Of a DNA stretch of 64,000 nucleotides, positions 1-64,000 are shown in pieces. The notes below the pieces were generated by a model. It searched no databases. It saw only the letters and a list, made by a program, of their open reading frames with translations, and was not told the DNA's origin. This stretch comes from Frankineae bacterium MT45 (GTDB taxonomy: Bacteria; Actinomycetota; Actinomycetes; Mycobacteriales; Jatrophihabitantaceae), in the NCBI GenBank assembly GCA_900100325.1, contig LT629697.1, positions 3,841,423 through 3,905,422 of the forward strand, in the 5' to 3' direction. How positions within the stretch are numbered: position 1 is the stretch's first letter; each line of letters begins with the position of its first letter. The position numbers and the translations under genes were made by a program.

Positions 1-334
1 CGGTATCGAGGCTGATGGCGTTGAAGGGTTCACCGCTCGGCTCGAAGCCGACGTGGCGGTGCACCTCATCGACGCCGAGGTCGGCCAGCGCGAGCGCGTA
101 GACGAAGGGCTTCGAGATCGACTGGATGGTGAACTCGGCGTCCGAGGAGCCCGCGCTGTACTGATGCCCCAGCACGCTCATGGCCGAGATGCCGAAGAGC
201 TGCGGATCGGCCAGCGCGAGTTCGGGGATGTAGTCGGCGACCGTGCCCGACTCCACCTCCGCCGCCCGGCGCAGCACGTTCTCCAGCGCCTCAGTCACCG
301 GATTGCGTCCGGCACCGGTTGGGTCGAGCGGCAC
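1..334 (-). CDS. glsA: Glutaminase A, N-terminal part (cut by the left window edge)
   Basis: Glutaminase hydrolyses L-glutamine to glutamate and ammonia in the cytoplasm; it is a serine-dependent enzyme of the beta-lactamase fold. Only the first 111 codons are in the window. Visible family marks are 'TVADYIPELA' (residues 31-40), 'IQSISKPF' (70-77), which carries the SxxK pair Ser72/Lys75, and 'VGFEPSGEPFN' (95-105). The start is a GTG at 334 preceded by GGGAGG seven bases away. It is transcribed divergently from the proteasome-like peptidase gene, with a 174-base gap holding a perfect palindrome. The C-terminal two thirds lie outside, so intactness cannot be judged. Confidence 0.9.
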   Translation of the reverse strand, partial: MPLDPTGAGRNPVTEALENVLRRAAEVESGTVADYIPELALADPQLFGISAMSVLGHQYSAGSSDAEFTIQSISKPFVYALALADLGVDEVHRHVGFEPSGEPFNAISLDT

Positions 335-419
335 GTCGAAACCTCCCTATGTCTCGCATCATTGGACACCAGAGGAGCGGATCGTCCATTGGTTCTGGGC
401 AGAATTCGTCCAGAGTTCA

Positions 420-438
420 CATCGGGTCAGACCCGATG
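420..438. promoter_or_regulatory. Perfect 8+3+8 inverted repeat, operator candidate
   Basis: CATCGGGT-cag-ACCCGATG lies in the gap between the divergent glutaminase and peptidase genes, about 70 bases before the peptidase start. A perfect 8-base palindrome with a 3-base centre suits a dimeric repressor better than a terminator, since no gene ends here. No regulator gene adjoins it in the window. Functional assignment is inference. Confidence 0.4.
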
Positions 439-508
439 CCGTTACCATCTGCTCGGGCTGACTCTACGTTCTGACGAGCCGGCCACAACCAAAGAATCGG
501 GAGCCGCT

Positions 509-1234
509 GTGACGTACTGCCTGGCCCTACGCCTGGACGACGGGCTGGTGTTCCTCGCCGACACCCGCACCAACGCCGGCGTCGACAACATCGGAAGTTA
601 CCGGAAGTTGCACGTCATCGACGCCGGTCCCGACCGCGCCTTCGTGCTCGAATCGGCCGGGAATCTCGCCACCACCCAGCAGGTCCTCGACTACATCCAC
701 CGCGACCTCAGTGGCGACGGGGAGAGCCTCGCCACCGTGTCGCACCTCTTCGAGGCCGCGCTCTACGTCGGACGGCTGAGCCAGCAGGTGATACGTGAGC
801 ATCAGGGGGCCTTCGCATCGGCCCTGGACGCCACCGCGACCTTCATCCTGGGGGGCCAGATCGCCGGAGGCGCGCCAGACATCCTGCTGGTCTACCCGGA
901 GGGGAACTACACCCGCGCCTCCGACGAACGTCCGTTCCTGCAGATCGGTGAGCTGAAGTACGGGAAATTCATGCTCGATCTCGCGGTGCGATCCCACGTC
1001 GACATCGACACCGCCTCGAAGATCGCCATCGGTTCGATGATGAGCACCGCGACGGCCAACCTCTCGGTCGGCCCCCCGTACGACCTCGGCATCTACCGCC
1101 CCGACTCCTTCACCTTCGAGCAGCTCCGCATTCCCGAGGACTCCCCGGTGATCGCCGAACTGCGGAGCATCTGGGAGAAGCACATCGTCGGCCTGATGAA
1201 CGACCTGCCGGGAATCTCGGCCGGCGCGAGCTAG
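509..1234 (+). CDS. Anbu-type (ancestral beta subunit) proteasome-like peptidase
   Basis: This is a 241-residue protein of the Ntn-hydrolase, proteasome-like family known as Anbu. The N terminus MTYCLA exposes Thr2 as the catalytic threonine after Met removal. The conserved 'FLADTRTNAGVD' supplies the Asp17 equivalent and 'YRKL' the Lys33 equivalent of proteasome beta subunits. The GTG start at 509 follows GGGAG by five bases; an in-frame extension to about position 53 exists but runs through the divergent glutaminase gene and would bury the catalytic threonine. Anbu operons usually hold ATP-grasp, alpha-E and transglutaminase-like genes; none is seen on the right side here. Substrate unknown. 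Confidence 0.85.
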   Translation: MTYCLALRLDDGLVFLADTRTNAGVDNIGSYRKLHVIDAGPDRAFVLESAGNLATTQQVLDYIHRDLSGDGESLATVSHLFEAALYVGRLSQQVIREHQGAFASALDATATFILGGQIAGGAPDILLVYPEGNYTRASDERPFLQIGELKYGKFMLDLAVRSHVDIDTASKIAIGSMMSTATANLSVGPPYDLGIYRPDSFTFEQLRIPEDSPVIAELRSIWEKHIVGLMNDLPGISAGAS

Positions 1235-1253
1235 CTGCCCAGCGAGCTAGCCC

Positions 1254-1847
1254 TCAGTGGACCAGTGCCGCCGAGGGTTGCGCAGCGCCGCTGGCCGCCG
1301 CGAAGATCTCGTCGGTGGGCGGCGTGCGTCGGCTGTGGCGCAGTCCCAGCAGACCGAGTACCAGGAGCAGGGCGGCACCGAGGAACGCCGCGATCGCCGC
1401 GATGCCGGCGATCGTGCCCATCGTTGCGAAGGCGTAGGCATTCAGCAGCAGCCCGCGTAGCGTCTCGCCCCGGAACATCGTGTCGACCGTCGCCGCGAGT
1501 TTGGTGTCACTCGGGTTGGCCTGCGCCTCAGCGCTGAGTTGCGAGTAGGTCTTCCCGCCGCCGATCGCCTTGAGGTGGTTGGCGATGAAATGGTCGGCGT
1601 AGACCTCGGCCTGAGCGCCGGTGGTGAGTTGCTGCCCCGCGTACTGCTTCATCGCGGCGAATTCGGGGGCGGCGATGGCCGGGCTGTCCTTGGCCGGGAA
1701 GTAGATCTGCTGCTGGGAAAGCTGGGTGCGCACCTGGTCGGTGACGAAGAAGTGGGCCCAGGTCAGCAGGCAGCCGGCCACGATGAGGACGGCGGCCAGG
1801 GCCAGTCCGATCCAGCTGACGATCTTGTCGAGTGCTCTGCGCTGCAT
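1254..1847 (-). CDS. Hypothetical membrane protein, 197 aa
   Basis: No function is recognised. There is one hydrophobic segment at residues 10-32, then about 100 polar residues containing 'QLTTGAQAEVYADHFI' that probably lie outside the membrane, then a long hydrophobic block (about residues 130-170) able to form two helices, and a charged tail. The ATG at 1847 follows AGGAG at six bases, a strong site. It lies 141 bases downstream of the winged-helix gene on the same strand and could be co-transcribed with it. It converges on the peptidase gene with a gap of only 19 bases. Confidence 0.7.
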   Translation of the reverse strand: MQRRALDKIVSWIGLALAAVLIVAGCLLTWAHFFVTDQVRTQLSQQQIYFPAKDSPAIAAPEFAAMKQYAGQQLTTGAQAEVYADHFIANHLKAIGGGKTYSQLSAEAQANPSDTKLAATVDTMFRGETLRGLLLNAYAFATMGTIAGIAAIAAFLGAALLLVLGLLGLRHSRRTPPTDEIFAAASGAAQPSAALVH

Positions 1848-1988
1848 GGAGGTCTCCTGCGGTTCGGATGGGTCGGTCTGCCGACCGTGTACATCCCCAT
1901 CGTCGTGAGACCGCCGCCGAGCTGGATGAGTCCAAAGTCCCGTCCCCGCCCGAAGATGTCCCGATAACCACGGGCCATCAGCGACGCG

Positions 1989-2561
1989 TCACTCGGCAAG
2001 CGGCTCGAACCGGTAGCCGAAACCCCGCACCGTGACGATGCGCGGAGCCTGCGTCCCCAACTTCACCCGCAGCCGCCGAACGTGCACATCCACCGTGCGC
2101 ATCGGACCCCAGTCGTAGTGCTCCCAGGCCAGTTCGAGGAGTTGCCGGCGGCTGAAGACCCGGCGGGGATGCTGCATGAACGTCTTGAGGAGCATGAACT
2201 CCTGATAGGTGAGCTCGACGCGGCGGCCGGCCACGGTGACGCGCAGTTCGTCGAGGTCGATCCGCAGTTGCCCGGCCTGCAGCGACCCGGCCTCGGCCGG
2301 CGCGGAATCGACCTGCGTGACCTGAGCGAGCAGCCGCTCCGTCGAGAGGTCGGCGGCCGGCACTTGATGCTGGGAGAGGAGGTGGGGTTCGACGACCTCG
2401 CGCAGCCAGCGCTGATCGACCGCACCCGGCACGGCGATGACGAGGACGGTGACCAGGCCCGGGTCGGCATCGTGGACGGCGGGCTGGTCGGCTGGGCGCA
2501 GTTCGCTGCGCCGGTTTCGATGGTCGGCAAAGTTCGCGACAGACTGCGTGGCGGTATTCAT
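1989..2561 (-). CDS. OmpR/PhoB-type winged-helix transcription regulator without receiver domain
   Basis: The C-terminal half (residues about 95-187) is a complete OmpR-family DNA-binding domain: 'ELTYQEFMLLKTFMQHP', 'RRVFSRRQLLELAW', recognition helix 'RTVDVHVRRLRVKLG' and wing 'IVTVRGFGYRF'. The N-terminal 90 residues are not a response-regulator receiver: the acidic pocket, phospho-acceptor Asp and Lys motifs are missing. Phosphorylation by a histidine kinase is therefore unlikely, and none is adjacent. The ATG at 2561 follows AGGAG by six bases. Targets are unknown; the downstream membrane protein gene is the obvious candidate partner. Confidence 0.85.
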   Translation of the reverse strand: MNTATQSVANFADHRNRRSELRPADQPAVHDADPGLVTVLVIAVPGAVDQRWLREVVEPHLLSQHQVPAADLSTERLLAQVTQVDSAPAEAGSLQAGQLRIDLDELRVTVAGRRVELTYQEFMLLKTFMQHPRRVFSRRQLLELAWEHYDWGPMRTVDVHVRRLRVKLGTQAPRIVTVRGFGYRFEPLAE

Positions 2562-2793
2562 GAACGGCTCCTGGGTTGAGAGGGATGCGCTGACGGTTGG
2601 GGTACGGCAGTCAGGCCGGACAGGCCGAACTGCAGGTGCGCATCAGATCCAGGTGGTGACGCGAGACGAGCGACGCCGGGTTCACGACATCAAGCCTCGT
2701 CCGCCGCCCGTGCAGGTGTCAAGTTTTCCTATCTGAATAGAAGGCAATGTCACAGCGGGAGCCCAGCGGACGAAACGGGGATTCCGGCTTCGG

Positions 2794-4050
2794 CTACGGG
2801 GCGGGCTGCTCGGCCGTGGTGGCCGGCACGTCGTCGATCGAGTTCGTCGTCTGCACCGCCCAGGCCAGCCCCTTGCCGGCGGCGAGGCGGAGCTCCGACA
2901 TCGACACCCCGGCCTCGGTCAGGCCGGCCTCGTCGACGGCGATCTCCTCGCCGTTCTGATGAGCGGCCACGCAGCGAACCAAGCGCCCCATCGGCGAATC
3001 GGCCCCGAAGGCCGCACCCTCGAGGTCAGGGTCGAGGGTCAGCATCGCCCGCAGCTCATCGGTGTCGACGTGCAGCATGGCGTGCAGCGCCGACAGCATG
3101 CCCGCGGTGAAGGCGAAGGAGGCGATCGCCGGTCCGAAGCGGGTCGCCACCAGCTCGCAGGTCCGAGCCCGGGCCAGCACCGCCACCAGGTCGTCCGTGG
3201 TCCGGGAGGAGGAGCGCAGCACCAGGACGGCCAGCCAGCCGCGGATCCGCTCATCACCGAGGAGCACCAGCGCCTCGCGAATGCTGCGCACCTCTCGTTT
3301 GGTGCTGCCGGTGCGCCCGACCGAGGCCAGCTTCATCAGCTGAACGGCCAGCCCCGGCTCGGCCCGGATGACCTCCTCGACGGCCCGGGTGTCGACGGTG
3401 TCACCGAGCAGCGTCGCCGCCAGCCGGACCCGCCCCAGTTCGGAGGCGTCCAGGGTGCGTCCGGAGACGGTACGGGGACGGGCCAGCGCAAACCCCTGGA
3501 AGAAGTCGAAGCCCAACTCCTGGCAGCGAGCCACCTCCTCCGGCGTCTCGACCTTCTCGGCGAGCAGCTGGACGCCGTAGCTGCGCACCCGGCGCACCAG
3601 TTCGGGGAGCTCCACCCACGGCACGACCTGGACGTCGATCTTGACGATCGATGCGAGCTCCAGCAGCGACTCGACACCCTCGAACCAGACGAAGTCGTCC
3701 AGCGCCAGCCGGTAGCCCCGGTCGATCAGGGTCCGGCAGCCGGCGAGCACCTCGTCGTCTGGCTGGACCGTCTCCAGCACCTCAATGATCGTCTGCTCCG
3801 GTGGGAGATTGATCAGCACGTCACCGATGAGGACGCTGCGATCGGCGTTGCAGAACATCAGCTTGTCGCCGGCCAGCCGCTCGATGCCGATGTTCACGGC
3901 ACTGAAGAGCACAGCGGCGGTCATGGCCTCGCCGTCGAGGGAGGTGGTGGCCGCCATCGCCTCGGGGACGGAGCGGAAGAGCAACTCGTAGCCGATGACG
4001 TCCAGGTCGCGGTCGAAGACGGGTTGACGCCCGACGATGACGTCACTCAT
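2794..4050 (-). CDS. EAL-HDOD signalling protein (YuxH type), degenerate EAL
   Basis: This 418-residue protein has an EAL-like half (residues about 4-200) followed by an HDOD half (about 205-395). 'GRQPVFDRDLDVIGYELLFR' opens the EAL-like domain, but the metal-binding EAL triplet reads ELL. 'LALDDF', 'VKIDVQ' and 'AEKVETPEE' keep other parts of the fold. The HDOD part begins near 'VRLAATLLGDTVDTRAVEEV'. Such proteins (YuxH/CdgJ-like) generally do not hydrolyse cyclic-di-GMP and act in signalling by unknown means. The ribosome site before ATG 4050 is weak. Nothing adjacent points to its pathway. Confidence 0.85.
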   Translation of the reverse strand: MSDVIVGRQPVFDRDLDVIGYELLFRSVPEAMAATTSLDGEAMTAAVLFSAVNIGIERLAGDKLMFCNADRSVLIGDVLINLPPEQTIIEVLETVQPDDEVLAGCRTLIDRGYRLALDDFVWFEGVESLLELASIVKIDVQVVPWVELPELVRRVRSYGVQLLAEKVETPEEVARCQELGFDFFQGFALARPRTVSGRTLDASELGRVRLAATLLGDTVDTRAVEEVIRAEPGLAVQLMKLASVGRTGSTKREVRSIREALVLLGDERIRGWLAVLVLRSSSRTTDDLVAVLARARTCELVATRFGPAIASFAFTAGMLSALHAMLHVDTDELRAMLTLDPDLEGAAFGADSPMGRLVRCVAAHQNGEEIAVDEAGLTEAGVSMSELRLAAGKGLAWAVQTTNSIDDVPATTAEQPAP

Positions 4051-4243
4051 GCAAGTCGCCCGGGCTGCCGTTCATCCCGAAAGTGTCCCTTCCACCGTTC
4101 GTCCCCGCCACCGGACACGCGTCCACGTGCCTCGGGGTACGCAAATCATGCTCCGGCAACCCACGACGGGACCCCACATCACCGCCACACCATGGGGCAC
4201 CCATACTGAACGTTAACCCGACGATGACCGAGAACGGGAGGAC

Positions 4244-5857
4244 ATGGTCGCCTTCGGCGCATCCCCACAGCTCAGGCCGCACCGGAGTTCTCCCCGGATG
4301 GTGGTGCTGGGTTGGATCGTCGGCACCCTGCTCGCGGCGGCCTACCTACGCTGGTCCCCGCCCACTCCTGACCTCGCGGCGCAGATCGCCCGGGCCAACG
4401 TGGTCCGCAGCGCCGGCCCGATCAACTGGTGGACGGGCTGGTTCGGCGGCCTCTCCCTCCCCAGTTACAGCGTGCTGGCGCCGACCTGGATGGCCACCTT
4501 CGGCGTCCGGACCACGGCGGTCATCGCCGGGGTCGCCGGCGTCGTCGGCGTCACCTTCCTACTGCGGACCGCGGTACGACCCCGTGCCGGCGCAGTCGCC
4601 TTCGCAGTGGCGATCGGCGCCGACATCGTCAACGGCCGGGTCACTTTCGCCATCGGCCTCAGCCTCGCGGTCTGGGCGCTGGTCGGGCTGCAGCACCGGC
4701 GGTGGGTACCCACGATTGCGCTGGGGTGCGCGGCCTACCTGGCCAGCCCGCTGGCCGCCTTGTTTCTGGGGATTCTCTACCTCGCGGTGGCCCTGGTCGA
4801 TCCGCAGCGACGGCGCCTGGCCACCAGTTCAGCCTTAGTTTTGTTGGTTGTCGGCGTCTCCATGCAGGTTCTCTTCCCGGGGACCGGGACCATGCCATTC
4901 TCGCTCGGAGCCGCGGCCAGTGCGGCGCTGGGCGGGGCGGTGGTGCTGATCGTCTGCCCCGTCCCGCTCATCCGCGTCGCGACCGCGTTGGCGTTCGCCA
5001 CCATGCCGGTCTTCGCGATCATCCCCGGCGCCGTCGGCGACAACGTGACCCGTCTCTTCTGGGTCTGCGCGATGCCGTTGGTCGTGAGCTTCGCCAGCGT
5101 CCGCGGGCTGCGGCTGGCCGTGGCGATCACGCTGGCCGCGCTCTGGCCGGCCTACGACGTCGCCGGCCAGCTGGTCTCCGCCTCCGACGTCACAGTGAAC
5201 GCGTCGTTCTACCAACCACTCTCAGCCGCCTTGGCCACGGCCCGCAGTGACGCGGGAGCGGCCGCGCGCGGGGAACGAGTCGAAGTCCTCGACACCGTCA
5301 ACCACTGGGGAAGCGTTTACCTCACCGGGGTGGAACTGGCTCGCGGCTGGGATCGACAGGCCGATGTCGCCGACAACCCCATCTTCTATTCGCCGGGTGC
5401 GCTGACGCCGCAGAACTACCGGCGCTGGCTCTCCGACCTGGCCGTCGGGTGGGTCGCCGTTCCGCGGGCGCCGCTGGACAAGGCGGCCACCGCCGAGAAC
5501 CGCCTGGTCGCTCAGGGCCTGAGCTACCTGAACACGATCTGGTCCAGCCGCGACTGGACGCTCTACCGGGTCGTAGACGCGACCCCGCTCGTCTCCGGAG
5601 CGAGCGTAGATGCGGTGAAACCGGGGAGCGTGACCCTGACGACGAGCGCGGCGGCGGACGTCCGCACACATCTGCGCTACACGGCCTATCTGGTCGCCCT
5701 CGATCCGCGGACCCAGAAGCCCGTCCCGGCCTGCGTCACCGACGACCACGGCTGGGTCCGGATCGCCGTCCCTCGTGCCGAGACCATCGAACTCGCCGCA
5801 CCCTTCAATCTGGCTCAGCGCGTCGACGTCGACCGCTGTCAGGGGCGCCCGCAGTAG
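4244..5857 (+). CDS. Polytopic membrane protein, 537 aa, with soluble C-terminal domain
   Basis: About ten hydrophobic segments fill residues 20-310 (first 'VVLGWIVGTLLAAAYL', later 'VALVDPQRRRLATSSALVLL'), followed by a soluble domain from about residue 320 to the end. The architecture, a membrane bundle then an outside domain, recalls GT-C glycosyltransferase-like or unclassified actinobacterial membrane proteins, but I see no diagnostic motif and do not assign a reaction. The ATG at 4244 has GGGAGG only two bases upstream, which is tight; an ATG at 4301 is possible but has no site. The stop codon lies inside a short direct-repeat tract. Confidence 0.7.
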   Translation: MVAFGASPQLRPHRSSPRMVVLGWIVGTLLAAAYLRWSPPTPDLAAQIARANVVRSAGPINWWTGWFGGLSLPSYSVLAPTWMATFGVRTTAVIAGVAGVVGVTFLLRTAVRPRAGAVAFAVAIGADIVNGRVTFAIGLSLAVWALVGLQHRRWVPTIALGCAAYLASPLAALFLGILYLAVALVDPQRRRLATSSALVLLVVGVSMQVLFPGTGTMPFSLGAAASAALGGAVVLIVCPVPLIRVATALAFATMPVFAIIPGAVGDNVTRLFWVCAMPLVVSFASVRGLRLAVAITLAALWPAYDVAGQLVSASDVTVNASFYQPLSAALATARSDAGAAARGERVEVLDTVNHWGSVYLTGVELARGWDRQADVADNPIFYSPGALTPQNYRRWLSDLAVGWVAVPRAPLDKAATAENRLVAQGLSYLNTIWSSRDWTLYRVVDATPLVSGASVDAVKPGSVTLTTSAAADVRTHLRYTAYLVALDPRTQKPVPACVTDDHGWVRIAVPRAETIELAAPFNLAQRVDVDRCQGRPQ

Positions 5858-5913
5858 TCGTCACCGCAGTTACTCGTCTCCGCAGTAGTCGTCACCGCAG
5901 TAGTCCTCCGCAG
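5850..5913. repeat. Short direct repeats, 13-16 base units
   Basis: Four and a third units beginning CGCAGT occupy the end of the membrane protein gene and the following gap. Units at 5850-5864 and 5881-5895 are identical (CGCAGTAGTCGTCAC); those at 5865-5880 and 5896-5908 are diverged. The array includes the TAG stop of the upstream gene. It is probably a replication-slippage tract; no regulatory role is evident. Confidence 0.7.
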
Positions 5914-5933
5914 GGCGGAGCTAGTTTTAACGG

Positions 5934-6740
5934 GTGGAGATGGACGCCTGGGCCGCGTTGGCCGATCAATTCGCCGACGGCGCGTACGCCACGGTCAAGG
6001 GGTATGTGCGCACCTACGTGATGCATCAGCACCTCCTGGAGCACCTGCCACCGCCGCCGGCCACCGTCCTGGACGTCGGCGGCGGAGCCGGGCACCAGGC
6101 GTTCCCGCTCGCTCAAGCCGGGTACCAGGTCACGCTGCTCGACTCCTCACCGGCGATGCTGGCGAAGGCCCAGCAGCGACTGCTACACCTGGCCGTCGAC
6201 GCGCAGGAGCGGGTCACGCTACTGGAAGCGGACGGCCTGCACGCCGCCGAGGCGGTCGCCGGCCGGCACTTCGACGCGGTCTTGTGCCACGGGGTGCTCG
6301 GCTACCTCGACCGGCCGGAGCCGCTGGTCGAGCAGTTGTGTCGCTGCGCCCGCCCCGGTGGGCTGGTCTCGATCATGACGAGCAATGCCAACGCGATGGC
6401 GGTCCGCCCGGCGCTGGAACGCCGATGGGACGACGCACTGGCCTCCTTCGACGCCACCACCGAGATCGGTGTGCTCGGCGTGCCCGGGCGAGCCGACACG
6501 GTGGCCGGGCTCAGCGAGATCCTGCGCGGACAGGGCGTGACGCCACTGGGCTGGTACGGCGTCTGGCTCTTCGTCGACTGGCTCGAGTTCAGCGGGGCCG
6601 AACTGGATCCGAAGGATGCCCAGCAGATGGCGGCCACGGCCGCCGTCGAGTTGGAGGCGAGCCGCCGCGACCCCTATCGCCAGCTGAGCCGGGTCTTTCA
6701 CCTCATCGGACGACGCGGCGGAGACGCTGAGACCGGGTGA
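5934..6740 (+). CDS. Class I SAM-dependent methyltransferase
   Basis: The fold is clear from motif I 'VLDVGGGAGHQAF' (residues about 45-57), the acidic loop 'VTLLDSSPAMLAKAQ' and the post-motif 'FDAVLCHGVLGYLDRPEPL'. The overall layout resembles the CmoA/SmtA-like group, but the methyl acceptor cannot be read from sequence. Two starts are possible: GTG 5934, 13 bases from GGCGGAG, or ATG 5940, immediately after GGTGGAG. The choice changes only two residues. It follows the membrane protein on the same strand after 76 bases of repeats and may share its transcript. Confidence 0.85.
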   Translation: MEMDAWAALADQFADGAYATVKGYVRTYVMHQHLLEHLPPPPATVLDVGGGAGHQAFPLAQAGYQVTLLDSSPAMLAKAQQRLLHLAVDAQERVTLLEADGLHAAEAVAGRHFDAVLCHGVLGYLDRPEPLVEQLCRCARPGGLVSIMTSNANAMAVRPALERRWDDALASFDATTEIGVLGVPGRADTVAGLSEILRGQGVTPLGWYGVWLFVDWLEFSGAELDPKDAQQMAATAAVELEASRRDPYRQLSRVFHLIGRRGGDAETG

Positions 6741-6884
6741 GCGGCTATCCGGAATATTGACTCCGAAAAGTTACGTGCCATCGAGCAAGAACCGGAGTAT
6801 TACTGAGGTATAGGTAGCGCCAGGCTGCCCCGCGTAGCCCGACGTCCGAATGAGTCCAGACAAGTCCAGACAGGGGTGAACCAG

Positions 6885-7541
6885 ATGTCTCAGACACATT
6901 CACACGCTGCGACGCAGATGGCCACGGAGTCGTTGAATCCCGCGACCAGCACGCCCGCCATGACACCGATGATGGCACCGGCGATCGCCGATCCCGCGCC
7001 ACTGGGCCTAGCCGGGTTCGCGATGACGACCTTCATGCTGAGTGTCTTCAACACCAACATGATCTCGGCAACTCTCACCGTCGGGGTCCTCGGCCTGGCC
7101 CTCTTCTACGGCGGGGCCGTACAGCTACTGGCCGGTATGTGGGAGTTCCGCAACGGCAACACGTTCGGCGCGCTGGCCTTCAGCTCCTTCGGAGCCTTCT
7201 GGCTGGCCTACTGGTACTACGTCGACCACATCGTCGCCAAACTGCCGGTCACCGAAGCCCACAAGGCCACCGGACTCTTCCTGCTGAGTTGGGCGATCTT
7301 CACTGCTTATATGACGATCGCCAGCCTGCGCACCAGCGCCGCGGTCGCCGCGGTCTTCATCGCCCTGACGGTGACGTTCGTGCTCTTGACGATCGGCGCC
7401 TTCGGCAACCACGAGAGCATGACGAAGGCCGGCGGCTGGGCCGGGCTCGTCACCGCTGCGCTGGCCTGGTACGCATCCTTCGCGATCGTCACCAACTCCA
7501 CCTTCAAGCGCACGATTCTGCCTACATTTCCGCTGACGTAG
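6885..7541 (+). CDS. satP: Acetate/succinate uptake transporter, GPR1/FUN34/YaaH family
   Basis: It has six hydrophobic segments and the family signature in the form 'DPAPLGLAGFAMTTF' (usual form NPAPLGL). Members carry acetate, and often succinate, across the membrane with protons. The ATG at 6885 is chosen because AGGGG ends eight bases before it; the GTG at 6876 sits inside that site. A PoxB-like pyruvate oxidase, which would make acetate, is encoded at 39-40.7 kb, so acetate release and re-uptake are both represented in this window, although the genes are not linked. Confidence 0.9.
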   Translation: MSQTHSHAATQMATESLNPATSTPAMTPMMAPAIADPAPLGLAGFAMTTFMLSVFNTNMISATLTVGVLGLALFYGGAVQLLAGMWEFRNGNTFGALAFSSFGAFWLAYWYYVDHIVAKLPVTEAHKATGLFLLSWAIFTAYMTIASLRTSAAVAAVFIALTVTFVLLTIGAFGNHESMTKAGGWAGLVTAALAWYASFAIVTNSTFKRTILPTFPLT

Positions 7542-7596
7542 CGGTGGTTACTGTCCGTCAGGACAATCACAGCTAAGAACCGTAAAATCAGCTCGT

Positions 7597-7782
7597 ATGA
7601 CGACCCTGCGCCGTTGGCGGCACCGTGTTGTACGGGCATATCAACTCGCCTGCGCCCGTCAAGATGCGCGCAGCCGCAACATCATCACGCCGCTGGGCGT
7701 CTGGGCCTGCGAGCACTGCCCGCAGGTCAGCCTGACGCAGTTCGCCTTCCGCACACACCTGGCGAATCTGCACGCCGCGTAA
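7597..7782 (+). CDS. Small single C2H2 zinc-finger protein, 61 aa
   Basis: A basic N terminus (Arg-rich, residues 1-28) is followed by 'WACEHCPQ', twelve residues between the second Cys and first His, and 'HLANLH'. That is the classical C-x2-C-x12-H-x4-H spacing. Classical C2H2 fingers are uncommon in bacteria; known examples are Ros/MucR-like regulators of proteobacteria, which this does not otherwise resemble. It could bind DNA, RNA or protein. The ribosome site is poor, and the gene stands alone between the acetate transporter and the DUF11 gene. The reading frame is convincing because of the exact metal-ligand spacing. Confidence 0.6.
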   Translation: MTTLRRWRHRVVRAYQLACARQDARSRNIITPLGVWACEHCPQVSLTQFAFRTHLANLHAA

Positions 7783-7911
7783 CCGACGGCAGCAGTGAGC
7801 GGTGCGTGATCAAAACGCAGCCAGACAATGACACTCCGTAGACACGATAGAACGGCCGGTGTAGCGTCCGAGAGGATCGAGACCTAACCGAATCTGTCAT
7901 TGCGAGGGTCG

Positions 7912-10900
7912 ATGGCCCGCAAAACAAAGGATTTCACTGGCTCCGGTCGCCGTACGACGATTAGGCGACGTCTCCTCAGCTCCCTGGCGGTTACCGCACT
8001 CATCGGCACGATGTGTGTCTTCGCGACGCCTCCGTCCGGTGCGACACCAGGTACACCGGGCGTTCCGCAGAGCGCCACAGACGTCTTCAAGGAGACGTTC
8101 GAGAACCAGAACGCGACCGCCACTGGCATCAAACTGGGCAGCTATACCGGTGGCGCGGCGGCGAATACCTCGACTTATGTGGCCAGTCCGAAGTGGCTGC
8201 CGGCCGCTGGGCAGTGCAACGGTTGGGTTCTCAATGCGGGTACGCCGTTGAACAATGCGGTGAAGAATGCCGATGCCGGCTGCGACACCCAGGCCTGGAC
8301 GACGTTGCAGTCGATGGGCACGGCTATCGGCCTCTTCAAGGGACTCCCGCCGGCAACCGCCCGAACAAACCAGATCCTCTCCGAGTTCACCAACGGCAAC
8401 CCGGCCGTTCAGGTCGGCCCCGGAGTTGAATTCCAGACGGCCAAGCCGATCACCACCGGCATCGTGCCCGGGCACTTCTACCTGGCCAGCGCGGTCTATG
8501 CGGCGGCGAACTGCGCCTCGGAGAAGCCCTCGGCCGGACGTGGCGATCCGTCCCTGTCGTTCAACATCATCGACAACCAGACCGGCAGCGGCCCCGCTCC
8601 CGGAACCGGCGCCGGCACGATCGTCAACCTGGCCACCGGCCTGAATCCCTGTACCGACGCCAAGGCATCCGTCATCAACGCCGGCGCGTACACCTACCAC
8701 GTCGCCGCCCTGCAGTCGGCGGCTTTCCGGGCCTCGGCCAGCACCACCTCCCTGGGCCTGCAGCTCTACAACGCCAGCGGCGCCGCGCTCGGCAACGACA
8801 GCGGCTTCGATGATCCGTCGCTCATCGACGCAACCCCCCAGCTGGATAAGGTCTTCAGCCCGTCGACGGCAAAGGTCGGGCAGACCTCGACGCTGACCCT
8901 GACGATCACCAACACCGACGATCTGCAGGCGAAGAACGGGTGGACCTGGACCGACAACCTTCCGGCCGGGCTGACCATCTCAGGAACGGCGACGACCAAC
9001 TGCCCCGCCGGTGCGCTCACGCAGACCGCGTCAACGGTGACGGCCACCGGTAACCTCTCGGCCGGCCTACCCTCCTGCACGGTCAGTGTCCCGGTAACCT
9101 CGGCGACCCCCGGCTCCTTCACCAATGACGCCACCAACATCACCGCATCATCCGGTGTCCTGCCGCCGGGTTCGACCACGGTCGTCTTCACCGACGCCGA
9201 TACCCCCAGCATTTCATTGGTGAAGACCAGCGACGTGATCGGTCCCGCGCAGTACGCCCTGGGCCGCCTGGTCACCTACTCCTACAAGGTGACGAACACC
9301 GGCAACGTCCCACTGAGCAACGTCATCGTCACTGAGGACGCCTTCAGTGGCAGTGGCACGCCCTCGCCCATCGCCTGCCCGGCCACCGCTCTCGCCCCGG
9401 GGGCGAACACCACCTGCACGTCCACGTACACCATCACCCAGCCCGACGTCGACGCCGGCAAGGTGACCAATGCGGCGACCGCGACCGGCACCCCGCCGAC
9501 CGGTCCGAATGTCAGTGACAGCTCCGACACCACCATCTCCGCCACCCCGGCCCCCAACCTGGAGTTGCTGAAGACGGTGAGCGCCACCGCGCTCGGTTCG
9601 CCGCCGAAGGCGGGCGACCTGCTGACCTACAGTTTCGCCGCAACGAACAATGGAAACGTCACCCTCACCGCGGTCGCCATCACCGACCAGCTCGCGGGAA
9701 TCTCGGCCCTCACGTACACCTGGCCCGGAGTGGCCGGGACGCTGCTACCCGAGCAGACGGTGACCGCGACCGCGACCTACCCGATCACCCAAGCCGACAT
9801 CGAAGCCGGAAGCGTCACCAATCAAGCGATCGCCAATGGCACCGCTCCCGGTGCCGTCCCCGTCCAATCCGATCCGGCGACGACTGAGGTGCCGCTCACC
9901 GCCGCCCCGGCCCTCACTCTGACGAAGGCGGTCGACGCATCGGCACTGAGCACCCCAACCGCGGTCGGCGACGTTCTCACTTACACGTTTACCGTGAAAA
10001 ATACGGGTAATCTGGCGCTGACCGGCGTCGCCGTCACCGATCAGCTGGCCGGGCTCTCGGCCCTCACCTACACCTGGCCAGGGGCCGCCGGGGCGCTCGC
10101 TCCCGGGCAGAGCGCCACCGCCACCGCTACCTACGCCGTCACCCAGGACGACATCGACGCCGGCCACGTCCCGAACGCGGCAATCGCCCACGGCACCACC
10201 AACGGCGGGGCCGACACCCCCTCGAATGAGGCCACGACCGACACCCCGCTCACGACGGCGCCTGGCATCAGCCTGGTCAAGACGGCCGACGACTCGGCGC
10301 TGAGCGACCCGACCGTGGTCAGTGACACGATCACCTATTACTTCACGGCCACCAACACCGGCACCGTCACGCTCTCGAATGTCTCGATCGCCGATCAGCT
10401 GGCCGGGCTCGGCCCGATCACCTACTCCTGGAGCGGAGTCGTCGGGGTCCTCGCCCCGCAGCAGACCGTCACCGCGAGCGCGACCTACAGCGTCACCCAG
10501 GGCGACATCGACGCCGGGCACGTGGCGAACTCCGCCACTGCGACCGGCACGCCGCCGGGCAACCCGCCGACCACCTCGCCACCGACCGGTACCGACACGC
10601 CCCTGACCACCGGCCCGCAGCTGACCCTGGTGAAGTCGGCCAGCCCCTCGGATGAGGCCAGCTACACCCTGGGGCAGGCGATCACGTACTCCTTCGTCGT
10701 CACCAATTCGGGGACCGTCACGCTGTCGAACATCTCGATCGCCGAAGGCGCCTTCACCGGCTCGGGAACGATGACGGCGGCGACCTGTCCGCCCGGGCCA
10801 CTCGCCCCGAACGGACAGCTGACCTGCACGGCGACGTACACCCTGACCCAGGCCGACATCAACGCCGGAGAAGTGCGGAACGATGCCACCGCCCACGGAA

Positions 10901-11565
10901 GCACACCGGCCGGCGTGGACGTCCCCTCCAACGTCTCCGAGGCGGTGATCCCAGCGTCGCAGAGCCCGGCCGCTGCCCTGCTGAAGACCGCATCGCCCAC
11001 GCTCGTCGACACCGTCGGCCAGATCGTCAGCTATTCATTCAGGATCACCAACATCGGCAACGTCGCGCTCAACAATGTGACGGTCATCGAGAACGCCTTC
11101 TCGGGGACGGGCACGCCGCCCGACGTCACCTGTCCGCCCGAAGCGACGACGATGCTGCCGGGCGCGGTCGTCACCTGCACCGCCTCCTACTCCGCCACCA
11201 GCGCCGACATCGCCGCCGGGACGATCACCAACACGGCCACCGTGGTGGCCACCCCGCCGGGCACGACCGACCCCGTCACGACGACGCCGTCTACCGCCCA
11301 GGTCCCGACCCTCGTCCCGACTCCCACACCCACGCCCGCGCCGCCGAAGCCCACCCCGACGCCCGCGAAACCAACCCCGGCCGCGACGCCCGCACCGGAC
11401 ACCACGCTGGCCGAGACCGGTGGTGGCAGCGGCGAGGGAGCTCTGGCGCTGACCGGGGCCACACCCGGCCCGCTGCTCCTCGACGCGGCGGCGCTGATCC
11501 TGGCCGGCGGGTTGACGCTGCTGATCGCACACCGCCGCCGGCAGTCGCGGATCAACCGAGGCTGA
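7912..11565 (+). CDS. Secreted seven-repeat DUF11 surface protein with tandem LAXTG sorting motifs
   Basis: A basic N terminus and hydrophobic segment (residues about 17-40) form a signal peptide. Residues about 48-305 are an N-terminal domain I cannot name. Seven copies of the roughly 118-residue DUF11 repeat follow, then a Pro/Thr/Lys linker ('PTPTPAPPKPTPTPAK'). The end carries LAETG (1166-1170), LALTG (1178-1182), a transmembrane stretch (about 1188-1206) and the tail RRRQ. LAXTG is the motif cut by class E sortases of actinomycetes; LALTG has the usual spacing to the membrane segment. ATG 7912 follows GAGGG by four bases; a TTG at 7900 is the alternative. It converges closely on the next gene. 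Confidence 0.85.
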   Translation: MARKTKDFTGSGRRTTIRRRLLSSLAVTALIGTMCVFATPPSGATPGTPGVPQSATDVFKETFENQNATATGIKLGSYTGGAAANTSTYVASPKWLPAAGQCNGWVLNAGTPLNNAVKNADAGCDTQAWTTLQSMGTAIGLFKGLPPATARTNQILSEFTNGNPAVQVGPGVEFQTAKPITTGIVPGHFYLASAVYAAANCASEKPSAGRGDPSLSFNIIDNQTGSGPAPGTGAGTIVNLATGLNPCTDAKASVINAGAYTYHVAALQSAAFRASASTTSLGLQLYNASGAALGNDSGFDDPSLIDATPQLDKVFSPSTAKVGQTSTLTLTITNTDDLQAKNGWTWTDNLPAGLTISGTATTNCPAGALTQTASTVTATGNLSAGLPSCTVSVPVTSATPGSFTNDATNITASSGVLPPGSTTVVFTDADTPSISLVKTSDVIGPAQYALGRLVTYSYKVTNTGNVPLSNVIVTEDAFSGSGTPSPIACPATALAPGANTTCTSTYTITQPDVDAGKVTNAATATGTPPTGPNVSDSSDTTISATPAPNLELLKTVSATALGSPPKAGDLLTYSFAATNNGNVTLTAVAITDQLAGISALTYTWPGVAGTLLPEQTVTATATYPITQADIEAGSVTNQAIANGTAPGAVPVQSDPATTEVPLTAAPALTLTKAVDASALSTPTAVGDVLTYTFTVKNTGNLALTGVAVTDQLAGLSALTYTWPGAAGALAPGQSATATATYAVTQDDIDAGHVPNAAIAHGTTNGGADTPSNEATTDTPLTTAPGISLVKTADDSALSDPTVVSDTITYYFTATNTGTVTLSNVSIADQLAGLGPITYSWSGVVGVLAPQQTVTASATYSVTQGDIDAGHVANSATATGTPPGNPPTTSPPTGTDTPLTTGPQLTLVKSASPSDEASYTLGQAITYSFVVTNSGTVTLSNISIAEGAFTGSGTMTAATCPPGPLAPNGQLTCTATYTLTQADINAGEVRNDATAHGSTPAGVDVPSNVSEAVIPASQSPAAALLKTASPTLVDTVGQIVSYSFRITNIGNVALNNVTVIENAFSGTGTPPDVTCPPEATTMLPGAVVTCTASYSATSADIAAGTITNTATVVATPPGTTDPVTTTPSTAQVPTLVPTPTPTPAPPKPTPTPAKPTPAATPAPDTTLAETGGGSGEGALALTGATPGPLLLDAAALILAGGLTLLIAHRRRQSRINRG
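8830..11310 (+). repeat. Seven tandem DUF11 repeats, about 354 bases each
   Basis: Repeats start near 8830, 9204, 9550, 9904, 10261, 10615 and 10969. Each encodes a segment opening like 'ISLVKT', followed by 'TYSF..TNTGNV' and closing near 'DIDAGxVxNxAxAxG'. Repeats 3-5 share 'ITDQLAG' and 'TYTWPG' and are the most alike, suggesting recent internal duplication. Repeats 2, 6 and 7 share the Cys-containing form ('FSGSGTP', 'CP'). Confidence 0.85.
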
Positions 11566-11580
11566 GACCCACCGGCAGAC

Positions 11581-12045
11581 TTATTGCGACACCGGCTGCG
11601 CGGTCCGGGTCGGCTGGGCCAGGGAACTCCGCGCCCGGCGGTCGTAGATGACGAAGAGCGTGGCCGATGCGATCGCTGCCGCCGCCTCGGCGATCGCGCT
11701 GACCCACTTGCCGGTCGGCAGCCAGTACGGGTCGTACATGTTGGGTACCGGCCCGAACGCGCCGACGTCGACGTACCGGTAGACGATCACCGCGGCCGTC
11801 CCCGCGGCGGCCACCAGGGTGGCGAATCCGGCGGTGTAGCGGCGCGGACGGATGAGCAGGCCGACTACGGCGAGGATGGCCGCCGCCGCCTCGACCCGGA
11901 AGAGATCAGCCTGGCTGAGCGAGCTCGTCTTCACGTGCGCGAAAGCTGAGGCGAGATCCAGATGGACGTACGCGTCGATGGCCAACCCGACCACCGCCAC
12001 GCCAATCAGGATCACTTCGATCATGGGCTTGCGTTGGACACTCAC
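11581..12045 (-). CDS. Small membrane protein, four predicted helices, 154 aa
   Basis: Hydrophobic stretches begin at 'IEVILIGVAVVGLAIDAYVHL', 'AAAAILAVVGLLI', 'FATLVAAAGTAAVIV' and 'AEAAAAIASATLFVI', with a conserved-looking polar loop 'NMYDPYWLPTGKW' between helices 3 and 4. The pattern (four helices, His in the first helix, Tyr/Trp-rich loop) matches a group of uncharacterised actinobacterial membrane proteins. GTG 12045 is chosen because GGAGG lies ten bases upstream; a longer GTG start at 12078 lies ahead of that site. Function unknown. It converges on the DUF11 gene with 15 bases between stops. Confidence 0.7.
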   Translation of the reverse strand: MSVQRKPMIEVILIGVAVVGLAIDAYVHLDLASAFAHVKTSSLSQADLFRVEAAAAILAVVGLLIRPRRYTAGFATLVAAAGTAAVIVYRYVDVGAFGPVPNMYDPYWLPTGKWVSAIAEAAAAIASATLFVIYDRRARSSLAQPTRTAQPVSQ

Positions 12046-12271
12046 CGAACCAACACCTCCGATCGGACTCGTCGTCACATCGGGGCGTGCCCCGCCACCG
12101 ACGCGGAGTCCTACCCCTGTAAACGGAGAAGTGCCCCCATTCGTTCATCGATTGAGCGTTGTGTCGCAGGTTCCTCTCGGGTAACTTCTTGCGTGCAGCA
12201 CTGCACGCAAAGCCGCGGAGAGGGCACCGAGCTGACTCCGATGCAGGTGCCTGAGCGGTGGGGATTCAGTC

Positions 12272-13798
12272 ATGAAGCAACTGAGTTGGCGGCCGAGACG
12301 TCGTCGAACCGTCGCGGTGGTCGCGACGCTGGCCCTCGTGGCCGGCGCAGTGTCGGCGGCGCTTGCGCAGACCGGAGCGTCGGCTGACACCGGCGGTCAG
12401 ACGATCGACCTCACCTACACGGCGGGGCCACCGGCCACCGGTGGGACCGCGCCGACCTACTTCACATTCACGGCTACCTGGGGAATCACCTACGACGACG
12501 CCACTGTCGAGTTCATCAACCCAGACACCGGCGACGTCAAGTGCGCGCCGCAGAGTGTCCCGGCGAATGCGACGAGCGGCAGCGCCACCTGCGATCTTCC
12601 GACACCCAATGTGGACCCCGTCCAGGCGATCCTGACGAGCACCAAGGACGGTGTCACCTACACCGCGACTTCAGCACGAGTGGTCGTTCCCGGTTTCGGC
12701 CCGACTCCTTCGCCAATCGTGACCCCAGCGCCTACTCCGGCACCCACCTTGGCTCCGGGCCAGACTCCGAGTCCCGCGCCGACTCCGCCGCCGACGCCCG
12801 GTCCAGACAGCTTCTTCATCCAGCTCAGCGAGGACCACTCCTCGATAAATGCGGGCGATCAGGTGAGTTACACGGCGTTGACCGGTGTATCGGCGCAGAA
12901 CACGGTCGTCAGGTTCGTCAGCGTCGAGACCGGGAGCGACCTCTGCGTCGACGACAGCGTGACCGAAGCAAGCGCGACCGAGGAGACGTGCTCGGTGTCG
13001 TACCCGTCGCCCGGTGCGTATCACGTCCGGGCCGATTTCGAGACGCTCTACGGCTCACAGCTGTACCAGCGGAGCTCCAACACCGTTGAGGTCGATGTGC
13101 TTCCGGGCCCATCAACCAGCCCGTCAACCAGCCCGTCCCCAAGCCCGGTGGGCGGCACCCCGACACCCGGCCCGACCAGCACACCAGTACCGACGACTAC
13201 GCCGACGCCGAGCGGAACTCCGGTTCCGACGGGCACTCCGTTGCCGACGACCAGGCCGACCCCGCTCCCCACGGCCAGGCCGACTCCCGTCGCTGACCCG
13301 ATCGTTCACCTCACGTACGCCGTCTCCGGCACTGTGACCGACCCTCAGTTCAATGCCACCGGAGCGGTCGGGCCGGGATCGCTGGTGGCTGACCTGCACC
13401 AGGCGTCCGGCAACTTCGCCGGTTCCGTCACGCTGCCCGACACGACGATCAGAGGCACGGTCTTCGGCTTCATTCCGCTGACGTTCGTGATTGGCGTGGC
13501 GCCGTCCGCCCCCTTTACCGGCGTGACCGCACCCGGGCTCACCAGCGGCGACGTCACCGCGGGCCTGCAGGTGAAGTCCGTCGGCCTGCTCGGACTGGCG
13601 CTGCCGGCCAGTACCTGCAAGACGGCGGCGCCGGCCAGCCTGCATCTAGCCGGAGCCCTCACGACTTCGGGCGGCACGCTGTCGTCGGTCTTCGCGATCG
13701 GCAAGTTCACCGGCTGCGGAGCCCTGAGCGGGCTGGTTGAGTCGCTGATCACCGGATCAAACAACACGATCCGTCTGACGCTGACTCAGAAGCACTAG
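12272..13798 (+). CDS. Secreted Pro/Thr-rich surface protein, 508 aa
   Basis: A typical signal peptide (Arg-rich start, hydrophobic core, cleavage near 'GASAD' at residues 36-40) opens the protein. Two extracellular beta-rich segments (about 40-140 and 178-270) are separated by Pro/Thr/Ser linkers (about 142-176 and 272-345, for example 'PTPLPTARPTP'). A C-terminal domain of about 160 residues follows. There is no sorting motif and no C-terminal membrane helix, so it is probably released or held non-covalently. GGTGGGGA stands seven bases before ATG 12272. No family is recognised; the linkers match those of the neighbouring LANTG protein, which suggests a shared surface role. Confidence 0.75.
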   Translation: MKQLSWRPRRRRTVAVVATLALVAGAVSAALAQTGASADTGGQTIDLTYTAGPPATGGTAPTYFTFTATWGITYDDATVEFINPDTGDVKCAPQSVPANATSGSATCDLPTPNVDPVQAILTSTKDGVTYTATSARVVVPGFGPTPSPIVTPAPTPAPTLAPGQTPSPAPTPPPTPGPDSFFIQLSEDHSSINAGDQVSYTALTGVSAQNTVVRFVSVETGSDLCVDDSVTEASATEETCSVSYPSPGAYHVRADFETLYGSQLYQRSSNTVEVDVLPGPSTSPSTSPSPSPVGGTPTPGPTSTPVPTTTPTPSGTPVPTGTPLPTTRPTPLPTARPTPVADPIVHLTYAVSGTVTDPQFNATGAVGPGSLVADLHQASGNFAGSVTLPDTTIRGTVFGFIPLTFVIGVAPSAPFTGVTAPGLTSGDVTAGLQVKSVGLLGLALPASTCKTAAPASLHLAGALTTSGGTLSSVFAIGKFTGCGALSGLVESLITGSNNTIRLTLTQKH

Positions 13799-13806
13799 TC
13801 CCGCAG

Positions 13807-13828
13807 GCGGGCGATGACCTCCGCCCGC
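13807..13828. terminator. Hairpin between convergent genes
   Basis: GCGGGCG-8 bases-CGCCCGC sits between the secreted protein stop and the pstB stop and touches the pstB TAG codon. It could end transcripts from both sides. The stem is only seven base pairs, with no T-tract. Confidence 0.45.
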
Positions 13829-14769
13829 TAGCCGAAGTGGCCGTTCACGTAGGCGGCGGTGCGCGGGTCGGTCGGGGAGTCGAAGACCTCTGACGTTCGA
13901 CCGTGCTCGACGATCACGCCCGGTGTGGCGTGCTCGGCGAGGAAGAAGGCACACTGATCAGAGACTCGCGCTGCTTGCTGCATGTTGTGAGTCACGATCA
14001 CGATGGTCACGCTGGCGGCCAGTTCGGTGATCGTCTGCTCGATGACCCGGGTCGAGGTCGGATCCAGCGCAGAACACGGCTCATCCATCAGCAGCACCCG
14101 CGGCCGGACGGCGAGCGAGCGGGCGATGCAGAGCCGCTGCTGCTGGCCTCCGGAGAGAGCGCCTCCGGGCTGACCCAGCCGGTCGCGGACCTCGCGCCAG
14201 AGCCCGGCCCGGGTCAGCGACTCCTCGACCAGAGCGTCCTTCTCCGACCGGCTCACCTTGGTGCCGGTGAGTTTGAGGCCGGCTACGGCGTTGTCGTAGA
14301 TGCTCATGGCCGGAAAGGGGTTCGGCTTCTGGAAGACCATGCCGATCAGCTTGCGGGCCTCGGTCAGACGTCGCTGCGGGGAGTAGATGTCCTCGCCGTC
14401 GAAGAGCACCTCACCGGCCAGCCCGGCGCTCGGCACGAGCTCATGCATTCGGTTGAGAATGCGCAGGAAAGTCGACTTGCCACAGCCGGATGGGCCGATC
14501 AATGCGGTGACCTGCCCGGCCGGCATCAGCAGGCTGACCCGGTCCAGCACCTTGCGCTCACCGAACCACGCCGAAATCTCACGGGCGTCAATCGTCCCCG
14601 GCGGCCGTCCGGCCAGCACCCCGGCTCGCTGCCCCGCTCGCTCCCCCGCCGGAACGGCCGCGATCGGCGCCGTCTCCCAGGAACTCCCGTTGCCCGCTTG
14701 GGCATCGAAGCTGGGTACCGGCTGGCCACCGGTCTCGATTGCTGCGCTCACTATTGCGTCCCTCATCAT
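13828..14769 (-). CDS. pstB: Phosphate ABC transporter ATP-binding protein PstB
   Basis: ATPase of the high-affinity phosphate importer, binding the cytoplasmic face of PstC/PstA. Walker A 'GPSGCGKST', Q-loop 'GMVFQKPNPFP', signature 'LSGGQQQRL', Walker B 'VLLMDEP' and H-loop 'VTHNMQQA' are all intact. 'ILNRM' and 'VFQKPNPFPAMSIYDN' are PstB-specific. The start is placed at ATG 14769 (a second ATG follows directly): a longer frame to 14838 would begin inside a terminator hairpin. Even so the ABC core starts only about 60 residues in, a longer N terminus than usual. It is separated from pstSCA by about 11 kb of surface-protein genes, all on the same strand. Confidence 0.93.
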   Translation of the reverse strand: MMRDAIVSAAIETGGQPVPSFDAQAGNGSSWETAPIAAVPAGERAGQRAGVLAGRPPGTIDAREISAWFGERKVLDRVSLLMPAGQVTALIGPSGCGKSTFLRILNRMHELVPSAGLAGEVLFDGEDIYSPQRRLTEARKLIGMVFQKPNPFPAMSIYDNAVAGLKLTGTKVSRSEKDALVEESLTRAGLWREVRDRLGQPGGALSGGQQQRLCIARSLAVRPRVLLMDEPCSALDPTSTRVIEQTITELAASVTIVIVTHNMQQAARVSDQCAFFLAEHATPGVIVEHGRTSEVFDSPTDPRTAAYVNGHFG

Positions 14770-14804
14770 TCGAAGCGACCCCGGAGAGGGGTCTACACCT
14801 GTCT

Positions 14805-14844
14805 GCAGGTGTGGCCCGGACGTAGCAGTCCGGGCCACACCTGC
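14805..14844 (-). terminator. Perfect 17-base-pair terminator hairpin
   Basis: GCAGGTGTGGCCCGGAC, a six-base loop, and the exact reverse complement lie between the LANTG protein stop (14883) and the pstB start (14769). It is the strongest hairpin noted in the window and has no U-tract, as is common in actinomycetes. It should separate pstB from the surface-protein operon, or allow regulated read-through. Confidence 0.8.
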
Positions 14845-14882
14845 TCATTCCTGGTTGGGCGGCGTTCGCCCACTAGCGGCAG

Positions 14883-16412
14883 TTACCGCTTGAACCAGCC
14901 GAACTTCCGGCGCCGAGCAGCAAACGTGATACCGAGCCCTCCGGCGATCAGGAGAACCCCGATGCCGATATCGCGCGCGGTGTCGACGCCGGTGTTGGCC
15001 AGCGAACCACTGTCGGAGGCGTTGACCGCAGTCGCGTCCACTGCCGAAGCGCTCACCGTGAAGGGCACGCTGACCACCGTGGCGCCGTCGGTGAAGACGA
15101 CGTGGTGTGCGCCTGACTCCAGGCTGGTCGGCACGACCAGCGCATAGGTCACCGTGCCGTTCGAGTCAGCCGTCACCGTTCCGAGCGCGATCGGGGTCGA
15201 GTGCAGCTCGATCGAGACCACGTCGCCGGCCGCGAATCCCCCGACCTGGAGGGTGACCGACTGACCGGGGGTCAGAGTCGGCGACGATCCGAGCGGGTTG
15301 CCGTTGGAGTCGACGAACGACTTGACGGACGGGCTGGGTGACGGGGTGGAGCTGGCCGCCGGAGTCGGGGCGGCGGTCGGCGCCGGCGTCGGCGCTGCGC
15401 TTGGCGTCGGAGCCGCGGTTGCGGTCGGCGTCGGTACCGGAGTCGGAGCCGGCGTCGGAACGGCCGTCGGCGTCGGAGCTGCGGTCGCGACCGGCGTCGG
15501 AACAGCGGTCGGCGTCGGTGCCGGAGTCGGAGCCGGGGTCGGCACGGCCGTGGCCACCGGAGTCGGAACAGCGGTCGGCGTCGGCACCGCGGTCGCAACC
15601 GGCGTCGGAACAGCGGTCGGCGTCGGAGCCGCAGTCGGAGCCGGCGTCGGAACCGCGGTAGCTACCGGAGTCGGAACTGCCGTCGGCGTCGGTACCGCAG
15701 TCGGAGCCGGCGTCGGAACTGCCGTCGGCGTCGGAGCTGCGGTCGGAGCCGGCGTCGGAACAGCGGTCGGCGTCGGTACCGCGGTCGGGGTGGGCGTAGG
15801 CACCGGGGTCGGAGTGGCAGCGGGCGGCGTCGGGTAGACAAGCGTCCACGTCGAGCCGGTCACCTTGATGTCGGCCACGTCGTAGCCGGCCGTAATGGTT
15901 GCTCGGGCCCGACCGGTGCGCAGGCGCAGCTCGTAGATGCCGCCGTAGCCGTCGGTCGTGCTGGTGTCGGTGTTGGGCGAGCCGGCGATGTAGCCGGCCA
16001 GGCTGGTGTCGTCCGTCGTGCCGGTGACGACGGGGAGCGTGGTGCTGATCGACGCCGGCGCACCGACGACGGGGTAGTTCGGGGAACCGCTCAGCGGCGA
16101 CCCACCGAAGGCACCCGGAGCAGTGCCGAGCTGCGGCGTGTACGCATAGAGCGTCGCAGTGGTGTCTCCGCTGCGGATGTCGTCCGAACCGACCACGTAC
16201 GCCGCGATCGGTGCGTCGTTGATGCTCCCGCTGACGATCTGGTTTCCAGATGCATCGAAGAAGGAGAGCGTCCCAACCTTGTTCGGATCGCTACCGCCAA
16301 CCTGCCAGGGCGGCGTGTCGGCCGATGCGCCGTGACTGCTCGCCAGCACCGCCGTCACCGAAATCGTGACCAGCGCAGTCCCCACCAGGGTGCCGATCTT
16401 TCGCTTATTCAT
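14883..16412 (-). CDS. LANTG-anchored surface protein with long Pro-Thr spacer
   Basis: The 509 residues comprise a signal peptide (1-31), a 150-residue domain shared with two neighbours (about 35-185), a Pro-Thr-Ala spacer (about 190-365), an Ig-like segment (about 370-465), LANTG (471-475), a transmembrane stretch (about 481-499) and the tail 'RRRKFGWFKR'. LAXTG proteins are linked to the wall by class E sortases. The shared domain shows 'FFDASGNQIVSGSIND' and 'ATLYAYTP'. AGGAGAGG precedes ATG 16412; the start overlaps the stop of the upstream gene by eight bases, so the two are translationally coupled. The spacer should lift the domain clear of the peptidoglycan. Confidence 0.85.
   Translation of the reverse strand: MNKRKIGTLVGTALVTISVTAVLASSHGASADTPPWQVGGSDPNKVGTLSFFDASGNQIVSGSINDAPIAAYVVGSDDIRSGDTTATLYAYTPQLGTAPGAFGGSPLSGSPNYPVVGAPASISTTLPVVTGTTDDTSLAGYIAGSPNTDTSTTDGYGGIYELRLRTGRARATITAGYDVADIKVTGSTWTLVYPTPPAATPTPVPTPTPTAVPTPTAVPTPAPTAAPTPTAVPTPAPTAVPTPTAVPTPVATAVPTPAPTAAPTPTAVPTPVATAVPTPTAVPTPVATAVPTPAPTPAPTPTAVPTPVATAAPTPTAVPTPAPTPVPTPTATAAPTPSAAPTPAPTAAPTPAASSTPSPSPSVKSFVDSNGNPLGSSPTLTPGQSVTLQVGGFAAGDVVSIELHSTPIALGTVTADSNGTVTYALVVPTSLESGAHHVVFTDGATVVSVPFTVSASAVDATAVNASDSGSLANTGVDTARDIGIGVLLIAGGLGITFAARRRKFGWFKR
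15345..15830 (-). repeat. Low-complexity Pro-Thr-Ala coding repeat
   Basis: About 160 codons built from 'PTPTAVPTP' and 'APTAAPTP' units with near-periodic 18 and 30 base spacing. It encodes the spacer of the LANTG protein. Such tracts change length by slippage. An open frame on the opposite strand (Gly/Val-rich) is a by-product. Confidence 0.85.
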
Positions 16413-17346
16413 CCCGTGAACCTCTCCTAGTTGTGTTGCCTTGAAAATCTGGGGTGGTGTGACGGCCGCCCACACCGAAGCGTCGCCGGGCCAGCACGGC
16501 GACCGCGGCAATCGCTGCGATCGCCAGCCCGAGCCACCACCAACGTGTGGTCGATCCGGCGCCGGCGCTCGTGCTCTCGGCAGCGAGGCGTCCGCTCGGG
16601 GCGGCTCCCGTCAGGGGAATGGAGGCTGCGGCCACGCTCGCGGACGTCCTCGCGGCGGCGGCTGAGGCCGACGCGCCGGCGCCGGAGGCTGCCTTGGGGT
16701 GACCCGTCGAGACCGGAGGCGGTGCGGTCAGATCGGCACCGGGGAGCACACTCGTCTCGAAGGATGTTGCAGATCCGGCCGTGCAGTTCTGATCTCCCCC
16801 GCGGAGAACGCTCCAGGTATCGCCGGTGATCTGGATATCTGTCGCGTCGTACTGCTGCTGGTCGAGGGGCTTGTTCGGCGCACCCAGGTAGAGCCGCAGC
16901 TCGACGAGACCCCCTACCTTTGTTGGATATCCGGTCAGGAAGGCGTTCAGCGCGTCATCGCCGCCGGTGGCCTGCGCCATCGGGTGGGCCGCGTTGGTGT
17001 AGTTCGAGGAGGACGTGAGCATCTGGCCGCTCCACTCCGCCGGCGGAACGTTCGGTCGCGGCTGGAACGCGTAGAGCGTCGCGGTGCGACCGGGGACCGA
17101 GTACGCCGCCGGAGCCGCGCTCGCCCCCACCGCTCGCCAGACGAACGGGGACGAGGCGATGCTGCCGGAGTGGATGGGGTGGTTGCCCGCATCGCAGAGG
17201 CCGATCGTTCCGCTGGCCTTGGGGTCGGTGTACGGGACCGAGGCGGCCGACGCGGCCGACATCGGGAATAGGACGGCGAGCACCAGCGATAGCAACGTGA
17301 TCATGGCGATGCTGAGGATGCGGACACGGCGTGGCTGTCGGTTCAT
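16405..17346 (-). CDS. Membrane-anchored paralogue of the surface-domain family, 313 aa
   Basis: A signal peptide (hydrophobic core at residues 10-33) is followed by a diverged copy of the shared domain (about 40-190; 'GTIGLCDAGNHPIHSGSI', 'TATLYAFQP', 'VELRLYLG', 'DIQITGDTWSV'). An Ala/Ser-rich spacer leads to IPLTG (243-247), a transmembrane helix (about 269-286) and a 27-residue basic tail. IPLTG is sorting-like but lacks the LA of class E substrates, so the tail may simply be a membrane anchor. It sits between the DUF916 gene (4-base overlap) and the LANTG gene (8-base overlap), forming one operon. Extra Cys residues (CDAG, NCTAG) could form a disulphide. Confidence 0.75.
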   Translation of the reverse strand: MNRQPRRVRILSIAMITLLSLVLAVLFPMSAASAASVPYTDPKASGTIGLCDAGNHPIHSGSIASSPFVWRAVGASAAPAAYSVPGRTATLYAFQPRPNVPPAEWSGQMLTSSSNYTNAAHPMAQATGGDDALNAFLTGYPTKVGGLVELRLYLGAPNKPLDQQQYDATDIQITGDTWSVLRGGDQNCTAGSATSFETSVLPGADLTAPPPVSTGHPKAASGAGASASAAAARTSASVAAASIPLTGAAPSGRLAAESTSAGAGSTTRWWWLGLAIAAIAAVAVLARRRFGVGGRHTTPDFQGNTTRRGSRDE

Positions 17347-18527
17347 GCCCCCGACCCCACCGGTTGCGGTGCCCGGGATCCGCCTGGTCCGTCGCTGGAC
17401 TCCCGTTCGGGCTCAGGGTTGGGCGACGGCTTGAGTTCGCCGCTGTGCCGGCCGGTTGGACGGTTTCGCCACCATCGCCACCACAGCGCGAGGGCGAGCA
17501 GCAGTAGGACCGCGGCCACGATCACGAGGAGTAGCCAGGGCACCGCCCAGGTCGTCGCACTCCCGACGTACGGCTTCAAGGATGGGTCGGCCTGCGACGT
17601 GATCGCCGCGGTCGGTGTGAGCCGGACGGTTGCCGTGAGCCGAACGCGGGGCGCAACACCGGCTACCTCGAGTCGCTGCTCGACCGAACCACCGGGCAGA
17701 AGGGCCTGGATTTGCGGCACATTGTGGGCGCTCACACTCGAGCCGAACCAGCCGGTGAGGGTGATCTCCTGCTTGGCGTCGAGGATCGCGTTGCCGGTGT
17801 TCTTCACCGTGTACCTGACGCTGGCCGAGCCATCGGCGAGCGCACCCGAACCCGGGTGATACGTCACGTGCACGTTCTCCACCGACAGTCGCGGCAGGAG
17901 CGCGCCGGAGACCCGGACGTACATGCGCTGCGCGACCCGCTGATCGAGCTGGAACTCACCGCCACTCTTGTTGACGGCTGCGGAGACGAGCGAGGCCACC
18001 ACGGCACCGACGTGATCACCGGGGCTGGCATTCGCCGGAACCTTCAACCGTACGGGGACGATCACCACGCCGGGCACACCGTGCGAGCTGGCCGGGACCG
18101 TCACATGCCCGCTGCCGCCGACGGTTATCCACGAGCCAACGGCTACTGGTCGCTGGCCGGCCGCGTCGAAGACGACCTTGCCGTCACGGGAGGTGGTCGC
18201 ATCAGCGGCGTAGACCGCGAGCGTCAAGGGAGTGAGACCGATGTTCTCGATCGCGACATAGTCATCGAGGCCGACGCCGGGGGTCACGTTGTAGGAGAGG
18301 ATCGACCGGCTGTCGGGGTGGGTCGGAGTCGCCGGCTGGACTCCGAAGCTCGCCCGTTGCGTGCGCGGATCGGGACTCGGCGTCGGTCCGGGAGTGGCCT
18401 GGGCCGGGGCGGCGGCCGCCAGTACCGAGCAGATCAGCCCAAGCGTCGACAGAGCTCGCAGGAGATATCGCACGCGCCTACGGGCGACCTGCGGTTGGTC
18501 AGATCTCATCGGTACTACGCGGTCCAT
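17343..18527 (-). CDS. DUF916-type membrane-anchored surface protein
   Basis: This 394-residue protein has a signal peptide (about 20-46), then a DUF916-like region (about 58-190) recognisable from 'FGVQPATPTHPDSRSILSYN', 'DYVAIENIGLTPLTLAVYA', 'PGVVIVPVRLKVPANASPG' and 'HVGAVVASL'. A second beta-rich domain (about 195-320) contains 'SVRYTVKNTGNAILDA'. One transmembrane helix (about 330-350) and a polar tail end it. In Firmicutes, DUF916 proteins bind peptidoglycan and partner WxL proteins within cell-surface-complex clusters. Here the neighbours are a WxL-like protein upstream and sorting-motif proteins downstream, which fits. First gene of a three-gene operon. Confidence 0.75.
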   Translation of the reverse strand: MDRVVPMRSDQPQVARRRVRYLLRALSTLGLICSVLAAAAPAQATPGPTPSPDPRTQRASFGVQPATPTHPDSRSILSYNVTPGVGLDDYVAIENIGLTPLTLAVYAADATTSRDGKVVFDAAGQRPVAVGSWITVGGSGHVTVPASSHGVPGVVIVPVRLKVPANASPGDHVGAVVASLVSAAVNKSGGEFQLDQRVAQRMYVRVSGALLPRLSVENVHVTYHPGSGALADGSASVRYTVKNTGNAILDAKQEITLTGWFGSSVSAHNVPQIQALLPGGSVEQRLEVAGVAPRVRLTATVRLTPTAAITSQADPSLKPYVGSATTWAVPWLLLVIVAAVLLLLALALWWRWWRNRPTGRHSGELKPSPNPEPERESSDGPGGSRAPQPVGSGA

Positions 18528-18562
18528 TCATTCTCAGGCGCCGTCGGCGGCGCGGTTCGGAT

Positions 18563-18614
18563 CTGTGGGTGGGCCGACCGGCGGCATCGAGCAACCGGTG
18601 CGACCCACCCACAG
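18563..18614 (-). terminator. Terminator after the WxL-like gene
   Basis: CTGTGGGTGGG pairs exactly with CCCACCCACAG, enclosing a further ACCGG/CCGGT stem. It begins nine bases past the stop of the WxL-like gene and ends before the DUF916 start, separating the two transcripts. Confidence 0.7.
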
Positions 18615-18622
18615 GTGTTCAG

Positions 18623-20338
18623 TTAGCCAACCGTGAAGGTCAGGTGGGCGATGTAGTTGCCAGCCGCTGTGTTGCTCGGCGCGACAAGCGAGAGAGTGCC
18701 GGTAAAGCCGATGGTTCCGGTGCCGTTCGTCGCCGTGGCGAAGGTGTGCGGCGAACCCTTCAGCCCCAGCGATCCGGTGTCGGTCGTCGACACGCCAAGT
18801 GCGGCGGCGTTGTCGAAGGTCTTGACGTTCCCGGCCGCCCCCGGAAGGGCGTTACCGGCGGTGGCGACCGGCGTCAGCGCGGTGAGACCCAGGTTCTCGC
18901 CGTTGATGCTCCCGGTGCTCGAGCTGAAGTCCGTGCTCTGGACGGTGGCCGTCCAGGGCAGGTTTCCGGCCCGGGTGTCGGTGACCTGAATCGGGTCGGT
19001 ACTGGTGCCGAACGGCTTACTGGCCTCCAGGTAGGTGTCAGTGGAGTCCAATGCGAGCTGGCCGAGATCGATCGGGTTGGTCACCGTGTACGGGCTGCTG
19101 ATGGACAGAGATCCGGCGGCAACCTCAGCCTTGACGTCCGACAGCGCCGGAGCGGCGCCGGCCGGAGCGTCAGCGGTGTAGGGAACCGCGGGTGACGTCG
19201 AGCCGGTGAAGGAGGCGGCATCCGCCGGCGTGAAGACCGCGGTGAGGCTGTGGCTTCCCTGGCCGAACAGGTTGTACGCCAGTGTGGCCGAACCCGCCGA
19301 AACGACGGCGCTTCCGAGCACGCTGCTGCCATCCAGGAACTGCACCGAACCGGCGGCCGAGGACGGGGTGACCGTGGCGCTGAGGGTGTCCGCGCTGTAC
19401 GCGGCGGTCGGGCCGGAGATGGCCAACCCGGTGGTTGTCGCGACGGCCGCCGAGTGGGCGATGTTGAAACTCAAGGTGCCGGTCGAGGCGCCGACCGCGG
19501 CATTGGCCGCCGGCGTGAAGACCGCGCTGAGGGCGTGGTTGCCGACCGTGGCGAAGCTCGTCGGCAGGGTCGCGACGCTGCCGACCAGGGCCACCGGAGC
19601 ACCGAGAGCGGTGGTGCCGTCCTTGAACTGGACAGTTCCGCTGACGCTCGGTGAGACCGTGGCGGTCAGCGTCACGGCGTCGCCCTGGCTGGCCGAGGCC
19701 GGCGATGCGGTGAGCAGCGTCGTCGTCGCGGTGACGCTCGGCGCCGGGTAGACGACCTGCCAGGTCGATCCGGTCACCTCGATGTCGACCGCGTCGTAGG
19801 CCGCCGGTGAGCTGGCCTGCGACTTGTTGGTCCGCAGCCGAAGTTCGTACAGGTTGCCGTAGCCGTCGGTGGTGCTGGTGTCGGTGTTCTGACGACCTGC
19901 GATGTAGCCGGCCAGCGAGTTGTCGTCCGACGTTCCAGAGACGACCGGCAGAGTCGTGCTGATCGAGGCCGGTGCCCCGGCCACCGGGTAGCTCGTCGAG
20001 CTGCTCAGCGGGTCGCCACCGAACGACCCAGGCGCGACCCCGGCCTTCGGCGTGAAGGCGTACAGGGTGGCCGTCGTGTCACCGGCGCGAGGAGCCGTCG
20101 AGCCCACCGCGTAGGCAGCGATCGGAGTGTCGTTGATGCTGCCGCCGAGGATCTGGTTTCCACTGGCGTCGAAGAGACTGATCGAGCCGACTTCATTCGG
20201 GTCGGTGTTGCCGGGCGTCTGCCAGCCCGGCGTAACGCCGGCGGCATTGGCCGGCGCGGCTACGGCGACCAGGCCAGCGGTGGCGAGAGCCGCCACGGCA
20301 AGCCCGGCGACCGCTGTTGGTCTAAACTTGATGGGCAT
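18623..20338 (-). CDS. Secreted WxL-like protein with Ig-like repeats
   Basis: The 571 residues hold a signal peptide (1-33, ending 'PANAAG'), the shared surface domain (about 40-180, 'LFDASGNQILGGSINDTPIA'), two Ig-like repeats ('ATVSPSVSGTVQFKDGTTAL' and 'ATVTPSSAAGSVQFLDGSSV') and a C-terminal domain (about 385-571). That domain has 'VTDTRAGNLPWTATV' and ends 'NYIAHLTFTVG', the layout of WxL domains, where W-x-L sits in strands that bind peptidoglycan; here the tripeptide is WTA. There is no sorting motif or C-terminal helix. AAAGGA precedes ATG 20338 by eight bases. It is monocistronic, with terminators on both sides. Confidence 0.7.
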   Translation of the reverse strand: MPIKFRPTAVAGLAVAALATAGLVAVAAPANAAGVTPGWQTPGNTDPNEVGSISLFDASGNQILGGSINDTPIAAYAVGSTAPRAGDTTATLYAFTPKAGVAPGSFGGDPLSSSTSYPVAGAPASISTTLPVVSGTSDDNSLAGYIAGRQNTDTSTTDGYGNLYELRLRTNKSQASSPAAYDAVDIEVTGSTWQVVYPAPSVTATTTLLTASPASASQGDAVTLTATVSPSVSGTVQFKDGTTALGAPVALVGSVATLPTSFATVGNHALSAVFTPAANAAVGASTGTLSFNIAHSAAVATTTGLAISGPTAAYSADTLSATVTPSSAAGSVQFLDGSSVLGSAVVSAGSATLAYNLFGQGSHSLTAVFTPADAASFTGSTSPAVPYTADAPAGAAPALSDVKAEVAAGSLSISSPYTVTNPIDLGQLALDSTDTYLEASKPFGTSTDPIQVTDTRAGNLPWTATVQSTDFSSSTGSINGENLGLTALTPVATAGNALPGAAGNVKTFDNAAALGVSTTDTGSLGLKGSPHTFATATNGTGTIGFTGTLSLVAPSNTAAGNYIAHLTFTVG

Positions 20339-20442
20339 CTGAGTTGTCCTTTTCCTATGCACTTCGTAGTGGTTTTTGGCGTTTGCGAGTGTGTAGATGA
20401 GGATCCGCAACCATTGATGCCTCCCCGGCAGGTGGGCGCGGA

Positions 20443-20479
20443 CGCTGGGGGAGCCGGATTCGAGCCGACTCCCCCAGCG
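20443..20479 (-). terminator. Strong terminator hairpin after the second PstS-like gene
   Basis: On the minus strand a 15-base-pair stem (one G-U pair) closes a seven-base loop CTCGAAT. It lies about 85 bases past the PstS-like stop at 20564 and has no U-tract. The stem-loop has the proportions of a tRNA acceptor/T-arm minihelix, but no D arm or anticodon arm can be found around it. Confidence 0.75.
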
Positions 20480-20563
20480 CTTATTTCTTTCAAGCTGGTG
20501 TTGCCTTCTGCTGCTGGTGCTGCCTCTGCCGCTGATCTAGCCGATCAGGCGAGCGGTCAACGA

Positions 20564-21739
20564 CTAGTAGGTCGTGCCCAGGTCGTTGTAGAGCGGCGTC
20601 GCCCCGGATGAGGTGATGAGTGCCTTGCCAGCCGACGTGTTGAAGTACGGCTTGGCCAGCGAACCCGGGTTGGAGAAGAGCGCCTGCACCCAGTTGAGCG
20701 TGCTGCCCGGCTGCCACGGAGTGGTGCTCGCCGCGTCAGTGTCACGGAAGATGATGTAGTACGGCAGCGGAATCGACGCCGCCGCGGCACCGTCGCCGGC
20801 CGTACCACTCAGCAGCTTCACGCCTGAGGTCAGCGGGGTGGCGCTGCCCGGGAACGGGACGCTCGGGTTGAAGAAGTACCCGTGGGCGTACAGCGTGTTG
20901 CGGCTGGTGGGGAACGGCACGATGGCGTCCACCTGCTGGGCCGCGGGCAGCGTCGTGATCGTCGTCGGGTCGTTCTGCTCAACGCTGACGACATTGCTCG
21001 CCAGCGTGATGGCCGTCCCGCCATTCGCGGCCGTGAGCGCATTGAGGAACGTGTTGCGCACACCGGCGCCGGCCTGCGGAATCTGCGGAATGATCGCGTC
21101 CGCGGATCCCGCCGAGTTACCCGGCAGCTCGTTCCAGTGCTTGTACGTGCCGTTGTAGATCCCGACCAGCTCATTGAGCGACAGCGCCGACGGGGCGTTG
21201 GTGGTCGTCGCGGTGGCGATCACCTGCGTGTCCGTGGCGATCTGCACGACATGCAGGTCGGAGCCCAGGCCGCTGGTCGCGGTGATCGGACCCTTGGCCA
21301 AGTTGCGCTGCGCGCTGGTCGGCAGGTTCGGGCTGCGCACGTAGCTGATCTCATCGGTTGCGCCATCGGCCAGCAGCGCGGAGATCCCGGCACTTCCGCC
21401 ATTGGGACGCTGAACGGGCGAGGTGCCCTCACGTAGCACGACGGTCGAGTTCAACGCGGTGGCGGTACCACCGACGTAGGAGTTGCGGCCGTTGGCGTCG
21501 GCGACGGCGTCGAAGTTGACCAGCCGGTTGACGTTGCCGGTGCTGTTGTAGCCGGCGTGCCCAGTGGTGTCACCGTCGGCGACGAAATCGACACCGTACT
21601 GCACCACGTCAGAACCGACGCCGACCACATCAGAACCGGTCGGTGCATTATCGGCATGAGCCGGTGTAACCACCACAATGGCGGTAGCGAATGCGGCACC
21701 GAAGACGGCTACCCGCATTCTGTTAGAGATTGCTTTCAC
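20564..21739 (-). CDS. Secreted PstS-like substrate-binding protein, 391 aa
   Basis: A signal peptide (residues 1-29, 'VTPAHAD') precedes a type II periplasmic-binding-protein domain. 'VVGVGSDVVQYGVDFVADG', 'IYNGTYKHWNELPG', 'QAGAGVRNTFL' and 'IPFRD'-like 'YIIFRDTD' are positioned as in PstS relatives. There is no lipobox Cys and no C-terminal helix, so in this Gram-positive cell it would be released or held by other surface proteins. The ligand is probably phosphate or a phosphate-like anion by homology and context. GTG start with AAAGG nine bases upstream. It has its own terminator and a long upstream region. Confidence 0.8.
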   Translation of the reverse strand: MKAISNRMRVAVFGAAFATAIVVVTPAHADNAPTGSDVVGVGSDVVQYGVDFVADGDTTGHAGYNSTGNVNRLVNFDAVADANGRNSYVGGTATALNSTVVLREGTSPVQRPNGGSAGISALLADGATDEISYVRSPNLPTSAQRNLAKGPITATSGLGSDLHVVQIATDTQVIATATTTNAPSALSLNELVGIYNGTYKHWNELPGNSAGSADAIIPQIPQAGAGVRNTFLNALTAANGGTAITLASNVVSVEQNDPTTITTLPAAQQVDAIVPFPTSRNTLYAHGYFFNPSVPFPGSATPLTSGVKLLSGTAGDGAAAASIPLPYYIIFRDTDAASTTPWQPGSTLNWVQALFSNPGSLAKPYFNTSAGKALITSSGATPLYNDLGTTY

Positions 21740-22115
21740 TGTGTATTGCCTTTCGAGAGGTTTCTGCGCGATTTCGGCATGAATAACGCCCGAACGCGCG
21801 CAGGCGAACGTTCGGCGGTGCCGGGGAGCTATGGGGTGTGCACACTCCGCCGCGGCGACATTTAAGGCCGTGGGGACAGATGCCGCTTGCTGCTAATACC
21901 CGCGAAAGTCAGCGGAAGGCGAGCAGCGAGGGGGTCGTCAGCTTTGACAGCTGGGCTGCGCGAGGCAGCGGCTACAGGACGTCACAGTCGCGTCCCTTCT
22001 TCCGGCGTGATGCACAGGTATACCCAATAGCATTCCTATGTTCTCTGTCAATACCGTAGAGATAGATATGACGGGCATCTCTTCAATGTCACTACGCACG
22101 GTCATTGAGCAGTCG
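21740..22115 (-). other. 376-base intergenic region, likely promoter region
   Basis: No gene is seen. On the minus strand a perfect TTGACA (22051-22046) stands 16 bases before TATTGG (22029-22024); if used, the PstS-like mRNA would have a leader of about 280 bases. Just past the pseudosortase stop, TCAATG and CATTGA flank 14 bases (about 22083-22108) and could be a weak terminator. Confidence 0.35.
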
Positions 22116-23072
22116 TCAGAATAGATTCGGGAGCAGATTCGCCGACACTCCACCGGCCAGCCAGGCGGCCGCGGCGATCGCCGGAACGGCCGCCAGCCAC
22201 ACCTGCGGGAAATGCCATTTGGCACGCACCCAGACCGTCGCCAACAGCAGCACGATTACCAGCTGGAGCGCCAGGACGAGTTCGAAGAGCGACACCAGCG
22301 AGTCGTCGATCGCCATCGCCGACTCGTTCGGCCCCAGCGTCGCCACTGCCGTCCGCACAACCGGATCACCCGAGAGGACGGCGTCGACGTAGACCACCGA
22401 ATGCGGCATGAAAGAACCGAGGAATCCCGATCCGGCCGCCGTCTCCAGGGTGAGCCGGGAAGCCCCGGCCACCGCGGCCGGGGCGGGATCACCGGCGTGA
22501 CGGATCCCGTCCACCCGGTAGCGGAAGGTCCCCTGACCGGTTGTGGCAACGATGACCGCCCCCGGGCGCAGATGATTGATGTCGTGAAACGGCGCGCCGT
22601 AGGTGACCGACTTCCCGTAGATCACGGTCGTTCCCACCTGCCCGGGCAGCACACTGGATGGGAGGTGCCCGGGGGCGTCCTTCAGGATCGCCGAGGTCGT
22701 TCCCTCCACCACGACCAGGCCGTCAATACCCGCTGAAGTCGCGCTCAGCGTGGCGATGGGCGCGCCGCCGGGGATGGGCTGCGCGAGAGGCGCATCCCCA
22801 CTGGCCAGTTCGGTGCGGAACCGGGCGTAGAGACCGTGCTGCGCACGCGATTCTTCAAAGTGGCTGAAGAACAGCAGGTAGACGATCGCCCAGGCCGCGA
22901 TCACCGCGAGCACGATCAGCGATCGCGCCGCCACGACGGTCGCCGTCTGCTCAGGCGATCGGCTCACTGACGGTGCCGGTGACGCTGACGGTGCCGGTGA
23001 CGGTGACGGCGATGAGGGCGGAGGCGGCGACTGAGCGGGCCGCCGGGATCGGGGCGAGATCGAGGTCCTCAT
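22116..23072 (-). CDS. Class E sortase-fold protein lacking catalytic residues (pseudosortase)
   Basis: The 318 residues hold a Pro/Ser-rich cytoplasmic N terminus, a helix (about 46-70), a sortase beta-barrel (about 100-235) and two further helices (about 262-282 and 290-312). The barrel aligns well with class E sortases: 'GLVVVEG', 'KDAPGHLPSSVLPGQVG', 'VTYGAPFHDI', 'LRPG'. At the catalytic positions the usual GH reads GK (Lys154 for His), the usual TLTTC reads TLETA (Ala212 for Cys) and the Arg site reads His224. Transpeptidation is therefore not expected. The C-terminal membrane helices are also unusual for class E. It starts two bases after the upstream gene's stop and so belongs to the pst operon. 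Confidence 0.85.
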   Translation of the reverse strand: MRTSISPRSRRPAQSPPPPSSPSPSPAPSASPAPSVSRSPEQTATVVAARSLIVLAVIAAWAIVYLLFFSHFEESRAQHGLYARFRTELASGDAPLAQPIPGGAPIATLSATSAGIDGLVVVEGTTSAILKDAPGHLPSSVLPGQVGTTVIYGKSVTYGAPFHDINHLRPGAVIVATTGQGTFRYRVDGIRHAGDPAPAAVAGASRLTLETAAGSGFLGSFMPHSVVYVDAVLSGDPVVRTAVATLGPNESAMAIDDSLVSLFELVLALQLVIVLLLATVWVRAKWHFPQVWLAAVPAIAAAAWLAGGVSANLLPNLF

Positions 23073-23074
23073 GA

Positions 23075-25831
23075 TCAGCGTCCGCCTCGGCCGCGGGAGA
23101 CTCTGGGATTCCTGAACATCGAGCTGACGAGCAGCCCGGGCTCACGAAGCAACTCCGGCCTCCGAGTCAAGGGGGCAGCGATGGCGGCGAGCAGGACGAT
23201 GCCGCAGAGCACCGGCAGGAAGATCCGCGCGAGCATCGAGCTGATGTCGGCCGTCTGCACTCGCTGCGACGCGAGCGTGGTCAGCGGCTGTGGCGCCACC
23301 GCCTGGGCGGCGGGCGCTGCTCCAGCCGGGACCGGTTCGGCGGCCGGTTTGGGGACGCTCACCGCGGCCGGCGGCGGCTGCGCGACCACCGATGCGGCGT
23401 CAACCGAGGTGGTCGGAATCGAGGTCGGAGCCGGGTCATGGCCCGACGGCGCCGGCACGAAGCCGACCTGGTTGTTCACCGCGTCCGCGGCCTTCAGTGT
23501 GTAGTCCTCAAGATTGCCCAGGTTGTTGGCCTTGGTGATCGGCAGGTACCCGGGCGGGAGTTCACCGTTGTCCAGACCAGGGCTCTGGCCGGCGGTCGCC
23601 GCGAAGCGAAGTAGGGTGGCCAGCTTTCCGGCGTCGCTGGGGGCGAGCCCGGTCGTCGGCACATCGGCGTAGATCAGCATCGTGCCCGGGTAGGCCTGAC
23701 GTCCGGCGGCGGTCTCCTTCAGGGTGGTGTACGGCACCGGCCACGTCCCCGAGGCGTCATCCGGCCGGGCGAGGTTCGCCGCAATTGCCAGCGAATCATT
23801 GCTGGGCGTCGCGAAGGTCCCGCCGGTCTGAGACTTCGTGTCCGGCCCATCGGCCGTCTCCAGCGCGGCCGAGTGCAGGTCATATCGGCTCGCTTCGGCC
23901 AGGGACGTCACGCCGAGCACGAACCGGTGCCCCGGCGTCTGCGGGATCCCAGAAGTCGTCAACTTCAGCGTGGAGACATTGACGTCGTCGTAGTAGCACG
24001 AGGTCTGCGAGTTGGGCAGACCGAATACCACCGCGTCGACGATCTCGTCCGGGTCCTCGGTCGGATGGGCGATCAGCTGCAGGTAGTCCGAGGGGCTGTT
24101 TTCGTAGCAGGGGTTCTGGCTGTCGTTGGCGAGCTGGGTGTGGTCGTTCAACGGCCACGATGTCACCGGCAACGCAATCTTCAAGTAGTTCGGATTGACC
24201 CTCATGCCCCACGGATCAGGCGCTCCGTCGAGAAACGCTCGGGCCTGAGGATCGGCGTTGATGTAACTGGTCAGGGCCCAGTTTGTGTCAGCGTTCGCCG
24301 ACAGCATCAACAGCGTCGATGCGTAGTCGGCGACGTTGAGCTTGGGCAGGCCAGGATTGAGCGCGATGAATTCAGGATCGTAGGTGATGTTCTGCGGATT
24401 CTTGGCGATCGCCGGGTCGGCGTCCTGCACAGCAGGGATGGCGTAGTAAGACTCCGACAGCAGTTTGGCGATCAGACGCGGAGTGAGCCGGAGCGACTGA
24501 TACGGCTGGCCCTTCGCGTCATCGATGGTGTAGCTCACCGAGAATCCACTGATCGCCACGGGAGCCTGTACAACTGGGTGGTTCCAGCCCGCGTCCGGAG
24601 CGCGACTGGAGAACGCGGCCTCGATGTTGCCGGCCTGCAGCAGGTTGCGCGCCTCATCATCACCACGCTGAACATGCTGGAATGTGAACTTCTTCGGGTC
24701 AGTGCAGAAGGCCGGCTCCCACTGCGACGTCGCCTCGGTCAGGGGTATCGACCCGTAGATTGCGATGCTGGAAGATTGATCGCCGCTCAACGAACAGACG
24801 CTGTCATCCGGCGCGAACGAGAGCGGCACGACGAGTCGGTTCTGCCAGTTGGAGGCGCTCCACCAGAGCGCTCCGGTCACCGTCTGGCTCGACGGCGCTC
24901 CGGCGCCCTGCCACTGCGACCCCGGCGCGTAGTTTCCGTTCGCCTCGCAGGCCGCGATGTCATCGTCGTCTGCGCCGGCGGTGGTGGCGTCGCAGCCGAT
25001 TCCGAGAATGGGGACGGCGACCAGTGAGCACGGAACGGTTGACGAGCAGCCCAGAGTGGCGTTCTCACTGTGGCTCGTGACCTCGAAGGACGTCGACCCG
25101 GTTCCGTCGGTCTGGGTGACGCCGTAGGTGTCATTGGAGGGCAGCCCGCTCTCGACCGCCTTCGCCTCAGGAGGGAGCGTCCCACACGGGCGAAGAGGCG
25201 ACGTGGCCGAGGATTCGTAGAAGACATCGCCGTTCTGCGCCCGCAGTGGCAGCCAGTGTTCGGCCAGGTCGCGGCTCATGCAGCTGGCCGGGAAGGCTGG
25301 TGCGCCGGCCCGCACCTCGCGCTCGGTCGCGGTTGCCGCGGCGTCCAGCCGGTACGGCGGATAGGCCGTCGAGGCCGAGCTCTGAAAGCGTTCCTTGTAG
25401 GAGTTGGTCCAGCACGTTTCGGGCGTTACCGCCGAAGCTCCATCGCCACCCGTTCCCCGGCACTCCAGCAGCACGAAGGGATACTCCTCGTACTGCGCGG
25501 CGTCAGCGGAGTGAACCTGCGAATTCAATGCGCCAGTGGGATGGGCCCCTGACCACGAAACATCGATCAGTTCCCGGCCGCGCAGCTCGGTTGTCTGACC
25601 AACCGACATCGTGATGTGGTCAGTCTCGACCGTGGCCTTCGTGCCATCTGCGTTGAGGTTCGTCCGCGTCGCGGTGCCTGACACGGTGACGGCGGAGCCG
25701 GTCGGGTCAGCCTTACTTGGATTGGCCAGAACGACGCTGAATCCGACGGAGGCCGCCACCGCAGCCGCCGCGACCGCTCGTCGCCACGGCGAGGTGAGCG
25801 GGTCGCGGTGGCGATGAGCCCCGATTGTCAC
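23075..25831 (-). CDS. Large membrane-anchored PstS-like binding protein, 918 aa
   Basis: A signal peptide (about 15-42, 'SKADPTG') leads into a very long extracellular part. Segments such as 'IAIYGSIPLTEATSQWEPAFC', 'ALWWSASNWQNR' and 'SLRLTPRLIAKLLSESYYAIP' resemble the two lobes of PstS-type binding proteins, broken by long insertions rich in Cys. A Pro/Ala stretch (about 810-850) precedes one helix (869-888) and a basic tail. It begins with a GTG overlapping the pstS stop by four bases, and pseudosortase follows after two bases, so all are co-translated. Ligand unknown; phosphate or an organophosphate is the contextual guess. It is about 2.5 times the length of ordinary PstS. Confidence 0.7.
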   Translation of the reverse strand: MTIGAHRHRDPLTSPWRRAVAAAAVAASVGFSVVLANPSKADPTGSAVTVSGTATRTNLNADGTKATVETDHITMSVGQTTELRGRELIDVSWSGAHPTGALNSQVHSADAAQYEEYPFVLLECRGTGGDGASAVTPETCWTNSYKERFQSSASTAYPPYRLDAAATATEREVRAGAPAFPASCMSRDLAEHWLPLRAQNGDVFYESSATSPLRPCGTLPPEAKAVESGLPSNDTYGVTQTDGTGSTSFEVTSHSENATLGCSSTVPCSLVAVPILGIGCDATTAGADDDDIAACEANGNYAPGSQWQGAGAPSSQTVTGALWWSASNWQNRLVVPLSFAPDDSVCSLSGDQSSSIAIYGSIPLTEATSQWEPAFCTDPKKFTFQHVQRGDDEARNLLQAGNIEAAFSSRAPDAGWNHPVVQAPVAISGFSVSYTIDDAKGQPYQSLRLTPRLIAKLLSESYYAIPAVQDADPAIAKNPQNITYDPEFIALNPGLPKLNVADYASTLLMLSANADTNWALTSYINADPQARAFLDGAPDPWGMRVNPNYLKIALPVTSWPLNDHTQLANDSQNPCYENSPSDYLQLIAHPTEDPDEIVDAVVFGLPNSQTSCYYDDVNVSTLKLTTSGIPQTPGHRFVLGVTSLAEASRYDLHSAALETADGPDTKSQTGGTFATPSNDSLAIAANLARPDDASGTWPVPYTTLKETAAGRQAYPGTMLIYADVPTTGLAPSDAGKLATLLRFAATAGQSPGLDNGELPPGYLPITKANNLGNLEDYTLKAADAVNNQVGFVPAPSGHDPAPTSIPTTSVDAASVVAQPPPAAVSVPKPAAEPVPAGAAPAAQAVAPQPLTTLASQRVQTADISSMLARIFLPVLCGIVLLAAIAAPLTRRPELLREPGLLVSSMFRNPRVSRGRGGR

Positions 25832-27513
25832 GACGCATCCCCCGATGACCGGATGGCGAGCCGACGCGCGTAGAGAGCCGGCCCGATGAGGACCAGCACG
25901 AAGAGCACAACGGCCAGGATGATCAAGATGACCCCGATCCCAGCCTGATCGTCAGTGGAGAGTGTCTGCGGTACGGCGATCGGTTCTGAATTGGACGTAG
26001 CGACCAGGCCCGAGTCATTGAAGGCAAGAGCGTCTGCGCCTTGACTCGCCGAGGCGGCGGCCGCGGGTCTTGCCGCTCCACCTGCGGCGGCAGCACCACC
26101 ACCCGCGGTCGCAGCATCACTACTCACGTTCGCCTTCTGTGCAGCTGCTGCCTTGTTGGCCGCAGCGGCACCGGCCGGACTGCCGTTGTAGGAACCGACC
26201 CCGGCATCGCACGGCCCCGCGCCCTGCTTGTCACAGGCCGGCGGTTGGGGTGCCTCGACGGCAAGCAGGTTCTTGCTCAGATCATGACGGTCGAAGGTGG
26301 GGTTTCCACAGTTCGAGGCATCCAGGTGGGCGACATCGACCGCCGCGTCGGCTTGATGAAGCTTGGCGATCTGAGCGAAGCCGGCCTGCACCAGGTTGAT
26401 CGGCAGCGAGGAGTAGCCAATAGGGCCGATCTCCTTCTGCCCCTGACAGATCGCATAGTTCAGGAAGTCGGCGTTCGACTGCTTCTTCTCGCTCGTCATG
26501 CGCGGGTCGCTGCCGGGCGGAGTCTCGTTGGGTCCATTCGCGATCGGCAGAATCGAATACACATAGGAAGAGAGCGGATACGTACGCGGATCCGTGTTGA
26601 CGTAGACGTTGCTGAGATCAGCAGTGAGGTAGTTCTGATCGTTGGCATTCAGGTCAAAGACCGCCTTCGTCAACGCGACAGCCACGTTGTACTGCGTCGG
26701 AAGGGTGTAGTAACCAGCCTTGTTGAGCAACTTGGCCACCGGGTAGTTCAGGGCCAATGCGTAGGAGTACTCCTCGACGCCGATCGAGCCGTTCGCATTC
26801 GGGTTGGTGAGGAAGTTCATCACACCGTCCGAGCCCGACTGCGCCTTCTGCGGACCGTGCGACTTCCCGCAATTCAAAGGGAAGTACTCCGTCTCGGCGT
26901 CAACCCCACCATTGCAGGGGGCCCAGTCGCTGCCGTCCACCTTCGCCAGGTACTCGGTGAACATGGCCGTGGTGCCCGCCCCCTCGGAGTGCACGACCGG
27001 GATGATCGGCAGCGAGGGGAGCGCGTGATTGTTGTTGTCGGCCGTGACAGCCGGGTCGTTCCAGTTCGTGATCTTGTTGGTGAAGATCTTGGCCAGCGTG
27101 ATGGGTGACAAGCGAAGATTGCGCACCATCTGGTTTCCAACCTTGATGTGGTACGGAAACGCCGTCCCGCCGGCTGCGATGGGAAGGTAGGCCAGCTGCC
27201 GCCCATTTGCCGTATCCGGTTCGTGAGTTGTCGGGTCCTTGCCTTGGAACGGGATGTCGGAGATCGCCATGTCGTTTGCATCATTGGCGAAATCCTTGCG
27301 CCCCTGAGCTGACCCCGAGGGCGTGAAGTCCGCCTGGATGCCTTGCGAATGCACGTCGACGACCCACTGCCCGACCGCCGCGGCCGCCCAACTCGAGCCG
27401 GTCACTTCGATCTCACCGTGCCCGGGGGCGGCGGCGGCCACCGCCGGATTGACCGCCGCCGTCAGCAGCAGTCCAACCGATAGCAGCGCGACTGCATGCT
27501 TGTGCCTCTTCAT
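25828..27513 (-). CDS. pstS: Phosphate-binding protein PstS, C-terminally membrane anchored
   Basis: This 561-residue protein captures phosphate outside the cell for PstC/PstA. A signal peptide (1-28) without lipobox Cys is followed by the PstS domain: 'EVTGSSWAAAAVGQWV', 'DIPFQGKD', 'SEGAGTTAMFTEYL', 'GSDGVMNFL' and 'GSIGVEEYSYAL'. An Ala-rich spacer (about 450-510) leads to a transmembrane helix (about 526-549). Most actinobacterial PstS are lipoproteins, so anchoring by a C-terminal helix is different. ATG 27513 is chosen because AAAGG lies seven bases upstream; the frame is open further upstream only as antisense-like sequence inside pstA. The start overlaps the pstA stop by one base. Confidence 0.9.
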   Translation of the reverse strand: MKRHKHAVALLSVGLLLTAAVNPAVAAAAPGHGEIEVTGSSWAAAAVGQWVVDVHSQGIQADFTPSGSAQGRKDFANDANDMAISDIPFQGKDPTTHEPDTANGRQLAYLPIAAGGTAFPYHIKVGNQMVRNLRLSPITLAKIFTNKITNWNDPAVTADNNNHALPSLPIIPVVHSEGAGTTAMFTEYLAKVDGSDWAPCNGGVDAETEYFPLNCGKSHGPQKAQSGSDGVMNFLTNPNANGSIGVEEYSYALALNYPVAKLLNKAGYYTLPTQYNVAVALTKAVFDLNANDQNYLTADLSNVYVNTDPRTYPLSSYVYSILPIANGPNETPPGSDPRMTSEKKQSNADFLNYAICQGQKEIGPIGYSSLPINLVQAGFAQIAKLHQADAAVDVAHLDASNCGNPTFDRHDLSKNLLAVEAPQPPACDKQGAGPCDAGVGSYNGSPAGAAAANKAAAAQKANVSSDAATAGGGAAAAGGAARPAAAASASQGADALAFNDSGLVATSNSEPIAVPQTLSTDDQAGIGVILIILAVVLFVLVLIGPALYARRLAIRSSGDAS

Positions 27514-28634
27514 CAACGAACCTTTCGCGGGCGGGCCGCCAGGCGGGCCAGCGTGAATAGGGTGATCACCAGGGCGAGCAGCACCGCCGCGGCGCCGAAG
27601 CCACGCGCGATGTCCTGGGTCTCCCCCGATCGCACGGACGTGTAGATGAACAGCGGCAGCGAGTTCATCGGATGGTTCAACGGGTTGGTGTTCAGGACGT
27701 TCGACGCCCCGGAAGTGAGCAGCACCGGCGATGTCTCTCCGACCATCCGCGCGATGCTGAGGATCAAGGCGGTCGCCAACCCGGGGCGAGCCGACGGGAG
27801 TACGACCCGCCATACCGTCTGCCACCGGGTCGCACCCAGGGCGTAAGACGCTTCCCGGAGACCGCCCGGCACCACACGCAGGACCACGTCGGCTGAGCGG
27901 GCCATAATCGGCAGGCCCATCACGGCGAGCGCTATCGCGGCGGCGATACCGCTCCGGGGCACGTGCAGATCAACCAGCAGCACGGTGTAGATGAAGAGCC
28001 CGGCGACGATGGACGGCAGCGCCGTCATGGCCTCGACCACGGTCTTCACCCAACGAGCCAACGGTCCCCCCACCTCGGAGAGGAAGACGGCGGTCGCGAT
28101 ACCCAGCGGCAGTGCGATCGCCACCGCGATACCGACCTCGATGAGTGTTCCGACGATCGCGTGGACGATCCCGCCATCGCTCAACGAATCGGTCGGGCGG
28201 GTTGTGGCCATCGTCTGGGTGAAGAAGTTCCGATGATGAAAGGCCTTCCATCCTTTGAAGAAGGTGAATACCAGCATTGACGCCAACGCGAGACCGACCA
28301 CCACCGGCGCCGCGATCACAACGGTCGACGCCACCCGGTCGAGGACGACGGCCCGTGGTGCCGACATCGCGGTGAGGCCGGCGTAGAAGACCACGAAGAG
28401 CACGAACCAGGCCATCACAAAGCCAAAGCGCCCGGAGAAGGGCAGCAGCCTCTCGTAGAGCAGCCACACAAAACCCAGCGAACCGACGGCGGCTCCGACG
28501 AGCGTCAGTCGATCCTCCGGCGTACGCGAGGAGAGTGCTCGGCGCCGCTGAGCCGGCAGTGAAGGGCGTGGCGGTACAACCGGTTGCGGCTGCGCGGCCG
28601 CCGTCACTGTGGGTGTGGCCAGTACGTCGGTCAT
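27513..28634 (-). CDS. pstA: Phosphate ABC transporter permease PstA
   Basis: Inner-membrane subunit, 373 residues with about seven hydrophobic segments. The binding-protein-dependent permease domain includes 'VEAMTALPSIVAGLFIY' and the EAA loop 'LREASYALGATRWQTVWRVVLP', which contacts PstB. The first 40 residues are a polar Pro-rich cytoplasmic extension, and an additional pair of helices (about 50-110) precedes the domain, so the N terminus is longer than in E. coli PstA. It overlaps pstC by four bases and pstS by one, giving the order pstC-pstA-pstS rather than the common pstS-pstC-pstA. Confidence 0.92.
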   Translation of the reverse strand: MTDVLATPTVTAAAQPQPVVPPRPSLPAQRRRALSSRTPEDRLTLVGAAVGSLGFVWLLYERLLPFSGRFGFVMAWFVLFVVFYAGLTAMSAPRAVVLDRVASTVVIAAPVVVGLALASMLVFTFFKGWKAFHHRNFFTQTMATTRPTDSLSDGGIVHAIVGTLIEVGIAVAIALPLGIATAVFLSEVGGPLARWVKTVVEAMTALPSIVAGLFIYTVLLVDLHVPRSGIAAAIALAVMGLPIMARSADVVLRVVPGGLREASYALGATRWQTVWRVVLPSARPGLATALILSIARMVGETSPVLLTSGASNVLNTNPLNHPMNSLPLFIYTSVRSGETQDIARGFGAAAVLLALVITLFTLARLAARPRKVR

Positions 28635-29698
28635 AGTTCGGTCACTGCTCCGGATCGGCCGCGCGCCACGATCATCGCAGCGAGTGTGTTGACGCCCAGG
28701 GTGATGAGAAAGAGAACGAACCCAGCACTCAGCAGTGCTGAAAGCTGTGAGGGCGTCGCCTCCTTGTAGCCTTCGGCGATCAGGGATGCGATCGTGCTCG
28801 TCCCCGACTCCAATGGCCGGAACTTGAACTCGAAGGTCTGCGAGATGATGAGGACGACCGAGATGGTCTCGCCGAGCGCACGCCCCAGGGCCAGCATCGT
28901 GCCGCCGATGATTCCGCTACGCCCGAACGGGATCACTACGGTGCGAACCATTGCCCAGCGAGTCGCGCCGAGCGCGATCGCCGCCTCCTTCTCGCCGACC
29001 GGCGCCTGCGAGAAGACCTCCCGCATCACCGATGTCGCCATCGGAAACACCATCAAGCAGACGGCGATGCTCGCAATGAATACTGACCCCTCGAAGCTCG
29101 GGAATCCAGGACTGGAACTCCAGACCGGATAGTTGACGTCGGTGTGAACCCGGAAGATGCCCGTCCAGCCGAAGTACTTACTCAGCCAGAGCGCGATGTG
29201 GGTGGCGTGCGGCTGAATCAGCGCGAGGCCCCAGAGTCCGTAGATGATGCTGGGGACCGCGGCCATCAGGTCGACCAGGCGGATCAGCCGATCACGCAGG
29301 CGCGGCGGAGCCCAGTCGCTGATAAACAAGGCCGTCAACAGCGCCAGTGGAAACGACATCACCAGGGCGAAGAGCGCCACCTGCAGCGTGCCGAAGAGCA
29401 CGGACCCAATTCCCAGCACATCGCGGTTGGGCAGCCAGCGGGTCTCGGTAAAGAAATGCAGGCCGTAGTGGTGCAGGGTCGGATAGGACTGCGACCCGAG
29501 AAAGATAGCGATCGAGGAGATGATGACCAGGACGAAGGCACCGACGGCCTGCGAGCCATGGACGAAGAAGCGGTCGGACACGGCGAGGCGAGCCTGGATG
29601 GAGCGCGGGGCATCGGCCGTTCCGTCGGCCCGCAGCGCCCCGCCGACCGGCCCATCACCGACGGCCGGGTCGAGTTGCGGCAAGTCGGTGGTAGTCAC
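28631..29698 (-). CDS. pstC: Phosphate ABC transporter permease PstC
   Basis: 355 residues; about six helices. 'LVDLMAAVPSIIYGLWGL' and the EAA loop 'KEAAIALGATRWAMVRTVVIP' identify a phosphate-type permease that pairs with PstA. 'GRALGETISVVLIIS' is also typical of PstC. A 35-residue polar N-terminal extension precedes the first helix. The GTG start at 29698 has AGGA five bases upstream. It is the first gene of the leftward pst operon, so the operon's promoter should be in the 190 bases to its right. Confidence 0.92.
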   Translation of the reverse strand: MTTTDLPQLDPAVGDGPVGGALRADGTADAPRSIQARLAVSDRFFVHGSQAVGAFVLVIISSIAIFLGSQSYPTLHHYGLHFFTETRWLPNRDVLGIGSVLFGTLQVALFALVMSFPLALLTALFISDWAPPRLRDRLIRLVDLMAAVPSIIYGLWGLALIQPHATHIALWLSKYFGWTGIFRVHTDVNYPVWSSSPGFPSFEGSVFIASIAVCLMVFPMATSVMREVFSQAPVGEKEAAIALGATRWAMVRTVVIPFGRSGIIGGTMLALGRALGETISVVLIISQTFEFKFRPLESGTSTIASLIAEGYKEATPSQLSALLSAGFVLFLITLGVNTLAAMIVARGRSGAVTEL

Positions 29699-29775
29699 GG
29701 GATTCCTATCCGGATAGAGAGATTAACGTTCGTCGTTTGCGGGCGGAGGCGGCCGTCGGCAGACAGCAGCACGCC

Positions 29776-29794
29776 AGGGAACGACACGAAGAAC
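29776..29794 (-). promoter_or_regulatory. Possible Pho-box-like direct repeat upstream of pstC
   Basis: On the minus strand GTTCTTC (29794-29788) and GTTCCCT (29782-29776) lie five bases apart, about 80-95 bases before pstC. PhoP-type boxes of actinomycetes use GTTCACC-like 7-mers repeated every 11 bases; here the period is 12 and both units diverge. Position is right, match is weak. Confidence 0.2.
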
Positions 29795-29887
29795 GATCTA
29801 TCCCTATCGGCACGGCAGGAAATGTAGCAATACTTACGCTCCCCGCACAATGGTCGTGACCTTTGTCTCGGAGCCGCTCGCCGGCGG

Positions 29888-31114
29888 TTACTCCAGGTCG
29901 TCGCGGCGGTGCGTCAGGTAGGCCCGCTCGGCCGTGTTGCCGGCCAGTTCGATGGCCCGGTCGTACGCGGCCCGCGAGGACTCACTGCGCCCCAGACGGC
30001 GGAGCAGGTCGGCCCTGGTCGCGTGGAAGGCGTGGTACTCAGCCAGCCGTCCGTCCAGGCGATCAACCGCGGCGAGAGCCACCTCCGGCCCGTCCAGCTC
30101 CGCGATGGCGACGGCCCGGTTGAGGGCGACGATCGGTGACGGGTCGACGCGCAGGAGCTGGTCATAGAGGGCCACGATCTGCGACCAGTCGGTGGCGGCG
30201 ATGTCGGGCGCGGAGGTGTGCACCGCATTGATCGCAGCCAGGATCTGGTAGCGGCCAGGCGGCATCCCGGTGCGCAGCCGCTCGCGGACCAGCTCGTGCC
30301 CCTCGGCCACCAGGGCCACATCCCAGCGGCGACGGTCCTGATCGGCGAGGGTGATCAGCTCGCCACTAGCCGAGATCCGGGCCGGGTGGCGGGCCTCGGT
30401 CAGCAGCATCAGCGCGAGCAGCCCGGCCACCTCACCGTCGTCGGGCAGCAGGGTATGGAGCAGTCGGGTGAGCCGGATCGCCTCACCGGTCAGGTCCAGG
30501 CGCACCGGATCGGCGTCGGCCCCGGTCGCCAGATACCCCTCGTTGTACACGAGAAAGAGCACGGCCAGCACGCCGGTGAGCCGCTGCGGAAGGTCCTCGG
30601 CCGACGGCACCCGGTACGGAATGCGCGCCGCCTTGATCTTGGCCTTGGCCCGGGTGATCCGCTGCCCGATGGTGGCATCGGCGACCAGGAACGCCCGGGC
30701 GATCTCGGGCACCGTGAGGCCGCCGATGAGGCGGAGCGTCAGTGCCACGCGGGCCTCGATCGCCAGCGCCGGGTGGCAGCAGGTGAAGATGAGACGCAGT
30801 CGCTCATCCTCGATCGTCTGGCCTGCGGGCACGTCCTTGTCGATCAACAACATATGGGCCTCCTGCTGTTTGCCCTCGCGCTTTCCCTCCCGCCGGATCC
30901 GGTCGATCGCCTTGCGGTTGGCGGTGGTGGTGAGCCACGCCCCGGGGTTGGGCGGCACACCGTCGGCCGGCCACCGTTCCACGGCGGTCGCGAAGGCCTC
31001 GGCCGTCGCCTCCTCGGCGATGTCCAGGTCACCGAAGCGCCGGGCCAGCGAGGCCACCACCCGGGCCCACTCCAGCTGGTGAGCCCGGGTGATCGCGGCA
31101 TCGGCCGTGCTCAC
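29888..31114 (-). CDS. ECF42-type RNA polymerase sigma factor with C-terminal TPR-like domain
   Basis: 408 residues. Sigma region 2 shows 'LDIAEEATAEAFATAVERWP' and 'PGAWLTTTANRKAIDRIRRE', and region 4 is 'GLTVPEIARAFLVADATIGQRITRAK'. A C-terminal domain of about 200 residues follows ('ALNRAVAIAELDGPEVALAA'), repeat-like and helical. This is the ECF42 layout, in which the C-terminal domain controls activity and there is no anti-sigma factor. ECF42 genes are typically next to DGPF/YCII proteins; here one lies directly upstream with a GTGA overlap. The inducing signal is unknown. Confidence 0.93.
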   Translation of the reverse strand: MSTADAAITRAHQLEWARVVASLARRFGDLDIAEEATAEAFATAVERWPADGVPPNPGAWLTTTANRKAIDRIRREGKREGKQQEAHMLLIDKDVPAGQTIEDERLRLIFTCCHPALAIEARVALTLRLIGGLTVPEIARAFLVADATIGQRITRAKAKIKAARIPYRVPSAEDLPQRLTGVLAVLFLVYNEGYLATGADADPVRLDLTGEAIRLTRLLHTLLPDDGEVAGLLALMLLTEARHPARISASGELITLADQDRRRWDVALVAEGHELVRERLRTGMPPGRYQILAAINAVHTSAPDIAATDWSQIVALYDQLLRVDPSPIVALNRAVAIAELDGPEVALAAVDRLDGRLAEYHAFHATRADLLRRLGRSESSRAAYDRAIELAGNTAERAYLTHRRDDLE

Positions 31115-31434
31115 AGAAACGGCCGTACCTCGATCTTCCGGTTGCAGGCCTTCGAACCGTCGACCGCGAGCTTGAGGACGACGTCGAGGTCCTCGGCTTC
31201 GATGATCCAGAAGCCGGCGAGATACTCCTTCGTCTCCACGAACGGGCCGTCGGTGAGGACGGCCTCCGCAGCCCGGTTGTCGACGAGGGTGGCGGCCTCG
31301 GGCGACCCGAGGCCACCGGCGAAGACCCAGTGGCCCTCGGACTTGAGCCGGTCATTGAAGACGTCGATGGCGTCCTGCTCGGTCTGGGTGTCCGGGCCGG
31401 TGCCGTCGTCGATTACGGAAACCAGGTACTGCAT
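31111..31434 (-). CDS. DGPF/YCII-related protein, partner of the ECF42 sigma factor
   Basis: A 107-residue alpha-beta protein with the diagnostic 'VLTDGPFVETKEYLAGFWII'. DGPF proteins are small dimeric ferredoxin-like proteins related to YciI. Their biochemical role is not established, but they are regular targets and neighbours of ECF42 sigma factors. The start is placed at ATG 31434, nine bases after AGGAG; another ATG at 31443 directly abuts that site. The stop overlaps the sigma-factor GTG by four bases, so the pair is co-translated. Confidence 0.92.
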   Translation of the reverse strand: MQYLVSVIDDGTGPDTQTEQDAIDVFNDRLKSEGHWVFAGGLGSPEAATLVDNRAAEAVLTDGPFVETKEYLAGFWIIEAEDLDVVLKLAVDGSKACNRKIEVRPFL

Positions 31435-31546
31435 GGCGATCATCTCCTGAGGTTCGGGCCGGGTTGGTGGCCGTTCACCTCTACTACGAAGGCGCCTGCC
31501 CCGATCCGACAGTTCCGTGAAGTTATCTCCGCGACGCCGGCGCTGG

Positions 31547-32575
31547 CTAGCCCTGCCCCGAGGCCGGCTGCCATCCCAGCGCCGGTCCGAGCTTCGTCGC
31601 GATGTCGGTGAGGATCTGTACATAGTCATCGTGCTCGAAGCTGAACGGCAGCGCGAAGGCGACCTCATCGATCTCGCGGAAGGCCGGATTGGCGTAGAGG
31701 CGCTCGGCGATCTCATCCGAGGAGCCGACGAGGTCGAGGGCGAACATCATCCGGGCCGGCCCCTGCGGAGAGCGGGTGCGGGGCGTCCGCGACTGCACGT
31801 ACGCCTCGTACCGCGCCCGCTGCTCGGCGCTCGCCCCGTCGGTCGGGATGACGACCAGCCCCTGCGACACTCGGGCGGCCGCGCCGTCGGGGTGATGATC
31901 GCGAAACGTCCGTACATGGGAGAGCTGGATCGCGGCGAAGTCCTCGGACTCCTCGGCCCGCACCACGCTGCTGGTGAGGAAGTTCAGCCCCTGCTGGCCG
32001 GCCCACTCGGCGGATCGCAGGCTGGCCCCGCCGTACCAGATTCGCCGGGCCAGGCCGGGTGAGTGCGGCTCGACCCGCTCGGAGAACTCCTCGATGCCCT
32101 CGGTGCCGCGGAAGTCGCTGGCCGCCTCGCCGCGGACGAAGCGCAGCAGCCGCTCAACTCGGGCATAGCTGAAATCCTCGGCCTCGGCGGTGTCCGGGTA
32201 GAGCGCGGAGCGGACGTCCGCCCAGCGCATCGGTGGCCCGACGCTGATGCCCGGGTTCACCCGACCGCCGGAGAGAATGTCGACGGTGGCGAGATCCTCC
32301 GCCAATCGCAGGGGATTCTCCCAACCCAGCGGGATGACGGCGGTGCCCAGCTCGATCCGGGTGGTGCGCTGGGTAGCCGCGGCCAGCACCGCGATGGGCG
32401 AGGAGATGCCGTACTGCAGGTGCCGGTGGCGCAGCCAGGCACTGTCGAAACCTAGCCGTTCGCCGAGTTCGATGATCGACAACGTGGACTCGTGCCCGGC
32501 CGCTGGGTCATCCCGGTTGAAGAGGCCGATGGTGAGAAAGCCGAGCTTGCGCAGCGGAGCAGAGGGATCGGGCAC
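31547..32575 (-). CDS. Luciferase-like (LLM class) flavin-dependent oxidoreductase
   Basis: A 342-residue TIM-barrel protein of the bacterial luciferase family. 'LGFDSAWLRHRHLQYG', 'RTTRIELGTAVIPLGWENP', 'LATVDILSGGRVNPGISVG' and 'IWYGGASLRSAEWAGQQGLN' are characteristic. Such enzymes use FMN or F420; the barrel motif after 'SGGR' reads NPGISVG rather than the more usual LGVGxG, which makes the cofactor uncertain. GTG start at 32575. It stands alone, upstream of the DGPF gene by 112 bases, and diverges from the MMPL gene. Substrate unknown. Confidence 0.88.
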   Translation of the reverse strand: MPDPSAPLRKLGFLTIGLFNRDDPAAGHESTLSIIELGERLGFDSAWLRHRHLQYGISSPIAVLAAATQRTTRIELGTAVIPLGWENPLRLAEDLATVDILSGGRVNPGISVGPPMRWADVRSALYPDTAEAEDFSYARVERLLRFVRGEAASDFRGTEGIEEFSERVEPHSPGLARRIWYGGASLRSAEWAGQQGLNFLTSSVVRAEESEDFAAIQLSHVRTFRDHHPDGAAARVSQGLVVIPTDGASAEQRARYEAYVQSRTPRTRSPQGPARMMFALDLVGSSDEIAERLYANPAFREIDEVAFALPFSFEHDDYVQILTDIATKLGPALGWQPASGQG

Positions 32576-32772
32576 GATGCCGATGCTGCCACGACCGCTC
32601 GTCGGGGCTCACTTCGGGCAGGGGGCCAGGACGCGGGCGGAGCGACTCGGATCGATGCGCGTACCGCGCTGGTGGTACGGGAAAGAGACCGCGTTGGGTT
32701 GACGCGCCGAAGCCGCTCCTCGGCCAGAGTTGAGATCAGGATTTCTGGCTGATCTGAGGAGTGTTCGTTGTG

Positions 32773-35007
32773 ATGGTGGGACTGGCGCGCTGGTGCGTGC
32801 GGCACCGAAACCTGGTCATCGTCGGGTGGGTCGGGTTGATCGTCGCGCTCGGCTTCGCGATCGGGACGGCCGGCACCGCGTTCAGCGACTCGACCAAGCT
32901 GCCGTCGAGCGACTCGGCGACGGCGTACAACCTCCTGGGGAAGGCCGGTTCGAACGCTGCCTCGGGGAAGAGCGGCACGATCGTCTGGACGGTCCCGTCC
33001 GGATCGGCCGTCACCGGAGAAGCCGGCACCGACATCGCCGCCATGCTGACGAAGGTGTCGAAGGTTGACGGGGTGGCCAAGGTCGTCAACCCGTTCAACT
33101 CGGCCGGCAACAAGCAGATCAGCGCCGACGGCCGGACCGCCTACGCGACGGTCGTCTTCAGCGACGACACCCACGCCAGCCAGGTCGAGACGCTGGCCAA
33201 GCAGGCCGACAGCTCCGTCGTCGATGTACAGGTCGGGGGTCAGGCCTTCACCAACCAGATTCCGTCCGAGAGCACGGAGCTCATCGGCGTACTGGCCGCA
33301 CTCGTCATCCTGCTCCTCGTCTTCCGATCCATGTGGGCGGCGGCGCTGCCCATCATCACCGGCGTCGCCGGGGTCGGTGTCTCGACGCTCGTCGTCATGC
33401 TGCTCTCGCACGTCATCAGCCTGCCCAGCGTCGCGATCAGCATGGGTGCGCTGATCGGTCTCGGAGTGGGCATCGACTACGCGCTCTTCATCGTCAACCG
33501 GCAGCGCAAGGTGCTACGGGCCGGAGCCTCCACCGAGGAGGCGACGATCACGTCGCTGAACACCTCCGGTCGGGCTGTCCTCTTCGCCGGCGGCACGGTG
33601 ATGATCGCGCTCCTCGGAATGCTGGTGCTCAACGTCGGATTCCTCACCGGCATGGCGATCAGCGCCAGCATCACGGTCGCCATCACCGTGCTCGCCGCCG
33701 TCACCCTGCTCCCGGCCCTGCTCGGAAAGCTCGGACGACGAGTGCTTCGACGCTCCGACCGCAGCGCGGCACCGGTGGAGGAGTCCATCGTCGAGCCGCT
33801 TTCCGGCGTTGCCAAGCCCGGTCTGGCCGCCCGCTGGGCCAAGCTCGTGCAGCGGCGCCCGGTGGTCTCCTCCCTGGCTGCGCTGGTGGTCCTGATCGGA
33901 CTCGCCGCGCCGGCGCTCGCCCTGCGGCTCGGGTCGGCCGACGCCTCCAGCGACCCGAGCGGCACCAGCAGCCGCGGCTACTACAACGCCATGTCCTCGG
34001 CCTTCGGCGACGGCTTCCAGTCGCAACTCCTGCTGGTGGCGCAGACTCCCGACGCGCCGGCCAAGGCCGCCTGGGTGAAACTGGTCGACCAGCTCCCTGA
34101 CGTCAAGGGCGTTGCCTCGGTGACCAAGTCGGCCGCGGTCGGCTCGGACGGGACGCTGTCGATGGTCACGCTGACTCCGACGACCACCTCGCAGGCCAAG
34201 GCGACCAGCGACCTGGTGACCTCACTTCGGTCGAAGGTCATCACGGAGGCCGAGAGCGGAACCGACCTGCAGGTTCACGTCGGCGGTACGACGGCCACCG
34301 CCATCGACTACGCGGACGCACTCACGTCCAAGTTGCCGATCTTCCTGGGAATCATCGCCGGTCTCGGGTTCCTGCTGCTCATGATCGCCTTCCGCAGCCT
34401 GCTCGTACCGGCCATCGGAGCGCTCGGAAACCTACTGTCGATCGCCGTCGCCCTCGGGGTCACCGTGGCGATGTTCCAGTGGGGCTGGGGTCCGAGCGTC
34501 TTCGGAATCGGCGGCGGTGGGCCGGTGGAGTACATCGTCGCCATGCTGATGGTCGGCGTCGTCTTCGGGCTGTCGATGGACTATCACGTCTTCCTGGTCA
34601 GCCGGATGCATGAGGAGTGGACCCACCGCCGCGACAATCGCCGGGCCGTCGGCGTCGGGGTGGCAGACACCGGCAAGGTCATCGCGACCGCCGCCGCGAT
34701 CATGGGTGTCGTCTTCGCGTCCTTCGGGTTCTCCGGCCTGCGCACCACGAGCGAGTTCGGGGTCGGCCTCGCGGTCGCCGTCCTCGCCGACGCGTTCCTG
34801 GTTCGCCTGACCATCGTCCCGGCTGTGATGACCCTCGTCGGGGCGCGCAACTGGGCGCTCCCCGGCTGGCTGGACCGGGTACTGCCCCACCTGTCGATCG
34901 AAGGGGCAGACGCACCCGGCGACCGCAGCGACAACCTCTCCGACGACCTCGCCGACCACCCAGCACTGGACGCCCCTCCAGCGGTAAGCCTCCCCACCGG
35001 GAACTGA
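32773..35007 (+). CDS. MMPL-family RND exporter
   Basis: About 744 residues in two halves. Each half has one helix, an outside loop and a bundle of five or six helices. The halves carry 'GVGIDYALFIVNRQRK' and 'FGLSMDYHVFLVSRMHEEW', with the paired Asp-Tyr of MmpL proton relays (DYALF and DYHVF). 'STEEATITSLNTSGRAVLFAGGTVM' links them to MmpL/YdfJ exporters of lipids or drugs. GAGGA ends at 32760, giving nine bases to GTG 32770 and 12 to ATG 32773; ATG is taken here. The GTG at 32761 abuts the site and is unlikely. A 55-residue Cys-containing protein follows after 15 bases. Confidence 0.9.
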   Translation: MVGLARWCVRHRNLVIVGWVGLIVALGFAIGTAGTAFSDSTKLPSSDSATAYNLLGKAGSNAASGKSGTIVWTVPSGSAVTGEAGTDIAAMLTKVSKVDGVAKVVNPFNSAGNKQISADGRTAYATVVFSDDTHASQVETLAKQADSSVVDVQVGGQAFTNQIPSESTELIGVLAALVILLLVFRSMWAAALPIITGVAGVGVSTLVVMLLSHVISLPSVAISMGALIGLGVGIDYALFIVNRQRKVLRAGASTEEATITSLNTSGRAVLFAGGTVMIALLGMLVLNVGFLTGMAISASITVAITVLAAVTLLPALLGKLGRRVLRRSDRSAAPVEESIVEPLSGVAKPGLAARWAKLVQRRPVVSSLAALVVLIGLAAPALALRLGSADASSDPSGTSSRGYYNAMSSAFGDGFQSQLLLVAQTPDAPAKAAWVKLVDQLPDVKGVASVTKSAAVGSDGTLSMVTLTPTTTSQAKATSDLVTSLRSKVITEAESGTDLQVHVGGTTATAIDYADALTSKLPIFLGIIAGLGFLLLMIAFRSLLVPAIGALGNLLSIAVALGVTVAMFQWGWGPSVFGIGGGGPVEYIVAMLMVGVVFGLSMDYHVFLVSRMHEEWTHRRDNRRAVGVGVADTGKVIATAAAIMGVVFASFGFSGLRTTSEFGVGLAVAVLADAFLVRLTIVPAVMTLVGARNWALPGWLDRVLPHLSIEGADAPGDRSDNLSDDLADHPALDAPPAVSLPTGN

Positions 35008-35022
35008 AAGGAACGACCGACC

Positions 35023-35190
35023 ATGCCCGAACCGATCAACTGCGCCAACTGCGGCTGGCGACTCCGCCAGCGATTCCCGGCCGGCGACCCGGGAGGCGTC
35101 TACTGGGTCCACGCCGCGACCGGCGAGATCAAGTGCTCCGTCACCGACGGTGACGCGGCGCTGCCGGCCGAGGCTCGCCCGCCGGGCTAA
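35023..35190 (+). CDS. 55-residue Cys-containing small protein
   Basis: The protein begins 'MPEPINCANCGWRLRQRF' and has a third Cys in 'GEIKCSVTDG'. CxxC plus a later Cys suggests a small metal knuckle or redox site; a fourth ligand could be His30 in 'YWVHAATG'. AAGGA lies ten bases before ATG 35023. It starts 15 bases after the MMPL stop and 53 bases before the histidine kinase start, so it probably belongs to one of those transcripts. The shortness makes family recognition impossible by eye, but the reading frame, ribosome site and motif together argue that it is real. Confidence 0.6.
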   Translation: MPEPINCANCGWRLRQRFPAGDPGGVYWVHAATGEIKCSVTDGDAALPAEARPPG

Positions 35191-35242
35191 TGACCGTGTC
35201 GTCAGGCGGGTTGCTCCTAAGCTGGAGCGGAGAGGAGGGCCG

Positions 35243-36505
35243 ATGACTCGCCGAGTCCCCCGCCGCATCACCGAGGCCCAGGCTGAATCGCTGCTCACCG
35301 TGGCCGTGCTCGGCATTGGCCTGCTCTCAGTCCTTCCCTTCGGTGCGCACCAGACTCAGAGCGCGTGGGAACTGGTCCTCACGTTCGGTGCCTGGCTCCC
35401 GCTTCTGCTCCGCTCCCGGTGGCCGCTGCCGGTTGCGGTGGTGGCCACCAGCATCGACGCCGTCCACATCGGACTCGCCGCCCATCACCACCCACCGCAG
35501 TCGGTCTTTCCAGCGGCCACGATGCTGGCCCTCTACACAGTCGCGCTGCGCTGCGCGCCACGGGTGTCGTGGATTTCGGGGGTCGCGGCCGCGGCCATCC
35601 AGTTCTTCGTGGGGTTGGCGAGTTCCTCCTCCGCCGGCGCGTTCGTCCTTTACCTGAACTGGCCATTGGTGAGTGTGATCTTCGGACGGCTCATCGCCGA
35701 ACGCCGCGCCCGGGTCAAGACCGCCGAGCAGCGGGCCGTCGACGCCGAGGCGACCAAAGAGGCCGAGGCTCGACGGCAGGTGACGGCCGAGCGGGTGCGA
35801 ATCGCCCACGAAATCCACGATGTTCTCGCTCACCACATCGTCGTCGTCAATGCTCAGGCGGGCGTGGCGCAGTATCTGCTTCGCACCGACCCGGCTGCGG
35901 CCGAGAAGGCGTTGGAGGGGATCGCCGAAAACACCCGGACCGCCCTGGAGGAGCTTCGGGTAACACTTGGCCTGCTGCGCTCCGACCCGGAGGGGAGCGA
36001 CGAACCAGATGATCGCAGCCCCACCCCGGGAACCGCCGACATTCCCAGGCTCATCGAGACCTACCGCGAGGCCAGAGTCCCAGTCGAGGCCCGGAGCTCA
36101 GGGACTGGTCGTCCGCTGCCGACGGCCGCCGACCTGGCTCTCTACCGGATAGTCCAGGAAGCGCTGACGAACGCCAGCAAGCACGCACCGGGAAGCCGGG
36201 TGTCGGTCGACCTCGACTGGAGGGAATCGTCGGTGACGCTGACCATTCGAAACACCCGCGCACTTCGAGCGGCCGAGGGGGCGGGGAGCGGCATCGGACT
36301 CATCGGTATGCGGGAACGGGCGGCGGCCGCCGGAGGCACCCTGACCGCCGGATCATCGGCGGACGGCGGATTCGAGGTGGTCGCGTCACTTCCGGCCCCG
36401 CTGCTTGAGGAGGCCGGCACCGCCGACAACGCCGGCACCGCCGACACCCCCGACACCTCCGACACCTCCGACACCTCCGACAAGGCTCGGCAGGAGGCAG
36501 TATGA
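35243..36505 (+). CDS. Sensor histidine kinase, NarL/DesK type (HisKA_3)
   Basis: 420 residues. The N-terminal 150 form about five membrane helices with no large sensor loop. A short coiled segment precedes the phospho-acceptor 'RIAHEIHDVLAHHI' (His189). The ATP-binding domain has 'IVQEALTNASKHAPGS' and 'GSGIGLIGMRERAAAAGG'. It should phosphorylate the response regulator whose ATG overlaps its stop by four bases. ATG 35243 follows GAGGAGGG closely. The C-terminal tail (about 390-420) is a low-complexity 'TADTPDTSDTSDTSD' run encoded by nine-base repeats, liable to length change. Confidence 0.92.
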   Translation: MTRRVPRRITEAQAESLLTVAVLGIGLLSVLPFGAHQTQSAWELVLTFGAWLPLLLRSRWPLPVAVVATSIDAVHIGLAAHHHPPQSVFPAATMLALYTVALRCAPRVSWISGVAAAAIQFFVGLASSSSAGAFVLYLNWPLVSVIFGRLIAERRARVKTAEQRAVDAEATKEAEARRQVTAERVRIAHEIHDVLAHHIVVVNAQAGVAQYLLRTDPAAAEKALEGIAENTRTALEELRVTLGLLRSDPEGSDEPDDRSPTPGTADIPRLIETYREARVPVEARSSGTGRPLPTAADLALYRIVQEALTNASKHAPGSRVSVDLDWRESSVTLTIRNTRALRAAEGAGSGIGLIGMRERAAAAGGTLTAGSSADGGFEVVASLPAPLLEEAGTADNAGTADTPDTSDTSDTSDKARQEAV

Positions 36506-37191
36506 CGATCCGCGTCGTCCTGGCCGACGACCAACTGCTGCTGCGCGCCACCTTCGGCCTGCTGATCAATTCGATCGCCGACATGGAGGTGGTCGGTGAG
36601 GCCGGCACCGGGGTCGAGGCGGTGCAGGTCGCGCGGGCGCGCAAACCCGATGTGATTGTGATGGACATTCGGATGCCTGAGATGGATGGCATCGAGGCGA
36701 CGCGCGCGATCTTCGCCGAGCCGGAACTGGCGGCGACAAAGATCATCATCCTCACCACGTTCGAGGTCGAGGAGATGATCGTCGACGCCCTCCGAGCCGG
36801 GGCGAGCGGATTTCTCGGCAAGGGCGTCGAGCCGGCCACTCTGTTGGAGGCCATCCGGCTGGTCGCCGCCGGCGAATCACTGCTGTCGCCGGCCGCGACG
36901 GCGGCGGTGATATCCCATGTTGTTGCGCGGCCGGCAGCGGGTTCGCCACCCCTGGTCTCCACCCGCCTTGAGGAATTGACGGCCCGGGAACGCGAGATCC
37001 TGACGCTGGTCGGCCTAGGCCTATCCAACGACGAGATCGCCGCCACGGCGTTCATCAGCCCAGCCACCGCGAAGACGCACGTCAACCGCACGATGACCAA
37101 ACTCGGCGCTCGGGACCGGGCGCAGCTGGTCATCATCGCCTATGAGAACGGACTCGTCGTACCCGGGCAGTCAAGCGCGCCCCTGACGTAG
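36502..37191 (+). CDS. NarL/LuxR-family response regulator
   Basis: 229 residues. The receiver domain has the acid pair 'LADD', phospho-acceptor Asp55 in 'VIVMDIRMPEMDG', the Thr in 'IIILTTFE' and Lys in 'GFLGKGV'. The LuxR-type helix-turn-helix is 'LTAREREILTLVGLGLSNDE' with recognition helix 'SPATAKTHVNRTMTKLGARD'. It is co-translated with the kinase (ATGA overlap). Likely targets are unknown; the MMPL exporter and small Cys protein just upstream are plausible, since kinase/regulator pairs often control an adjacent exporter. Confidence 0.94.
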   Translation: MTIRVVLADDQLLLRATFGLLINSIADMEVVGEAGTGVEAVQVARARKPDVIVMDIRMPEMDGIEATRAIFAEPELAATKIIILTTFEVEEMIVDALRAGASGFLGKGVEPATLLEAIRLVAAGESLLSPAATAAVISHVVARPAAGSPPLVSTRLEELTAREREILTLVGLGLSNDEIAATAFISPATAKTHVNRTMTKLGARDRAQLVIIAYENGLVVPGQSSAPLT

Positions 37192-37327
37192 CCGTCCCCC
37201 TCCCGTCGGCTACATTTCCGGCACCGCGAGACCGGATCCAACGCGGCCGACTGAAACCGGCCGGAGTTGGGTAGAGAGACTCCGTGGAGACAACCGAACA
37301 TCACCGTGCCCTCCCGGACGGCCCTCG

Positions 37328-38914
37328 ATGCTGACCCTGCTCGTACCCGTCGGGTTGGTGGCGATCGCCGCCGTCGCAGTGCTGGCGACCCTCACCTGGT
37401 CCGCTTGGTTCGGCGTGCTCGCCGTGATCCTGCTCCTGGTCGCTGGGTTGGCCGTCTACGACGTCACCCAGCGCAAGCACTCGGTGCTGCGCAACTACCC
37501 GGTGGTCGGGCATCTGCGCTACCTGCTGGAGAAGGCCCGTCCGGAGTTGCAGCAGTACTTCATCGAACGCAACTACGACGGTCGCCCCTTCGACCGGGAC
37601 ACTCGCACCGTCATCTACGAACGGGCCAAGGGAATCCACGGCGAGCAGGCCTTCGGCACCGAACGTGAGGTCAACGAAGTCGGCTACGAATGGGTGCTGC
37701 ATTCGTCGGCTCCGAAGGAGCCACCCAAGGCTCAGCCCCGAGTCCGCGTCGGTGGTCCGGACTGCAGCAAGCCGTATGAGATGGCGCTGCTGAACGTCTC
37801 GGCGATGAGCTTCGGGGCACTCTCAGCGAACGCATTGCGGGCGCTCAACGCCGGTGCCGCACGAGGCGGTTTCGCGCACGACACCGGCGAGGGTGGCCTC
37901 ACGAAGTATCACCTCGAGAACGGCGGCGATCTGATCTGGGAGCTGGGCAGCGGTTACTTCGGTGCCCGCACCAAGGCCGGCGACTTCGACCCCGACCAGT
38001 TCCGCGACAAGGCGGCCCACGAGCAGGTCAAGTGCGTCTCGCTGAAGCTGAGCCAGGGGGCCAAGCCGGGCATCGGCGGGGTGCTTCCGGCGGCCAAGGT
38101 GACGAAGGAGATCGCCGACGCACGGGGAGTTCCGCAGGGCGAGAAGTGCGTCAGCCCGGCGGCCCACAAGGTCTTCGCGACGCCGCGCGAACTGGTCCAT
38201 TTCGTGGCCAAGATGCGGGAACTGGCCGACGGCAAGCCGGTGGGGTTCAAGCTCTGCGTCGGCTACCGTCACGAACTGCTCGCCATCTGCAAGGCGATGC
38301 TGGCCGAGCAGATCACCCCGGACTTCATCGTCATCGACGGCTCGGAGGGCGGCACCGGCGCCGCCCCGCTGGAGTACGAGGATCACGTCGGCACGCCACT
38401 CACCGACGGCCTCATCATGATGCACAACGCGCTGGTCGGAACCGGCCTTCGGGACAGGATCAAACTCGGCGCCAGCGGCAAGGTCTCCACCGGCACCGAC
38501 ATCGTCAAACGACTGATGCAGGGCGCCGATTACACCAACGCGGCCCGAGCGATGATGATGGCGGTGGGCTGCATCCAGGCCCAGAAGTGCCACACGAATG
38601 AGTGCCCGGTCGGTGTCGCCACCCAGGATCCGCGACGGGCCCGGGCGCTTGATGTCGTCGACAAGACCGAGCGGGTTGTGCAATACCAGCAGGCGACGGT
38701 CGCGCAGGCCCAGCAGATGATCGCCTCACTCGGCCTCTCCGGGCCCGAAGAGCTACACCCGGCCATGCTGATGCGCCGGATCGACCACGTGCGCACCGAC
38801 AGCTACGCCCAGCTCTATGACTGGCTCGCACCGAAGCAACTGCTGGCCGAGGCACCGCCGGACTGGGCGGCTGATTGGAACGCCGCCAGCGCCGACAGTT
38901 TTCTCCGCAGCTGA
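37328..38914 (+). CDS. FMN-binding glutamate synthase-family protein (membrane-anchored)
   Basis: 528 residues. The N terminus has two hydrophobic stretches (about 4-40), then a glutamate-synthase-like alpha2 domain (about 85-470) with 'NVSAMSFGALSANALRALN', 'HDTGEGGLTKYHLENGGDLIW', 'CVSLKLSQGAKPGIGG' and 'IVIDGSEGGTGAAPLEY'. The Cys-rich 'GCIQAQKCHTNECPVGVATQ' is the iron-sulphur cluster region. These stand-alone GltB2-like proteins lack the amidotransferase and NADPH-oxidase parts and have no settled reaction. ATG 37328. Followed after 45 bases by the PoxB-like gene on the same strand. Confidence 0.88.
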   Translation: MLTLLVPVGLVAIAAVAVLATLTWSAWFGVLAVILLLVAGLAVYDVTQRKHSVLRNYPVVGHLRYLLEKARPELQQYFIERNYDGRPFDRDTRTVIYERAKGIHGEQAFGTEREVNEVGYEWVLHSSAPKEPPKAQPRVRVGGPDCSKPYEMALLNVSAMSFGALSANALRALNAGAARGGFAHDTGEGGLTKYHLENGGDLIWELGSGYFGARTKAGDFDPDQFRDKAAHEQVKCVSLKLSQGAKPGIGGVLPAAKVTKEIADARGVPQGEKCVSPAAHKVFATPRELVHFVAKMRELADGKPVGFKLCVGYRHELLAICKAMLAEQITPDFIVIDGSEGGTGAAPLEYEDHVGTPLTDGLIMMHNALVGTGLRDRIKLGASGKVSTGTDIVKRLMQGADYTNAARAMMMAVGCIQAQKCHTNECPVGVATQDPRRARALDVVDKTERVVQYQQATVAQAQQMIASLGLSGPEELHPAMLMRRIDHVRTDSYAQLYDWLAPKQLLAEAPPDWAADWNAASADSFLRS

Positions 38915-38959
38915 CTCGCCTATCCGTCTATATTTGCCGAACAATCCGACAGGAGCAGC

Positions 38960-40693
38960 ATGTCCACCACCGTCGCCGAAATGATCGTCACCGCATTGGC
39001 CGATCAGGGCGTCCGCACAGTCTGGGGGGTGGTCGGCGACGCCCTCAACCCGGTGACCGACGCGATTCGTCGCGAAGATCGTCTGGAATGGATCGGCGTG
39101 CGCCATGAGGAGGTCGCCGCCTTCGCAGCCGGGGCCCAGGCCCAGCTGTCGGGGACGATCGGGGTCTGCATGGGGACGGTCGGTCCCGGATCGATCCACC
39201 TGCTCAACGGTCTCTACGACGCGAAGAAGTCGCACGCTCCCCTGCTCGCCATCTGCGGCCAGGTACCGCTGGAGGAACTCGGCACCGACTACTTCCAAGA
39301 GGTGAACAACGACCTCCTCTTCTCCGACGTCGCCGTCTTCACCCGCACCATCAGCTCACCGACCCAGGCCAGCACACTGCTGGAGCAGGCGGTGCAGGCC
39401 GCGCTCAGCGGCCCCGGTGTCGCGGTGCTGACGCTCCCCGGAGACGTCGGGGGTGCGGATCTTCCGAAGGACGCCACGCCGCCCCGGTTCATCGACTCGC
39501 ACCCGCCGACCGCTCCGGCAATGGAGACGCTGCAGAAGGCGGCCGACCTGATCAACGGTGCATCGACGGTGACGATGCTGGTCGGCCAGGGTGCGCGCGA
39601 GGCCCGCGCGGAGGTGCTCGCCCTGGCCGAACAGCTGAAGTCGCCGATGGTGCTCACCCTGAAGGCGAAGGAAGGCCTGGAGTTCAACAACCCGTATCAG
39701 GTGGGGCAGTCGGGACTGATCGGCAATCCGGCGACCACTCGGGCCTTCGAGGGCGGCGACGTCCTCCTCATGATCGGCACCGACTTCCCCTATCGGGAGT
39801 GGTATCCCCAGGGAAAGACGGTGATCCAGATCGACGCCCGTCCGGAGCATCTCGGACGCCGGATCCCGATCGCACTTGGATTGGTCGGCCATGCCGAGCC
39901 CACGGTTGCCGCGCTCCGCAAGCTCGTCGACGAGAAGACCGAGACTTCGCATCTCGATTCGGCCCGTTCGCACTACGAGAGTTGGTGCGAACGGCAGCAG
40001 GCGCTGACCAACCCCAAGCACGACGAGACCCTCATCGGACGGGTTCAGAAGCACTTCGACAACACCGACGAGCGGATTCGCCCGGAACTGCTGGCACAAG
40101 CCGTCGATCGGCACGCCGCGCCGGATGCCGTCTTCACCACGGACACCGGGATGTCCACGGTCTGGCTCTCGCGCTTCGTGACCATGTCCGATCGGCGATC
40201 GCTGCTTGGCTCCTTCAACCTGGGGTCGATGGCCAACGCGATGCCGCAGGCCCTCGGCGCGGCGGCGCTGGACCGACACCGGCAGGTGGTGGCCTTCTGC
40301 GGTGACGGTGGACTGTCGATGCTGCTGGGGGATCTCATCACGGCCGTCAGTCACGACCTTCCGGTGAAGCTCATCGTCTTCAACAACGGCCGGCTGGGAA
40401 TGGTCAAACTCGAGCAGGAGCAGGTCGGGTTGCCGGAGTTCGGCACCGTGCTGGCCAACCCGGACTTCGCCGCGGTCGCCCGCGCGATCGGGCTGCACGC
40501 GGTACGGGTCGAGGACCCGGCGGACGTCGATGCGGCGGTACGAGACGCGCTGGCTCACGACGGGCCGGTGCTCCTCGACGTCGTCACCAACCCGGAGGAG
40601 ATCGCCGTACCCGGAAAGGTGAAGGTCGCTCAGGGTTGGGGGTTTGCGATCGCGAAGATCCGCGAATCCCTTCTCTCACAGGGTGATTCTTAA
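38960..40693 (+). CDS. poxB: Thiamine-diphosphate pyruvate oxidase/dehydrogenase, PoxB-like
   Basis: 577 residues with the three domains of the acetolactate synthase/pyruvate oxidase family. The catalytic Glu lies in 'WIGVRHEEVAAFAAGAQA' and the thiamine diphosphate/Mg motif is 'CGDGGLSMLLGDLITAVSHD' to 'FNNG'. 'GTVGPGSIHLLNGLYDAKKS' and 'EVNNDLLFSDVAVF' match PoxB, which converts pyruvate to acetate and CO2 with electrons to quinone. The C-terminal lipid-binding helix of E. coli PoxB cannot be confirmed. AGGAG lies upstream of ATG 38960. Other decarboxylases of the family are less likely given the Phe/Asn pattern. Confidence 0.87.
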   Translation: MSTTVAEMIVTALADQGVRTVWGVVGDALNPVTDAIRREDRLEWIGVRHEEVAAFAAGAQAQLSGTIGVCMGTVGPGSIHLLNGLYDAKKSHAPLLAICGQVPLEELGTDYFQEVNNDLLFSDVAVFTRTISSPTQASTLLEQAVQAALSGPGVAVLTLPGDVGGADLPKDATPPRFIDSHPPTAPAMETLQKAADLINGASTVTMLVGQGAREARAEVLALAEQLKSPMVLTLKAKEGLEFNNPYQVGQSGLIGNPATTRAFEGGDVLLMIGTDFPYREWYPQGKTVIQIDARPEHLGRRIPIALGLVGHAEPTVAALRKLVDEKTETSHLDSARSHYESWCERQQALTNPKHDETLIGRVQKHFDNTDERIRPELLAQAVDRHAAPDAVFTTDTGMSTVWLSRFVTMSDRRSLLGSFNLGSMANAMPQALGAAALDRHRQVVAFCGDGGLSMLLGDLITAVSHDLPVKLIVFNNGRLGMVKLEQEQVGLPEFGTVLANPDFAAVARAIGLHAVRVEDPADVDAAVRDALAHDGPVLLDVVTNPEEIAVPGKVKVAQGWGFAIAKIRESLLSQGDS

Positions 40694-40742
40694 CTCCAAC
40701 CGGAGTCCGTGCGACTGCCCTTCCGAGCGGGTCGTCTCGGCG

Positions 40743-40913
40743 TTAGGGGAGGAAGGAGTGGCCGCCGACGAGGTTGTTCTTGTCGTTCGCCGAGTCGCCG
40801 ATCGGGTCGGTGACCCGGTTCCACGATCGCTCCTGCCGGCGAATGCCCTCGATCGCCTTCTTCGCCTGTCCACGAACCGGGGCCTGCTGCCTGCGCCAGA
40901 ATCGAAGCTTCAC
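40743..40913 (-). CDS. Small basic protein, 56 aa
   Basis: It begins 'MKLRFWRRQQAPVRGQAKKA' and ends 'NDKNNLVGGHSFLP'. The N-terminal half is strongly basic and helical, the C-terminal half polar. GGGAG lies six bases before GTG 40913, which decides the start over longer readings. It converges on the PoxB gene and is followed on the same strand only by that convergence. No domain is recognised. The good ribosome site and small size suggest a genuine short gene, but proof would need conservation. Confidence 0.5.
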   Translation of the reverse strand: MKLRFWRRQQAPVRGQAKKAIEGIRRQERSWNRVTDPIGDSANDKNNLVGGHSFLP

Positions 40914-41009
40914 TTCGTCTCCCTCTCGACCGCCATATGATCGCGCACCCGTACCGTCTGCGGCAAGGGTGTCGTCGGCCACTGCCTTCGCTGGATGCGC
41001 GGATCAGAG

Positions 41010-41543
41010 TCAATGCGTGTGTCTGATGCGCAGCGACCAGGGCAGCGCACCCCAGAGAAGCAGCAGCAGGAGAGCGGTTCCGGCTCCGAAGACCGGACCG
41101 TACGCTCCGCCTCGGACGACGTCGAAGATCAGCCACACCACGCCGACGATGGCCAGCGCCAACAGGGTCACGCCGATCTGGGCCAGCCGATGCGCAGCGG
41201 CCACCGTGACCCGCCGCTCGTGGCGGCGGAAGAGAATCCGATGCAGACTCACGGGCGCGATGAGAAATCCCGTCGCGGCCACTGAGGCGGCGACGGTCAC
41301 CAAATAGAGGTTCTGCTGGGCTGAGCTCAGCGAGGCGAATCGCGCCTGGAACGGCAGGGTCAGCAGAAACCCGGTGAGGAACTGAACGCCGGTCTGGACG
41401 ACTCTCAGCTCCTGCAGTAGATCCGTCCAGTTGCGGTCAAGGCGCTCCACAGGAGTCTCATCCCGGGCCTGCTCATCCCAGGCCGAATCCGCAGTCTCAT
41501 CGCTGTCGTCCGACACAGAATCAGCATCCCACTCACGGCGCAC
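41010..41543 (-). CDS. DUF6328-family membrane protein
   Basis: 177 residues. An acidic N terminus is followed by the family signature 'ETPVERLDRNWTDLLQELR' and four helices beginning 'QTGVQFLTGFLLTLPFQARF'. Members are widespread in actinobacteria and have no known function. GTG start at 41543. It diverges from nothing: the next upstream gene on the same strand is the reductase at 41.6-42.1 kb, 47 bases away, so co-transcription is possible. Confidence 0.85.
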   Translation of the reverse strand: MRREWDADSVSDDSDETADSAWDEQARDETPVERLDRNWTDLLQELRVVQTGVQFLTGFLLTLPFQARFASLSSAQQNLYLVTVAASVAATGFLIAPVSLHRILFRRHERRVTVAAAHRLAQIGVTLLALAIVGVVWLIFDVVRGGAYGPVFGAGTALLLLLLWGALPWSLRIRHTH

Positions 41544-41590
41544 GATAGGCGTTATGTTTCATGCTGCCCGGACGAGGCTCGTCCGGGTGG

Positions 41591-42136
41591 CTAGCGCTGG
41601 AATCGCTCGTAAATCACGTGTGGTTCGAACGTCCGCGACTCGATGAGTCTGAGCGGGATGTCTTGCCCCACAGGCGGCAGGTACGGCGTTCCTCCACCAA
41701 CCACGATCGGAATGCGGAAGATGCGCAGCTCATCGACGAAGCCGAGTTCGATCGCTTGGGCGGCCAGGCCGGCGCCGCCGATCTCGACGTCTTTCTCAGT
41801 CCCTTCGAGCGTGCGAGCCACCTCTTCGGCAACCGAAGCGGTGGCCAGGCGGGCGTTGCCCTGCACGCGATCAAGCGTGCGGCTGAAGACGACCTTCGGC
41901 AGGGCTGACCAGACGTCGGCGAACTCGGCCCCGAGCTCGGTGGCGCGCATCGACGGGTCGGTCTCCCAGGGCAGCATCGTCTCGTAGAGGCGGCGGCCAC
42001 AGAGATGCGCGCCGAGGCTCCGAACCCGGTCGAGGTGGAAGGCAAAGAGCTCGTCGCTGATCTCGATCCAGTTGAAAGCGCCATCGCGATCGGCGATGAA
42101 ACCGTCAACCGAGACACCCATCGAGTAGATCAGCAC
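41591..42136 (-). CDS. RibD C-terminal/dihydrofolate-reductase-like protein
   Basis: 181 residues with the DHFR-like fold of the RibD C-terminal family: 'YSMGVSVDGFIADRDGAFNW', 'HLCGRRLYETM', 'VVFSRTLDRV' and 'DVEIGGAGLAAQAIELGFVD', ending in 'IVVGGGTPYLP'. Relatives reduce pteridine- or pyrimidine-like substrates with NADPH, but these stand-alone forms are uncharacterised. GTG start at 42136. It diverges from the GH16 gene with a 242-base gap that carries an unusual leader. Confidence 0.85.
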   Translation of the reverse strand: MLIYSMGVSVDGFIADRDGAFNWIEISDELFAFHLDRVRSLGAHLCGRRLYETMLPWETDPSMRATELGAEFADVWSALPKVVFSRTLDRVQGNARLATASVAEEVARTLEGTEKDVEIGGAGLAAQAIELGFVDELRIFRIPIVVGGGTPYLPPVGQDIPLRLIESRTFEPHVIYERFQR

Positions 42137-42230
42137 AATTTGATCGTAGCGATCGACAGTCCCGTCTGACCTGGAGCCGGGCTAACCGATCTGCGCGATC
42201 CGGCCCAGGATGTTACTTTGGGTGAGCCCT

Positions 42231-42265
42231 CCGCCACAGCCTGGTGGGGGTTTTGCGTTCCCCCC
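42231..42265 (+). promoter_or_regulatory. Terminator-like hairpin with T-tract in the GH16 leader
   Basis: CCGCCAC and GTGGGGG pair around a six-base loop (one mismatch) and are followed by TTTT at 42251-42254. The same G-run (42246-42250) can instead pair with CCCCCC at 42260-42265. No rightward gene ends nearby, so an intrinsic terminator here would act on transcripts entering the GH16 gene. Two copies of GCACATTCAGT (42269-42279 and 42289-42299) follow. Attenuation is an inference. Confidence 0.35.
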
Positions 42266-42378
42266 GACGCACATTCAGTCTTTCCCAAGCACATTCAGTG
42301 TCCCCCAGGCACTAGCTGTCCCTCCCCCCACGCACCAAGCGGGGCGTCCTCCCCCATGACGCCCCGGAAGGACCTCCC

Positions 42379-43707
42379 TTGAACAGAACATCCCGTCGCG
42401 CCCTGGTGGCCGCGTTGGTCGTTGCTGCGGCAACTGCCGTGGCCACCCTCTTCACCGTCGGCTCCGCCCCAGCCGGCGCAGCATCCGTAGCCCTTGACCT
42501 CGGCACTGCCAACAAGTGCACGAATCCGACCTTGAGCTCCGATGGCACTGGCTGGTCATCGACCGACGGAACCACCGCTCGCGTCGCCGTCTCAGACCTC
42601 GGTGGCGCGTCGTGGGCGCTTTCAACCAATGGCAAGAAGCTCGTTCAGCCCAAGCTGATCGTTGTGCCCGGCGAGTCGTGGCAGGTCTCCGGTTGGGTGC
42701 GTTCGGTCGGCGCCGCCGTCGCCGTCCGAATCGGCGTCGACTGGTTCAACTCGACCGGAACCTTCATCAGTAACACGTTCAGCTCCAATGTGGCTTTGTC
42801 TGCGTCGACGGCGACCAGCGGTACCTGGACGAAGATCTCCACCGTCGCCGTCGCGCCGGCCGGCGCCGTCCGCGGCGCCGTATCGCAGTTCGCGACCGTC
42901 CCCGTCGGTGTGAAGACCACTCTCTGGGACACCGGCTGCGACTACGAGCTCGCCTCCCTCGGCGACGGGAAGATGCCGAAAGGCAACCTGCCCGCTGACG
43001 CCCAGGGTCCGAACGGCTGGACCCAGACGTTCGCCGAGGACTTCAACAGCCCCGAAGGAACAGCCTCGAAGGTTGGCACGCTCCCGGACGGCCAGTGGTG
43101 GGGCTACCCCGACAACACGAAGATCACCAACAGCACCAACGGCGTCTACGAACCAACGAAGGTCGTGACGGTCTCCGGAGGACTGCTCCATTTCGACGCA
43201 CACACCGTAGGCTCCACTGCCTACGCCGCCGGGGAACTCCCGCTGCCGAAGGCGGGCCAGACTTACGGCCGCTGGGACGTCCGCTACCGCTACCTGCCGG
43301 GCAGCAACATCGCCGGCTTCAAGTCGGTGTGGATGCTCTGGCCGTCCAGCGATATCTGGGGAGAGGGCGAGATGGACTTCGCCGAATTCGACAATGCCGC
43401 TGATCGGTCCACGGTGGGTGCGTACAGCCATCGCGCCTGTGGGCAGACTCCGCCCGCCTGCCCGACCGATGGGGCCCGAGCCAAGATCGATCCGCAACTG
43501 TGGCACACCGCGACGGTGATCTGGTCCCCGGGACGGTACACCGTCTACACCGACGGCCACCTGATCCTGTCGGCCATTACCCAGATCGCGACGACCCCTC
43601 ATCACCTGGTGCTGCAGACCGAGGCCTCCGACTACGGCCCTACGGCCAACCCGGCGGACAGCTTCAAGGTCGACGTCGCCTGGGTGGTCGCCTACTCCCG
43701 CAACTGA
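42379..43707 (+). CDS. Secreted GH16 glycoside hydrolase with N-terminal carbohydrate-binding domain
   Basis: 442 residues: signal peptide (1-35), a beta-sandwich of carbohydrate-binding type (about 37-195; 'NPTLSSDGTGWSSTDG', 'PGESWQVSGWVRSV') and a GH16 catalytic domain (about 215-442). The catalytic motif ExDxxE is present as Glu331, Asp333, Glu336 in 'GEGEMDFAEFD'. GH16 enzymes cut beta-1,3/1,4-glucans, agar, carrageenan or xyloglucan; the bacterial laminarinase-like form is most likely. The start is TTG 42379, six bases after GGAAGGA; no better ATG is in frame before the signal peptide. Secreted, no anchor seen. Confidence 0.88.
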   Translation: MNRTSRRALVAALVVAAATAVATLFTVGSAPAGAASVALDLGTANKCTNPTLSSDGTGWSSTDGTTARVAVSDLGGASWALSTNGKKLVQPKLIVVPGESWQVSGWVRSVGAAVAVRIGVDWFNSTGTFISNTFSSNVALSASTATSGTWTKISTVAVAPAGAVRGAVSQFATVPVGVKTTLWDTGCDYELASLGDGKMPKGNLPADAQGPNGWTQTFAEDFNSPEGTASKVGTLPDGQWWGYPDNTKITNSTNGVYEPTKVVTVSGGLLHFDAHTVGSTAYAAGELPLPKAGQTYGRWDVRYRYLPGSNIAGFKSVWMLWPSSDIWGEGEMDFAEFDNAADRSTVGAYSHRACGQTPPACPTDGARAKIDPQLWHTATVIWSPGRYTVYTDGHLILSAITQIATTPHHLVLQTEASDYGPTANPADSFKVDVAWVVAYSRN

Positions 43708-43814
43708 CCGTCACCCTCAATTGATGAGGTAGCGCCGGTCGGTTCTGGGAAGGCTGAAAGCGTGATGACGAATGAGAGTTATGTAGTCACGTTCGAGGCT
43801 GGGGGCTGGTCCCG

Positions 43815-45215
43815 GTGACTCTGCAGAATGATCAGCCGGCGCAGGCAAGCGACGTCAATGTCGTGCCCCCACGCACGGTGATGACAGCCGAGTTCGCCCG
43901 AATGCTCGCCAAGGACATCTACGTCTGGGGCTGGCCTATCGTCAACGCGTTTCACCGGCGTGCCTCGTTCGCGGCCGCGCCGGAGCCTGGCCTGAACGGG
44001 GGTGTCCTGCCGGTCGCCCCAACCGGCTACGTCTGCATGCTCACCGACTACATCGACCCGGCCCAGCGCTGGGTCGCACACCCGAACCAGGACGTCGTGT
44101 ACGGGTTCGGCTTTGGCGCGGTAAACGACGATCCAGTGGTACTACAAGTGCCCGACTTTGGCGACCGATTCTGGGTCTACTCCCTCTACGACGCCCGCAG
44201 TGACGAGTTCTCCAACCTCGGTCGTCAGTACGGCACTCCGTCGGGCAACTATCTACTCGTCGGGCCGACGTGGGACGGCACGGTCCCGTCCGGGATCGCC
44301 GGTGTGCTGCGCGCGCCGACCGACCTTGTGGCGATGGGACCCCGCCTCTTCGTCGACGACACCGAAGAGGACCGCGCTGCGCTACGACAGATCCTCGACC
44401 AGGTCGTCATCTACCCACTGCGGGAGTACACCGGGGAATCGAAGACCAAAGATTGGGGCGCGGTGCCGCACTACCCAGCCGCCGCGTCCACCCACGGCGA
44501 GATCCGGTGGGTTGACCCCGACACCTTCTTCGACGAACTGCCCGGGATCCTCGACGAAGTGCCACCGCTTCCCGGGGAAGAGTCCCGCTACGCGATGATG
44601 CGGGCGTTACTCGGCGCCGCCGGCACGAATGCCGAAGTCGCCGCGGCGATCAGGCAGGCGGCCGGTGAGGCCGAGGATGAGATCATCTCGATCCTCTTCG
44701 ACTTCCGCACCAACGGCATCCGCGATGAGAACGGCTGGAACTCTCCACCGAACGTGGCCCGCTGGGGCTTCGACTACCTCACTCGCGCGGCCACGGCGAA
44801 GTCGAACATGTACGTCAACCAACCGGAGGAGACCCGCTACTTCTTCGTCGAGACCGATGGGGAGGGCGAACGCCTCAATGGCAGCAACGCTTACACCCTG
44901 ACCTTCGCACCCTCACAGATCCCTCCGGCCGATGGATTCTGGTCGCTGACGATGTACAACCCGGAGCACTTCTTCGCGACGAACGACGTCAATCGCTATT
45001 CGGTCGGCACCAAGACCCGATCCCTGCGCTTCGAGCCGGACGGCTCGCTCACCGTGCACATCCAACACAACCCGCCTCCGCCGGAACACGAGTCCAACTG
45101 GCTCCCCTCCCCGGATGGCGACTTCGAGATGACGATCCGCACCTACTGGCCGAAACCAGAGGTCAACGACGGAACCTGGTCACCGCCACCGGTGGAGCGA
45201 GCGGCCAAGCTCTAG
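43815..45215 (+). CDS. DUF1254/DUF1214 protein
   Basis: 466 residues. The N-terminal DUF1254 region has 'DIYVWGWPIVNAFHRRA' and 'NQDVVYGFGFGAVNDDPVVL'. The C-terminal DUF1214 region has 'SNAYTLTFAPSQIPPADGFW', 'LTMYNPEHFF' and 'SLTVHIQHNPP'. Many relatives carry a signal peptide, but this one starts with a polar sequence and appears cytosolic. No activity is established for the family; some members are linked to xenobiotic breakdown. GTG start at 43815, preceded by a G-rich stretch. Stands alone 107 bases after the GH16 gene. Confidence 0.85.
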   Translation: MTLQNDQPAQASDVNVVPPRTVMTAEFARMLAKDIYVWGWPIVNAFHRRASFAAAPEPGLNGGVLPVAPTGYVCMLTDYIDPAQRWVAHPNQDVVYGFGFGAVNDDPVVLQVPDFGDRFWVYSLYDARSDEFSNLGRQYGTPSGNYLLVGPTWDGTVPSGIAGVLRAPTDLVAMGPRLFVDDTEEDRAALRQILDQVVIYPLREYTGESKTKDWGAVPHYPAAASTHGEIRWVDPDTFFDELPGILDEVPPLPGEESRYAMMRALLGAAGTNAEVAAAIRQAAGEAEDEIISILFDFRTNGIRDENGWNSPPNVARWGFDYLTRAATAKSNMYVNQPEETRYFFVETDGEGERLNGSNAYTLTFAPSQIPPADGFWSLTMYNPEHFFATNDVNRYSVGTKTRSLRFEPDGSLTVHIQHNPPPPEHESNWLPSPDGDFEMTIRTYWPKPEVNDGTWSPPPVERAAKL

Positions 45216-45255
45216 GCAAGCTGACGCTTTGGGTGCGCTCATTCTTCGCAATGAA

Positions 45256-46086
45256 TCATCGGGATGGCGGCCCGAGGGTTCCCTGAGCTGCTCGCGTGCC
45301 CGATGGTCCGCCGCCCGGTCCGCGGAGGATGTACGCGGCGACGACGGCCAGGATCGCGCCGAGTAGTGGCGCGGTGAGGTAGATCCACAAGTCGTGGAGG
45401 TCCCCCGTGATCACGGCCGGGCCCAGGGAGCGGGCCGGATTCATGGAGGCTCCGCTGACCGGGCTGGCCCACAACCCGGCGAGGGCGATGTAGGAGGCGA
45501 CACCGAGCGCGGAGAGCGAGCCGATGTTCTGGGCGGTTGACGCTGTGCCGAGGATGGTACTGACGAGGCCGAGGGTGAGGACGACCTCCATCGTGAACGC
45601 TTGGGCACTGCTGAAGCCGGCGCCCGGCAGCGTAGACCCGAGGTGGGCGATGTTGCCGTAGGTGATGCGGAGCAGCAACGCCGCGAGCAGCGCGCCGACG
45701 ACTTGCGCCACGAGGTAGCCGGGAATTCGACGCCAGTGAAAGTCACCGCGCAACGCAAACGCGATGGTGACAACTGGGTTGAGGTGCGCGCCCGAGACAG
45801 CCCCCATGAAGAGGATGATCGCCAGCACGGTCAGCGCCGGTGCGACAACCGAGGCGGCACGTCCGATCTGGCCATGACTGGCTTCGTCGATGACCGGCGC
45901 CCCGGCGGCGGCGAGGACGAGCAGGAAGGTGCCGAAGGTTTCGCTGAAGAGCCGCCGCCATTCGTAGTGGAGGTTGTTGAAGTCGCGAGCCCAGATCGGT
46001 TCACGCTCGATCAGCGCGCTGATGCGGACACCGCGTTGCACGTGCGTTGTCGCGGCCGGAGCGGGAGAGGTTTCGTCGCTGGTCAT
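45256..46086 (-). CDS. Aquaporin (MIP family) with NPV variant motif
   Basis: 276 residues with six helices and two half-helices. The first pore motif reads 'SGAHLNPVVTIAF' (Asn103-Pro-Val105) in place of NPA, while the second is normal, 'SGASMNPARSLGPAV' (Asn216-Pro-Ala). The Arg after the second NPA, part of the selectivity filter, is kept. It conducts water or small neutral solutes; the NPV variant may alter selectivity. A 45-residue polar N terminus is longer than in AqpZ. It lies 15 bases downstream of the ParB-like gene on the same strand. Confidence 0.9.
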   Translation of the reverse strand: MTSDETSPAPAATTHVQRGVRISALIEREPIWARDFNNLHYEWRRLFSETFGTFLLVLAAAGAPVIDEASHGQIGRAASVVAPALTVLAIILFMGAVSGAHLNPVVTIAFALRGDFHWRRIPGYLVAQVVGALLAALLLRITYGNIAHLGSTLPGAGFSSAQAFTMEVVLTLGLVSTILGTASTAQNIGSLSALGVASYIALAGLWASPVSGASMNPARSLGPAVITGDLHDLWIYLTAPLLGAILAVVAAYILRGPGGGPSGTRAAQGTLGPPSR

Positions 46087-46101
46087 GGCGCACGCATCGG
46101 A

Positions 46102-46503
46102 TCAGTTCGCGGGTGTGGGAAGGTCGGCCAGGCGGCACGGAATGTCCGTGTCTTCGCTGACAAGGTAGCTCGCACAGACTCGGTGGTAGCCGTCCGCGAC
46201 CTGCAGCGGGCGCCCCGAGGCGAGGTCTCCGCGGACGAGGAGAACCGGAGCCAGTGCGACGCCCTTCCGGATGCGTTTGAGGTCCTTTGCGACCTCGGGG
46301 TCGTCCGCCGGCAGCAGCGGTAGCTGTGAGGCGCGCAGGATGTCTTTAGCGTATTGATGAACCGTCGGCGCCTCGATGAGCAGCTGCGTGATCGCAGCTA
46401 CCTGGTCGGCCGAACAGATCAGACGCAGATAGTTACCGGCAGCGGGGTAGTCATGTTTCGCGGGTGCCTGCGCCCAGGTGACGACGTCGACGTGCCTTGC
46501 CAT
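46102..46503 (-). CDS. ParB/sulfiredoxin-like small protein
   Basis: 133 residues. The C-terminal part has 'APVLLVRGDLASGRPLQVAD' then 'GYHRVCASYL', which resembles the GxxR-type 'DGYHR' loop of the ParB/sulfiredoxin fold. It is too short for a partition ParB and has no helix-turn-helix, so nucleotide binding is the only reasonable guess. ATG 46503 has AAGGGGG eight bases upstream. The reading frame continues upstream into sequence antisense to glgX; that part is not a gene. It is followed by the aquaporin gene. Confidence 0.7.
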   Translation of the reverse strand: MARHVDVVTWAQAPAKHDYPAAGNYLRLICSADQVAAITQLLIEAPTVHQYAKDILRASQLPLLPADDPEVAKDLKRIRKGVALAPVLLVRGDLASGRPLQVADGYHRVCASYLVSEDTDIPCRLADLPTPAN

Positions 46504-46603
46504 GGCGAGCCCCCTTCGCGGCCGTGGTGGTGATAGTCCGTCCTCACAGTAAACGAAGACGACGGCCACAGGCTGTGTTGGCCACGACCGGCCCGGAACC
46601 TGT

Positions 46604-46631
46604 GGTTTGGAAGTGTCGTCGCGTGGGGATA
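46604..46631 (+). promoter_or_regulatory. Possible stress-sigma promoter before glgX
   Basis: GGTTT (46604-46608) and GGGATA (46626-46631) are 17 bases apart, near the SigB/SigF pattern GGTTT-N15-17-GGGTAT with a transposed -10. It lies 32 bases before ATG 46663. Weak; sequence-only call. Confidence 0.22.
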
Positions 46632-46662
46632 CAGCGATAGCGGTGGGCAGTCCCCGCGTTGA

Positions 46663-48719
<2,057 letters not shown>

Positions 48720-48723
<4 letters not shown>

Positions 48724-48980
48724 CACCCGGGCAGCAACCGCAGATCTCCGCCGGACGCGACGCCGCGCGGCGGGTAACGCAGGCGGTTGCGGGGCTGCCC
48801 CATGGACAGGCCGCAGTGGTGCGACTCTCCTATCTACACGGACTGAGCCATCTGCAGATCGCAGCGTCGGCCGGGGTCTCATTGGCTGAGGTTCGGGCCC
48901 TGGCCGCCGAAGCCCTGCACACGATCGGTCTACTCCTGCGAGATCAGGATCCCCGCGAGCTGTCGCTGCCGACGGCCTGA
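48720..48980 (+). CDS. Stand-alone sigma-70 region 4-like helix-turn-helix protein
   Basis: 86 residues. 'QAVAGLPHGQAAVVRLSYLH' followed by 'GLSHLQIAASAGVSLAEVRA' matches sigma region 4, with no region 2. The second helix of the HTH contains Ser-Leu-Ala-Glu where ECF factors have Ser-xx-Thr-Val, so DNA contact may differ. The ATG overlaps the glgX TGA, so it is translated with the debranching enzyme. It could act as a co-sigma, an adaptor or a remnant of a split sigma factor. No companion region 2 gene is nearby. Confidence 0.65.
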
Positions 48981-49006
48981 CCGAGTAGCGCTGTCGGGCT
49001 GTCGCG

Positions 49007-49792
49007 TTATCGGGGCGAGGTGTTGCTCGACCCCGTAACTCCATCGGCGTCGTCCGCCGGTACCCGATAGGTGTGGTGCGTCGACTCCGCAGGCACGTCC
49101 GCCGGCTCGTCCAAGTCAGCTCCCTGCCGCTCGGGCGTTCCCGTTGCGGCCGGATCGTCGTCGACTCTTCGCACCTCCTGGTCCTCGGGTAGCCGCTCTG
49201 GGTTAGCCCGACGGCTAGTCTCGTCGACTACCGGGGCAACAGTCGTCGGTTCGGCCGGCTCGCGGAGTCTCGCCTCTTCGTCGAGTTCCCGCCGGGCAAC
49301 CTGGATGTCGGCCAGGCTCCGTACCGAGAGTCGCCCGAGCGCGGCGGCGGCGAAGAAAACGATCAGCACACCCAGACCGTCGAACATCCCGAGGGTTTCG
49401 AAGAGCCTAGTCGCCGGGCGAGTACCGGCAGGGGTGCCCAATGCGCCCACGTGCAGGACCGGTTCGAAGGTGGACCCGATCGCGAACCACGCCCCGGCGG
49501 CAGCCGCTAGCCACGCTCCGAGGATCGCCGTCGTCCTGCTGTGACTCACCAAGACGAGCAGGCCACCGAGCACGGTGACGGCCCCCGGCAGAACCTCAAG
49601 CCATCCGCGGGAGGACGTCCAGTGCCAGGCGACGTCGGGGGTGTAGGCGTAGTGAAAGTACGGACCGATGAAAGGGACCAGCGCGCCCCAAGCTCCAAGG
49701 ACGATGAGTATCGGACCAATGAGGGCTCCTCGCCGGCGCGCAATATGGCTCCGGGCGCGGCGAGTCGCTGCACCGTCAGTGATAGCGGACAT
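49007..49792 (-). CDS. Membrane protein, 261 aa, unknown
   Basis: Four hydrophobic stretches: 'GALIGPILIVLGAWGALVPF', 'GWLEVLPGAVTVLGGLLVLV', 'AILGAWLAAAAGAWFAIG' and 'GLGVLIVFFAAAALGRLSV', with an outside loop 'FHYAYTPDVAWHWTSSRGWL'. A long acidic cytoplasmic tail (about 160-261) is rich in Glu, Asp and Pro. The pattern is common among uncharacterised actinobacterial stress-island proteins. AGGAG is six bases before ATG 49792. It converges on the sigma-region-4 gene. Confidence 0.7.
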   Translation of the reverse strand: MSAITDGAATRRARSHIARRRGALIGPILIVLGAWGALVPFIGPYFHYAYTPDVAWHWTSSRGWLEVLPGAVTVLGGLLVLVSHSRTTAILGAWLAAAAGAWFAIGSTFEPVLHVGALGTPAGTRPATRLFETLGMFDGLGVLIVFFAAAALGRLSVRSLADIQVARRELDEEARLREPAEPTTVAPVVDETSRRANPERLPEDQEVRRVDDDPAATGTPERQGADLDEPADVPAESTHHTYRVPADDADGVTGSSNTSPR

Positions 49793-49863
49793 GATCTGCT
49801 CCTCTTCGGTGAATCGCAGCGGTCACCTGCCCTGCAGCCGTCTATTTCACAACGGCCCGAGCG

Positions 49864-50442
49864 CTACCGCCGGGCGCGGCGGGCTGCGGGTTTCTCGGCC
49901 GGCGGCGCGCTAGCGGTCGACAGCGTTCCGCCGGCATTCTCCAGGTGTGCACGCACGAACCAGTGGAACTGCTCGAGATCGTGCGATTGACCAATCAGCA
50001 TGTCCTGCGTGACCGGATCGAGGTCCTCTGTGTCAGCGATAGCCTTTCGGTGCGCATCGATGAGGCCCTGGTAGACCACGTCCAAGGCTCCGAGATGGGC
50101 GATCGCGTCATCGCGATCGATGCTGTAGTCATCCCAGTTGCGTCGTGAAACAAGCCCACCCGGTGTCCCCAACGGGGATCCACCGAGTGCGGCAACGCGC
50201 TCCGCGGTGGCGTCGGCCATCAGTCGGACTGCGTCAACCTGCGGATCAATCATGGTGTGCACGGCGATAAAGTGCGGGCCCACGACGTTCCAGTGGACGT
50301 GCTTCAGGGTCAACGCCAAGTCGTTCAGGGCATCTAACCGCTGCTGCAGAATCGCAACCAGAGATCGGGCGCTCTGCTGGCTCAGCCCCGGCACGGTGAA
50401 CCTGAGGGTCTTCACTGGGGATTTTCGGGCGGCTGCGGGCAT
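49864..50442 (-). CDS. dps: Dps ferritin-like DNA-protection protein
   Basis: 192 residues. Dps forms a dodecamer that oxidises and stores iron with peroxide and binds DNA. 'LTLKHVHWNVVGPHFIAVHT' and 'DPQVDAVRLMADATAERVAA' carry the ferroxidase ligands (His, Asp, Glu of adjacent subunits), and 'GQSHDLEQFHWFVRAHLEN' is the C-terminal helix. The tail 'EKPAARRARR' is a basic DNA-binding extension. Good site: AGGAG before ATG 50442. It belongs with the surrounding stress genes. Confidence 0.93.
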   Translation of the reverse strand: MPAAARKSPVKTLRFTVPGLSQQSARSLVAILQQRLDALNDLALTLKHVHWNVVGPHFIAVHTMIDPQVDAVRLMADATAERVAALGGSPLGTPGGLVSRRNWDDYSIDRDDAIAHLGALDVVYQGLIDAHRKAIADTEDLDPVTQDMLIGQSHDLEQFHWFVRAHLENAGGTLSTASAPPAEKPAARRARR

Positions 50443-50543
50443 TCGTGTCTCCTACTGACTAGTTCACGGGCTACGGCGCATCAGCGGCCTCGGCCGCGTT
50501 GCGCTGCATTCAGGTACGTGCTTGTTAGAGGCTGGAGAGGCCT

Positions 50544-50768
50544 CTAGCCTCGCGAGCTTCGCGATCCGCGGCGAACGAAGAGCCACAGAACGGCGAAGAT
50601 GACGAGAAACCACAGCAGCGGGTGCACCGTGAGTCCGAGAATGGCGGCAATGACAACGATGATGGCAGCGATTGCTGCGTCCATGAGCATGTTCAGTTGT
50701 TGCCCACAAACCGCCGATCTGTAACGCAGGGATCGCCGGGGCGAGATGCCGATATCTTCGCGGGCCAT
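50544..50768 (-). CDS. Small hydrophobic membrane protein, 74 aa
   Basis: The C-terminal half is two hydrophobic stretches ('AAIAAIIVVIAAILGLTV' and 'LLWFLVIFAVLWLFVRRG') with a positive tail. AAGGAG stands eight bases before ATG 50768, which supports the longer start and a polar 26-residue N terminus; without it the protein would begin at 50690 or 50684, where no site exists. Small hydrophobic proteins of this type are frequent next to Dps and CsbD in actinobacteria and may act in envelope stress. It diverges from the Holin-X gene. Confidence 0.65.
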   Translation of the reverse strand: MAREDIGISPRRSLRYRSAVCGQQLNMLMDAAIAAIIVVIAAILGLTVHPLLWFLVIFAVLWLFVRRGSRSSRG

Positions 50769-50841
50769 CCGGGTATCTCCTTAGTTGTCAGCCTCATTCG
50801 AGACAGGCCCTTTGAGGCAACCTTGAGGCAAGGAGCAAGCG

Positions 50842-51267
50842 ATGAACCCCAACGTGCCGCAGGACCCGCTTAAAGAACCGACCGACTCGAACTCCACCGG
50901 TGAGCTCGTCAGCCGCCTCACCGATCAGGTGACGACGCTGGTTCGCGACGAGTTTCGTCTTGCTCAACTGGAGATGAATGCAAAGGCGAAGCGCACCGGC
51001 ATCGGCGCCGGCCTCTTCGGAGGCGCAGGCCTGGTCGCGTTGTTCGGCATTGGCGCGCTGGTCGCAGCGGCGATACTCGGACTGGCGACGGTCGTCAGCG
51101 CCTGGCTCGCTGCGCTGATCGTCGGAGCCGCATTGCTTCTCGTCGCCGGCGGCCTCGCGCTCTCGGGTCGGCACGAAATTTCGGAGGCGACGCCTCCGCT
51201 CCCCACCCAGGCGATCGAGGGTGTCGAGAGTGACGTCAACACGGTGAAAGGGGCGCTGCGACGATGA
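50842..51267 (+). CDS. Phage-holin-family protein (Holin-X/DUF1469 type)
   Basis: 141 residues. 'SGELVSRLTDQVTTLVRDEF'-like amphipathic helix ('LVSRLTDQVTTLVRDEFRLA') followed by two helices ('GLFGGAGLVALFGIGALVAA' and 'WLAALIVGAALLLVAGGLAL') is the putative actinobacterial holin-X layout. Despite the name no phage genes are near; these proteins form chromosomal trios with DUF3618 and DUF4235 proteins, as here. AGGAG-like 'AAGGAG' precedes ATG 50842. Stop and next start overlap (ATGA). Confidence 0.85.
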   Translation: MNPNVPQDPLKEPTDSNSTGELVSRLTDQVTTLVRDEFRLAQLEMNAKAKRTGIGAGLFGGAGLVALFGIGALVAAAILGLATVVSAWLAALIVGAALLLVAGGLALSGRHEISEATPPLPTQAIEGVESDVNTVKGALRR

Positions 51268-51551
51268 GTGACGACAAACTCGACGACGACGCGGACGACG
51301 AAGTGGCTCAGGTCAGCGCAGAGATCGAGCGGACTAGGGCCGAGCTCGCCGACACCGTGAATCAACTCGGTGACAAGTTCGACGTAAAGGCCCAGGTCTC
51401 CCGTCGACTTGAGCATCTGAGTGACTCCGCGGCCGACGTAGCCCGGGCCGCGAGCCCGTACCGCCGGCCCCTATTGATTGGCGGCGCGACGATCGTCATC
51501 GTGCTGCTTCTCCGGCGACGGAGGGTTGCGAAGCGAGGTGAGAGGTCATGA
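51264..51551 (+). CDS. DUF3618 protein
   Basis: 95 residues. An acidic N terminus leads to the family core 'AEIERTRAELADTVNQLGDK' and 'QVSRRLEHLSDSAADVARAA', a likely coiled coil. A single C-terminal helix ('PLLIGGATIVIVLLL') and a basic tail follow. The family is membrane associated and of unknown function. Middle gene of the overlapping trio: ATGA with the holin-X gene and ATGA with the DUF4235 gene. Confidence 0.88.
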   Translation: MSDDKLDDDADDEVAQVSAEIERTRAELADTVNQLGDKFDVKAQVSRRLEHLSDSAADVARAASPYRRPLLIGGATIVIVLLLRRRRVAKRGERS

Positions 51552-51805
51552 AATTGTTGTACAAACCGCTCGGGATGCTGATCGGAATCGTCAGCGGAAT
51601 GCTGGCTACCGCGGTATTCGAGCGTCTCTGGCGGCTCACCACGGGTGGGCATGAGAAGCCGGATGCCACCGATCCGGACAGCACCTGGGCTGAGATTGCC
51701 CTTGCCGCGGCGATGCAGGGAGCGGTCTTTGCCGGCGTGAAGGCGATCACGAAGCGGGCCGGCGCCAAAGGCTACGCCAAAGCAACCGGGACGTGGCCAG
51801 AGTAG
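51548..51805 (+). CDS. DUF4235 membrane protein
   Basis: 85 residues. 'LYKPLGMLIGIVSGMLATAV' and 'WAEIALAAAMQGAVFAGVKA' are the two hydrophobic segments of the DUF4235 family, with a polar loop 'KPDATDPDST' between. Last gene of the trio. Function unknown; co-occurrence with DUF3618 and Holin-X suggests a complex that affects membrane shape or tension. Confidence 0.88.
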   Translation: MKLLYKPLGMLIGIVSGMLATAVFERLWRLTTGGHEKPDATDPDSTWAEIALAAAMQGAVFAGVKAITKRAGAKGYAKATGTWPE

Positions 51806-51871
51806 GAATTGAGGAAGTTGTGTCCGGGGCAGCCGCGGAGACGATGCCCCTCTCTTGTATAGGAGTCTGTC

Positions 51872-52432
51872 GTGTCTGAGGAGTTGAAGGGGAAGCGAAT
51901 CGCCTTCCTGGTAGCAAATGTCGGAGTGGAGCAGGTTGAACTGACCCGCCCCTGGCAGGCGGTGGAGGAGGCCGGCGGCACGCCGGTCCTGATCGCCCCC
52001 GAGTTGGATGCCGTTCAGGCCGTCCACGGCGACCTCGAGCCTGGTGACAAATTCACCCCGGACCAGTCACTGACGTCGGCCTCTCCGACCGCCTTCGACG
52101 CGCTCGTGCTGCCGGGTGGCGTCGCCAATCCGGACAAGCTGAGACTGAGCTCGGACGCGGTCGCGTTCGTTCGAGGATTCGCGAACGCCGGGAAACCGGT
52201 GGCCAGCATCTGTCACGGGCCGTGGACGCTGGTAGAGGCCGGCGCGATCCGCGGCAAGACGGTCACCAGTTGGCCCAGCCTGCAGACCGACATCCGCAAC
52301 GCCGGCGGCCGCTGGATCGACTCGGAGGTCGTCACCTGCCGCGAAGAAGGCTTCACGCTGGTCACCAGCCGCAAGCCGGACGACCTGGATGCCTTCACCG
52401 AAACACTGGTTGACGTTTTCGCTGGTCAATAG
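51872..52432 (+). CDS. DJ-1/PfpI-family class I amidotransferase-like stress protein
   Basis: 186 residues. 'KGKRIAFLVANVGVEQVELT' opens the fold and the nucleophilic Cys sits in 'ASICHGPWTLVEAGAIRGKT'. 'VTSWPSLQTDIRNAGGRWID' and 'TLVTSRKPDDLDAF' match the YraA/PfpI/YhbO group, which are glyoxalase- or deglycase-like stress proteins. GTG start at 51872, with TAGGAG six bases upstream. It follows the membrane trio after 66 bases. Confidence 0.9.
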   Translation: MSEELKGKRIAFLVANVGVEQVELTRPWQAVEEAGGTPVLIAPELDAVQAVHGDLEPGDKFTPDQSLTSASPTAFDALVLPGGVANPDKLRLSSDAVAFVRGFANAGKPVASICHGPWTLVEAGAIRGKTVTSWPSLQTDIRNAGGRWIDSEVVTCREEGFTLVTSRKPDDLDAFTETLVDVFAGQ

Positions 52433-52458
52433 GCGACCACGGCTCCGGCAGGACTGCT

Positions 52459-53376
52459 ATGACCGACGCCGTCTTCAAAGGGTTCCAAGAGCGCTGGATC
52501 GACGTCGCTGACGATGTGCGCCTGCGACTGCGAGTCGGGGGCGAGGGGCCGGTTGTGGTGCTGCTCCACGGGCATCCCCGTACCCACATGACCTGGCATC
52601 GGGTGGCGCCACTGCTCGTCGCGAGTGGCCACACCGTCGTCTGCCCAGATCTGCGCGGCTACGGACGGTCGACGGCACCGCCGCCACAGGCTGACCACGC
52701 CCAAGCCTCCAAGGCGGCGATGGCGACCGACGTCGTGCGATTGCTGGATCAATTGGGTCACGCAGAGTTCGCGGTCGTCGGGCATGACCGGGGCAGCTAC
52801 GTGGCCCACCGAACCGCGATGGAGCATCCCGACCGGATCACTCACCTCGTGGCCCTGGACTCCGTTCCGATCGGCGCCGCGTTGGCGAGAGCGGACGCGC
52901 GCTTCGCACAACTGTGGTGGCATTGGTTCTTCTTCGCCCAGCCCGAGAAGCCGGAGCGGGCCATCAACTCCGACCCCCAGGCGTGGTACGGCTGCGGCCC
53001 CGAGAAGCAAGCCTTGATGGGGGACGCGAACTACCGCGATTTCCTCAACGCGATTGAGAACCCCTTGGTAGTAAGGGCAATGCTCGAGGACTACCGGGCC
53101 GGGTTGGGAGTGGATCGGGCGACCGATGATGCCGACCGGGCCGCCGGACGGGTCGTCGAATGCCCGACCCTGGTGCTCTGGTCAACCCGCGACGACATGG
53201 AGGATCTCTACGGGGATGTGCTTGAGGTGTGGCGTCCGTGGACCAGCACGCTGGCCGGCGCCCCCATCGAGAGCGGACACCACCTGGCCGAAGAGACCCC
53301 CGAGGAGCTGGTCCGTCAGCTCGTCCCGTTCCTACGCACTTCGGCGACCCGGCCCGCCTCTGCGGCGGAGAGCTAG
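52459..53376 (+). CDS. Alpha/beta hydrolase, fluoroacetate/haloacetate-dehalogenase-like
   Basis: 305 residues. Nucleophile Asp110 lies in 'VVGHDRGSYVAHR'; Asp134 and His274 or His275 ('ESGHHLAEE') complete the triad. 'LLHGHPRTHMTWHRVAP' gives the oxyanion region. The halide pocket His155-Trp156 and a later Tyr212 are placed as in fluoroacetate dehalogenase (FAcD). Arg111, which binds the substrate carboxylate in FAcD, is kept, but the second Arg (position 114) is Tyr. It is likely a dehalogenase or epoxide-hydrolase-like enzyme with altered substrate. It follows the PfpI gene by 26 bases and converges with a 4-base overlap. Confidence 0.83.
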   Translation: MTDAVFKGFQERWIDVADDVRLRLRVGGEGPVVVLLHGHPRTHMTWHRVAPLLVASGHTVVCPDLRGYGRSTAPPPQADHAQASKAAMATDVVRLLDQLGHAEFAVVGHDRGSYVAHRTAMEHPDRITHLVALDSVPIGAALARADARFAQLWWHWFFFAQPEKPERAINSDPQAWYGCGPEKQALMGDANYRDFLNAIENPLVVRAMLEDYRAGLGVDRATDDADRAAGRVVECPTLVLWSTRDDMEDLYGDVLEVWRPWTSTLAGAPIESGHHLAEETPEELVRQLVPFLRTSATRPASAAES

Positions 53377-53978
53377 GTGGGCGGGTAGTTGGTCTGGAGG
53401 AGACGAGCCAGGTGCGCAGCGTTGGAGGCCAGGGCCTTGGTGGTGTGGGCGACCTTCTCGGGCACAGACTTCAGGTCTTTGTAGTCGGTGGTGTGCATCG
53501 CTTCGCCGTTCCAGTACGTGACGCCGCCGGCGGGAATGCTGAAGCCGACGTCATTCAGACACTGGAACGCGACCGCGCTGATGTGGTGGGCCCCGTCCTC
53601 ATTGCCGACCACGACGGCGCAGCCCACCTTGCCGTAAGTTAGCGGGCGTCCTTCGTCGTCCTGTTCTGACAGTTCCGCATCGAGGCGTTCGAAGACCCGT
53701 TGGGCGACGCTGCTCGCCTGCCCCATCCAGGTCGGCGTGGCCAGCACCAGAATGTCGGCGGCGATGACCTTGTCGCGAATCATTGGCCATTCATCGCCCG
53801 TGCCCATGTCGAGTTCGACCCCGGGCTTCACGTCGTGGTCGACGACCCGCACGAGTTCGCCCGTCACGCTGTGACCGGCGAACTCGTCGAGGAGTTGGCG
53901 GGAGAGTAGTTCAGTGCTCGATTCGGCCGGTGAGGGTGCGAGCGTGCAGTTCAGGACGAGCGCAGTGAGTCCGGTCAT
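53373..53978 (-). CDS. Flavodoxin-fold NAD(P)H oxidoreductase, WrbA-like
   Basis: 201 residues. 'VLNCTLAPSPAESSTELLSR' is the FMN phosphate-binding loop and 'ILVLATPTWMGQASSVAQRV' the second flavin-contact segment. 'VGNEDGAHHISAVAFQCLND' is typical of actinobacterial flavodoxin-family proteins. It would reduce quinones or other acceptors with FMN. It begins two bases after the stop of the formaldehyde-dehydrogenase-like gene, so the two are co-translated and perhaps act on a common redox stress. Confidence 0.88.
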   Translation of the reverse strand: MTGLTALVLNCTLAPSPAESSTELLSRQLLDEFAGHSVTGELVRVVDHDVKPGVELDMGTGDEWPMIRDKVIAADILVLATPTWMGQASSVAQRVFERLDAELSEQDDEGRPLTYGKVGCAVVVGNEDGAHHISAVAFQCLNDVGFSIPAGGVTYWNGEAMHTTDYKDLKSVPEKVAHTTKALASNAAHLARLLQTNYPPT

Positions 53979-53980
53979 CG

Positions 53981-55123
53981 TCAGCCGTTCGCCGGGTTGA
54001 GGACGACCTTGGTCCAGCCACTGTCCCGCGCGTCGAAGTGCCGGTACGCGTCAGGGGCGTCGCCGAGTCCGAGGTTGTGCGACACCAGCAGCGACGGCTT
54101 CGCCTTCTCCTGATGGATCAGATCCCGCAGGTGCCGGTTGTAGTTCTTCACGTTGGCCTGTCCCGTGGCGATGGTCTGTCCTTTGAAGAAGAACTTGCCG
54201 AAGTCGAAGGCGAGTTGCCCCTTCCGCGCGAGCTCGTCGCCGGCTCCAGGATCCTCGGGGACGAAGACTCCGACGACACCGATGCCGCCGGTCGGCCGGA
54301 CGATCTCGACCAGGGCGTTCATTGTGAGGTTCGGACGTTCCGTGCCCTCGCTGTCGTGAGCCTGGTATCCGACCGCCTCAACCCCGCGGTCGACCCCAAC
54401 ACCGTCGGTGGCCTCCATGATCTGCTCGATCGGGTCGCCCTTGGTCGAGTTGATACCGGTCGCACCGAACTTCTCGGCCAACGCCAGGCGTTCGGCGATG
54501 TGGTCGATCACGAAGACCTGACTCGCGCCTTGAATGATGGCCGAGTACGCGGCCATCGTCCCCACCGGTCCTGCCCCGTAGACGGCGACCGTGTCACCGG
54601 GCTGGACCTTGGCCAGCCGGGTGCCGTGCCAGCCGGTCGGAAAGATGTCGGCCAGCATGACGTAGTCGTTCTCCTTCTCCTCGCTGTCTTCGGGGAGTTG
54701 CAACGCATTGAAGTCCGCGAAAGGAACCCGCAGAAGTTCGGCCTGGCCGCCGTTGTACGGGCCCATGTCGGCGTAGCCGTAGGCGCCACCGGCGTAGCCT
54801 GGATTAACCGTCAGGCAGAAGCCGGACAGCCCACGTTCGCAGTTCTCACAGAACCCGCAGCCGATGTTGAACGGCAGGCAGACGCGATCGCCTACCTTCA
54901 CCGACACGACGCCGGTCCCGACCTCGACGACCTCACCCAGGTTCTCGTGGCCAATCACCTTGCCGGCCTCAAGGTCGGTTCGACCCTCGTACATATGCAG
55001 GTCAGACCCGCAGATGTTCGTCGCCGTGATCCGGACGACCGCATCGGTCGGTGCCTCGATCTTCGCGTCCGGCACCTGCGTGACGGAGACGTCTCGAGGC
55101 CCGTTGTACACCACAGCACGCAT
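53981..55123 (-). CDS. Zinc alcohol dehydrogenase, glutathione-independent formaldehyde dehydrogenase type
   Basis: 380 residues. The catalytic zinc ligands are Cys in 'ICGSDLHMYEGRTDLEAG' and His in 'IGHENLG'. The structural zinc Cys cluster is 'CGFCENCERGLSGFC'. The nucleotide loop is 'VAVYGAGPVGTMAA'. The long insertion 'GPYNGGQAELLRVPFADFNA' and 'PTGWHGTRLAKVQPG' are typical of FdhA-like enzymes, which oxidise aldehydes or alcohols with NAD. The true substrate may differ from formaldehyde. ATG start. It is the upstream gene of a two-gene operon. Confidence 0.9.
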   Translation of the reverse strand: MRAVVYNGPRDVSVTQVPDAKIEAPTDAVVRITATNICGSDLHMYEGRTDLEAGKVIGHENLGEVVEVGTGVVSVKVGDRVCLPFNIGCGFCENCERGLSGFCLTVNPGYAGGAYGYADMGPYNGGQAELLRVPFADFNALQLPEDSEEKENDYVMLADIFPTGWHGTRLAKVQPGDTVAVYGAGPVGTMAAYSAIIQGASQVFVIDHIAERLALAEKFGATGINSTKGDPIEQIMEATDGVGVDRGVEAVGYQAHDSEGTERPNLTMNALVEIVRPTGGIGVVGVFVPEDPGAGDELARKGQLAFDFGKFFFKGQTIATGQANVKNYNRHLRDLIHQEKAKPSLLVSHNLGLGDAPDAYRHFDARDSGWTKVVLNPANG

Positions 55124-55255
55124 CTCTTCAGCTCATTCCTGATCGGCACGCCTTCGCTGGCTGAGATCGGGCTGGCCCGGCAGTCTGGTCAACGAGGGGA
55201 GCGACGTCGGTGCCGCTCAACGAAGTCCTACCCAGAGCAACCAACGAGTCAAACC

Positions 55256-55282
55256 GGTGACGTAGCCAGTTGATCTGGGTAT
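55256..55282 (+). promoter_or_regulatory. Candidate stress-sigma (SigB/SigF-type) promoter for csbD
   Basis: GGTGA (55256-55260), 16 bases, then GGGTAT (55277-55282), 54 bases before ATG 55337. The -10 matches the GGGTAT pattern exactly and the -35 matches GGTTT at three of five positions. CsbD is a classic general-stress regulon member, so the match is plausible. Confidence 0.4.
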
Positions 55283-55336
55283 GGGTTCCTTCGAAGGGGT
55301 TAGCCCAGAGGCCCCTCATGACGAGTGGAGGACACC

Positions 55337-55573
55337 ATGCCAGGAGAAACTGGACCAGAAGCCGGCATCAGCGGAATCGTCGAAGATGCCAAGGGAAAGC
55401 TGAAGGAAGGCGTCGGCGCTGTCGTCGGCAACGACTCGCTCAAGCACGAAGGTCAGGCCCAGCAGAACAAGGCCGAGGCCGAACGCGAGGTGGCCGGCCA
55501 CGAAGCACAGGCCGAGAAGGCACGTGCCGAAGCCGCCGCCGCGGAGGCCGAAGAACGGTCTCACCAGAGCTAA
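55337..55573 (+). CDS. CsbD-like stress protein
   Basis: 78 residues. 'GIVEDAKGKLKEGVGAVVGN' and 'EGQAQQNKAEAEREVAGHEA' give the CsbD pattern; the C-terminal half is Ala/Glu-rich helix. CsbD is small, very soluble, of unknown mechanism and widely induced by general stress. ATG 55337 lies five bases after GGAGG; a GTG at 55325 overlaps that site and is rejected. A strong terminator follows. Confidence 0.9.
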   Translation: MPGETGPEAGISGIVEDAKGKLKEGVGAVVGNDSLKHEGQAQQNKAEAEREVAGHEAQAEKARAEAAAAEAEERSHQS

Positions 55574-55591
55574 CCGAACAAGTCGCTAAGT

Positions 55592-55623
55592 CGAAGCCCG
55601 CCTCGTACCTGAGGCGGGCTTCG
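55592..55623 (+). terminator. Terminator after csbD
   Basis: CGAAGCCCGCCTC, loop GTACCT, then the exact reverse complement; 13 base pairs. It starts 19 bases past the csbD stop. The convergent DUF1345 gene ends at 55664, so it may work in both directions. No long T-tract. Confidence 0.75.
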
Positions 55624-55663
55624 TCGTTCACCGGGTTGAATGCCGTCGCCTGGTTCACGCGGG

Positions 55664-56362
55664 CTACCCACTGCTGGCCAGTCCGGCGATCAGGTTGATG
55701 GTGGTGCCGAGGACGACCGCCCCGAACAGGTAGGCCAGCAGGCCCTGCCGCAGCGCGGTCGCGCGAATCGAGGGCGTCTGCAGATCAGTGTCGGAGACCT
55801 GAAACGTCATGCCAATCGTGAAGGAAAGATAGGCGAAGTCGAGGTACCGCGGCGGGATTGACTGGTTGAAGTCGATACCGCCCGGCTGGCCCGTGTAGTA
55901 CAGGCTTGCGTACCGCAGGGCGTACAGCGAGTGGACGGTCAGCCAGGAGACGGCAACGCTGACGACGCCCAGTCCGGCCAACAGATCCTGATCGGCGCCC
56001 TTGGCCGAACTGGCCTGCACCAGCACGAATCCCACGGCGATCAGACTGGCCACGGCTGCCGCCACGACGATCAGGTCAGCCTGGGCGCGCCCCGGATCCT
56101 CCCGAGTTGCGTGGGCGTTCGTCTCGGCCGAGTTCATCGTGACGATCAGACCCCATACCCAGGCTGAGAAGACGACCGCGGCCGTATCCCAGCCGACCAG
56201 TGGAGAGTAGGGCCACGCGCCGAGCAGCCCGGTGGCGAGGGCCGCCGCGACGCCGACGCCGAACATCACGGCGAGTCGAAGTCGGGTGCTCACTCCACGC
56301 CATCCCCCGACGGGGCGTGCAGTAGGGCGTTGCGCAGAGGGCATATCTGCAGTCAACATCAC
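55664..56362 (-). CDS. DUF1345 membrane protein
   Basis: 232 residues with about five helices. 'PLVGWDTAAVVFSAWVWGLI', 'SVAVSWLTVHSLYALRYASL' and 'RYLDFAYLSFTIGMTFQVSD' are the conserved DUF1345 segments. Function unknown. GTG/ATG pair at 56362-56357, weak ribosome site. It diverges from the YceI gene. Confidence 0.87.
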   Translation of the reverse strand: MMLTADMPSAQRPTARPVGGWRGVSTRLRLAVMFGVGVAAALATGLLGAWPYSPLVGWDTAAVVFSAWVWGLIVTMNSAETNAHATREDPGRAQADLIVVAAAVASLIAVGFVLVQASSAKGADQDLLAGLGVVSVAVSWLTVHSLYALRYASLYYTGQPGGIDFNQSIPPRYLDFAYLSFTIGMTFQVSDTDLQTPSIRATALRQGLLAYLFGAVVLGTTINLIAGLASSG

Positions 56363-56472
56363 CCAGCCACCGGTGCGCCCGACGCCACGCCAACCGAACG
56401 CAGGCCGATGGTCTGCCCACGTGAGGGCTACGCTGAAGATTGGCCACCGAGACCCCGCGAGGAGCCATACTC

Positions 56473-57033
56473 ATGACATCACCCACTGCAGTACAGATCC
56501 CTGGCTACGTTCCCGGCACCTGGACGATCGACCCGGTCCACACCCACATCGGCTTCATGATCAAACACATGATGGTCAGCAAAGTGCGCGGTCATTTCCG
56601 AACATTCAGCGGCGAGATCGTCACCGCTGAGCAGCCGCTCGATTCGTCGGTGAACGTCACGATCGAGGCGACGTCGATCGACACCGACAACGACATGCGC
56701 GACAACCACATCCGCTCGGCCGACTTCTTCGACGCCGAGAGCCATCCCAACATCACGTTCACCTCGACCCAGATCAGGAGCGAGGACGGCGAGTTCTTCA
56801 TTGACGGCGACCTGACCATTCGCGGCACGACCAGACCGGTCACCCTGACCGTCGAGACCCCCGAATTCGGTCCCGGCGCCCAAGGCGGCACGAAGGCCGG
56901 CTTCTCGGCCACCACGGTGGTCAACCGCCACGACTTCGGCGTCAGCTACGACGGCCCTATCCCCGGGGGTGGAACAGTATTGGGGGACAAGGTGCAGATC
57001 GTGCTCGACGTCGAAGCAGACTTGCAGACCTGA
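56473..57033 (+). CDS. YceI-family lipid-binding-like protein
   Basis: 186 residues. The lipocalin-like YceI barrel shows 'TWTIDPVHTHIGFMIKHMMV', 'VRGHFRTFSGEIV', 'RDNHIRSADFFDAESHPNIT' and 'LTIRGTTRPVTLTVE'. Relatives bind polyisoprenoids; actinobacterial versions often lack signal peptides, as here, and occur in stress clusters. ATG 56473 is chosen for the GAGGAG ten bases upstream rather than the longer frame from 56440. Confidence 0.9.
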   Translation: MTSPTAVQIPGYVPGTWTIDPVHTHIGFMIKHMMVSKVRGHFRTFSGEIVTAEQPLDSSVNVTIEATSIDTDNDMRDNHIRSADFFDAESHPNITFTSTQIRSEDGEFFIDGDLTIRGTTRPVTLTVETPEFGPGAQGGTKAGFSATTVVNRHDFGVSYDGPIPGGGTVLGDKVQIVLDVEADLQT

Positions 57034-57053
57034 ACCGCGCCGGCCCGGTGCGC

Positions 57054-58031
57054 CTAGATCCAGTCGAGGCTCTGGCCGTGCGGTCCAGCCAACGCGAGCG
57101 GGCGCTGGTTGTGGGCCAGCACGCACCGGGCGGGCGGGCCGATGTGAAGATCAGTACCGGCGACGATCCCCGGCACTTCGTTGGATATCCAGTGAACGTC
57201 ACGTGTGTCGCGTAGTCGCTGCATGAGCCGGGTGAACTCGTCCCGGGCCGGCGGTGGCACGTAGGCAAGGACCGCGGTGTGGAACACCACCACGGTGGTG
57301 TCTGACGGCGCGTCCGCGACGAGCTTGGGCAGGTCGGTGAGGAGGTCGCCGGTATCGATACGCGGCGGGTCAGCCGCCACGAGATCCAGCGCCTGCTCGA
57401 GCCGGCTTGCCCGTTCGGTGTGCTCAGGCCAGACCAGACATTCAAGCCAGCGACGGTCGTCGGCCCGGTCCGCATGCAACGGATTGAGGTCGATGCCCGC
57501 ACGCCAGGCGACCTGCGGCAGTGTGCTCGGAAGCGGCGCCGCACCGGTCACCGCGCAGGCCAGCACCACGGCGCTGGTTCCGACCTTGTGGTCACCCGAC
57601 GCAGCGCGATAGCGGTAGGCGTACCGATCGGGATAGAGGCACAACCCCGCGCTCGCACCGACCTCGATCAGCGAGAGTGGCTGGGGCAGGGCGGCCAGGA
57701 CCGGCAGCAGCGTCGCACAGCGCGCGGCCTCGTTGGTCTGGACTCGGTGCTCCAGCATGACCTGCGTGATGTCGTCCCACCGCAGACGGACGAAGTCGAG
57801 GAAGGCGCCCGGTCGATCAACCGGGCCGTCCAGGTACCGCACCGACGCCAACAACAGGATCGGCTGCCGCTTCGGCTCCGGCAGGCGGTCCAACAACGAG
57901 CAGAGCCGCTCGTCGTCGGCCACGGCCAGACACAGCTGCTCATACGAGGGCGAGATTCCCCGCAACTCACGTTCCGCCATCTTTCGGTACACATCCACTG
58001 TGTCGCGCCCCGCGCCCGTCCAATCCGCCAC
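57054..58031 (-). CDS. DUF2332 protein
   Basis: 325 residues. 'SPSYEQLCLAVADDERLCSL' near the N terminus, 'LIEVGASAGLCLYPDRYAYR' in the middle and 'VVVFHTAVLAYVPPPARDEF' later mark this family. The central motif looks like a SAM-binding Gly-rich loop, so a methyltransferase-type fold is likely, but no substrate is known. GTG start at 58031. It converges with YceI and diverges from the globin gene across 85 bases. Confidence 0.83.
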   Translation of the reverse strand: MADWTGAGRDTVDVYRKMAERELRGISPSYEQLCLAVADDERLCSLLDRLPEPKRQPILLLASVRYLDGPVDRPGAFLDFVRLRWDDITQVMLEHRVQTNEAARCATLLPVLAALPQPLSLIEVGASAGLCLYPDRYAYRYRAASGDHKVGTSAVVLACAVTGAAPLPSTLPQVAWRAGIDLNPLHADRADDRRWLECLVWPEHTERASRLEQALDLVAADPPRIDTGDLLTDLPKLVADAPSDTTVVVFHTAVLAYVPPPARDEFTRLMQRLRDTRDVHWISNEVPGIVAGTDLHIGPPARCVLAHNQRPLALAGPHGQSLDWI

Positions 58032-58116
58032 TGCGCCACCATAGCGATTCGACGGGTCCCGGCTGCGGATGATTCGAACCTTGGCGGCGATTGATTACGT
58101 CATTACAGTCGGTTGT

Positions 58117-58596
58117 ATGAGTGATGCACCGCCGTCGCTGTACGAGTGGGCCGGTGGCCGTCAGGCCATCCGAAGACTCATCGACGCGTTCTACGACCGA
58201 GTCGAGGAGGACGACCTGCTCTCGCCCTTCTTTCCGGGCGGGGTCAGCGAGGAGCACCGCCTGCACGTGACCGACTGGTGGTGCGAGGTCTTCGGCGGAC
58301 CCGCCGAGTACACGAACACGCGAGGCGGCTACCACGCCATGCTTGAGCATCATCGGGGCCTCGGCATTCGCCCGGACCAGCGGTTCCGGTTCGCGTCGTT
58401 GATGAGCCTCGCCGCCGATGACGCGGACCTGCCGTCTGACCCAGAGTTCCGGGCTGCCCTCGTCGGCTACCTCGAATGGGGAACACGACTAGCCCTGCAC
58501 AACTCCCAGACTGGCGCCGAGGTGATCGAGGAAGCGCCGGTGCCCAAGTGGGGATGGGGCGTCGCGCCGCCCTACCAGCCAGATCAGCCGGAGTAG
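58117..58596 (+). CDS. Group II truncated haemoglobin
   Basis: 159 residues. 'LYEWAGGRQAIRRLIDAFYD', 'DDLLSPFFPGG', 'VTDWWCEVFGGPAEYT' and 'GGYHAMLEHHRGLGI' give the globin helices, with the proximal His in the last segment. The Phe-Tyr at B9-B10 and 'YLEWGTRLALHNSQ' near the end fit group II (GlbO-like). It binds O2 or NO and may handle peroxide or NO. ATG 58117 is chosen over a longer frame to 58069 because the family starts here; the site is weak. Confidence 0.87.
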   Translation: MSDAPPSLYEWAGGRQAIRRLIDAFYDRVEEDDLLSPFFPGGVSEEHRLHVTDWWCEVFGGPAEYTNTRGGYHAMLEHHRGLGIRPDQRFRFASLMSLAADDADLPSDPEFRAALVGYLEWGTRLALHNSQTGAEVIEEAPVPKWGWGVAPPYQPDQPE

Positions 58597-58658
58597 CGAC
58601 GGTCACGGTCTGGGCCAGGTCTGGCCAGCCATATGTGCGCTACGCCGGCGTTGTGGGT

Positions 58659-59615
58659 ATGACTCACCGCGTGTCCATCAGTCCCATCCTCGAGGCGGCT
58701 CACGCGGCGGCCGGCGACGCGCAGGCTGCACTCGCCGTCGCCTCGATGGTCACCGTTCCCGCAAGCATGGCTGACGCGGTTGCGCTGCTACGGGGTCTGG
58801 GCGAGGTTGATTTGACGGTGGCCCGTGTCGTCGAACCCCACCTCGATGCCCTGACAATCCTGAGCGAAGCGGGAATACCCGCGCCCACCGGGCTCTTCGG
58901 AGTCTTCGCCGCCGAGGCGCCAGGCCGATCGCTCACGGCGCAGCCTGCTGGGGACCGGTGGCGGCTGGACGGGATCAAGCCCTGGTGCTCGCTGGCCGGG
59001 CTGCTGGACCACGCGCTGGTGACAGCAGCTACGCCAACGGGTCGACGTCTCTTCAAAGTCAACCTGCACGACCCGGGCGTGCGGCCTACCGGAGTTCCCT
59101 GGGTCGCCCGCGGCCTCGCCACGGTGACGACCTCGGACGTCTCCTTCGACGACGTCGCGGCTGAGCCAGTCGGTGACGACAACTGGTACCTCATTCGGCC
59201 CGGCTTCGCCTGGGGTGGAGTCCGCGTAGCCGCCTGCTGGGCGGGAGCCACCCACGCGCTCGTCACCACGCTGCGCACGGCTCTGAACGCGCGGTCGCAA
59301 CCGGACCCGATCCGAAACGCCAATCTGGGTAGGGCCGACGTCGCCGACTGGACCGCCGGCCTTGCCCTCGACCACGCCGCCCGCCTGATCGACGACGACA
59401 CCGCAGGGGCCGGGGCCAACCTCCTCGCGGCGCGGACCCGGGCCGTCGTCGCTGACGCAGCCGAGGTCGTTCTCCGGGAGGTCGGCCACGCCCTCGGACC
59501 GGAACCCCTCAGCTTCAACGACACCCACGCCCGACGGGTGAGCGACCTGACTCTCTACGTGCGTCAGCACCACGCCGAACGTGACCTGTCGACGCTCGCT
59601 GCGCTCAGCTCGTGA
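58659..59615 (+). CDS. Short acyl-CoA dehydrogenase-like protein
   Basis: 318 residues; full-length acyl-CoA dehydrogenases are about 380-400. 'LTAQPAGDRWRLDGIKPWCS' and 'VTTSDVSFDDVAAEPVGDDN' are the middle beta-domain, and 'RTRAVVADAAEVVLREVGHA' sits in the C-terminal helical domain. The N-terminal helical domain and the Glu base are not obvious. A longer upstream frame to 58476 overlaps the globin gene and is not used. It is coupled by GTGA to a PIG-L deacetylase gene, an association also known from other actinobacteria, where a glycosyltransferase and methyltransferase join them. Confidence 0.75.
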   Translation: MTHRVSISPILEAAHAAAGDAQAALAVASMVTVPASMADAVALLRGLGEVDLTVARVVEPHLDALTILSEAGIPAPTGLFGVFAAEAPGRSLTAQPAGDRWRLDGIKPWCSLAGLLDHALVTAATPTGRRLFKVNLHDPGVRPTGVPWVARGLATVTTSDVSFDDVAAEPVGDDNWYLIRPGFAWGGVRVAACWAGATHALVTTLRTALNARSQPDPIRNANLGRADVADWTAGLALDHAARLIDDDTAGAGANLLAARTRAVVADAAEVVLREVGHALGPEPLSFNDTHARRVSDLTLYVRQHHAERDLSTLAALSS

Positions 59616-60400
59616 TGCCCTTCGGGATCGAAGGTCCGAGGGCGACGCAGTGGCAGGCACAGGGCTGGTGGCGGGGAACGCCGGTGCTGACGTTGCCCCC
59701 GCCCAATACCCACCTCGTTGTGTTGGCCGCACATCCCGACGACGAAACTCTCGGCGTCGGCGGCCTGCTCCATGCCGCCTCGCAGCGCCAACTGCCGATC
59801 ACCGTTCTGATCGCCTCGGATGGGGAGGCCTCCCACCCCAACTCGCCCAGCCACCAGCCCGGCGAGCTGTCCCGCATCCGGCAGCGTGAGACCGCCGCCG
59901 CCATGGACGTCCTCGCGCCCGCCGCCACTCTGCGCCACCTGCACCTGCCCGACGGGCACCTGACTGAGCATCAACCAGCCCTCGTCGACGCCCTTGAGCA
60001 GGCCGTTGGCATCGACACGGACACGTGGCTGCTGTCGACGTGGCTCGATGATGGGCATCCCGATCACGCGGCTGCGGCCCGGGCCGCCCGAATGGTGGCG
60101 GCCCATCGATCAGCCACACGACTCTTCGAATATCCGATCTGGTTCTGGCACCTCGCGGATCCCGAGGATTCCCCGCCGGCGTTCGTCAACGTCGTCCACC
60201 GCTTCGACCTGACGCCGTCCGATCGTCGGGCTCGCGCCGATGCCCTCGCCCAGTACCCGAGCCAGACTCACCCGCTCTCCGACCAGCCGGGTGATGAAGC
60301 GGTACTACCTGGGCGGTTCCTGGCTCACTTCGACCGCGACTGCGACTTCCTGCTCCCAATGACGATCACCGGCCGGAACAGTGACCCCGGCGGTCAGTGA
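59612..60400 (+). CDS. PIG-L/LmbE-family deacetylase
   Basis: 262 residues. Zinc site 'VVLAAHPDDETLGVGGLLHA' (His-Pro-Asp-Asp) and second His in 'DDGHPDHAAAARAARM'. Family members remove acetyl groups from N-acetylglucosamine conjugates, such as mycothiol precursors. This one differs from MshB by its pairing with an acyl-CoA-dehydrogenase-like partner and probably acts on a surface or storage glycan. GTG start overlaps the upstream stop. It ends three bases before the convergent HAD gene stop. Confidence 0.88.
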   Translation: MMPFGIEGPRATQWQAQGWWRGTPVLTLPPPNTHLVVLAAHPDDETLGVGGLLHAASQRQLPITVLIASDGEASHPNSPSHQPGELSRIRQRETAAAMDVLAPAATLRHLHLPDGHLTEHQPALVDALEQAVGIDTDTWLLSTWLDDGHPDHAAAARAARMVAAHRSATRLFEYPIWFWHLADPEDSPPAFVNVVHRFDLTPSDRRARADALAQYPSQTHPLSDQPGDEAVLPGRFLAHFDRDCDFLLPMTITGRNSDPGGQ

Positions 60401-60403
60401 CAC

Positions 60404-61084
60404 TCACCAGAGCGCAAGGCGGCTGCCGAAGATGTGGGCGAGCAGGTCGACCGCGTCGGCGTAGGTCTCTTCGGCGCCGGCCGCCCGCAACTCGGCTTCG
60501 CTAGTCCCACCGCTCAGGAGACCGATGCGGCCAACACCAGCGCGAGCGGCGGCCCGCATGTCCCATACAGCGTCGCCGACAAAAACCACGCGATCCGGGG
60601 AGCAGCCCGAGCGATGTATCGCAACCTGGATGAGATCAGGTTCGGGCTTCGCAGTCTCCACGTCGTCGGCGGTCGTGACGGCGGTGAGAAGTTCGTCGAC
60701 CTTAAGCACCGCCCGGAGTCGATCCAGCTCGTCCGGCGGCGCCGACGTGGCCAAGACGACCGCGACACCACGCTCGGCCAAGAACGCGATCAGTTCACGC
60801 GCCCCCGGCAGTGGCCTCAGCAATGGCGTCGTCTCTGCGTAGGCGCGCTTGTGTTCCTCGGCGGCCCTGTCGCCGAGAGCGGACGCCTCCGGCCCGAGGA
60901 GTTCCTGCAGAAGCCGCGCTGAATCCATACCGATGGCTCGGTGAATGCGCCACGCGGGCACCGGATGCCCCACCGTCTGGAAGGCCTGCGCCCATGCGGC
61001 GACGTGCAGGTAGTTGGAATCGACGAGCGTCCCGTCGACGTCGAAGAGCACAGCCGCCCGGTCGCGGCCCGAATCGCCAGTCAT
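60404..61084 (-). CDS. HAD-family phosphatase (phosphoglycolate phosphatase/CbbY-like)
   Basis: 226 residues. Motif I 'VLFDVDGTLVDSNYLHVAAW' with two catalytic Asp, motif II 'VVLATSAPPDE', Lys in 'AKPEPDLIQVAI' and motif IV 'VVFVGDAVWDMRAAARAGV'. The alpha-helical C1 cap is present. Substrate is unknown; sugar phosphate or phosphoglycolate is usual. It overlaps the stop of the F420-type oxidoreductase gene by four bases, so both share a transcript. Confidence 0.88.
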   Translation of the reverse strand: MTGDSGRDRAAVLFDVDGTLVDSNYLHVAAWAQAFQTVGHPVPAWRIHRAIGMDSARLLQELLGPEASALGDRAAEEHKRAYAETTPLLRPLPGARELIAFLAERGVAVVLATSAPPDELDRLRAVLKVDELLTAVTTADDVETAKPEPDLIQVAIHRSGCSPDRVVFVGDAVWDMRAAARAGVGRIGLLSGGTSEAELRAAGAEETYADAVDLLAHIFGSRLALW

Positions 61085-62046
61085 AGTGCCCGCAAGGCTG
61101 GGAGGAGTTCACGTTCCGCCCAATCCAGAAAGGCGGGTTGCGTGTCTCCACCGATCTGGACGACGGCGATGTCGGTGAAGCCGGCGTCGATGAACTTGCG
61201 CACCGCGGCCACGTGATCACCGACGTCGGGCCCACAGGAGATGGCGGCCGCTATGTCGTCCTTGCGAACGAACTGACTGGCGGCGTCGAAACCGGCTGTC
61301 CCGGGGATCTCCGCGTTCACCTTCCAGCCACCGCCGAACCAACGGAACTGTTCATGCGCACGGTCGATGGCCGCGTCCCGGCTCTCATCCCAGCTGATCG
61401 GCACCTGGCCGATCCGTGGTCTCCCCGTCCCGCCGGCGGCATCGAACATTGCCCCGAGGTCAGGTTCCGGTTCAACCGCGATCATCGCGTCGGCGTACCG
61501 GCCGGCGAGTGCACAGGACTGCTCTCCGGAGACAGCGACGCCGATCTTCGGCGACGGGGTGCCGACGTCCCACAGCTTGGCGGAGTCGAGGCAGAAGTGT
61601 GTACCGCGGTAGTTGACATACTCGCCGCTGAACAGCTCGGTGATGATCTCCAGCGCCTCGGTGAGCATCTCGTGACGCACGTTGGCCGGCTGCCACCCGC
61701 GCCCGACGACGTGTTCGTTCAGGTTCTCCCCCGCCCCCAGTCCGAGAGTGAATCGGCCATCGCTGAGCAGCCCGACGGTCGCGGCCTGCTGGGCGACCAC
61801 CGCCGGGTGATAGCGCACGGTCGGGCAGGTCACGTAGGTCATCAGGTCTACCCGCTGGGTCACCTGCGCGACGGCGCCGAGAGTCGCCCACGCATTGGGC
61901 GAGTGTCCCTGGCTCTCCAGCCAGGGCGAGTAGTGGTCGCTGATGACCTCGAAGTCAAAGCCGGCCTCTTCGGCACGCGCCGCGTCGCGGACCAGTGCTC
62001 GTGGGCCTGACTGCTCACACATCAGCGTGTACCCGAAACGGGTCAT
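61081..62046 (-). CDS. F420-dependent LLM-class oxidoreductase (G6PD-like family)
   Basis: 321 residues. 'FEVISDHYSPWLESQGHSPN', 'TYVTCPTVRYHPAVVAQQAA' and 'LGLGAGENLNEHVVGRGWQP' are typical of the F420-using group related to F420-dependent glucose-6-phosphate dehydrogenase. It transfers hydride between F420 and an unknown substrate. F420 genes are not in the window. It lies 49 bases downstream of the catalase and precedes the HAD gene with overlap. Confidence 0.88.
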   Translation of the reverse strand: MTRFGYTLMCEQSGPRALVRDAARAEEAGFDFEVISDHYSPWLESQGHSPNAWATLGAVAQVTQRVDLMTYVTCPTVRYHPAVVAQQAATVGLLSDGRFTLGLGAGENLNEHVVGRGWQPANVRHEMLTEALEIITELFSGEYVNYRGTHFCLDSAKLWDVGTPSPKIGVAVSGEQSCALAGRYADAMIAVEPEPDLGAMFDAAGGTGRPRIGQVPISWDESRDAAIDRAHEQFRWFGGGWKVNAEIPGTAGFDAASQFVRKDDIAAAISCGPDVGDHVAAVRKFIDAGFTDIAVVQIGGDTQPAFLDWAERELLPALRAL

Positions 62047-62095
62047 CAGACGTACTCCTCACATCAACGTCGATTGGTTGGTGGGTGATGCTCTG

Positions 62096-64000
62096 TCACT
62101 TCGACGCCGGCGGCACGGTGGAGGCGGTGACCAGTTCGGCGCGGTCCCAGGCCCGATGCAGCCCGACCGAGGCGACCAATGCGTCGATGAACGCCTTGTC
62201 GACGGCCTCCCCAACGGTGACGCCCGGCGTATCGAGATCGAGACCGGCGTCGGCGAGGGTAGCCTCCCCATCGCCCCACGCGGCCATCGCTTTGCAGTGC
62301 CGATAGGCCTCCTGCAGCAGCACAACCTGCTTGATATCACCGGTGGGTGTGGTGCCGGCCGCGACGACGATCGCGTCGAACTCAATCGAGCGGGCGGTCA
62401 GGTTGGTGCGGTCGACCGTCAACACCCGGCGACCCTTCTTCAACGTCCCGCCGGTCGCCGCGAGGACGAGGAGAGTGGCGCCGTGTTTCTGGAGGGCGGT
62501 GCGCAGCTTAGCGATGCCGGCCAGGTCGGAGCCAGCGTCGGCGATGACGGCGATCTTGCGGCCGGCGATCGGGCCCGGGCGCGAGACGACCTGAGACAGG
62601 GCCGGGGAGAGTGGGACCTCCTCGGTCGGGCTACCGGCGGGGGCGGGAAGGCCGAGGCCGGCCGCGACCTGGGCGCAGAGATCCGAATCGATGTTGGCCA
62701 GCACGCCCAACACCCGCTCTTTAATGGCCTGTTCGTACACCTTGCCGAGCTCGAACGTGTAGGCCTCGACGATGTGGGCCTGCTCGACGCGGCTCATCGA
62801 TCGGTAGAAGAGCGTGGCCTGGGAGTAGTGATCGTCAAAGGAAGCCGGTGCCGACCGGACCACGGTTCCCTCCACCGCTCGCGGGGTCGGGACGTAGCCG
62901 CGGTCCGCTTCGCTGGCGACCAACGGCTGATTTCCGTCGATCGAGTTGGGCACATAGGCGGCCGTGCCGGTGTGGATCGCGGTCTGATGCATCCCGTCGC
63001 GGAGCAGATCGTTCACCGGGCAGTGAGGTCGGTTGATCGGCAATTGAGCGAAATTCGGTCCACCCAGGCGGGTGAGCTGGGTGTCGAGATAGGAGAAGAG
63101 TCGCCCCTGCATCAGCGGATCGTTGGTGACCTCGATCCCCGGCACGAGGTGCCCGGTATGAAAGGCGACCTGCTCCGTCTCGGCGAAGTAGTTCGTCGGA
63201 TTCGCGTTCAGGGTGAGCTTGCCGATCAACTGAACCTCAGCCAGTTCCTCAGGGACGAGCTTGGTCGGGTCAAGCAGATCGATCCCTTCAAAGCTGTCGG
63301 TGCCGTCGTCGGGCATGACTTGGATGCCGAGCTCGTACTCGAAGAAGGAGCCGGCCTCAATCGCGTCCGCCATATCGCGGCGGTGGAAATCAGGATCGAC
63401 ACCGGCAGCGAGCTGCGCCTCCTCCCAGACCAGCGAGTGCACCCCGGCGACCGGCTTCCAGTGGAACTTCACCAACGCTGTCTCACCGGCCGCATTCACC
63501 AGCCGGAAGGTATGCACTCCGAATCCCTCCATCGTCCGATACGAGCGGGGGATTCCACGGTCGGACATATTCCACAGCGTGTGGTGAGTCGCTTCGGTAT
63601 GCAGCGAGACGAAGTCCCAGAAGGTGTCGTGCGCTGACTGGGCCTGCGGTATCTCTCGGTCCGGCTGGGGTTTTGCCGCGTGGATGATGTCCGGGAACTT
63701 GATCGCGTCCTGGATGAAGAAGACCGGCATGTTGTTGCCGACCAGGTCGAAGGTGCCCTCGTCGGTGTAGAACTTCACCGCAAACCCCCGCGTATCACGC
63801 ACGGTGTCGGCTGAGCCCCGCGAACCCAACACGGTGGAGAAGCGGGTGAAGACCGGGGTCGTGACGCCCTTTGCCAGAAAGCTCGCCTTGGTCACCGACG
63901 TGGCGGTGCCGTAGGACTGGAAGACGCCATGCGCCGCCGCCCCGCGGGCGTGCACGACACGCTCCGGAATGCGTTCGTGATCGAAGTGAGTGATCTTCTC
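62096..64000 (-). CDS. katE: Large-subunit catalase (KatE/HPII type), N terminus cut by the window edge
   Basis: At least 634 residues are visible. The catalytic His lies in 'RVVHARGAAAHG'. 'FTRFSTVLGSRGSADTVRDT' and 'GFAVKFYTDEGTFDLVGNNM' form the heme pocket, and the heme-ligating Tyr is in 'LFSYLDTQ'. The C-terminal 150 residues ('RKIAVIADAGSDLAGIAKL') are the DJ-1/PfpI-like domain that marks large catalases. It degrades hydrogen peroxide. Reading continues to base 64000, where the first visible residues are 'EKITHFDHERIPERVV', so perhaps 60-80 N-terminal residues are missing. First gene of a leftward group with the F420-type oxidoreductase. Confidence 0.95.
   Translation of the reverse strand, partial: EKITHFDHERIPERVVHARGAAAHGVFQSYGTATSVTKASFLAKGVTTPVFTRFSTVLGSRGSADTVRDTRGFAVKFYTDEGTFDLVGNNMPVFFIQDAIKFPDIIHAAKPQPDREIPQAQSAHDTFWDFVSLHTEATHHTLWNMSDRGIPRSYRTMEGFGVHTFRLVNAAGETALVKFHWKPVAGVHSLVWEEAQLAAGVDPDFHRRDMADAIEAGSFFEYELGIQVMPDDGTDSFEGIDLLDPTKLVPEELAEVQLIGKLTLNANPTNYFAETEQVAFHTGHLVPGIEVTNDPLMQGRLFSYLDTQLTRLGGPNFAQLPINRPHCPVNDLLRDGMHQTAIHTGTAAYVPNSIDGNQPLVASEADRGYVPTPRAVEGTVVRSAPASFDDHYSQATLFYRSMSRVEQAHIVEAYTFELGKVYEQAIKERVLGVLANIDSDLCAQVAAGLGLPAPAGSPTEEVPLSPALSQVVSRPGPIAGRKIAVIADAGSDLAGIAKLRTALQKHGATLLVLAATGGTLKKGRRVLTVDRTNLTARSIEFDAIVVAAGTTPTGDIKQVVLLQEAYRHCKAMAAWGDGEATLADAGLDLDTPGVTVGEAVDKAFIDALVASVGLHRAWDRAELVTASTVPPASK

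Follow-up and report, generated by a model that had tools for sequence, protein, structure and literature searches.

Pst-type permease and ATPase families are importers, and the gene complement of the Pst phosphate importer (PstSCAB) comprises PstB, two permeases and PstS. Clusters of another kind, found in Lactobacillales and Bacillales, place a WxL protein next to a transmembrane WxL-interacting protein (WxLIP, DUF916) and an LPxTG protein. This layout (PMC10599100; PMC9772566) is the counterpart of a set of WxL-like, WxLIP-like and LPxTG-like proteins in Frankineae bacterium MT45 (GCA_900100325.1). The set lies in the window analysed here, a stretch of 64,000 nt (contig LT629697.1, positions 3,841,423-3,905,422, forward strand).

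A Pst-type array that carries surface proteins

The set belongs to an 11-gene same-strand array that also encodes two Pst-type permeases, PstB, three PstS-like proteins and a sortase homologue, termed pseudo-sortase below; three of the array proteins share an N-terminal domain (Table 1). Like PstSCAB, the array contains PstB, two permeases and PstS homologues, but its PstS-like proteins number three, of which two are anchored through a transmembrane (TM) helix at the C-terminus; binding-site residues are altered, and there are extra surface proteins. It is present twice in the genome, separate from the canonical, plain pst operon, and there are three pst-type copies of PstB. The core gene order is repeated in both clusters and in related genomes. 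The first-pass annotation of this stretch makes no mention of the WxLIP-like gene, the transporter genes, the pseudo-sortase or the second cluster.

Compared with the WxL/WxLIP clusters, the pair is found here in an actinobacterial host, inside an array that encodes a Pst-type transporter and a pseudo-sortase. The WxL domain has diverged, and its protein begins with a domain outside known families. Pfam PF13731 gives the WxL-like protein 20.6 bits as a whole and 24.0 bits as an excised domain, against a cut-off of 25 that its paralogue in the second cluster exceeds (26.7 bits); at E <= 0.01 the profile matches nine of the 22 members of the family. The dual Trp-x-Leu motif is lost, reading PWTATV and AHLTFTV in the window and WTASA and TFT in the 22-row consensus (alignment A8, 20 of 21 locus segments plus the two copies of this genome). 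For the WxLIP-like protein, homology extends to the first domain of the solved EfmWxLIP1 (9i25), which the family profile (alignment A7, 18 of 22 locus segments plus the two copies of this genome) matches at E 1.6e-9. PF06030 matches nine of the 20 family members (best E 3.3e-10), the window protein alone falling below the cut-off. DUF3324 is not among the matches listed for the 20 members at E <= 0.01, and the corresponding region is present but carries no assignment.

Table 1. Features of the array and of the shared domain in the window, in order of transcription, with the domain copies last
Feature	Position	Strand	Evidence
Pst-type ABC permease, first array gene	28631..29698	-	Pfam BPD_transp_1 39.4 bits (cut-off 26.4)
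Second Pst-type ABC permease	27513..28634	-	Pfam BPD_transp_1 69.7 bits
PstS-like binding protein, C-terminal TM helix; start codon chosen by eye	25828..27513	-	PBP_like_2 117.6 bits; PDB PstS chains, best E 1.6e-16
PBP918: Cys-rich N-terminal part of ~310 residues, predicted PstS fold, linker, C-terminal TM helix	23075..25831	-	AlphaFold model, VIA-align
Pseudo-sortase: class E-like sortase homologue, TM helices at both ends	22116..23072	-	Pfam Sortase 47.5 bits; catalytic-column check
PBPshort: secreted PBP_like_2 protein, no TM anchor	20564..21739	-	Pfam PBP_like_2 32.4 bits (cut-off 27); alignment A5
WxL-like protein: shared domain, two Big_3_5 stretches, C-terminal WxL-like domain	18623..20338	-	Pfam, domain HMM
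WxL-interacting protein (WxLIP/DUF916-like), C-terminal TM	17343..18527	-	PF06030 18.2 bits (below cut-off 27.3); family profile
Small membrane-anchored protein: shared domain, C-terminal TM	16405..17346	-	ORF, domain HMM
LANTG protein: shared domain, Pro/Thr-rich stalk, C-terminal LANTG-TM-basic tail	14883..16412	-	ORF, domain HMM
PstB-type ATPase, last array gene	13828..14838	-	Pfam ABC_tran 115.3 bits
Shared domain copy 1 (WxL-like protein)	19742..20206	-	HMM E 3e-57; model pLDDT 94.3
Shared domain copy 2 (small membrane protein), diverged subfamily	16798..17229	-	HMM E 2.6e-46; own clade 100/99
Shared domain copy 3 (LANTG protein)	15828..16292	-	HMM E 1.9e-54

The shared domain and its distribution

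The claim that three neighbouring proteins have an N-terminal domain in common is borne out by BLASTP and HMM searches, which find one copy of ~155 residues in each. Over ~181 residues, the LANTG protein shares 67% identity with the WxL-like protein (E 8.6e-71), and the small membrane protein is 30-34% identical to the other two (E between 2e-16 and 7e-11, according to the direction of the search). Motifs quoted in the first-pass annotation recur nearly verbatim in two copies but have diverged in the small membrane protein, where their equivalents are CDAGNHPIHSGS, ATLYAFQP, VELRLYL and TDIQITGDTW. The anchors are those it had assigned: a wall-sorting LANTG signal, a C-terminal TM helix and a C-terminal WxL-like domain. 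In the LANTG protein, the LPxTG-type sorting features were read directly (LANTG ... IGVLLIAGGLGITFAARRRKFGWFKR, a TM segment and a basic tail), and the NCBIfam LAxTG models are sub-threshold (E 0.0017 and 0.0065).

That the domain has no named family likewise holds. The window copies match no Pfam or NCBIfam family at the curated cut-offs, comparison of domain members with Pfam (27) and NCBIfam (69) yields only scattered chance-level matches, and sequence searches of the PDB returned no relative. AlphaFold predicts a confident Ig-like beta-sandwich for which PDB comparison gives no confident fold match: the best Foldseek E is 0.13, and the best VIA-align Z, 6.3 (108 residues, 3.7 Å), lies within the range of common arrangements. 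The domain resembles Ig-like, FnIII and Asf1-type sandwiches in its generic arrangement, but shares no sequence match with them; Asf1, FnIII and C2 were rejected as relatives on the same Z values. Ribosomal S11 (E 0.17 and 0.019) and a collagen adhesion protein (E 0.12), encountered in PDB and Pfam, were set aside as chance, and viral structures gave no match (best E 0.064). Going by the model, the shared domain is an Ig-like sandwich outside named families. A single-protein scan of genome contigs with the domain gave 65 pattern-matching stretches, none of which was confirmed.

A scan with a PBP918 alignment found 167 related actinobacterial loci, of which the best 80 were read. Among these, 53 have long flanks (loci with less than 9 kb downstream being left out), and they contain the pseudo-sortase in 53 cases, PstS in 51, PstB in 50, PBPshort in 49 and the domain in 26. 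Since the domain is undetected in the other 27, the transporter core works without it. It occurs without WxLIP in 15 of the 53 and WxLIP without it in six, which argues that the domain follows the transporter rather than WxL; an arrangement with WxL/WxLIP as the core and the domain as satellite was dropped on these counts. Most domain-bearing loci place the domain between PBPshort and PstB or nearby, within the transporter array. All eight domain-bearing genomes among 24 of the host's family also have PBP918. In a phylum sample, which was searched with PBP918 too, the module is present in two thirds of the members whose domain match reaches E < 1e-30. One genome (G246) has a domain protein and no PBP918 match; its contig ends inside the PBP918 gene.

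The first-pass annotation took the reuse of one domain on three anchors to suggest a common binding partner. The PBP918 co-occurrence and the tree make such a partner likelier, though still putative. Domain copies on different anchors cluster by locus in 12 of the 13 loci with at least two such copies (best 80 of 167), a pattern that fits a putative local partner shared by the copies. Alignment A4 holds the three window copies and 66 of 67 locus copies (L113:9695-10225 was left out, and matches covering <=120 profile positions are not among the 67); in the tree, copies on small membrane proteins from distant actinobacteria form their own clade (100/99). Grouping by locus is also explicable by duplication or gene conversion.

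PstS-like proteins and a sortase without catalytic residues

The AlphaFold model of PBP918 aligns to Mycobacterium tuberculosis PstS-1 with a VIA-align Z of 32.1 over residues 314-750, so that PBP918 is predicted to have the PstS fold. Alignment A6 of PBP918 comprises 54 of 74 long segments plus the window. The phosphate site of PstS, which we take to consist of T10, F11, S38, D56, R135, S139, G140 and T141, retains S38, D56, G140 and T141 in the window PstS and is altered at T10 (Ser), F11 (Trp), R135 (His) and S139 (Ala). In 68 module PstS proteins from the best 80 of 167 loci (five weaker PstS ORFs left out), the equivalent of Arg135 is Arg in 34, His in 29, Gln in three, and Asp and Pro in one each. 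Given the altered site, the substrate may not be phosphate. Upstream of the array there is no PHO-box-like site (eight matches in the window, against 6.5 by chance); the second-cluster stretch has five matches against 1.2 expected, none positioned like a promoter site. A scan of 13500-30200 for sigma-70-type promoters found none.

The pseudo-sortase belongs by sequence to the fold family of class E sortases (SrtE): Pfam PF04203 gives 47.5 bits against 26.6, and PDB class E chains match (5go6, E 2.6e-15), while the score of 64.6 does not reach the NCBIfam class E cut-off of 160. It differs from SrtE at the active site. The catalytic Cys is present in none of the 79 readable rows from the best 80 of 167 loci and the His in three (of the two columns, one L108 fragment covers the Cys alone and L100 the His alone). 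The window protein lacks both and has no Cys anywhere; in the PDB alignment, Lys/Arg takes the place of the His. With its catalytic residues lost, as judged from the alignment, the array homologue cannot be a cysteine transpeptidase. An active-looking canonical class E sortase is encoded elsewhere in the genome.

A candidate wall-spanning capture system

Tentatively, and with appreciable doubt, the three proteins can be read as the surface display of a Pst-like system that captures its substrate across the wall, in which the domain would serve for docking and the pseudo-sortase would be the scaffold. For it we infer direct contacts, a substrate, a direction of import and the scaffold role. The module has a duplicated Pst-type ABC transporter as its basis. 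Its three PstS-like proteins would lie at different depths, two (the PstS-like protein and PBP918) TM-held and PBPshort secreted, and may catch an oxyanion resembling phosphate, or a phospho-compound, for delivery to the permeases and PstB. All domain copies would bind one and the same component of the module, for which PBPshort, PBP918 and the pseudo-sortase are the likeliest candidates; the small membrane protein would mark the membrane end of the complex and the LANTG and WxL-like proteins its wall end. The pseudo-sortase could be a membrane-bound scaffold or peptide binder, and the LANTG protein would be attached by the canonical class E sortase. Held more loosely still is the possibility that Actinomycetota possess a class of wall-spanning ABC machine not described before, in which three PstS-fold receptors at different depths on a duplicated Pst transporter are organised by a conserved dead sortase and a new Ig-like docking domain, which would hold one common partner whether its anchor is covalent in the wall, non-covalent in the wall or in the membrane.

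The passage of nutrients or signals through thick bacterial walls to membrane transporters is, to our knowledge, poorly known, and PstS-like proteins on varied anchors, with a pseudo-sortase and WxL-type wall proteins, offer a concrete system in which to study it. Conservation of a pseudo-sortase would be surprising in itself. The linkage also suggests functions for proteins of Nocardioides, Cellulomonas and relatives that are likely named phosphate-binding, sortase or hypothetical.

The domain might instead be an ordinary adhesin tip for an outside ligand (a soil polymer, mineral, host or other cell), adjoined by Pst genes through co-expression of adhesion and nutrient capture, with no physical complex. 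Its N-terminal position on stalks (Pro/Thr repeats, Big_3_5, TIG, FN3-like) is the classic adhesin layout, and the module accompanies it in two thirds of the phylum-sample members that have it at E < 1e-30, while G246 lacks a PBP918 match. Yet a stalkless small membrane protein is a poor site for an adhesin, that copy forms its own clade across distant actinobacteria, and the domain mostly sits inside the transporter array; we regard an adhesin role as rather unlikely. Less probable again is a sensor or assembly system, in which the PstS-like proteins would sense an external signal or keep an envelope complex together and ABC activity would power signalling or export. It would be consistent with the three PstS-like proteins that accompany a single permease pair, the changed residues of the binding site, the catalytically dead sortase and an array without the PHO-box-like site of the canonical pst. 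The permeases and ATPase are nevertheless of ordinary Pst-type importer families, and the phosphate Arg is retained in about half of the PstS proteins of the module.

That the sortase homologue is still an enzyme, with another nucleophile such as Ser, and couples the domain proteins to the wall or to one another is very improbable, even though it is present in every long-flank locus of the best 80 and Ser occupies the Cys column in 25 of the 79 rows (best 80 of 167). That column is Ala in 45 rows and Gly in six, the His is lost in 76, and 38 of the 79 segments contain no Cys at all.

A Pst-type array around three surface proteins

The three surface proteins are genuine open reading frames, placed by the first-pass annotation where we find them, and all lie on the minus strand as part of an 11-gene same-strand array running from window position 29698 to 13828, with overlaps of a few bases between several adjacent genes. 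This setting is more surprising than the domain they share: a Pst-like module, present more than once, that combines three PstS-like proteins with a catalytically dead sortase and whose function, substrate and contacts we infer.

Genes of the array and extents of the shared domain in the window
Feature	Coordinates	Strand	Description
Array genes 1-2		-	Pst-type permeases
Array gene 3		-	PstS
Array gene 4		-	giant protein PBP918
Array gene 5		-	sortase homologue
Array gene 6		-	PBPshort
Array gene 7	18623-20338	-	domain-Big_3_5-WxL protein
Array gene 8		-	WxLIP-like protein
Array gene 9	16405-17346	-	small membrane protein with domain
Array gene 10	14883-16412	-	LANTG protein with domain
Array gene 11		-	PstB
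Shared domain, LANTG protein	15828-16292	-	HMM envelope
Shared domain, small membrane protein	16798-17229	-	HMM envelope
Shared domain, WxL-like protein	19742-20206	-	HMM envelope

Directly upstream of the array lie genes (window 29888-31716, -) for a DUF6596-containing ECF-type sigma factor and for a protein with a YCII domain, possibly a regulator pair. The array end is faced by a 508-aa secreted protein with Pro/Thr-rich linkers (12272-13798, +), for which no Pfam family scored above cut-off. A 1221-aa protein with DUF7507/DUF11 repeats in six stretches (7900-11565, +) also adjoins the array; it ends in an LALTG-like motif, a TM segment and a basic tail, and is likely wall-sorted too.

The MT45 genome is one contig of 4.23 Mb, and about 73 kb from the array it carries a second cluster (L009) of identical core order; its genes include three for surface proteins bearing the domain and one for a small membrane protein. 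Within this cluster lie an IgGFc_binding-family protein (L009 7770-9455, -; 241 bits) and a domain protein (L009 9517-11163, -) whose stalk consists of four nearly identical TIG repeats, likely amplified recently. At 886 kb MT45 has a third locus, an ordinary pst operon (L074) with an ATPase 55% identical to that of the window. Directly upstream of its canonical pstS (L074 10519-10536, -) lies a direct repeat resembling a PHO box and differing from the consensus by one mismatch, where 1.1 chance sites per stretch are expected at up to three mismatches; upstream of the first gene of the window array no such site was found. Among named relatives the nearest, a Jatrophihabitans MAG (locus L075, genome G010), belongs to the window's own family.

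The shared domain

The domain common to the three proteins spans about 155 residues by BLASTP and HMM. The LANTG and WxL-like proteins match each other at E 8.6e-71 in BLASTP, and the small membrane protein matches either at E 2e-16 to 7e-11, by direction. Positions G7, G22, P53, R123 and W149 are invariant across 27 copies from MT45 and related genomes; G22 and R123 are still so at n=69. The domain had been described as matching no named family, and this holds: Pfam and NCBIfam contain no family for the window copies, its members (27 in Pfam, 69 in NCBIfam) gave scattered chance-level matches only, and the best values against PDB sequences were E 0.12 to 0.24. An AlphaFold2 model from 69 sequences (pLDDT 94.3, pTM 0.90) consists almost wholly of beta strands plus a single short helix. 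Foldseek found nothing in the PDB at E <= 0.001 (best 0.13) and at best E 0.064 among viral models; the top VIA-align rows, none above Z 6.3, were sandwiches of the Asf1 and FnIII sort. The model predicts an Ig-like sandwich, to which the Pfam, NCBIfam and PDB searches assign no family; relative to the libraries searched the domain is a new family, of a common fold type.

Reuse of this domain on three anchors had been read as pointing to a common binding partner. In a tree of 80 domain copies the small membrane proteins form one clade of 33 rows (support 100/99), 31 of them labelled as such automatically, with L078 and L084 also inside. At loci with at least two other copies, these form an exclusive group by locus in 12 of 13 cases, counted by eye (11 starred; L082 unresolved), and the copies of MT45's two clusters stay separate. 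Such grouping fits co-evolution with a local partner, and can be accounted for equally by repeated duplication or by gene conversion. The earlier interpretation is supported in part: its placement of the domain outside named Pfam and NCBIfam families stands, and a common partner has become more likely.

PBP918, the sortase homologue and PstS

PBP918, the giant protein of the array, matches a PBP family in Pfam below threshold only and has no sequence relative in the PDB. In its AlphaFold model (55 sequences; pLDDT 86.2, pTM 0.83) residues 314-752 adopt a PstS fold, and the model matches M. tuberculosis PstS-1 at a Foldseek E of 8e-12 and a VIA-align Z of 32.1 (318 residues, 2.8 A). The N-terminal ~310 residues are Cys-rich and barely covered by the structure search. 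Towards the other end, the helix that spans model residues 829-852 fits a C-terminal TM anchor. Profile alignment with the module PstS gave E 3.1e-9, and the phosphate-loop residues are not retained. A scan of genome contigs based on aligned PBP918 sequences yielded 167 confirmed loci, and we analysed the 80 best, a set biased towards the window's PBP918; among these are Jatrophihabitans, Nocardioides, Marmoricola, Aeromicrobium, Cellulomonas, Dactylosporangium and Acidimicrobiia MAGs.

The sortase homologue exceeds the Pfam sortase cut-off (47.5 vs 26.6) and finds structures of class E in the PDB (5go6, E 2.6e-15), the catalytic His of 5go6 lying opposite Arg in the module profile. The two columns that are catalytic in sortases were read in 80 rows (79 ORF segments from the best 80 of 167 loci, plus the window). 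Among the 79 rows with a letter there, the Cys column holds A 45, S 25, G 6, T 3 and no Cys; the His column holds R 70, K 6 and H 3, all three His rows being without Cys. Cys is absent from the whole of the window protein and from 38 of the 79 segments that exceed 150 residues. Judged by these residues, the homologue is a pseudo-sortase, predicted to be catalytically dead; the part of the open-licence literature consulted yielded no natural conserved pseudo-sortase. MT45 has three further sortase-domain genes, and the one at 484 kb retains the GHR and TLTTCH motifs, which provides the LANTG protein with a canonical class E enzyme.

The module PstS differs from canonical PstS at the phosphate site. 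The equivalent of F11, a phosphate-site residue like Arg135, is Trp in 67 of 68 module PstS proteins (one gap), and that of Arg135 is R in 34, H in 29, Q in 3, D in 1 and P in 1 (n=68); the window PstS has His there and the canonical PstS of MT45 Arg. Given these altered residues, phosphate is uncertain as the substrate. Where the domain is present the Arg135 equivalent is H or Q at 25 of 32 loci and R at 7; where it is absent, R at 27 of 35. This association may be due to shared ancestry.

Make-up and distribution of the module

Among the best 80 of 167 loci, 53 continue for 9 kb or more on the downstream side of PBP918. The pseudo-sortase occurs in all 53, PstS in 51, PstB in 50 and PBPshort, a secreted PBP_like_2 protein, in 49; the domain is found in 26, WxLIP in 17 and the WxL-like protein in 15. 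By combination, 15 have the domain only, 11 the domain with WxLIP, 6 WxLIP only and 21 neither. The core is therefore the transporter, the PstS-like proteins and the pseudo-sortase; on the surface side, the cassettes of the domain and of WxL vary between loci. The domain does not require WxL; the module of G286, a distant phylum member, includes two domain proteins and gave no WxLIP match. Four loci of Cellulomonas and of Micrococcales (L120, L125, L146, L148) have two WxLIP-like genes each in the same module slot, most with two WxL-like genes, and the shared domain is absent. No description of this gene set was found in the part of the open-licence literature consulted.

The WxLIP assignment is firm at family level: its profile finds the solved structure of E. 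faecium WxLIP1 (E 1.6e-9), and PF06030 recognises 9 of 20 members at E <= 0.01. The module WxL domain is divergent: PF13731 is matched by 9 of 22 WxL-like members and narrowly missed by the window copy, and the two Trp-x-Leu motifs are not retained. WxL proteins are described as almost exclusive to Lactobacillales and Bacillales (PMC10599100, 2023), a source whose main text does not mention Actinobacteria, sortase, phosphate or ABC transporter. The usual WxL cluster includes an LPxTG protein (PMC9772566).

In the window's family the domain occurs in 8 of 24 genomes and PBP918 in 10, including all 8 with the domain (Fisher p 6e-5, a test treating genomes as independent, which they are not). The two with PBP918 alone are a contig fragment (G008) and a distant match (G019, E 8e-47). 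Other families of the order had the domain in 0 of 37 genomes. In the phylum sample, where few candidates per genome were scored and figures are lower bounds, the domain occurs in at least 3 of 396 genomes with one alignment (A1) and at least 4 with the larger (A4), the fourth being a partial match (E 7.5e-4) with an internal stop; PBP918 occurs in at least 11 of 396, 8 of them at E below 1e-10. Locus and genome sets overlap (e.g. L075/G010, L078/G286) and are not independent. Among the three clear domain genomes of the phylum sample, G246 gave no PBP918 match. The domain protein of this distant phylum member lies at L064 10943-12361, and the contig ends inside its gene.

Follow-up and report, generated by a model that had tools for sequence, protein, structure and literature searches.

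The window, i.e., the whole 64-kb stretch of MT45 DNA that was analyzed, contains an operon in which the genes lie on one strand in the order PstC, PstA, PstS-like, p918, pseudosortase, PBP391, p595, p394, p313, LANTG protein, and PstB, and this gene order is seen again across Actinomycetota. The operon and the domains of the pseudosortase are positioned as follows, together with a surface protein encoded on the opposite strand:

28631–29698, minus strand: PstC permease (TIGR02138, 240 bits, above the equivalog cut-off of 196)
27513–28634, minus strand: PstA permease (TIGR00974, 218 bits, above the equivalog cut-off of 193)
25828–27513, minus strand: PstS-like receptor with a C-terminal membrane helix; the ORF extends to 27825, with a likely Met start at 27513
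23075–25831, minus strand: p918, with a signal helix, an N-terminal region (45–350), a PstS-fold domain (351–790), a Pro/Ala-rich low-complexity stalk, and a C-terminal membrane helix
22116–23072, minus strand: pseudosortase of 318 aa, with a predicted topology of an N-terminal membrane helix, an extracytoplasmic sortase barrel, and two C-terminal membrane helices (ORF, Pfam, and AlphaFold model)
22368–22760, minus strand: sortase barrel of the pseudosortase, residues 105–235 (AlphaFold model and VIA-align)
22122–22301, minus strand: C-terminal helix pair of the pseudosortase, residues 258–317, with a conserved LPN motif at the end
20564–21739, minus strand: PBP391, a secreted PBP_like_2 protein and conserved neighbor
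18623–20410, minus strand: p595, an Ig-like protein with a weak WxL domain
17343–18527, minus strand: p394, WxL-interacting-protein-like, with a C-terminal membrane helix
16405–17346, minus strand: p313, with an N-terminal domain in common with p595
14883–16511, minus strand: surface protein with an LANTG tail and Pro/Thr repeats, probably starting at the Met at 16412
13828–14838, minus strand: PstB ATPase (best family PstB, TIGR00972, 329.5 bits, just below the cut-off of 343.2)
7900–11565, plus strand: surface protein of 1221 aa with DUF7507/DUF11 repeats and an LALTG sorting signal

The two LAXTG proteins counted in the window by the initial annotation, a reading made from the sequence alone, are real. 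The pseudosortase gene starts 2 nt past the stop of p918, which makes the co-translation with a pst gene that was suggested at the time plausible. Its product matches the Pfam family Sortase (PF04203) above the cut-off (1.9e-12, 47.5 bits), and its best NCBIfam model is that of class E sortases (NF033747), with 64.6 bits lying below the curated cut-off of 160 bits. Among solved structures, its sequence matches 5uus best (1.7e-8), followed by the SrtE structure 5go5 (3.6e-8). An AlphaFold2 model was built from 14 homologues (mean pLDDT 76; block means of about 64 to 95 through the barrel), and VIA-align superimposes it on sortase D (4d70) with a Z of 18.9 over 152 residues at 2.6 Å and on the class E enzymes SrtE (5go5) and ScSrtE1 (5cuw) with a Z of 15.7 and 14.9, respectively. 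The sortase barrel fold, claimed in the initial annotation from sequence resemblance to class E sortases, is present in this model. Outside the barrel, the model contains an N-terminal helix (41–90) and the two additional C-terminal helices that had also been anticipated (258–286 and 291–317). The latter are hydrophobic and absent from the aligned active sortases, and the conservation of W292, P297, and the terminal LPN (314–316) within them suggests that they may pack against partners.

The positions that correspond to the catalytic residues of active sortases are occupied as follows:

22611–22613, minus strand: codon of Lys154 (AAG), catalytic His site, occupied by Arg or Lys in each of the 90 relatives
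22437–22439, minus strand: codon of Ala212 (GCG), catalytic Cys site, within TLETA; Cys in no relative
22395–22397, minus strand: codon of Val226 (GTG), catalytic Arg site; Arg in no relative

Alignment with active class E sortases confirms that Lys154 and Ala212 stand at the His and Cys sites, as initially assigned. The Arg site was correctly described as lacking Arg; however, the aligned residue is Val226, and His224, which had been named instead, sits two residues earlier. Among the 90 non-redundant relatives, the His site carries Arg in 84 and Lys in 6, while the Cys site carries Ala in 64, Ser in 20, Gly in 4, and Val or Thr in the remainder. H, C, and R are all present in the 45 active class E sortases of the comparison set, which were selected for H and C, not for R. 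The MT45 protein contains no cysteine at all, thus making an alternative thiol impossible, and a substitute His/Cys pair at another place in the pocket was ruled out, given that a single barrel Cys (position 149) occurs among the 90 relatives. Judged by these alignments, it is close to certain that the pseudosortase would not act as a cysteine transpeptidase. In one relative (locus L007, genome G010), 8 residues are inserted a short distance ahead of the former His site.

The relatives were collected in two ways: a search of related genomes returned 13 further full-length proteins, including a paralogue in the MT45 genome, and an alignment search with one genome per species yielded 370 relatives via one peptide pattern, of which the best 80 were retained. 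They occur in Nocardioides, Aeromicrobium, Microbacterium, Phytohabitans, Streptomyces, Jiangella, Herbiconiux, Acidimicrobiales, and other groups. Plasmid records yielded a single short match to the pseudosortase, beneath which no feature is annotated, and the sortase candidates of Actinoplanes missouriensis (PMC13251363) were examined for an experimentally studied orthologue. In the phylogenetic tree, 46 pseudosortase rows split from 45 active class E rows with a support of 100/100, and the stem between them measures 1.32 changes per site. The dN/dS values between close pseudosortase pairs range from about 0.05 to 0.30, indicating purifying selection on these genes. The simplest reading of the sequences is that the ancestor of the clade would have lost catalysis in a single event, with the protein being retained since. 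The fixation of the triad loss across 90 relatives of many genera and the purifying selection strongly support the pseudoenzyme reading of the initial annotation; they also refute a decaying gene or a sequencing error at the catalytic codons, an explanation that has nothing in its favor beyond the missing triad, is further opposed by a second paralogous operon within the MT45 genome, and retains a negligible probability.

Loss of catalysis is accompanied by loss of the residues that read the substrate. In ScSrtE1, Tyr229 is the proposed reader of the LAXTG alanine, and Ala249 and a long β6/β7 loop make contact with the bound peptide and the substrate, respectively (PMC5148588). The β3/β4 Tyr position is Leu137 in the MT45 pseudosortase and Arg or Leu in most relatives, with Tyr found in none, whereas the Ala249 position is taken by Tyr in MT45 and, with few exceptions, by Tyr, Met, Phe, or Leu in the relatives. 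The β6/β7 loop comprises about 15 residues compared with at least 25 in nearly all active enzymes, and it is at least 10 residues shorter in nearly all pseudosortase relatives. These replacements bear on the idea, raised in the initial annotation, of a receptor or chaperone for LAXTG tails, in which the dead sortase would bind sorting signals uncut and present the substrates to an active class E sortase encoded at another genomic locus. Such binding has a precedent in the PDB, where Cys-to-Ala sortases with bound peptide are found (e.g., 7s51 and 8t8g), and at some loci a sorting-signal protein adjoins the pseudosortase or lies close upstream of it, one being located five genes downstream in the MT45 window. 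However, the proposed LAXTG-reading Tyr and the Arg are lost, the Ala249 site has become bulky, the loop is short, and a sorting signal lies near only 13 of the 47 well-flanked loci, i.e., those with 8 kb on both sides. An LAXTG receptor is therefore unsupported and, in our estimation, improbable. At loci L082, L083, L085, L090, L094, and L102, one or two LPxTG-type proteins are encoded close upstream of the pseudosortase, and their membrane tail is of an unusual type (FGRMAxLLxRP).

An active enzyme to which substrates could be presented does exist. The window contains no active sortase, as initially stated; elsewhere, the MT45 genome encodes intact sortases of class E (one) and class F (two), and each of the 26 further genomes examined (26/26) has one or more sortases that carry His and Cys. 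This coexistence indicates that the pseudosortase does not replace the enzyme. It would also be compatible with a regulatory role, in which the dead paralogue pairs with a real class E sortase and modulates it; we consider this highly improbable since the active class E sortase of MT45 lies more than 800 kb from the pseudosortase, even on a circular chromosome, whereas the linkage of the pseudosortase to the Pst genes is constant.

That linkage includes p918, which is found at 73 of 80 loci, every time on the same strand as the pseudosortase; at the seven loci without it, the sequence upstream is shorter than 4.3 kb. Across 61 related genomes, p918 and a full-length pseudosortase are jointly present in 12 and jointly missing in 49, and both genomes with two pseudosortases carry two p918 genes; related genomes are among those counted, so that the observations are not independent. 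An early suspicion that PstB is missing from the locus was disproved by the gene at 13828–14838 and by its presence within the cluster at 76 of 92 loci, where it frequently follows the pseudosortase immediately; most of the other loci are short or cut. It is very likely that the pseudosortase belongs functionally with p918 and the importer, and the earlier proposal of a scaffold for PstS-like proteins gains indirect support from the fact that a PstS-fold protein and a Pst importer co-occur perfectly with the pseudosortase. The constant association of a dead sortase with a phosphate-type importer suggests that an old enzyme was recruited as a structural component of a transporter. A second paralogous operon (L036, C1:3766000-3783000) lies about 80 kb away on the MT45 chromosome and contains PstB, PstC, PstA, PstS, p918, a pseudosortase, two PBP391-like genes, and WxL-like genes.

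The model of p918 has a pLDDT of 80, and its residues 351–790 adopt a PstS fold that superimposes on M. tuberculosis PstS-1 with a Z of 31.8. No PstS ligand motif was found among the conserved positions of p918, and it may itself be a pseudo-receptor. The protein also has a large additional N-terminal region (45–350) and six invariant cysteines. A sorting-signal-like motif in its tail was rejected, as no strongly conserved position precedes the membrane helix and Thr reaches at most about 28%. The PstS-like protein of the window matches PBP_like_2 at 1.1e-33, and its loop reads VVHSEGAGTT in place of the VVR-DGSGT of most relatives checked, such that its ligand may differ from phosphate.

Several residues are conserved in the pseudosortases and new relative to the active enzymes, namely, R86, R154, R191, R206, and D230, with R137, R138, and D139 in most; conservation of 137–139 is inflated because the search pattern for the 80 relatives covered residues 136–144. 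Since R154, R191, and R206 are predicted to surround the old groove, with R137 and R138 added in most relatives, and the operon is of the Pst type, the Arg-rich former active site could be a putative binder of phosphate, a phosphorylated cell-wall polymer, or another anion that is passed to the importer. This ligand-binding role is weakened by the effect of the search pattern, by the lack of R137 and R138 in the MT45 protein itself, and by the fact that the importer is already equipped with receptors, and we regard it as unlikely.

The remaining genes of the operon encode a WxL-like surface part. For the WxL-interacting family PF06030, p394 scores 18.2 bits against a cut-off of 27.3, and the model is matched by 11 of 20 orthologues, at 3.7e-9 in the best case; for the WxL family PF13731, p595 scores 20.5 bits against a cut-off of 25, with matches in 6 of 19 orthologues (best 5.2e-6). 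Homologues of p595 and p394 were detected at 35 and 30, respectively, of 80 loci. The WxL-like surface part is an optional component of the operon.

Three known systems resemble parts of this arrangement. With class E sortases (ScSrtE1, 5cuw; SaSrtE, 5go5; and TfSrtE, 9iok), the pseudosortase shares the barrel, the N-terminal membrane helix, the GTxxxxLxxGPGH...LPGQ.G core, and a G-PF motif after the His site. It differs from them in the absence of His, Cys, and Arg, the replacement of the Tyr229 and Ala249 equivalents, the short β6/β7 loop, the two additional C-terminal membrane helices, and its fixed position in a Pst operon. Like the Pst importer PstSCAB (E. coli, 9k3x; M. tuberculosis PstS-1, 1pc3, and PstS3, 4lvq), the MT45-type operon combines PstC, PstA, and PstB homologues with PstS-fold receptors; contrary to PstSCAB, it encodes two PstS-like proteins with C-terminal membrane helices, one of which, p918, is very large and yielded no PstS ligand motif, and a pseudosortase is always present. 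The Csc/WxL clusters of Firmicutes, as described in the part of the 2006 survey consulted (PMC1534035), combine a WxL-like protein, a DUF916/WxL-interacting protein with a C-terminal membrane helix, and a sortase-substrate protein, a set that p595, p394, and the LANTG protein resemble. That part of the survey lists Firmicutes only, whereas the present genes belong to Actinomycetota, have weak domain scores, and share their operon with a Pst importer and a pseudosortase.

Taken together, the protein is probably a repurposed pseudosortase that serves a Pst-type importer as a docking or scaffold subunit in the membrane, frequently with a link to a WxL-like surface complex. The proposal builds on the modeled sortase fold, clade-wide catalytic loss, purifying selection, and a fixed linkage to p918 and the importer, with which the gene also co-occurs. 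The catalytic triad and the LAXTG-reading residues of a class E-like sortase would have been replaced once, early in Actinomycetota, the new residues now being conserved. The product would span the membrane with three helices as a subunit of a Pst-type ABC importer, and its barrel on the outer membrane face is speculated to hold or dock the tethered p918 beside the PstC/PstA channel, perhaps through its old active-site face; other PstS-like proteins are perhaps docked as well. Because operon linkage is no proof of contact, we infer rather than observe the direct binding of p918 and the face used. The cargo may be phosphate, to which family resemblance alone points, or another oxyanion. In many species, MT45 included, the operon additionally encodes the WxL-like surface complex. 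A bolder version, in which a sortase was converted once to a permanent non-catalytic subunit of an ABC importer and its Arg-lined groove recognizes the tethered PstS-fold protein or an anionic ligand, thereby coupling the wall-anchored surface complex to PstC/PstA uptake, is conceivable but held only tentatively.

Sortases are treated as enzymes by definition, and to our knowledge, no pseudoenzyme family has been described before in the sortase superfamily. A literature search, with most subscription journals and preprints outside its reach, found no description of a sortase pseudoenzyme, an earlier mention being possible, and scans of NCBIfam and Pfam revealed no family specific to the clade; the pseudosortase family, which is widespread in Actinomycetota, is thus apparently undescribed. 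If the bolder version is true, it would represent the first described pseudoenzyme family of this superfamily and a new architecture for nutrient capture across a thick cell wall. Annotation with the Pfam Sortase model, which these genes can pass, would count them as sortases, and a conserved family without catalytic residues implies that actinobacterial sortase counts are inflated, that the fold has a second use, and that a Pst-type importer can hold extra fixed subunits in its extracytoplasmic part. The docking idea is directly testable since the family is found in the cultivated genera Nocardioides, Aeromicrobium, and Microbacterium.

Two further features of the window are noted. The LANTG protein, p595, and p313 (14883–20410, minus strand) have a related N-terminal domain without a Pfam match, and a secreted Pro/Thr-rich protein of 508 aa, also without a Pfam match, is encoded at 12272–13798 on the plus strand.
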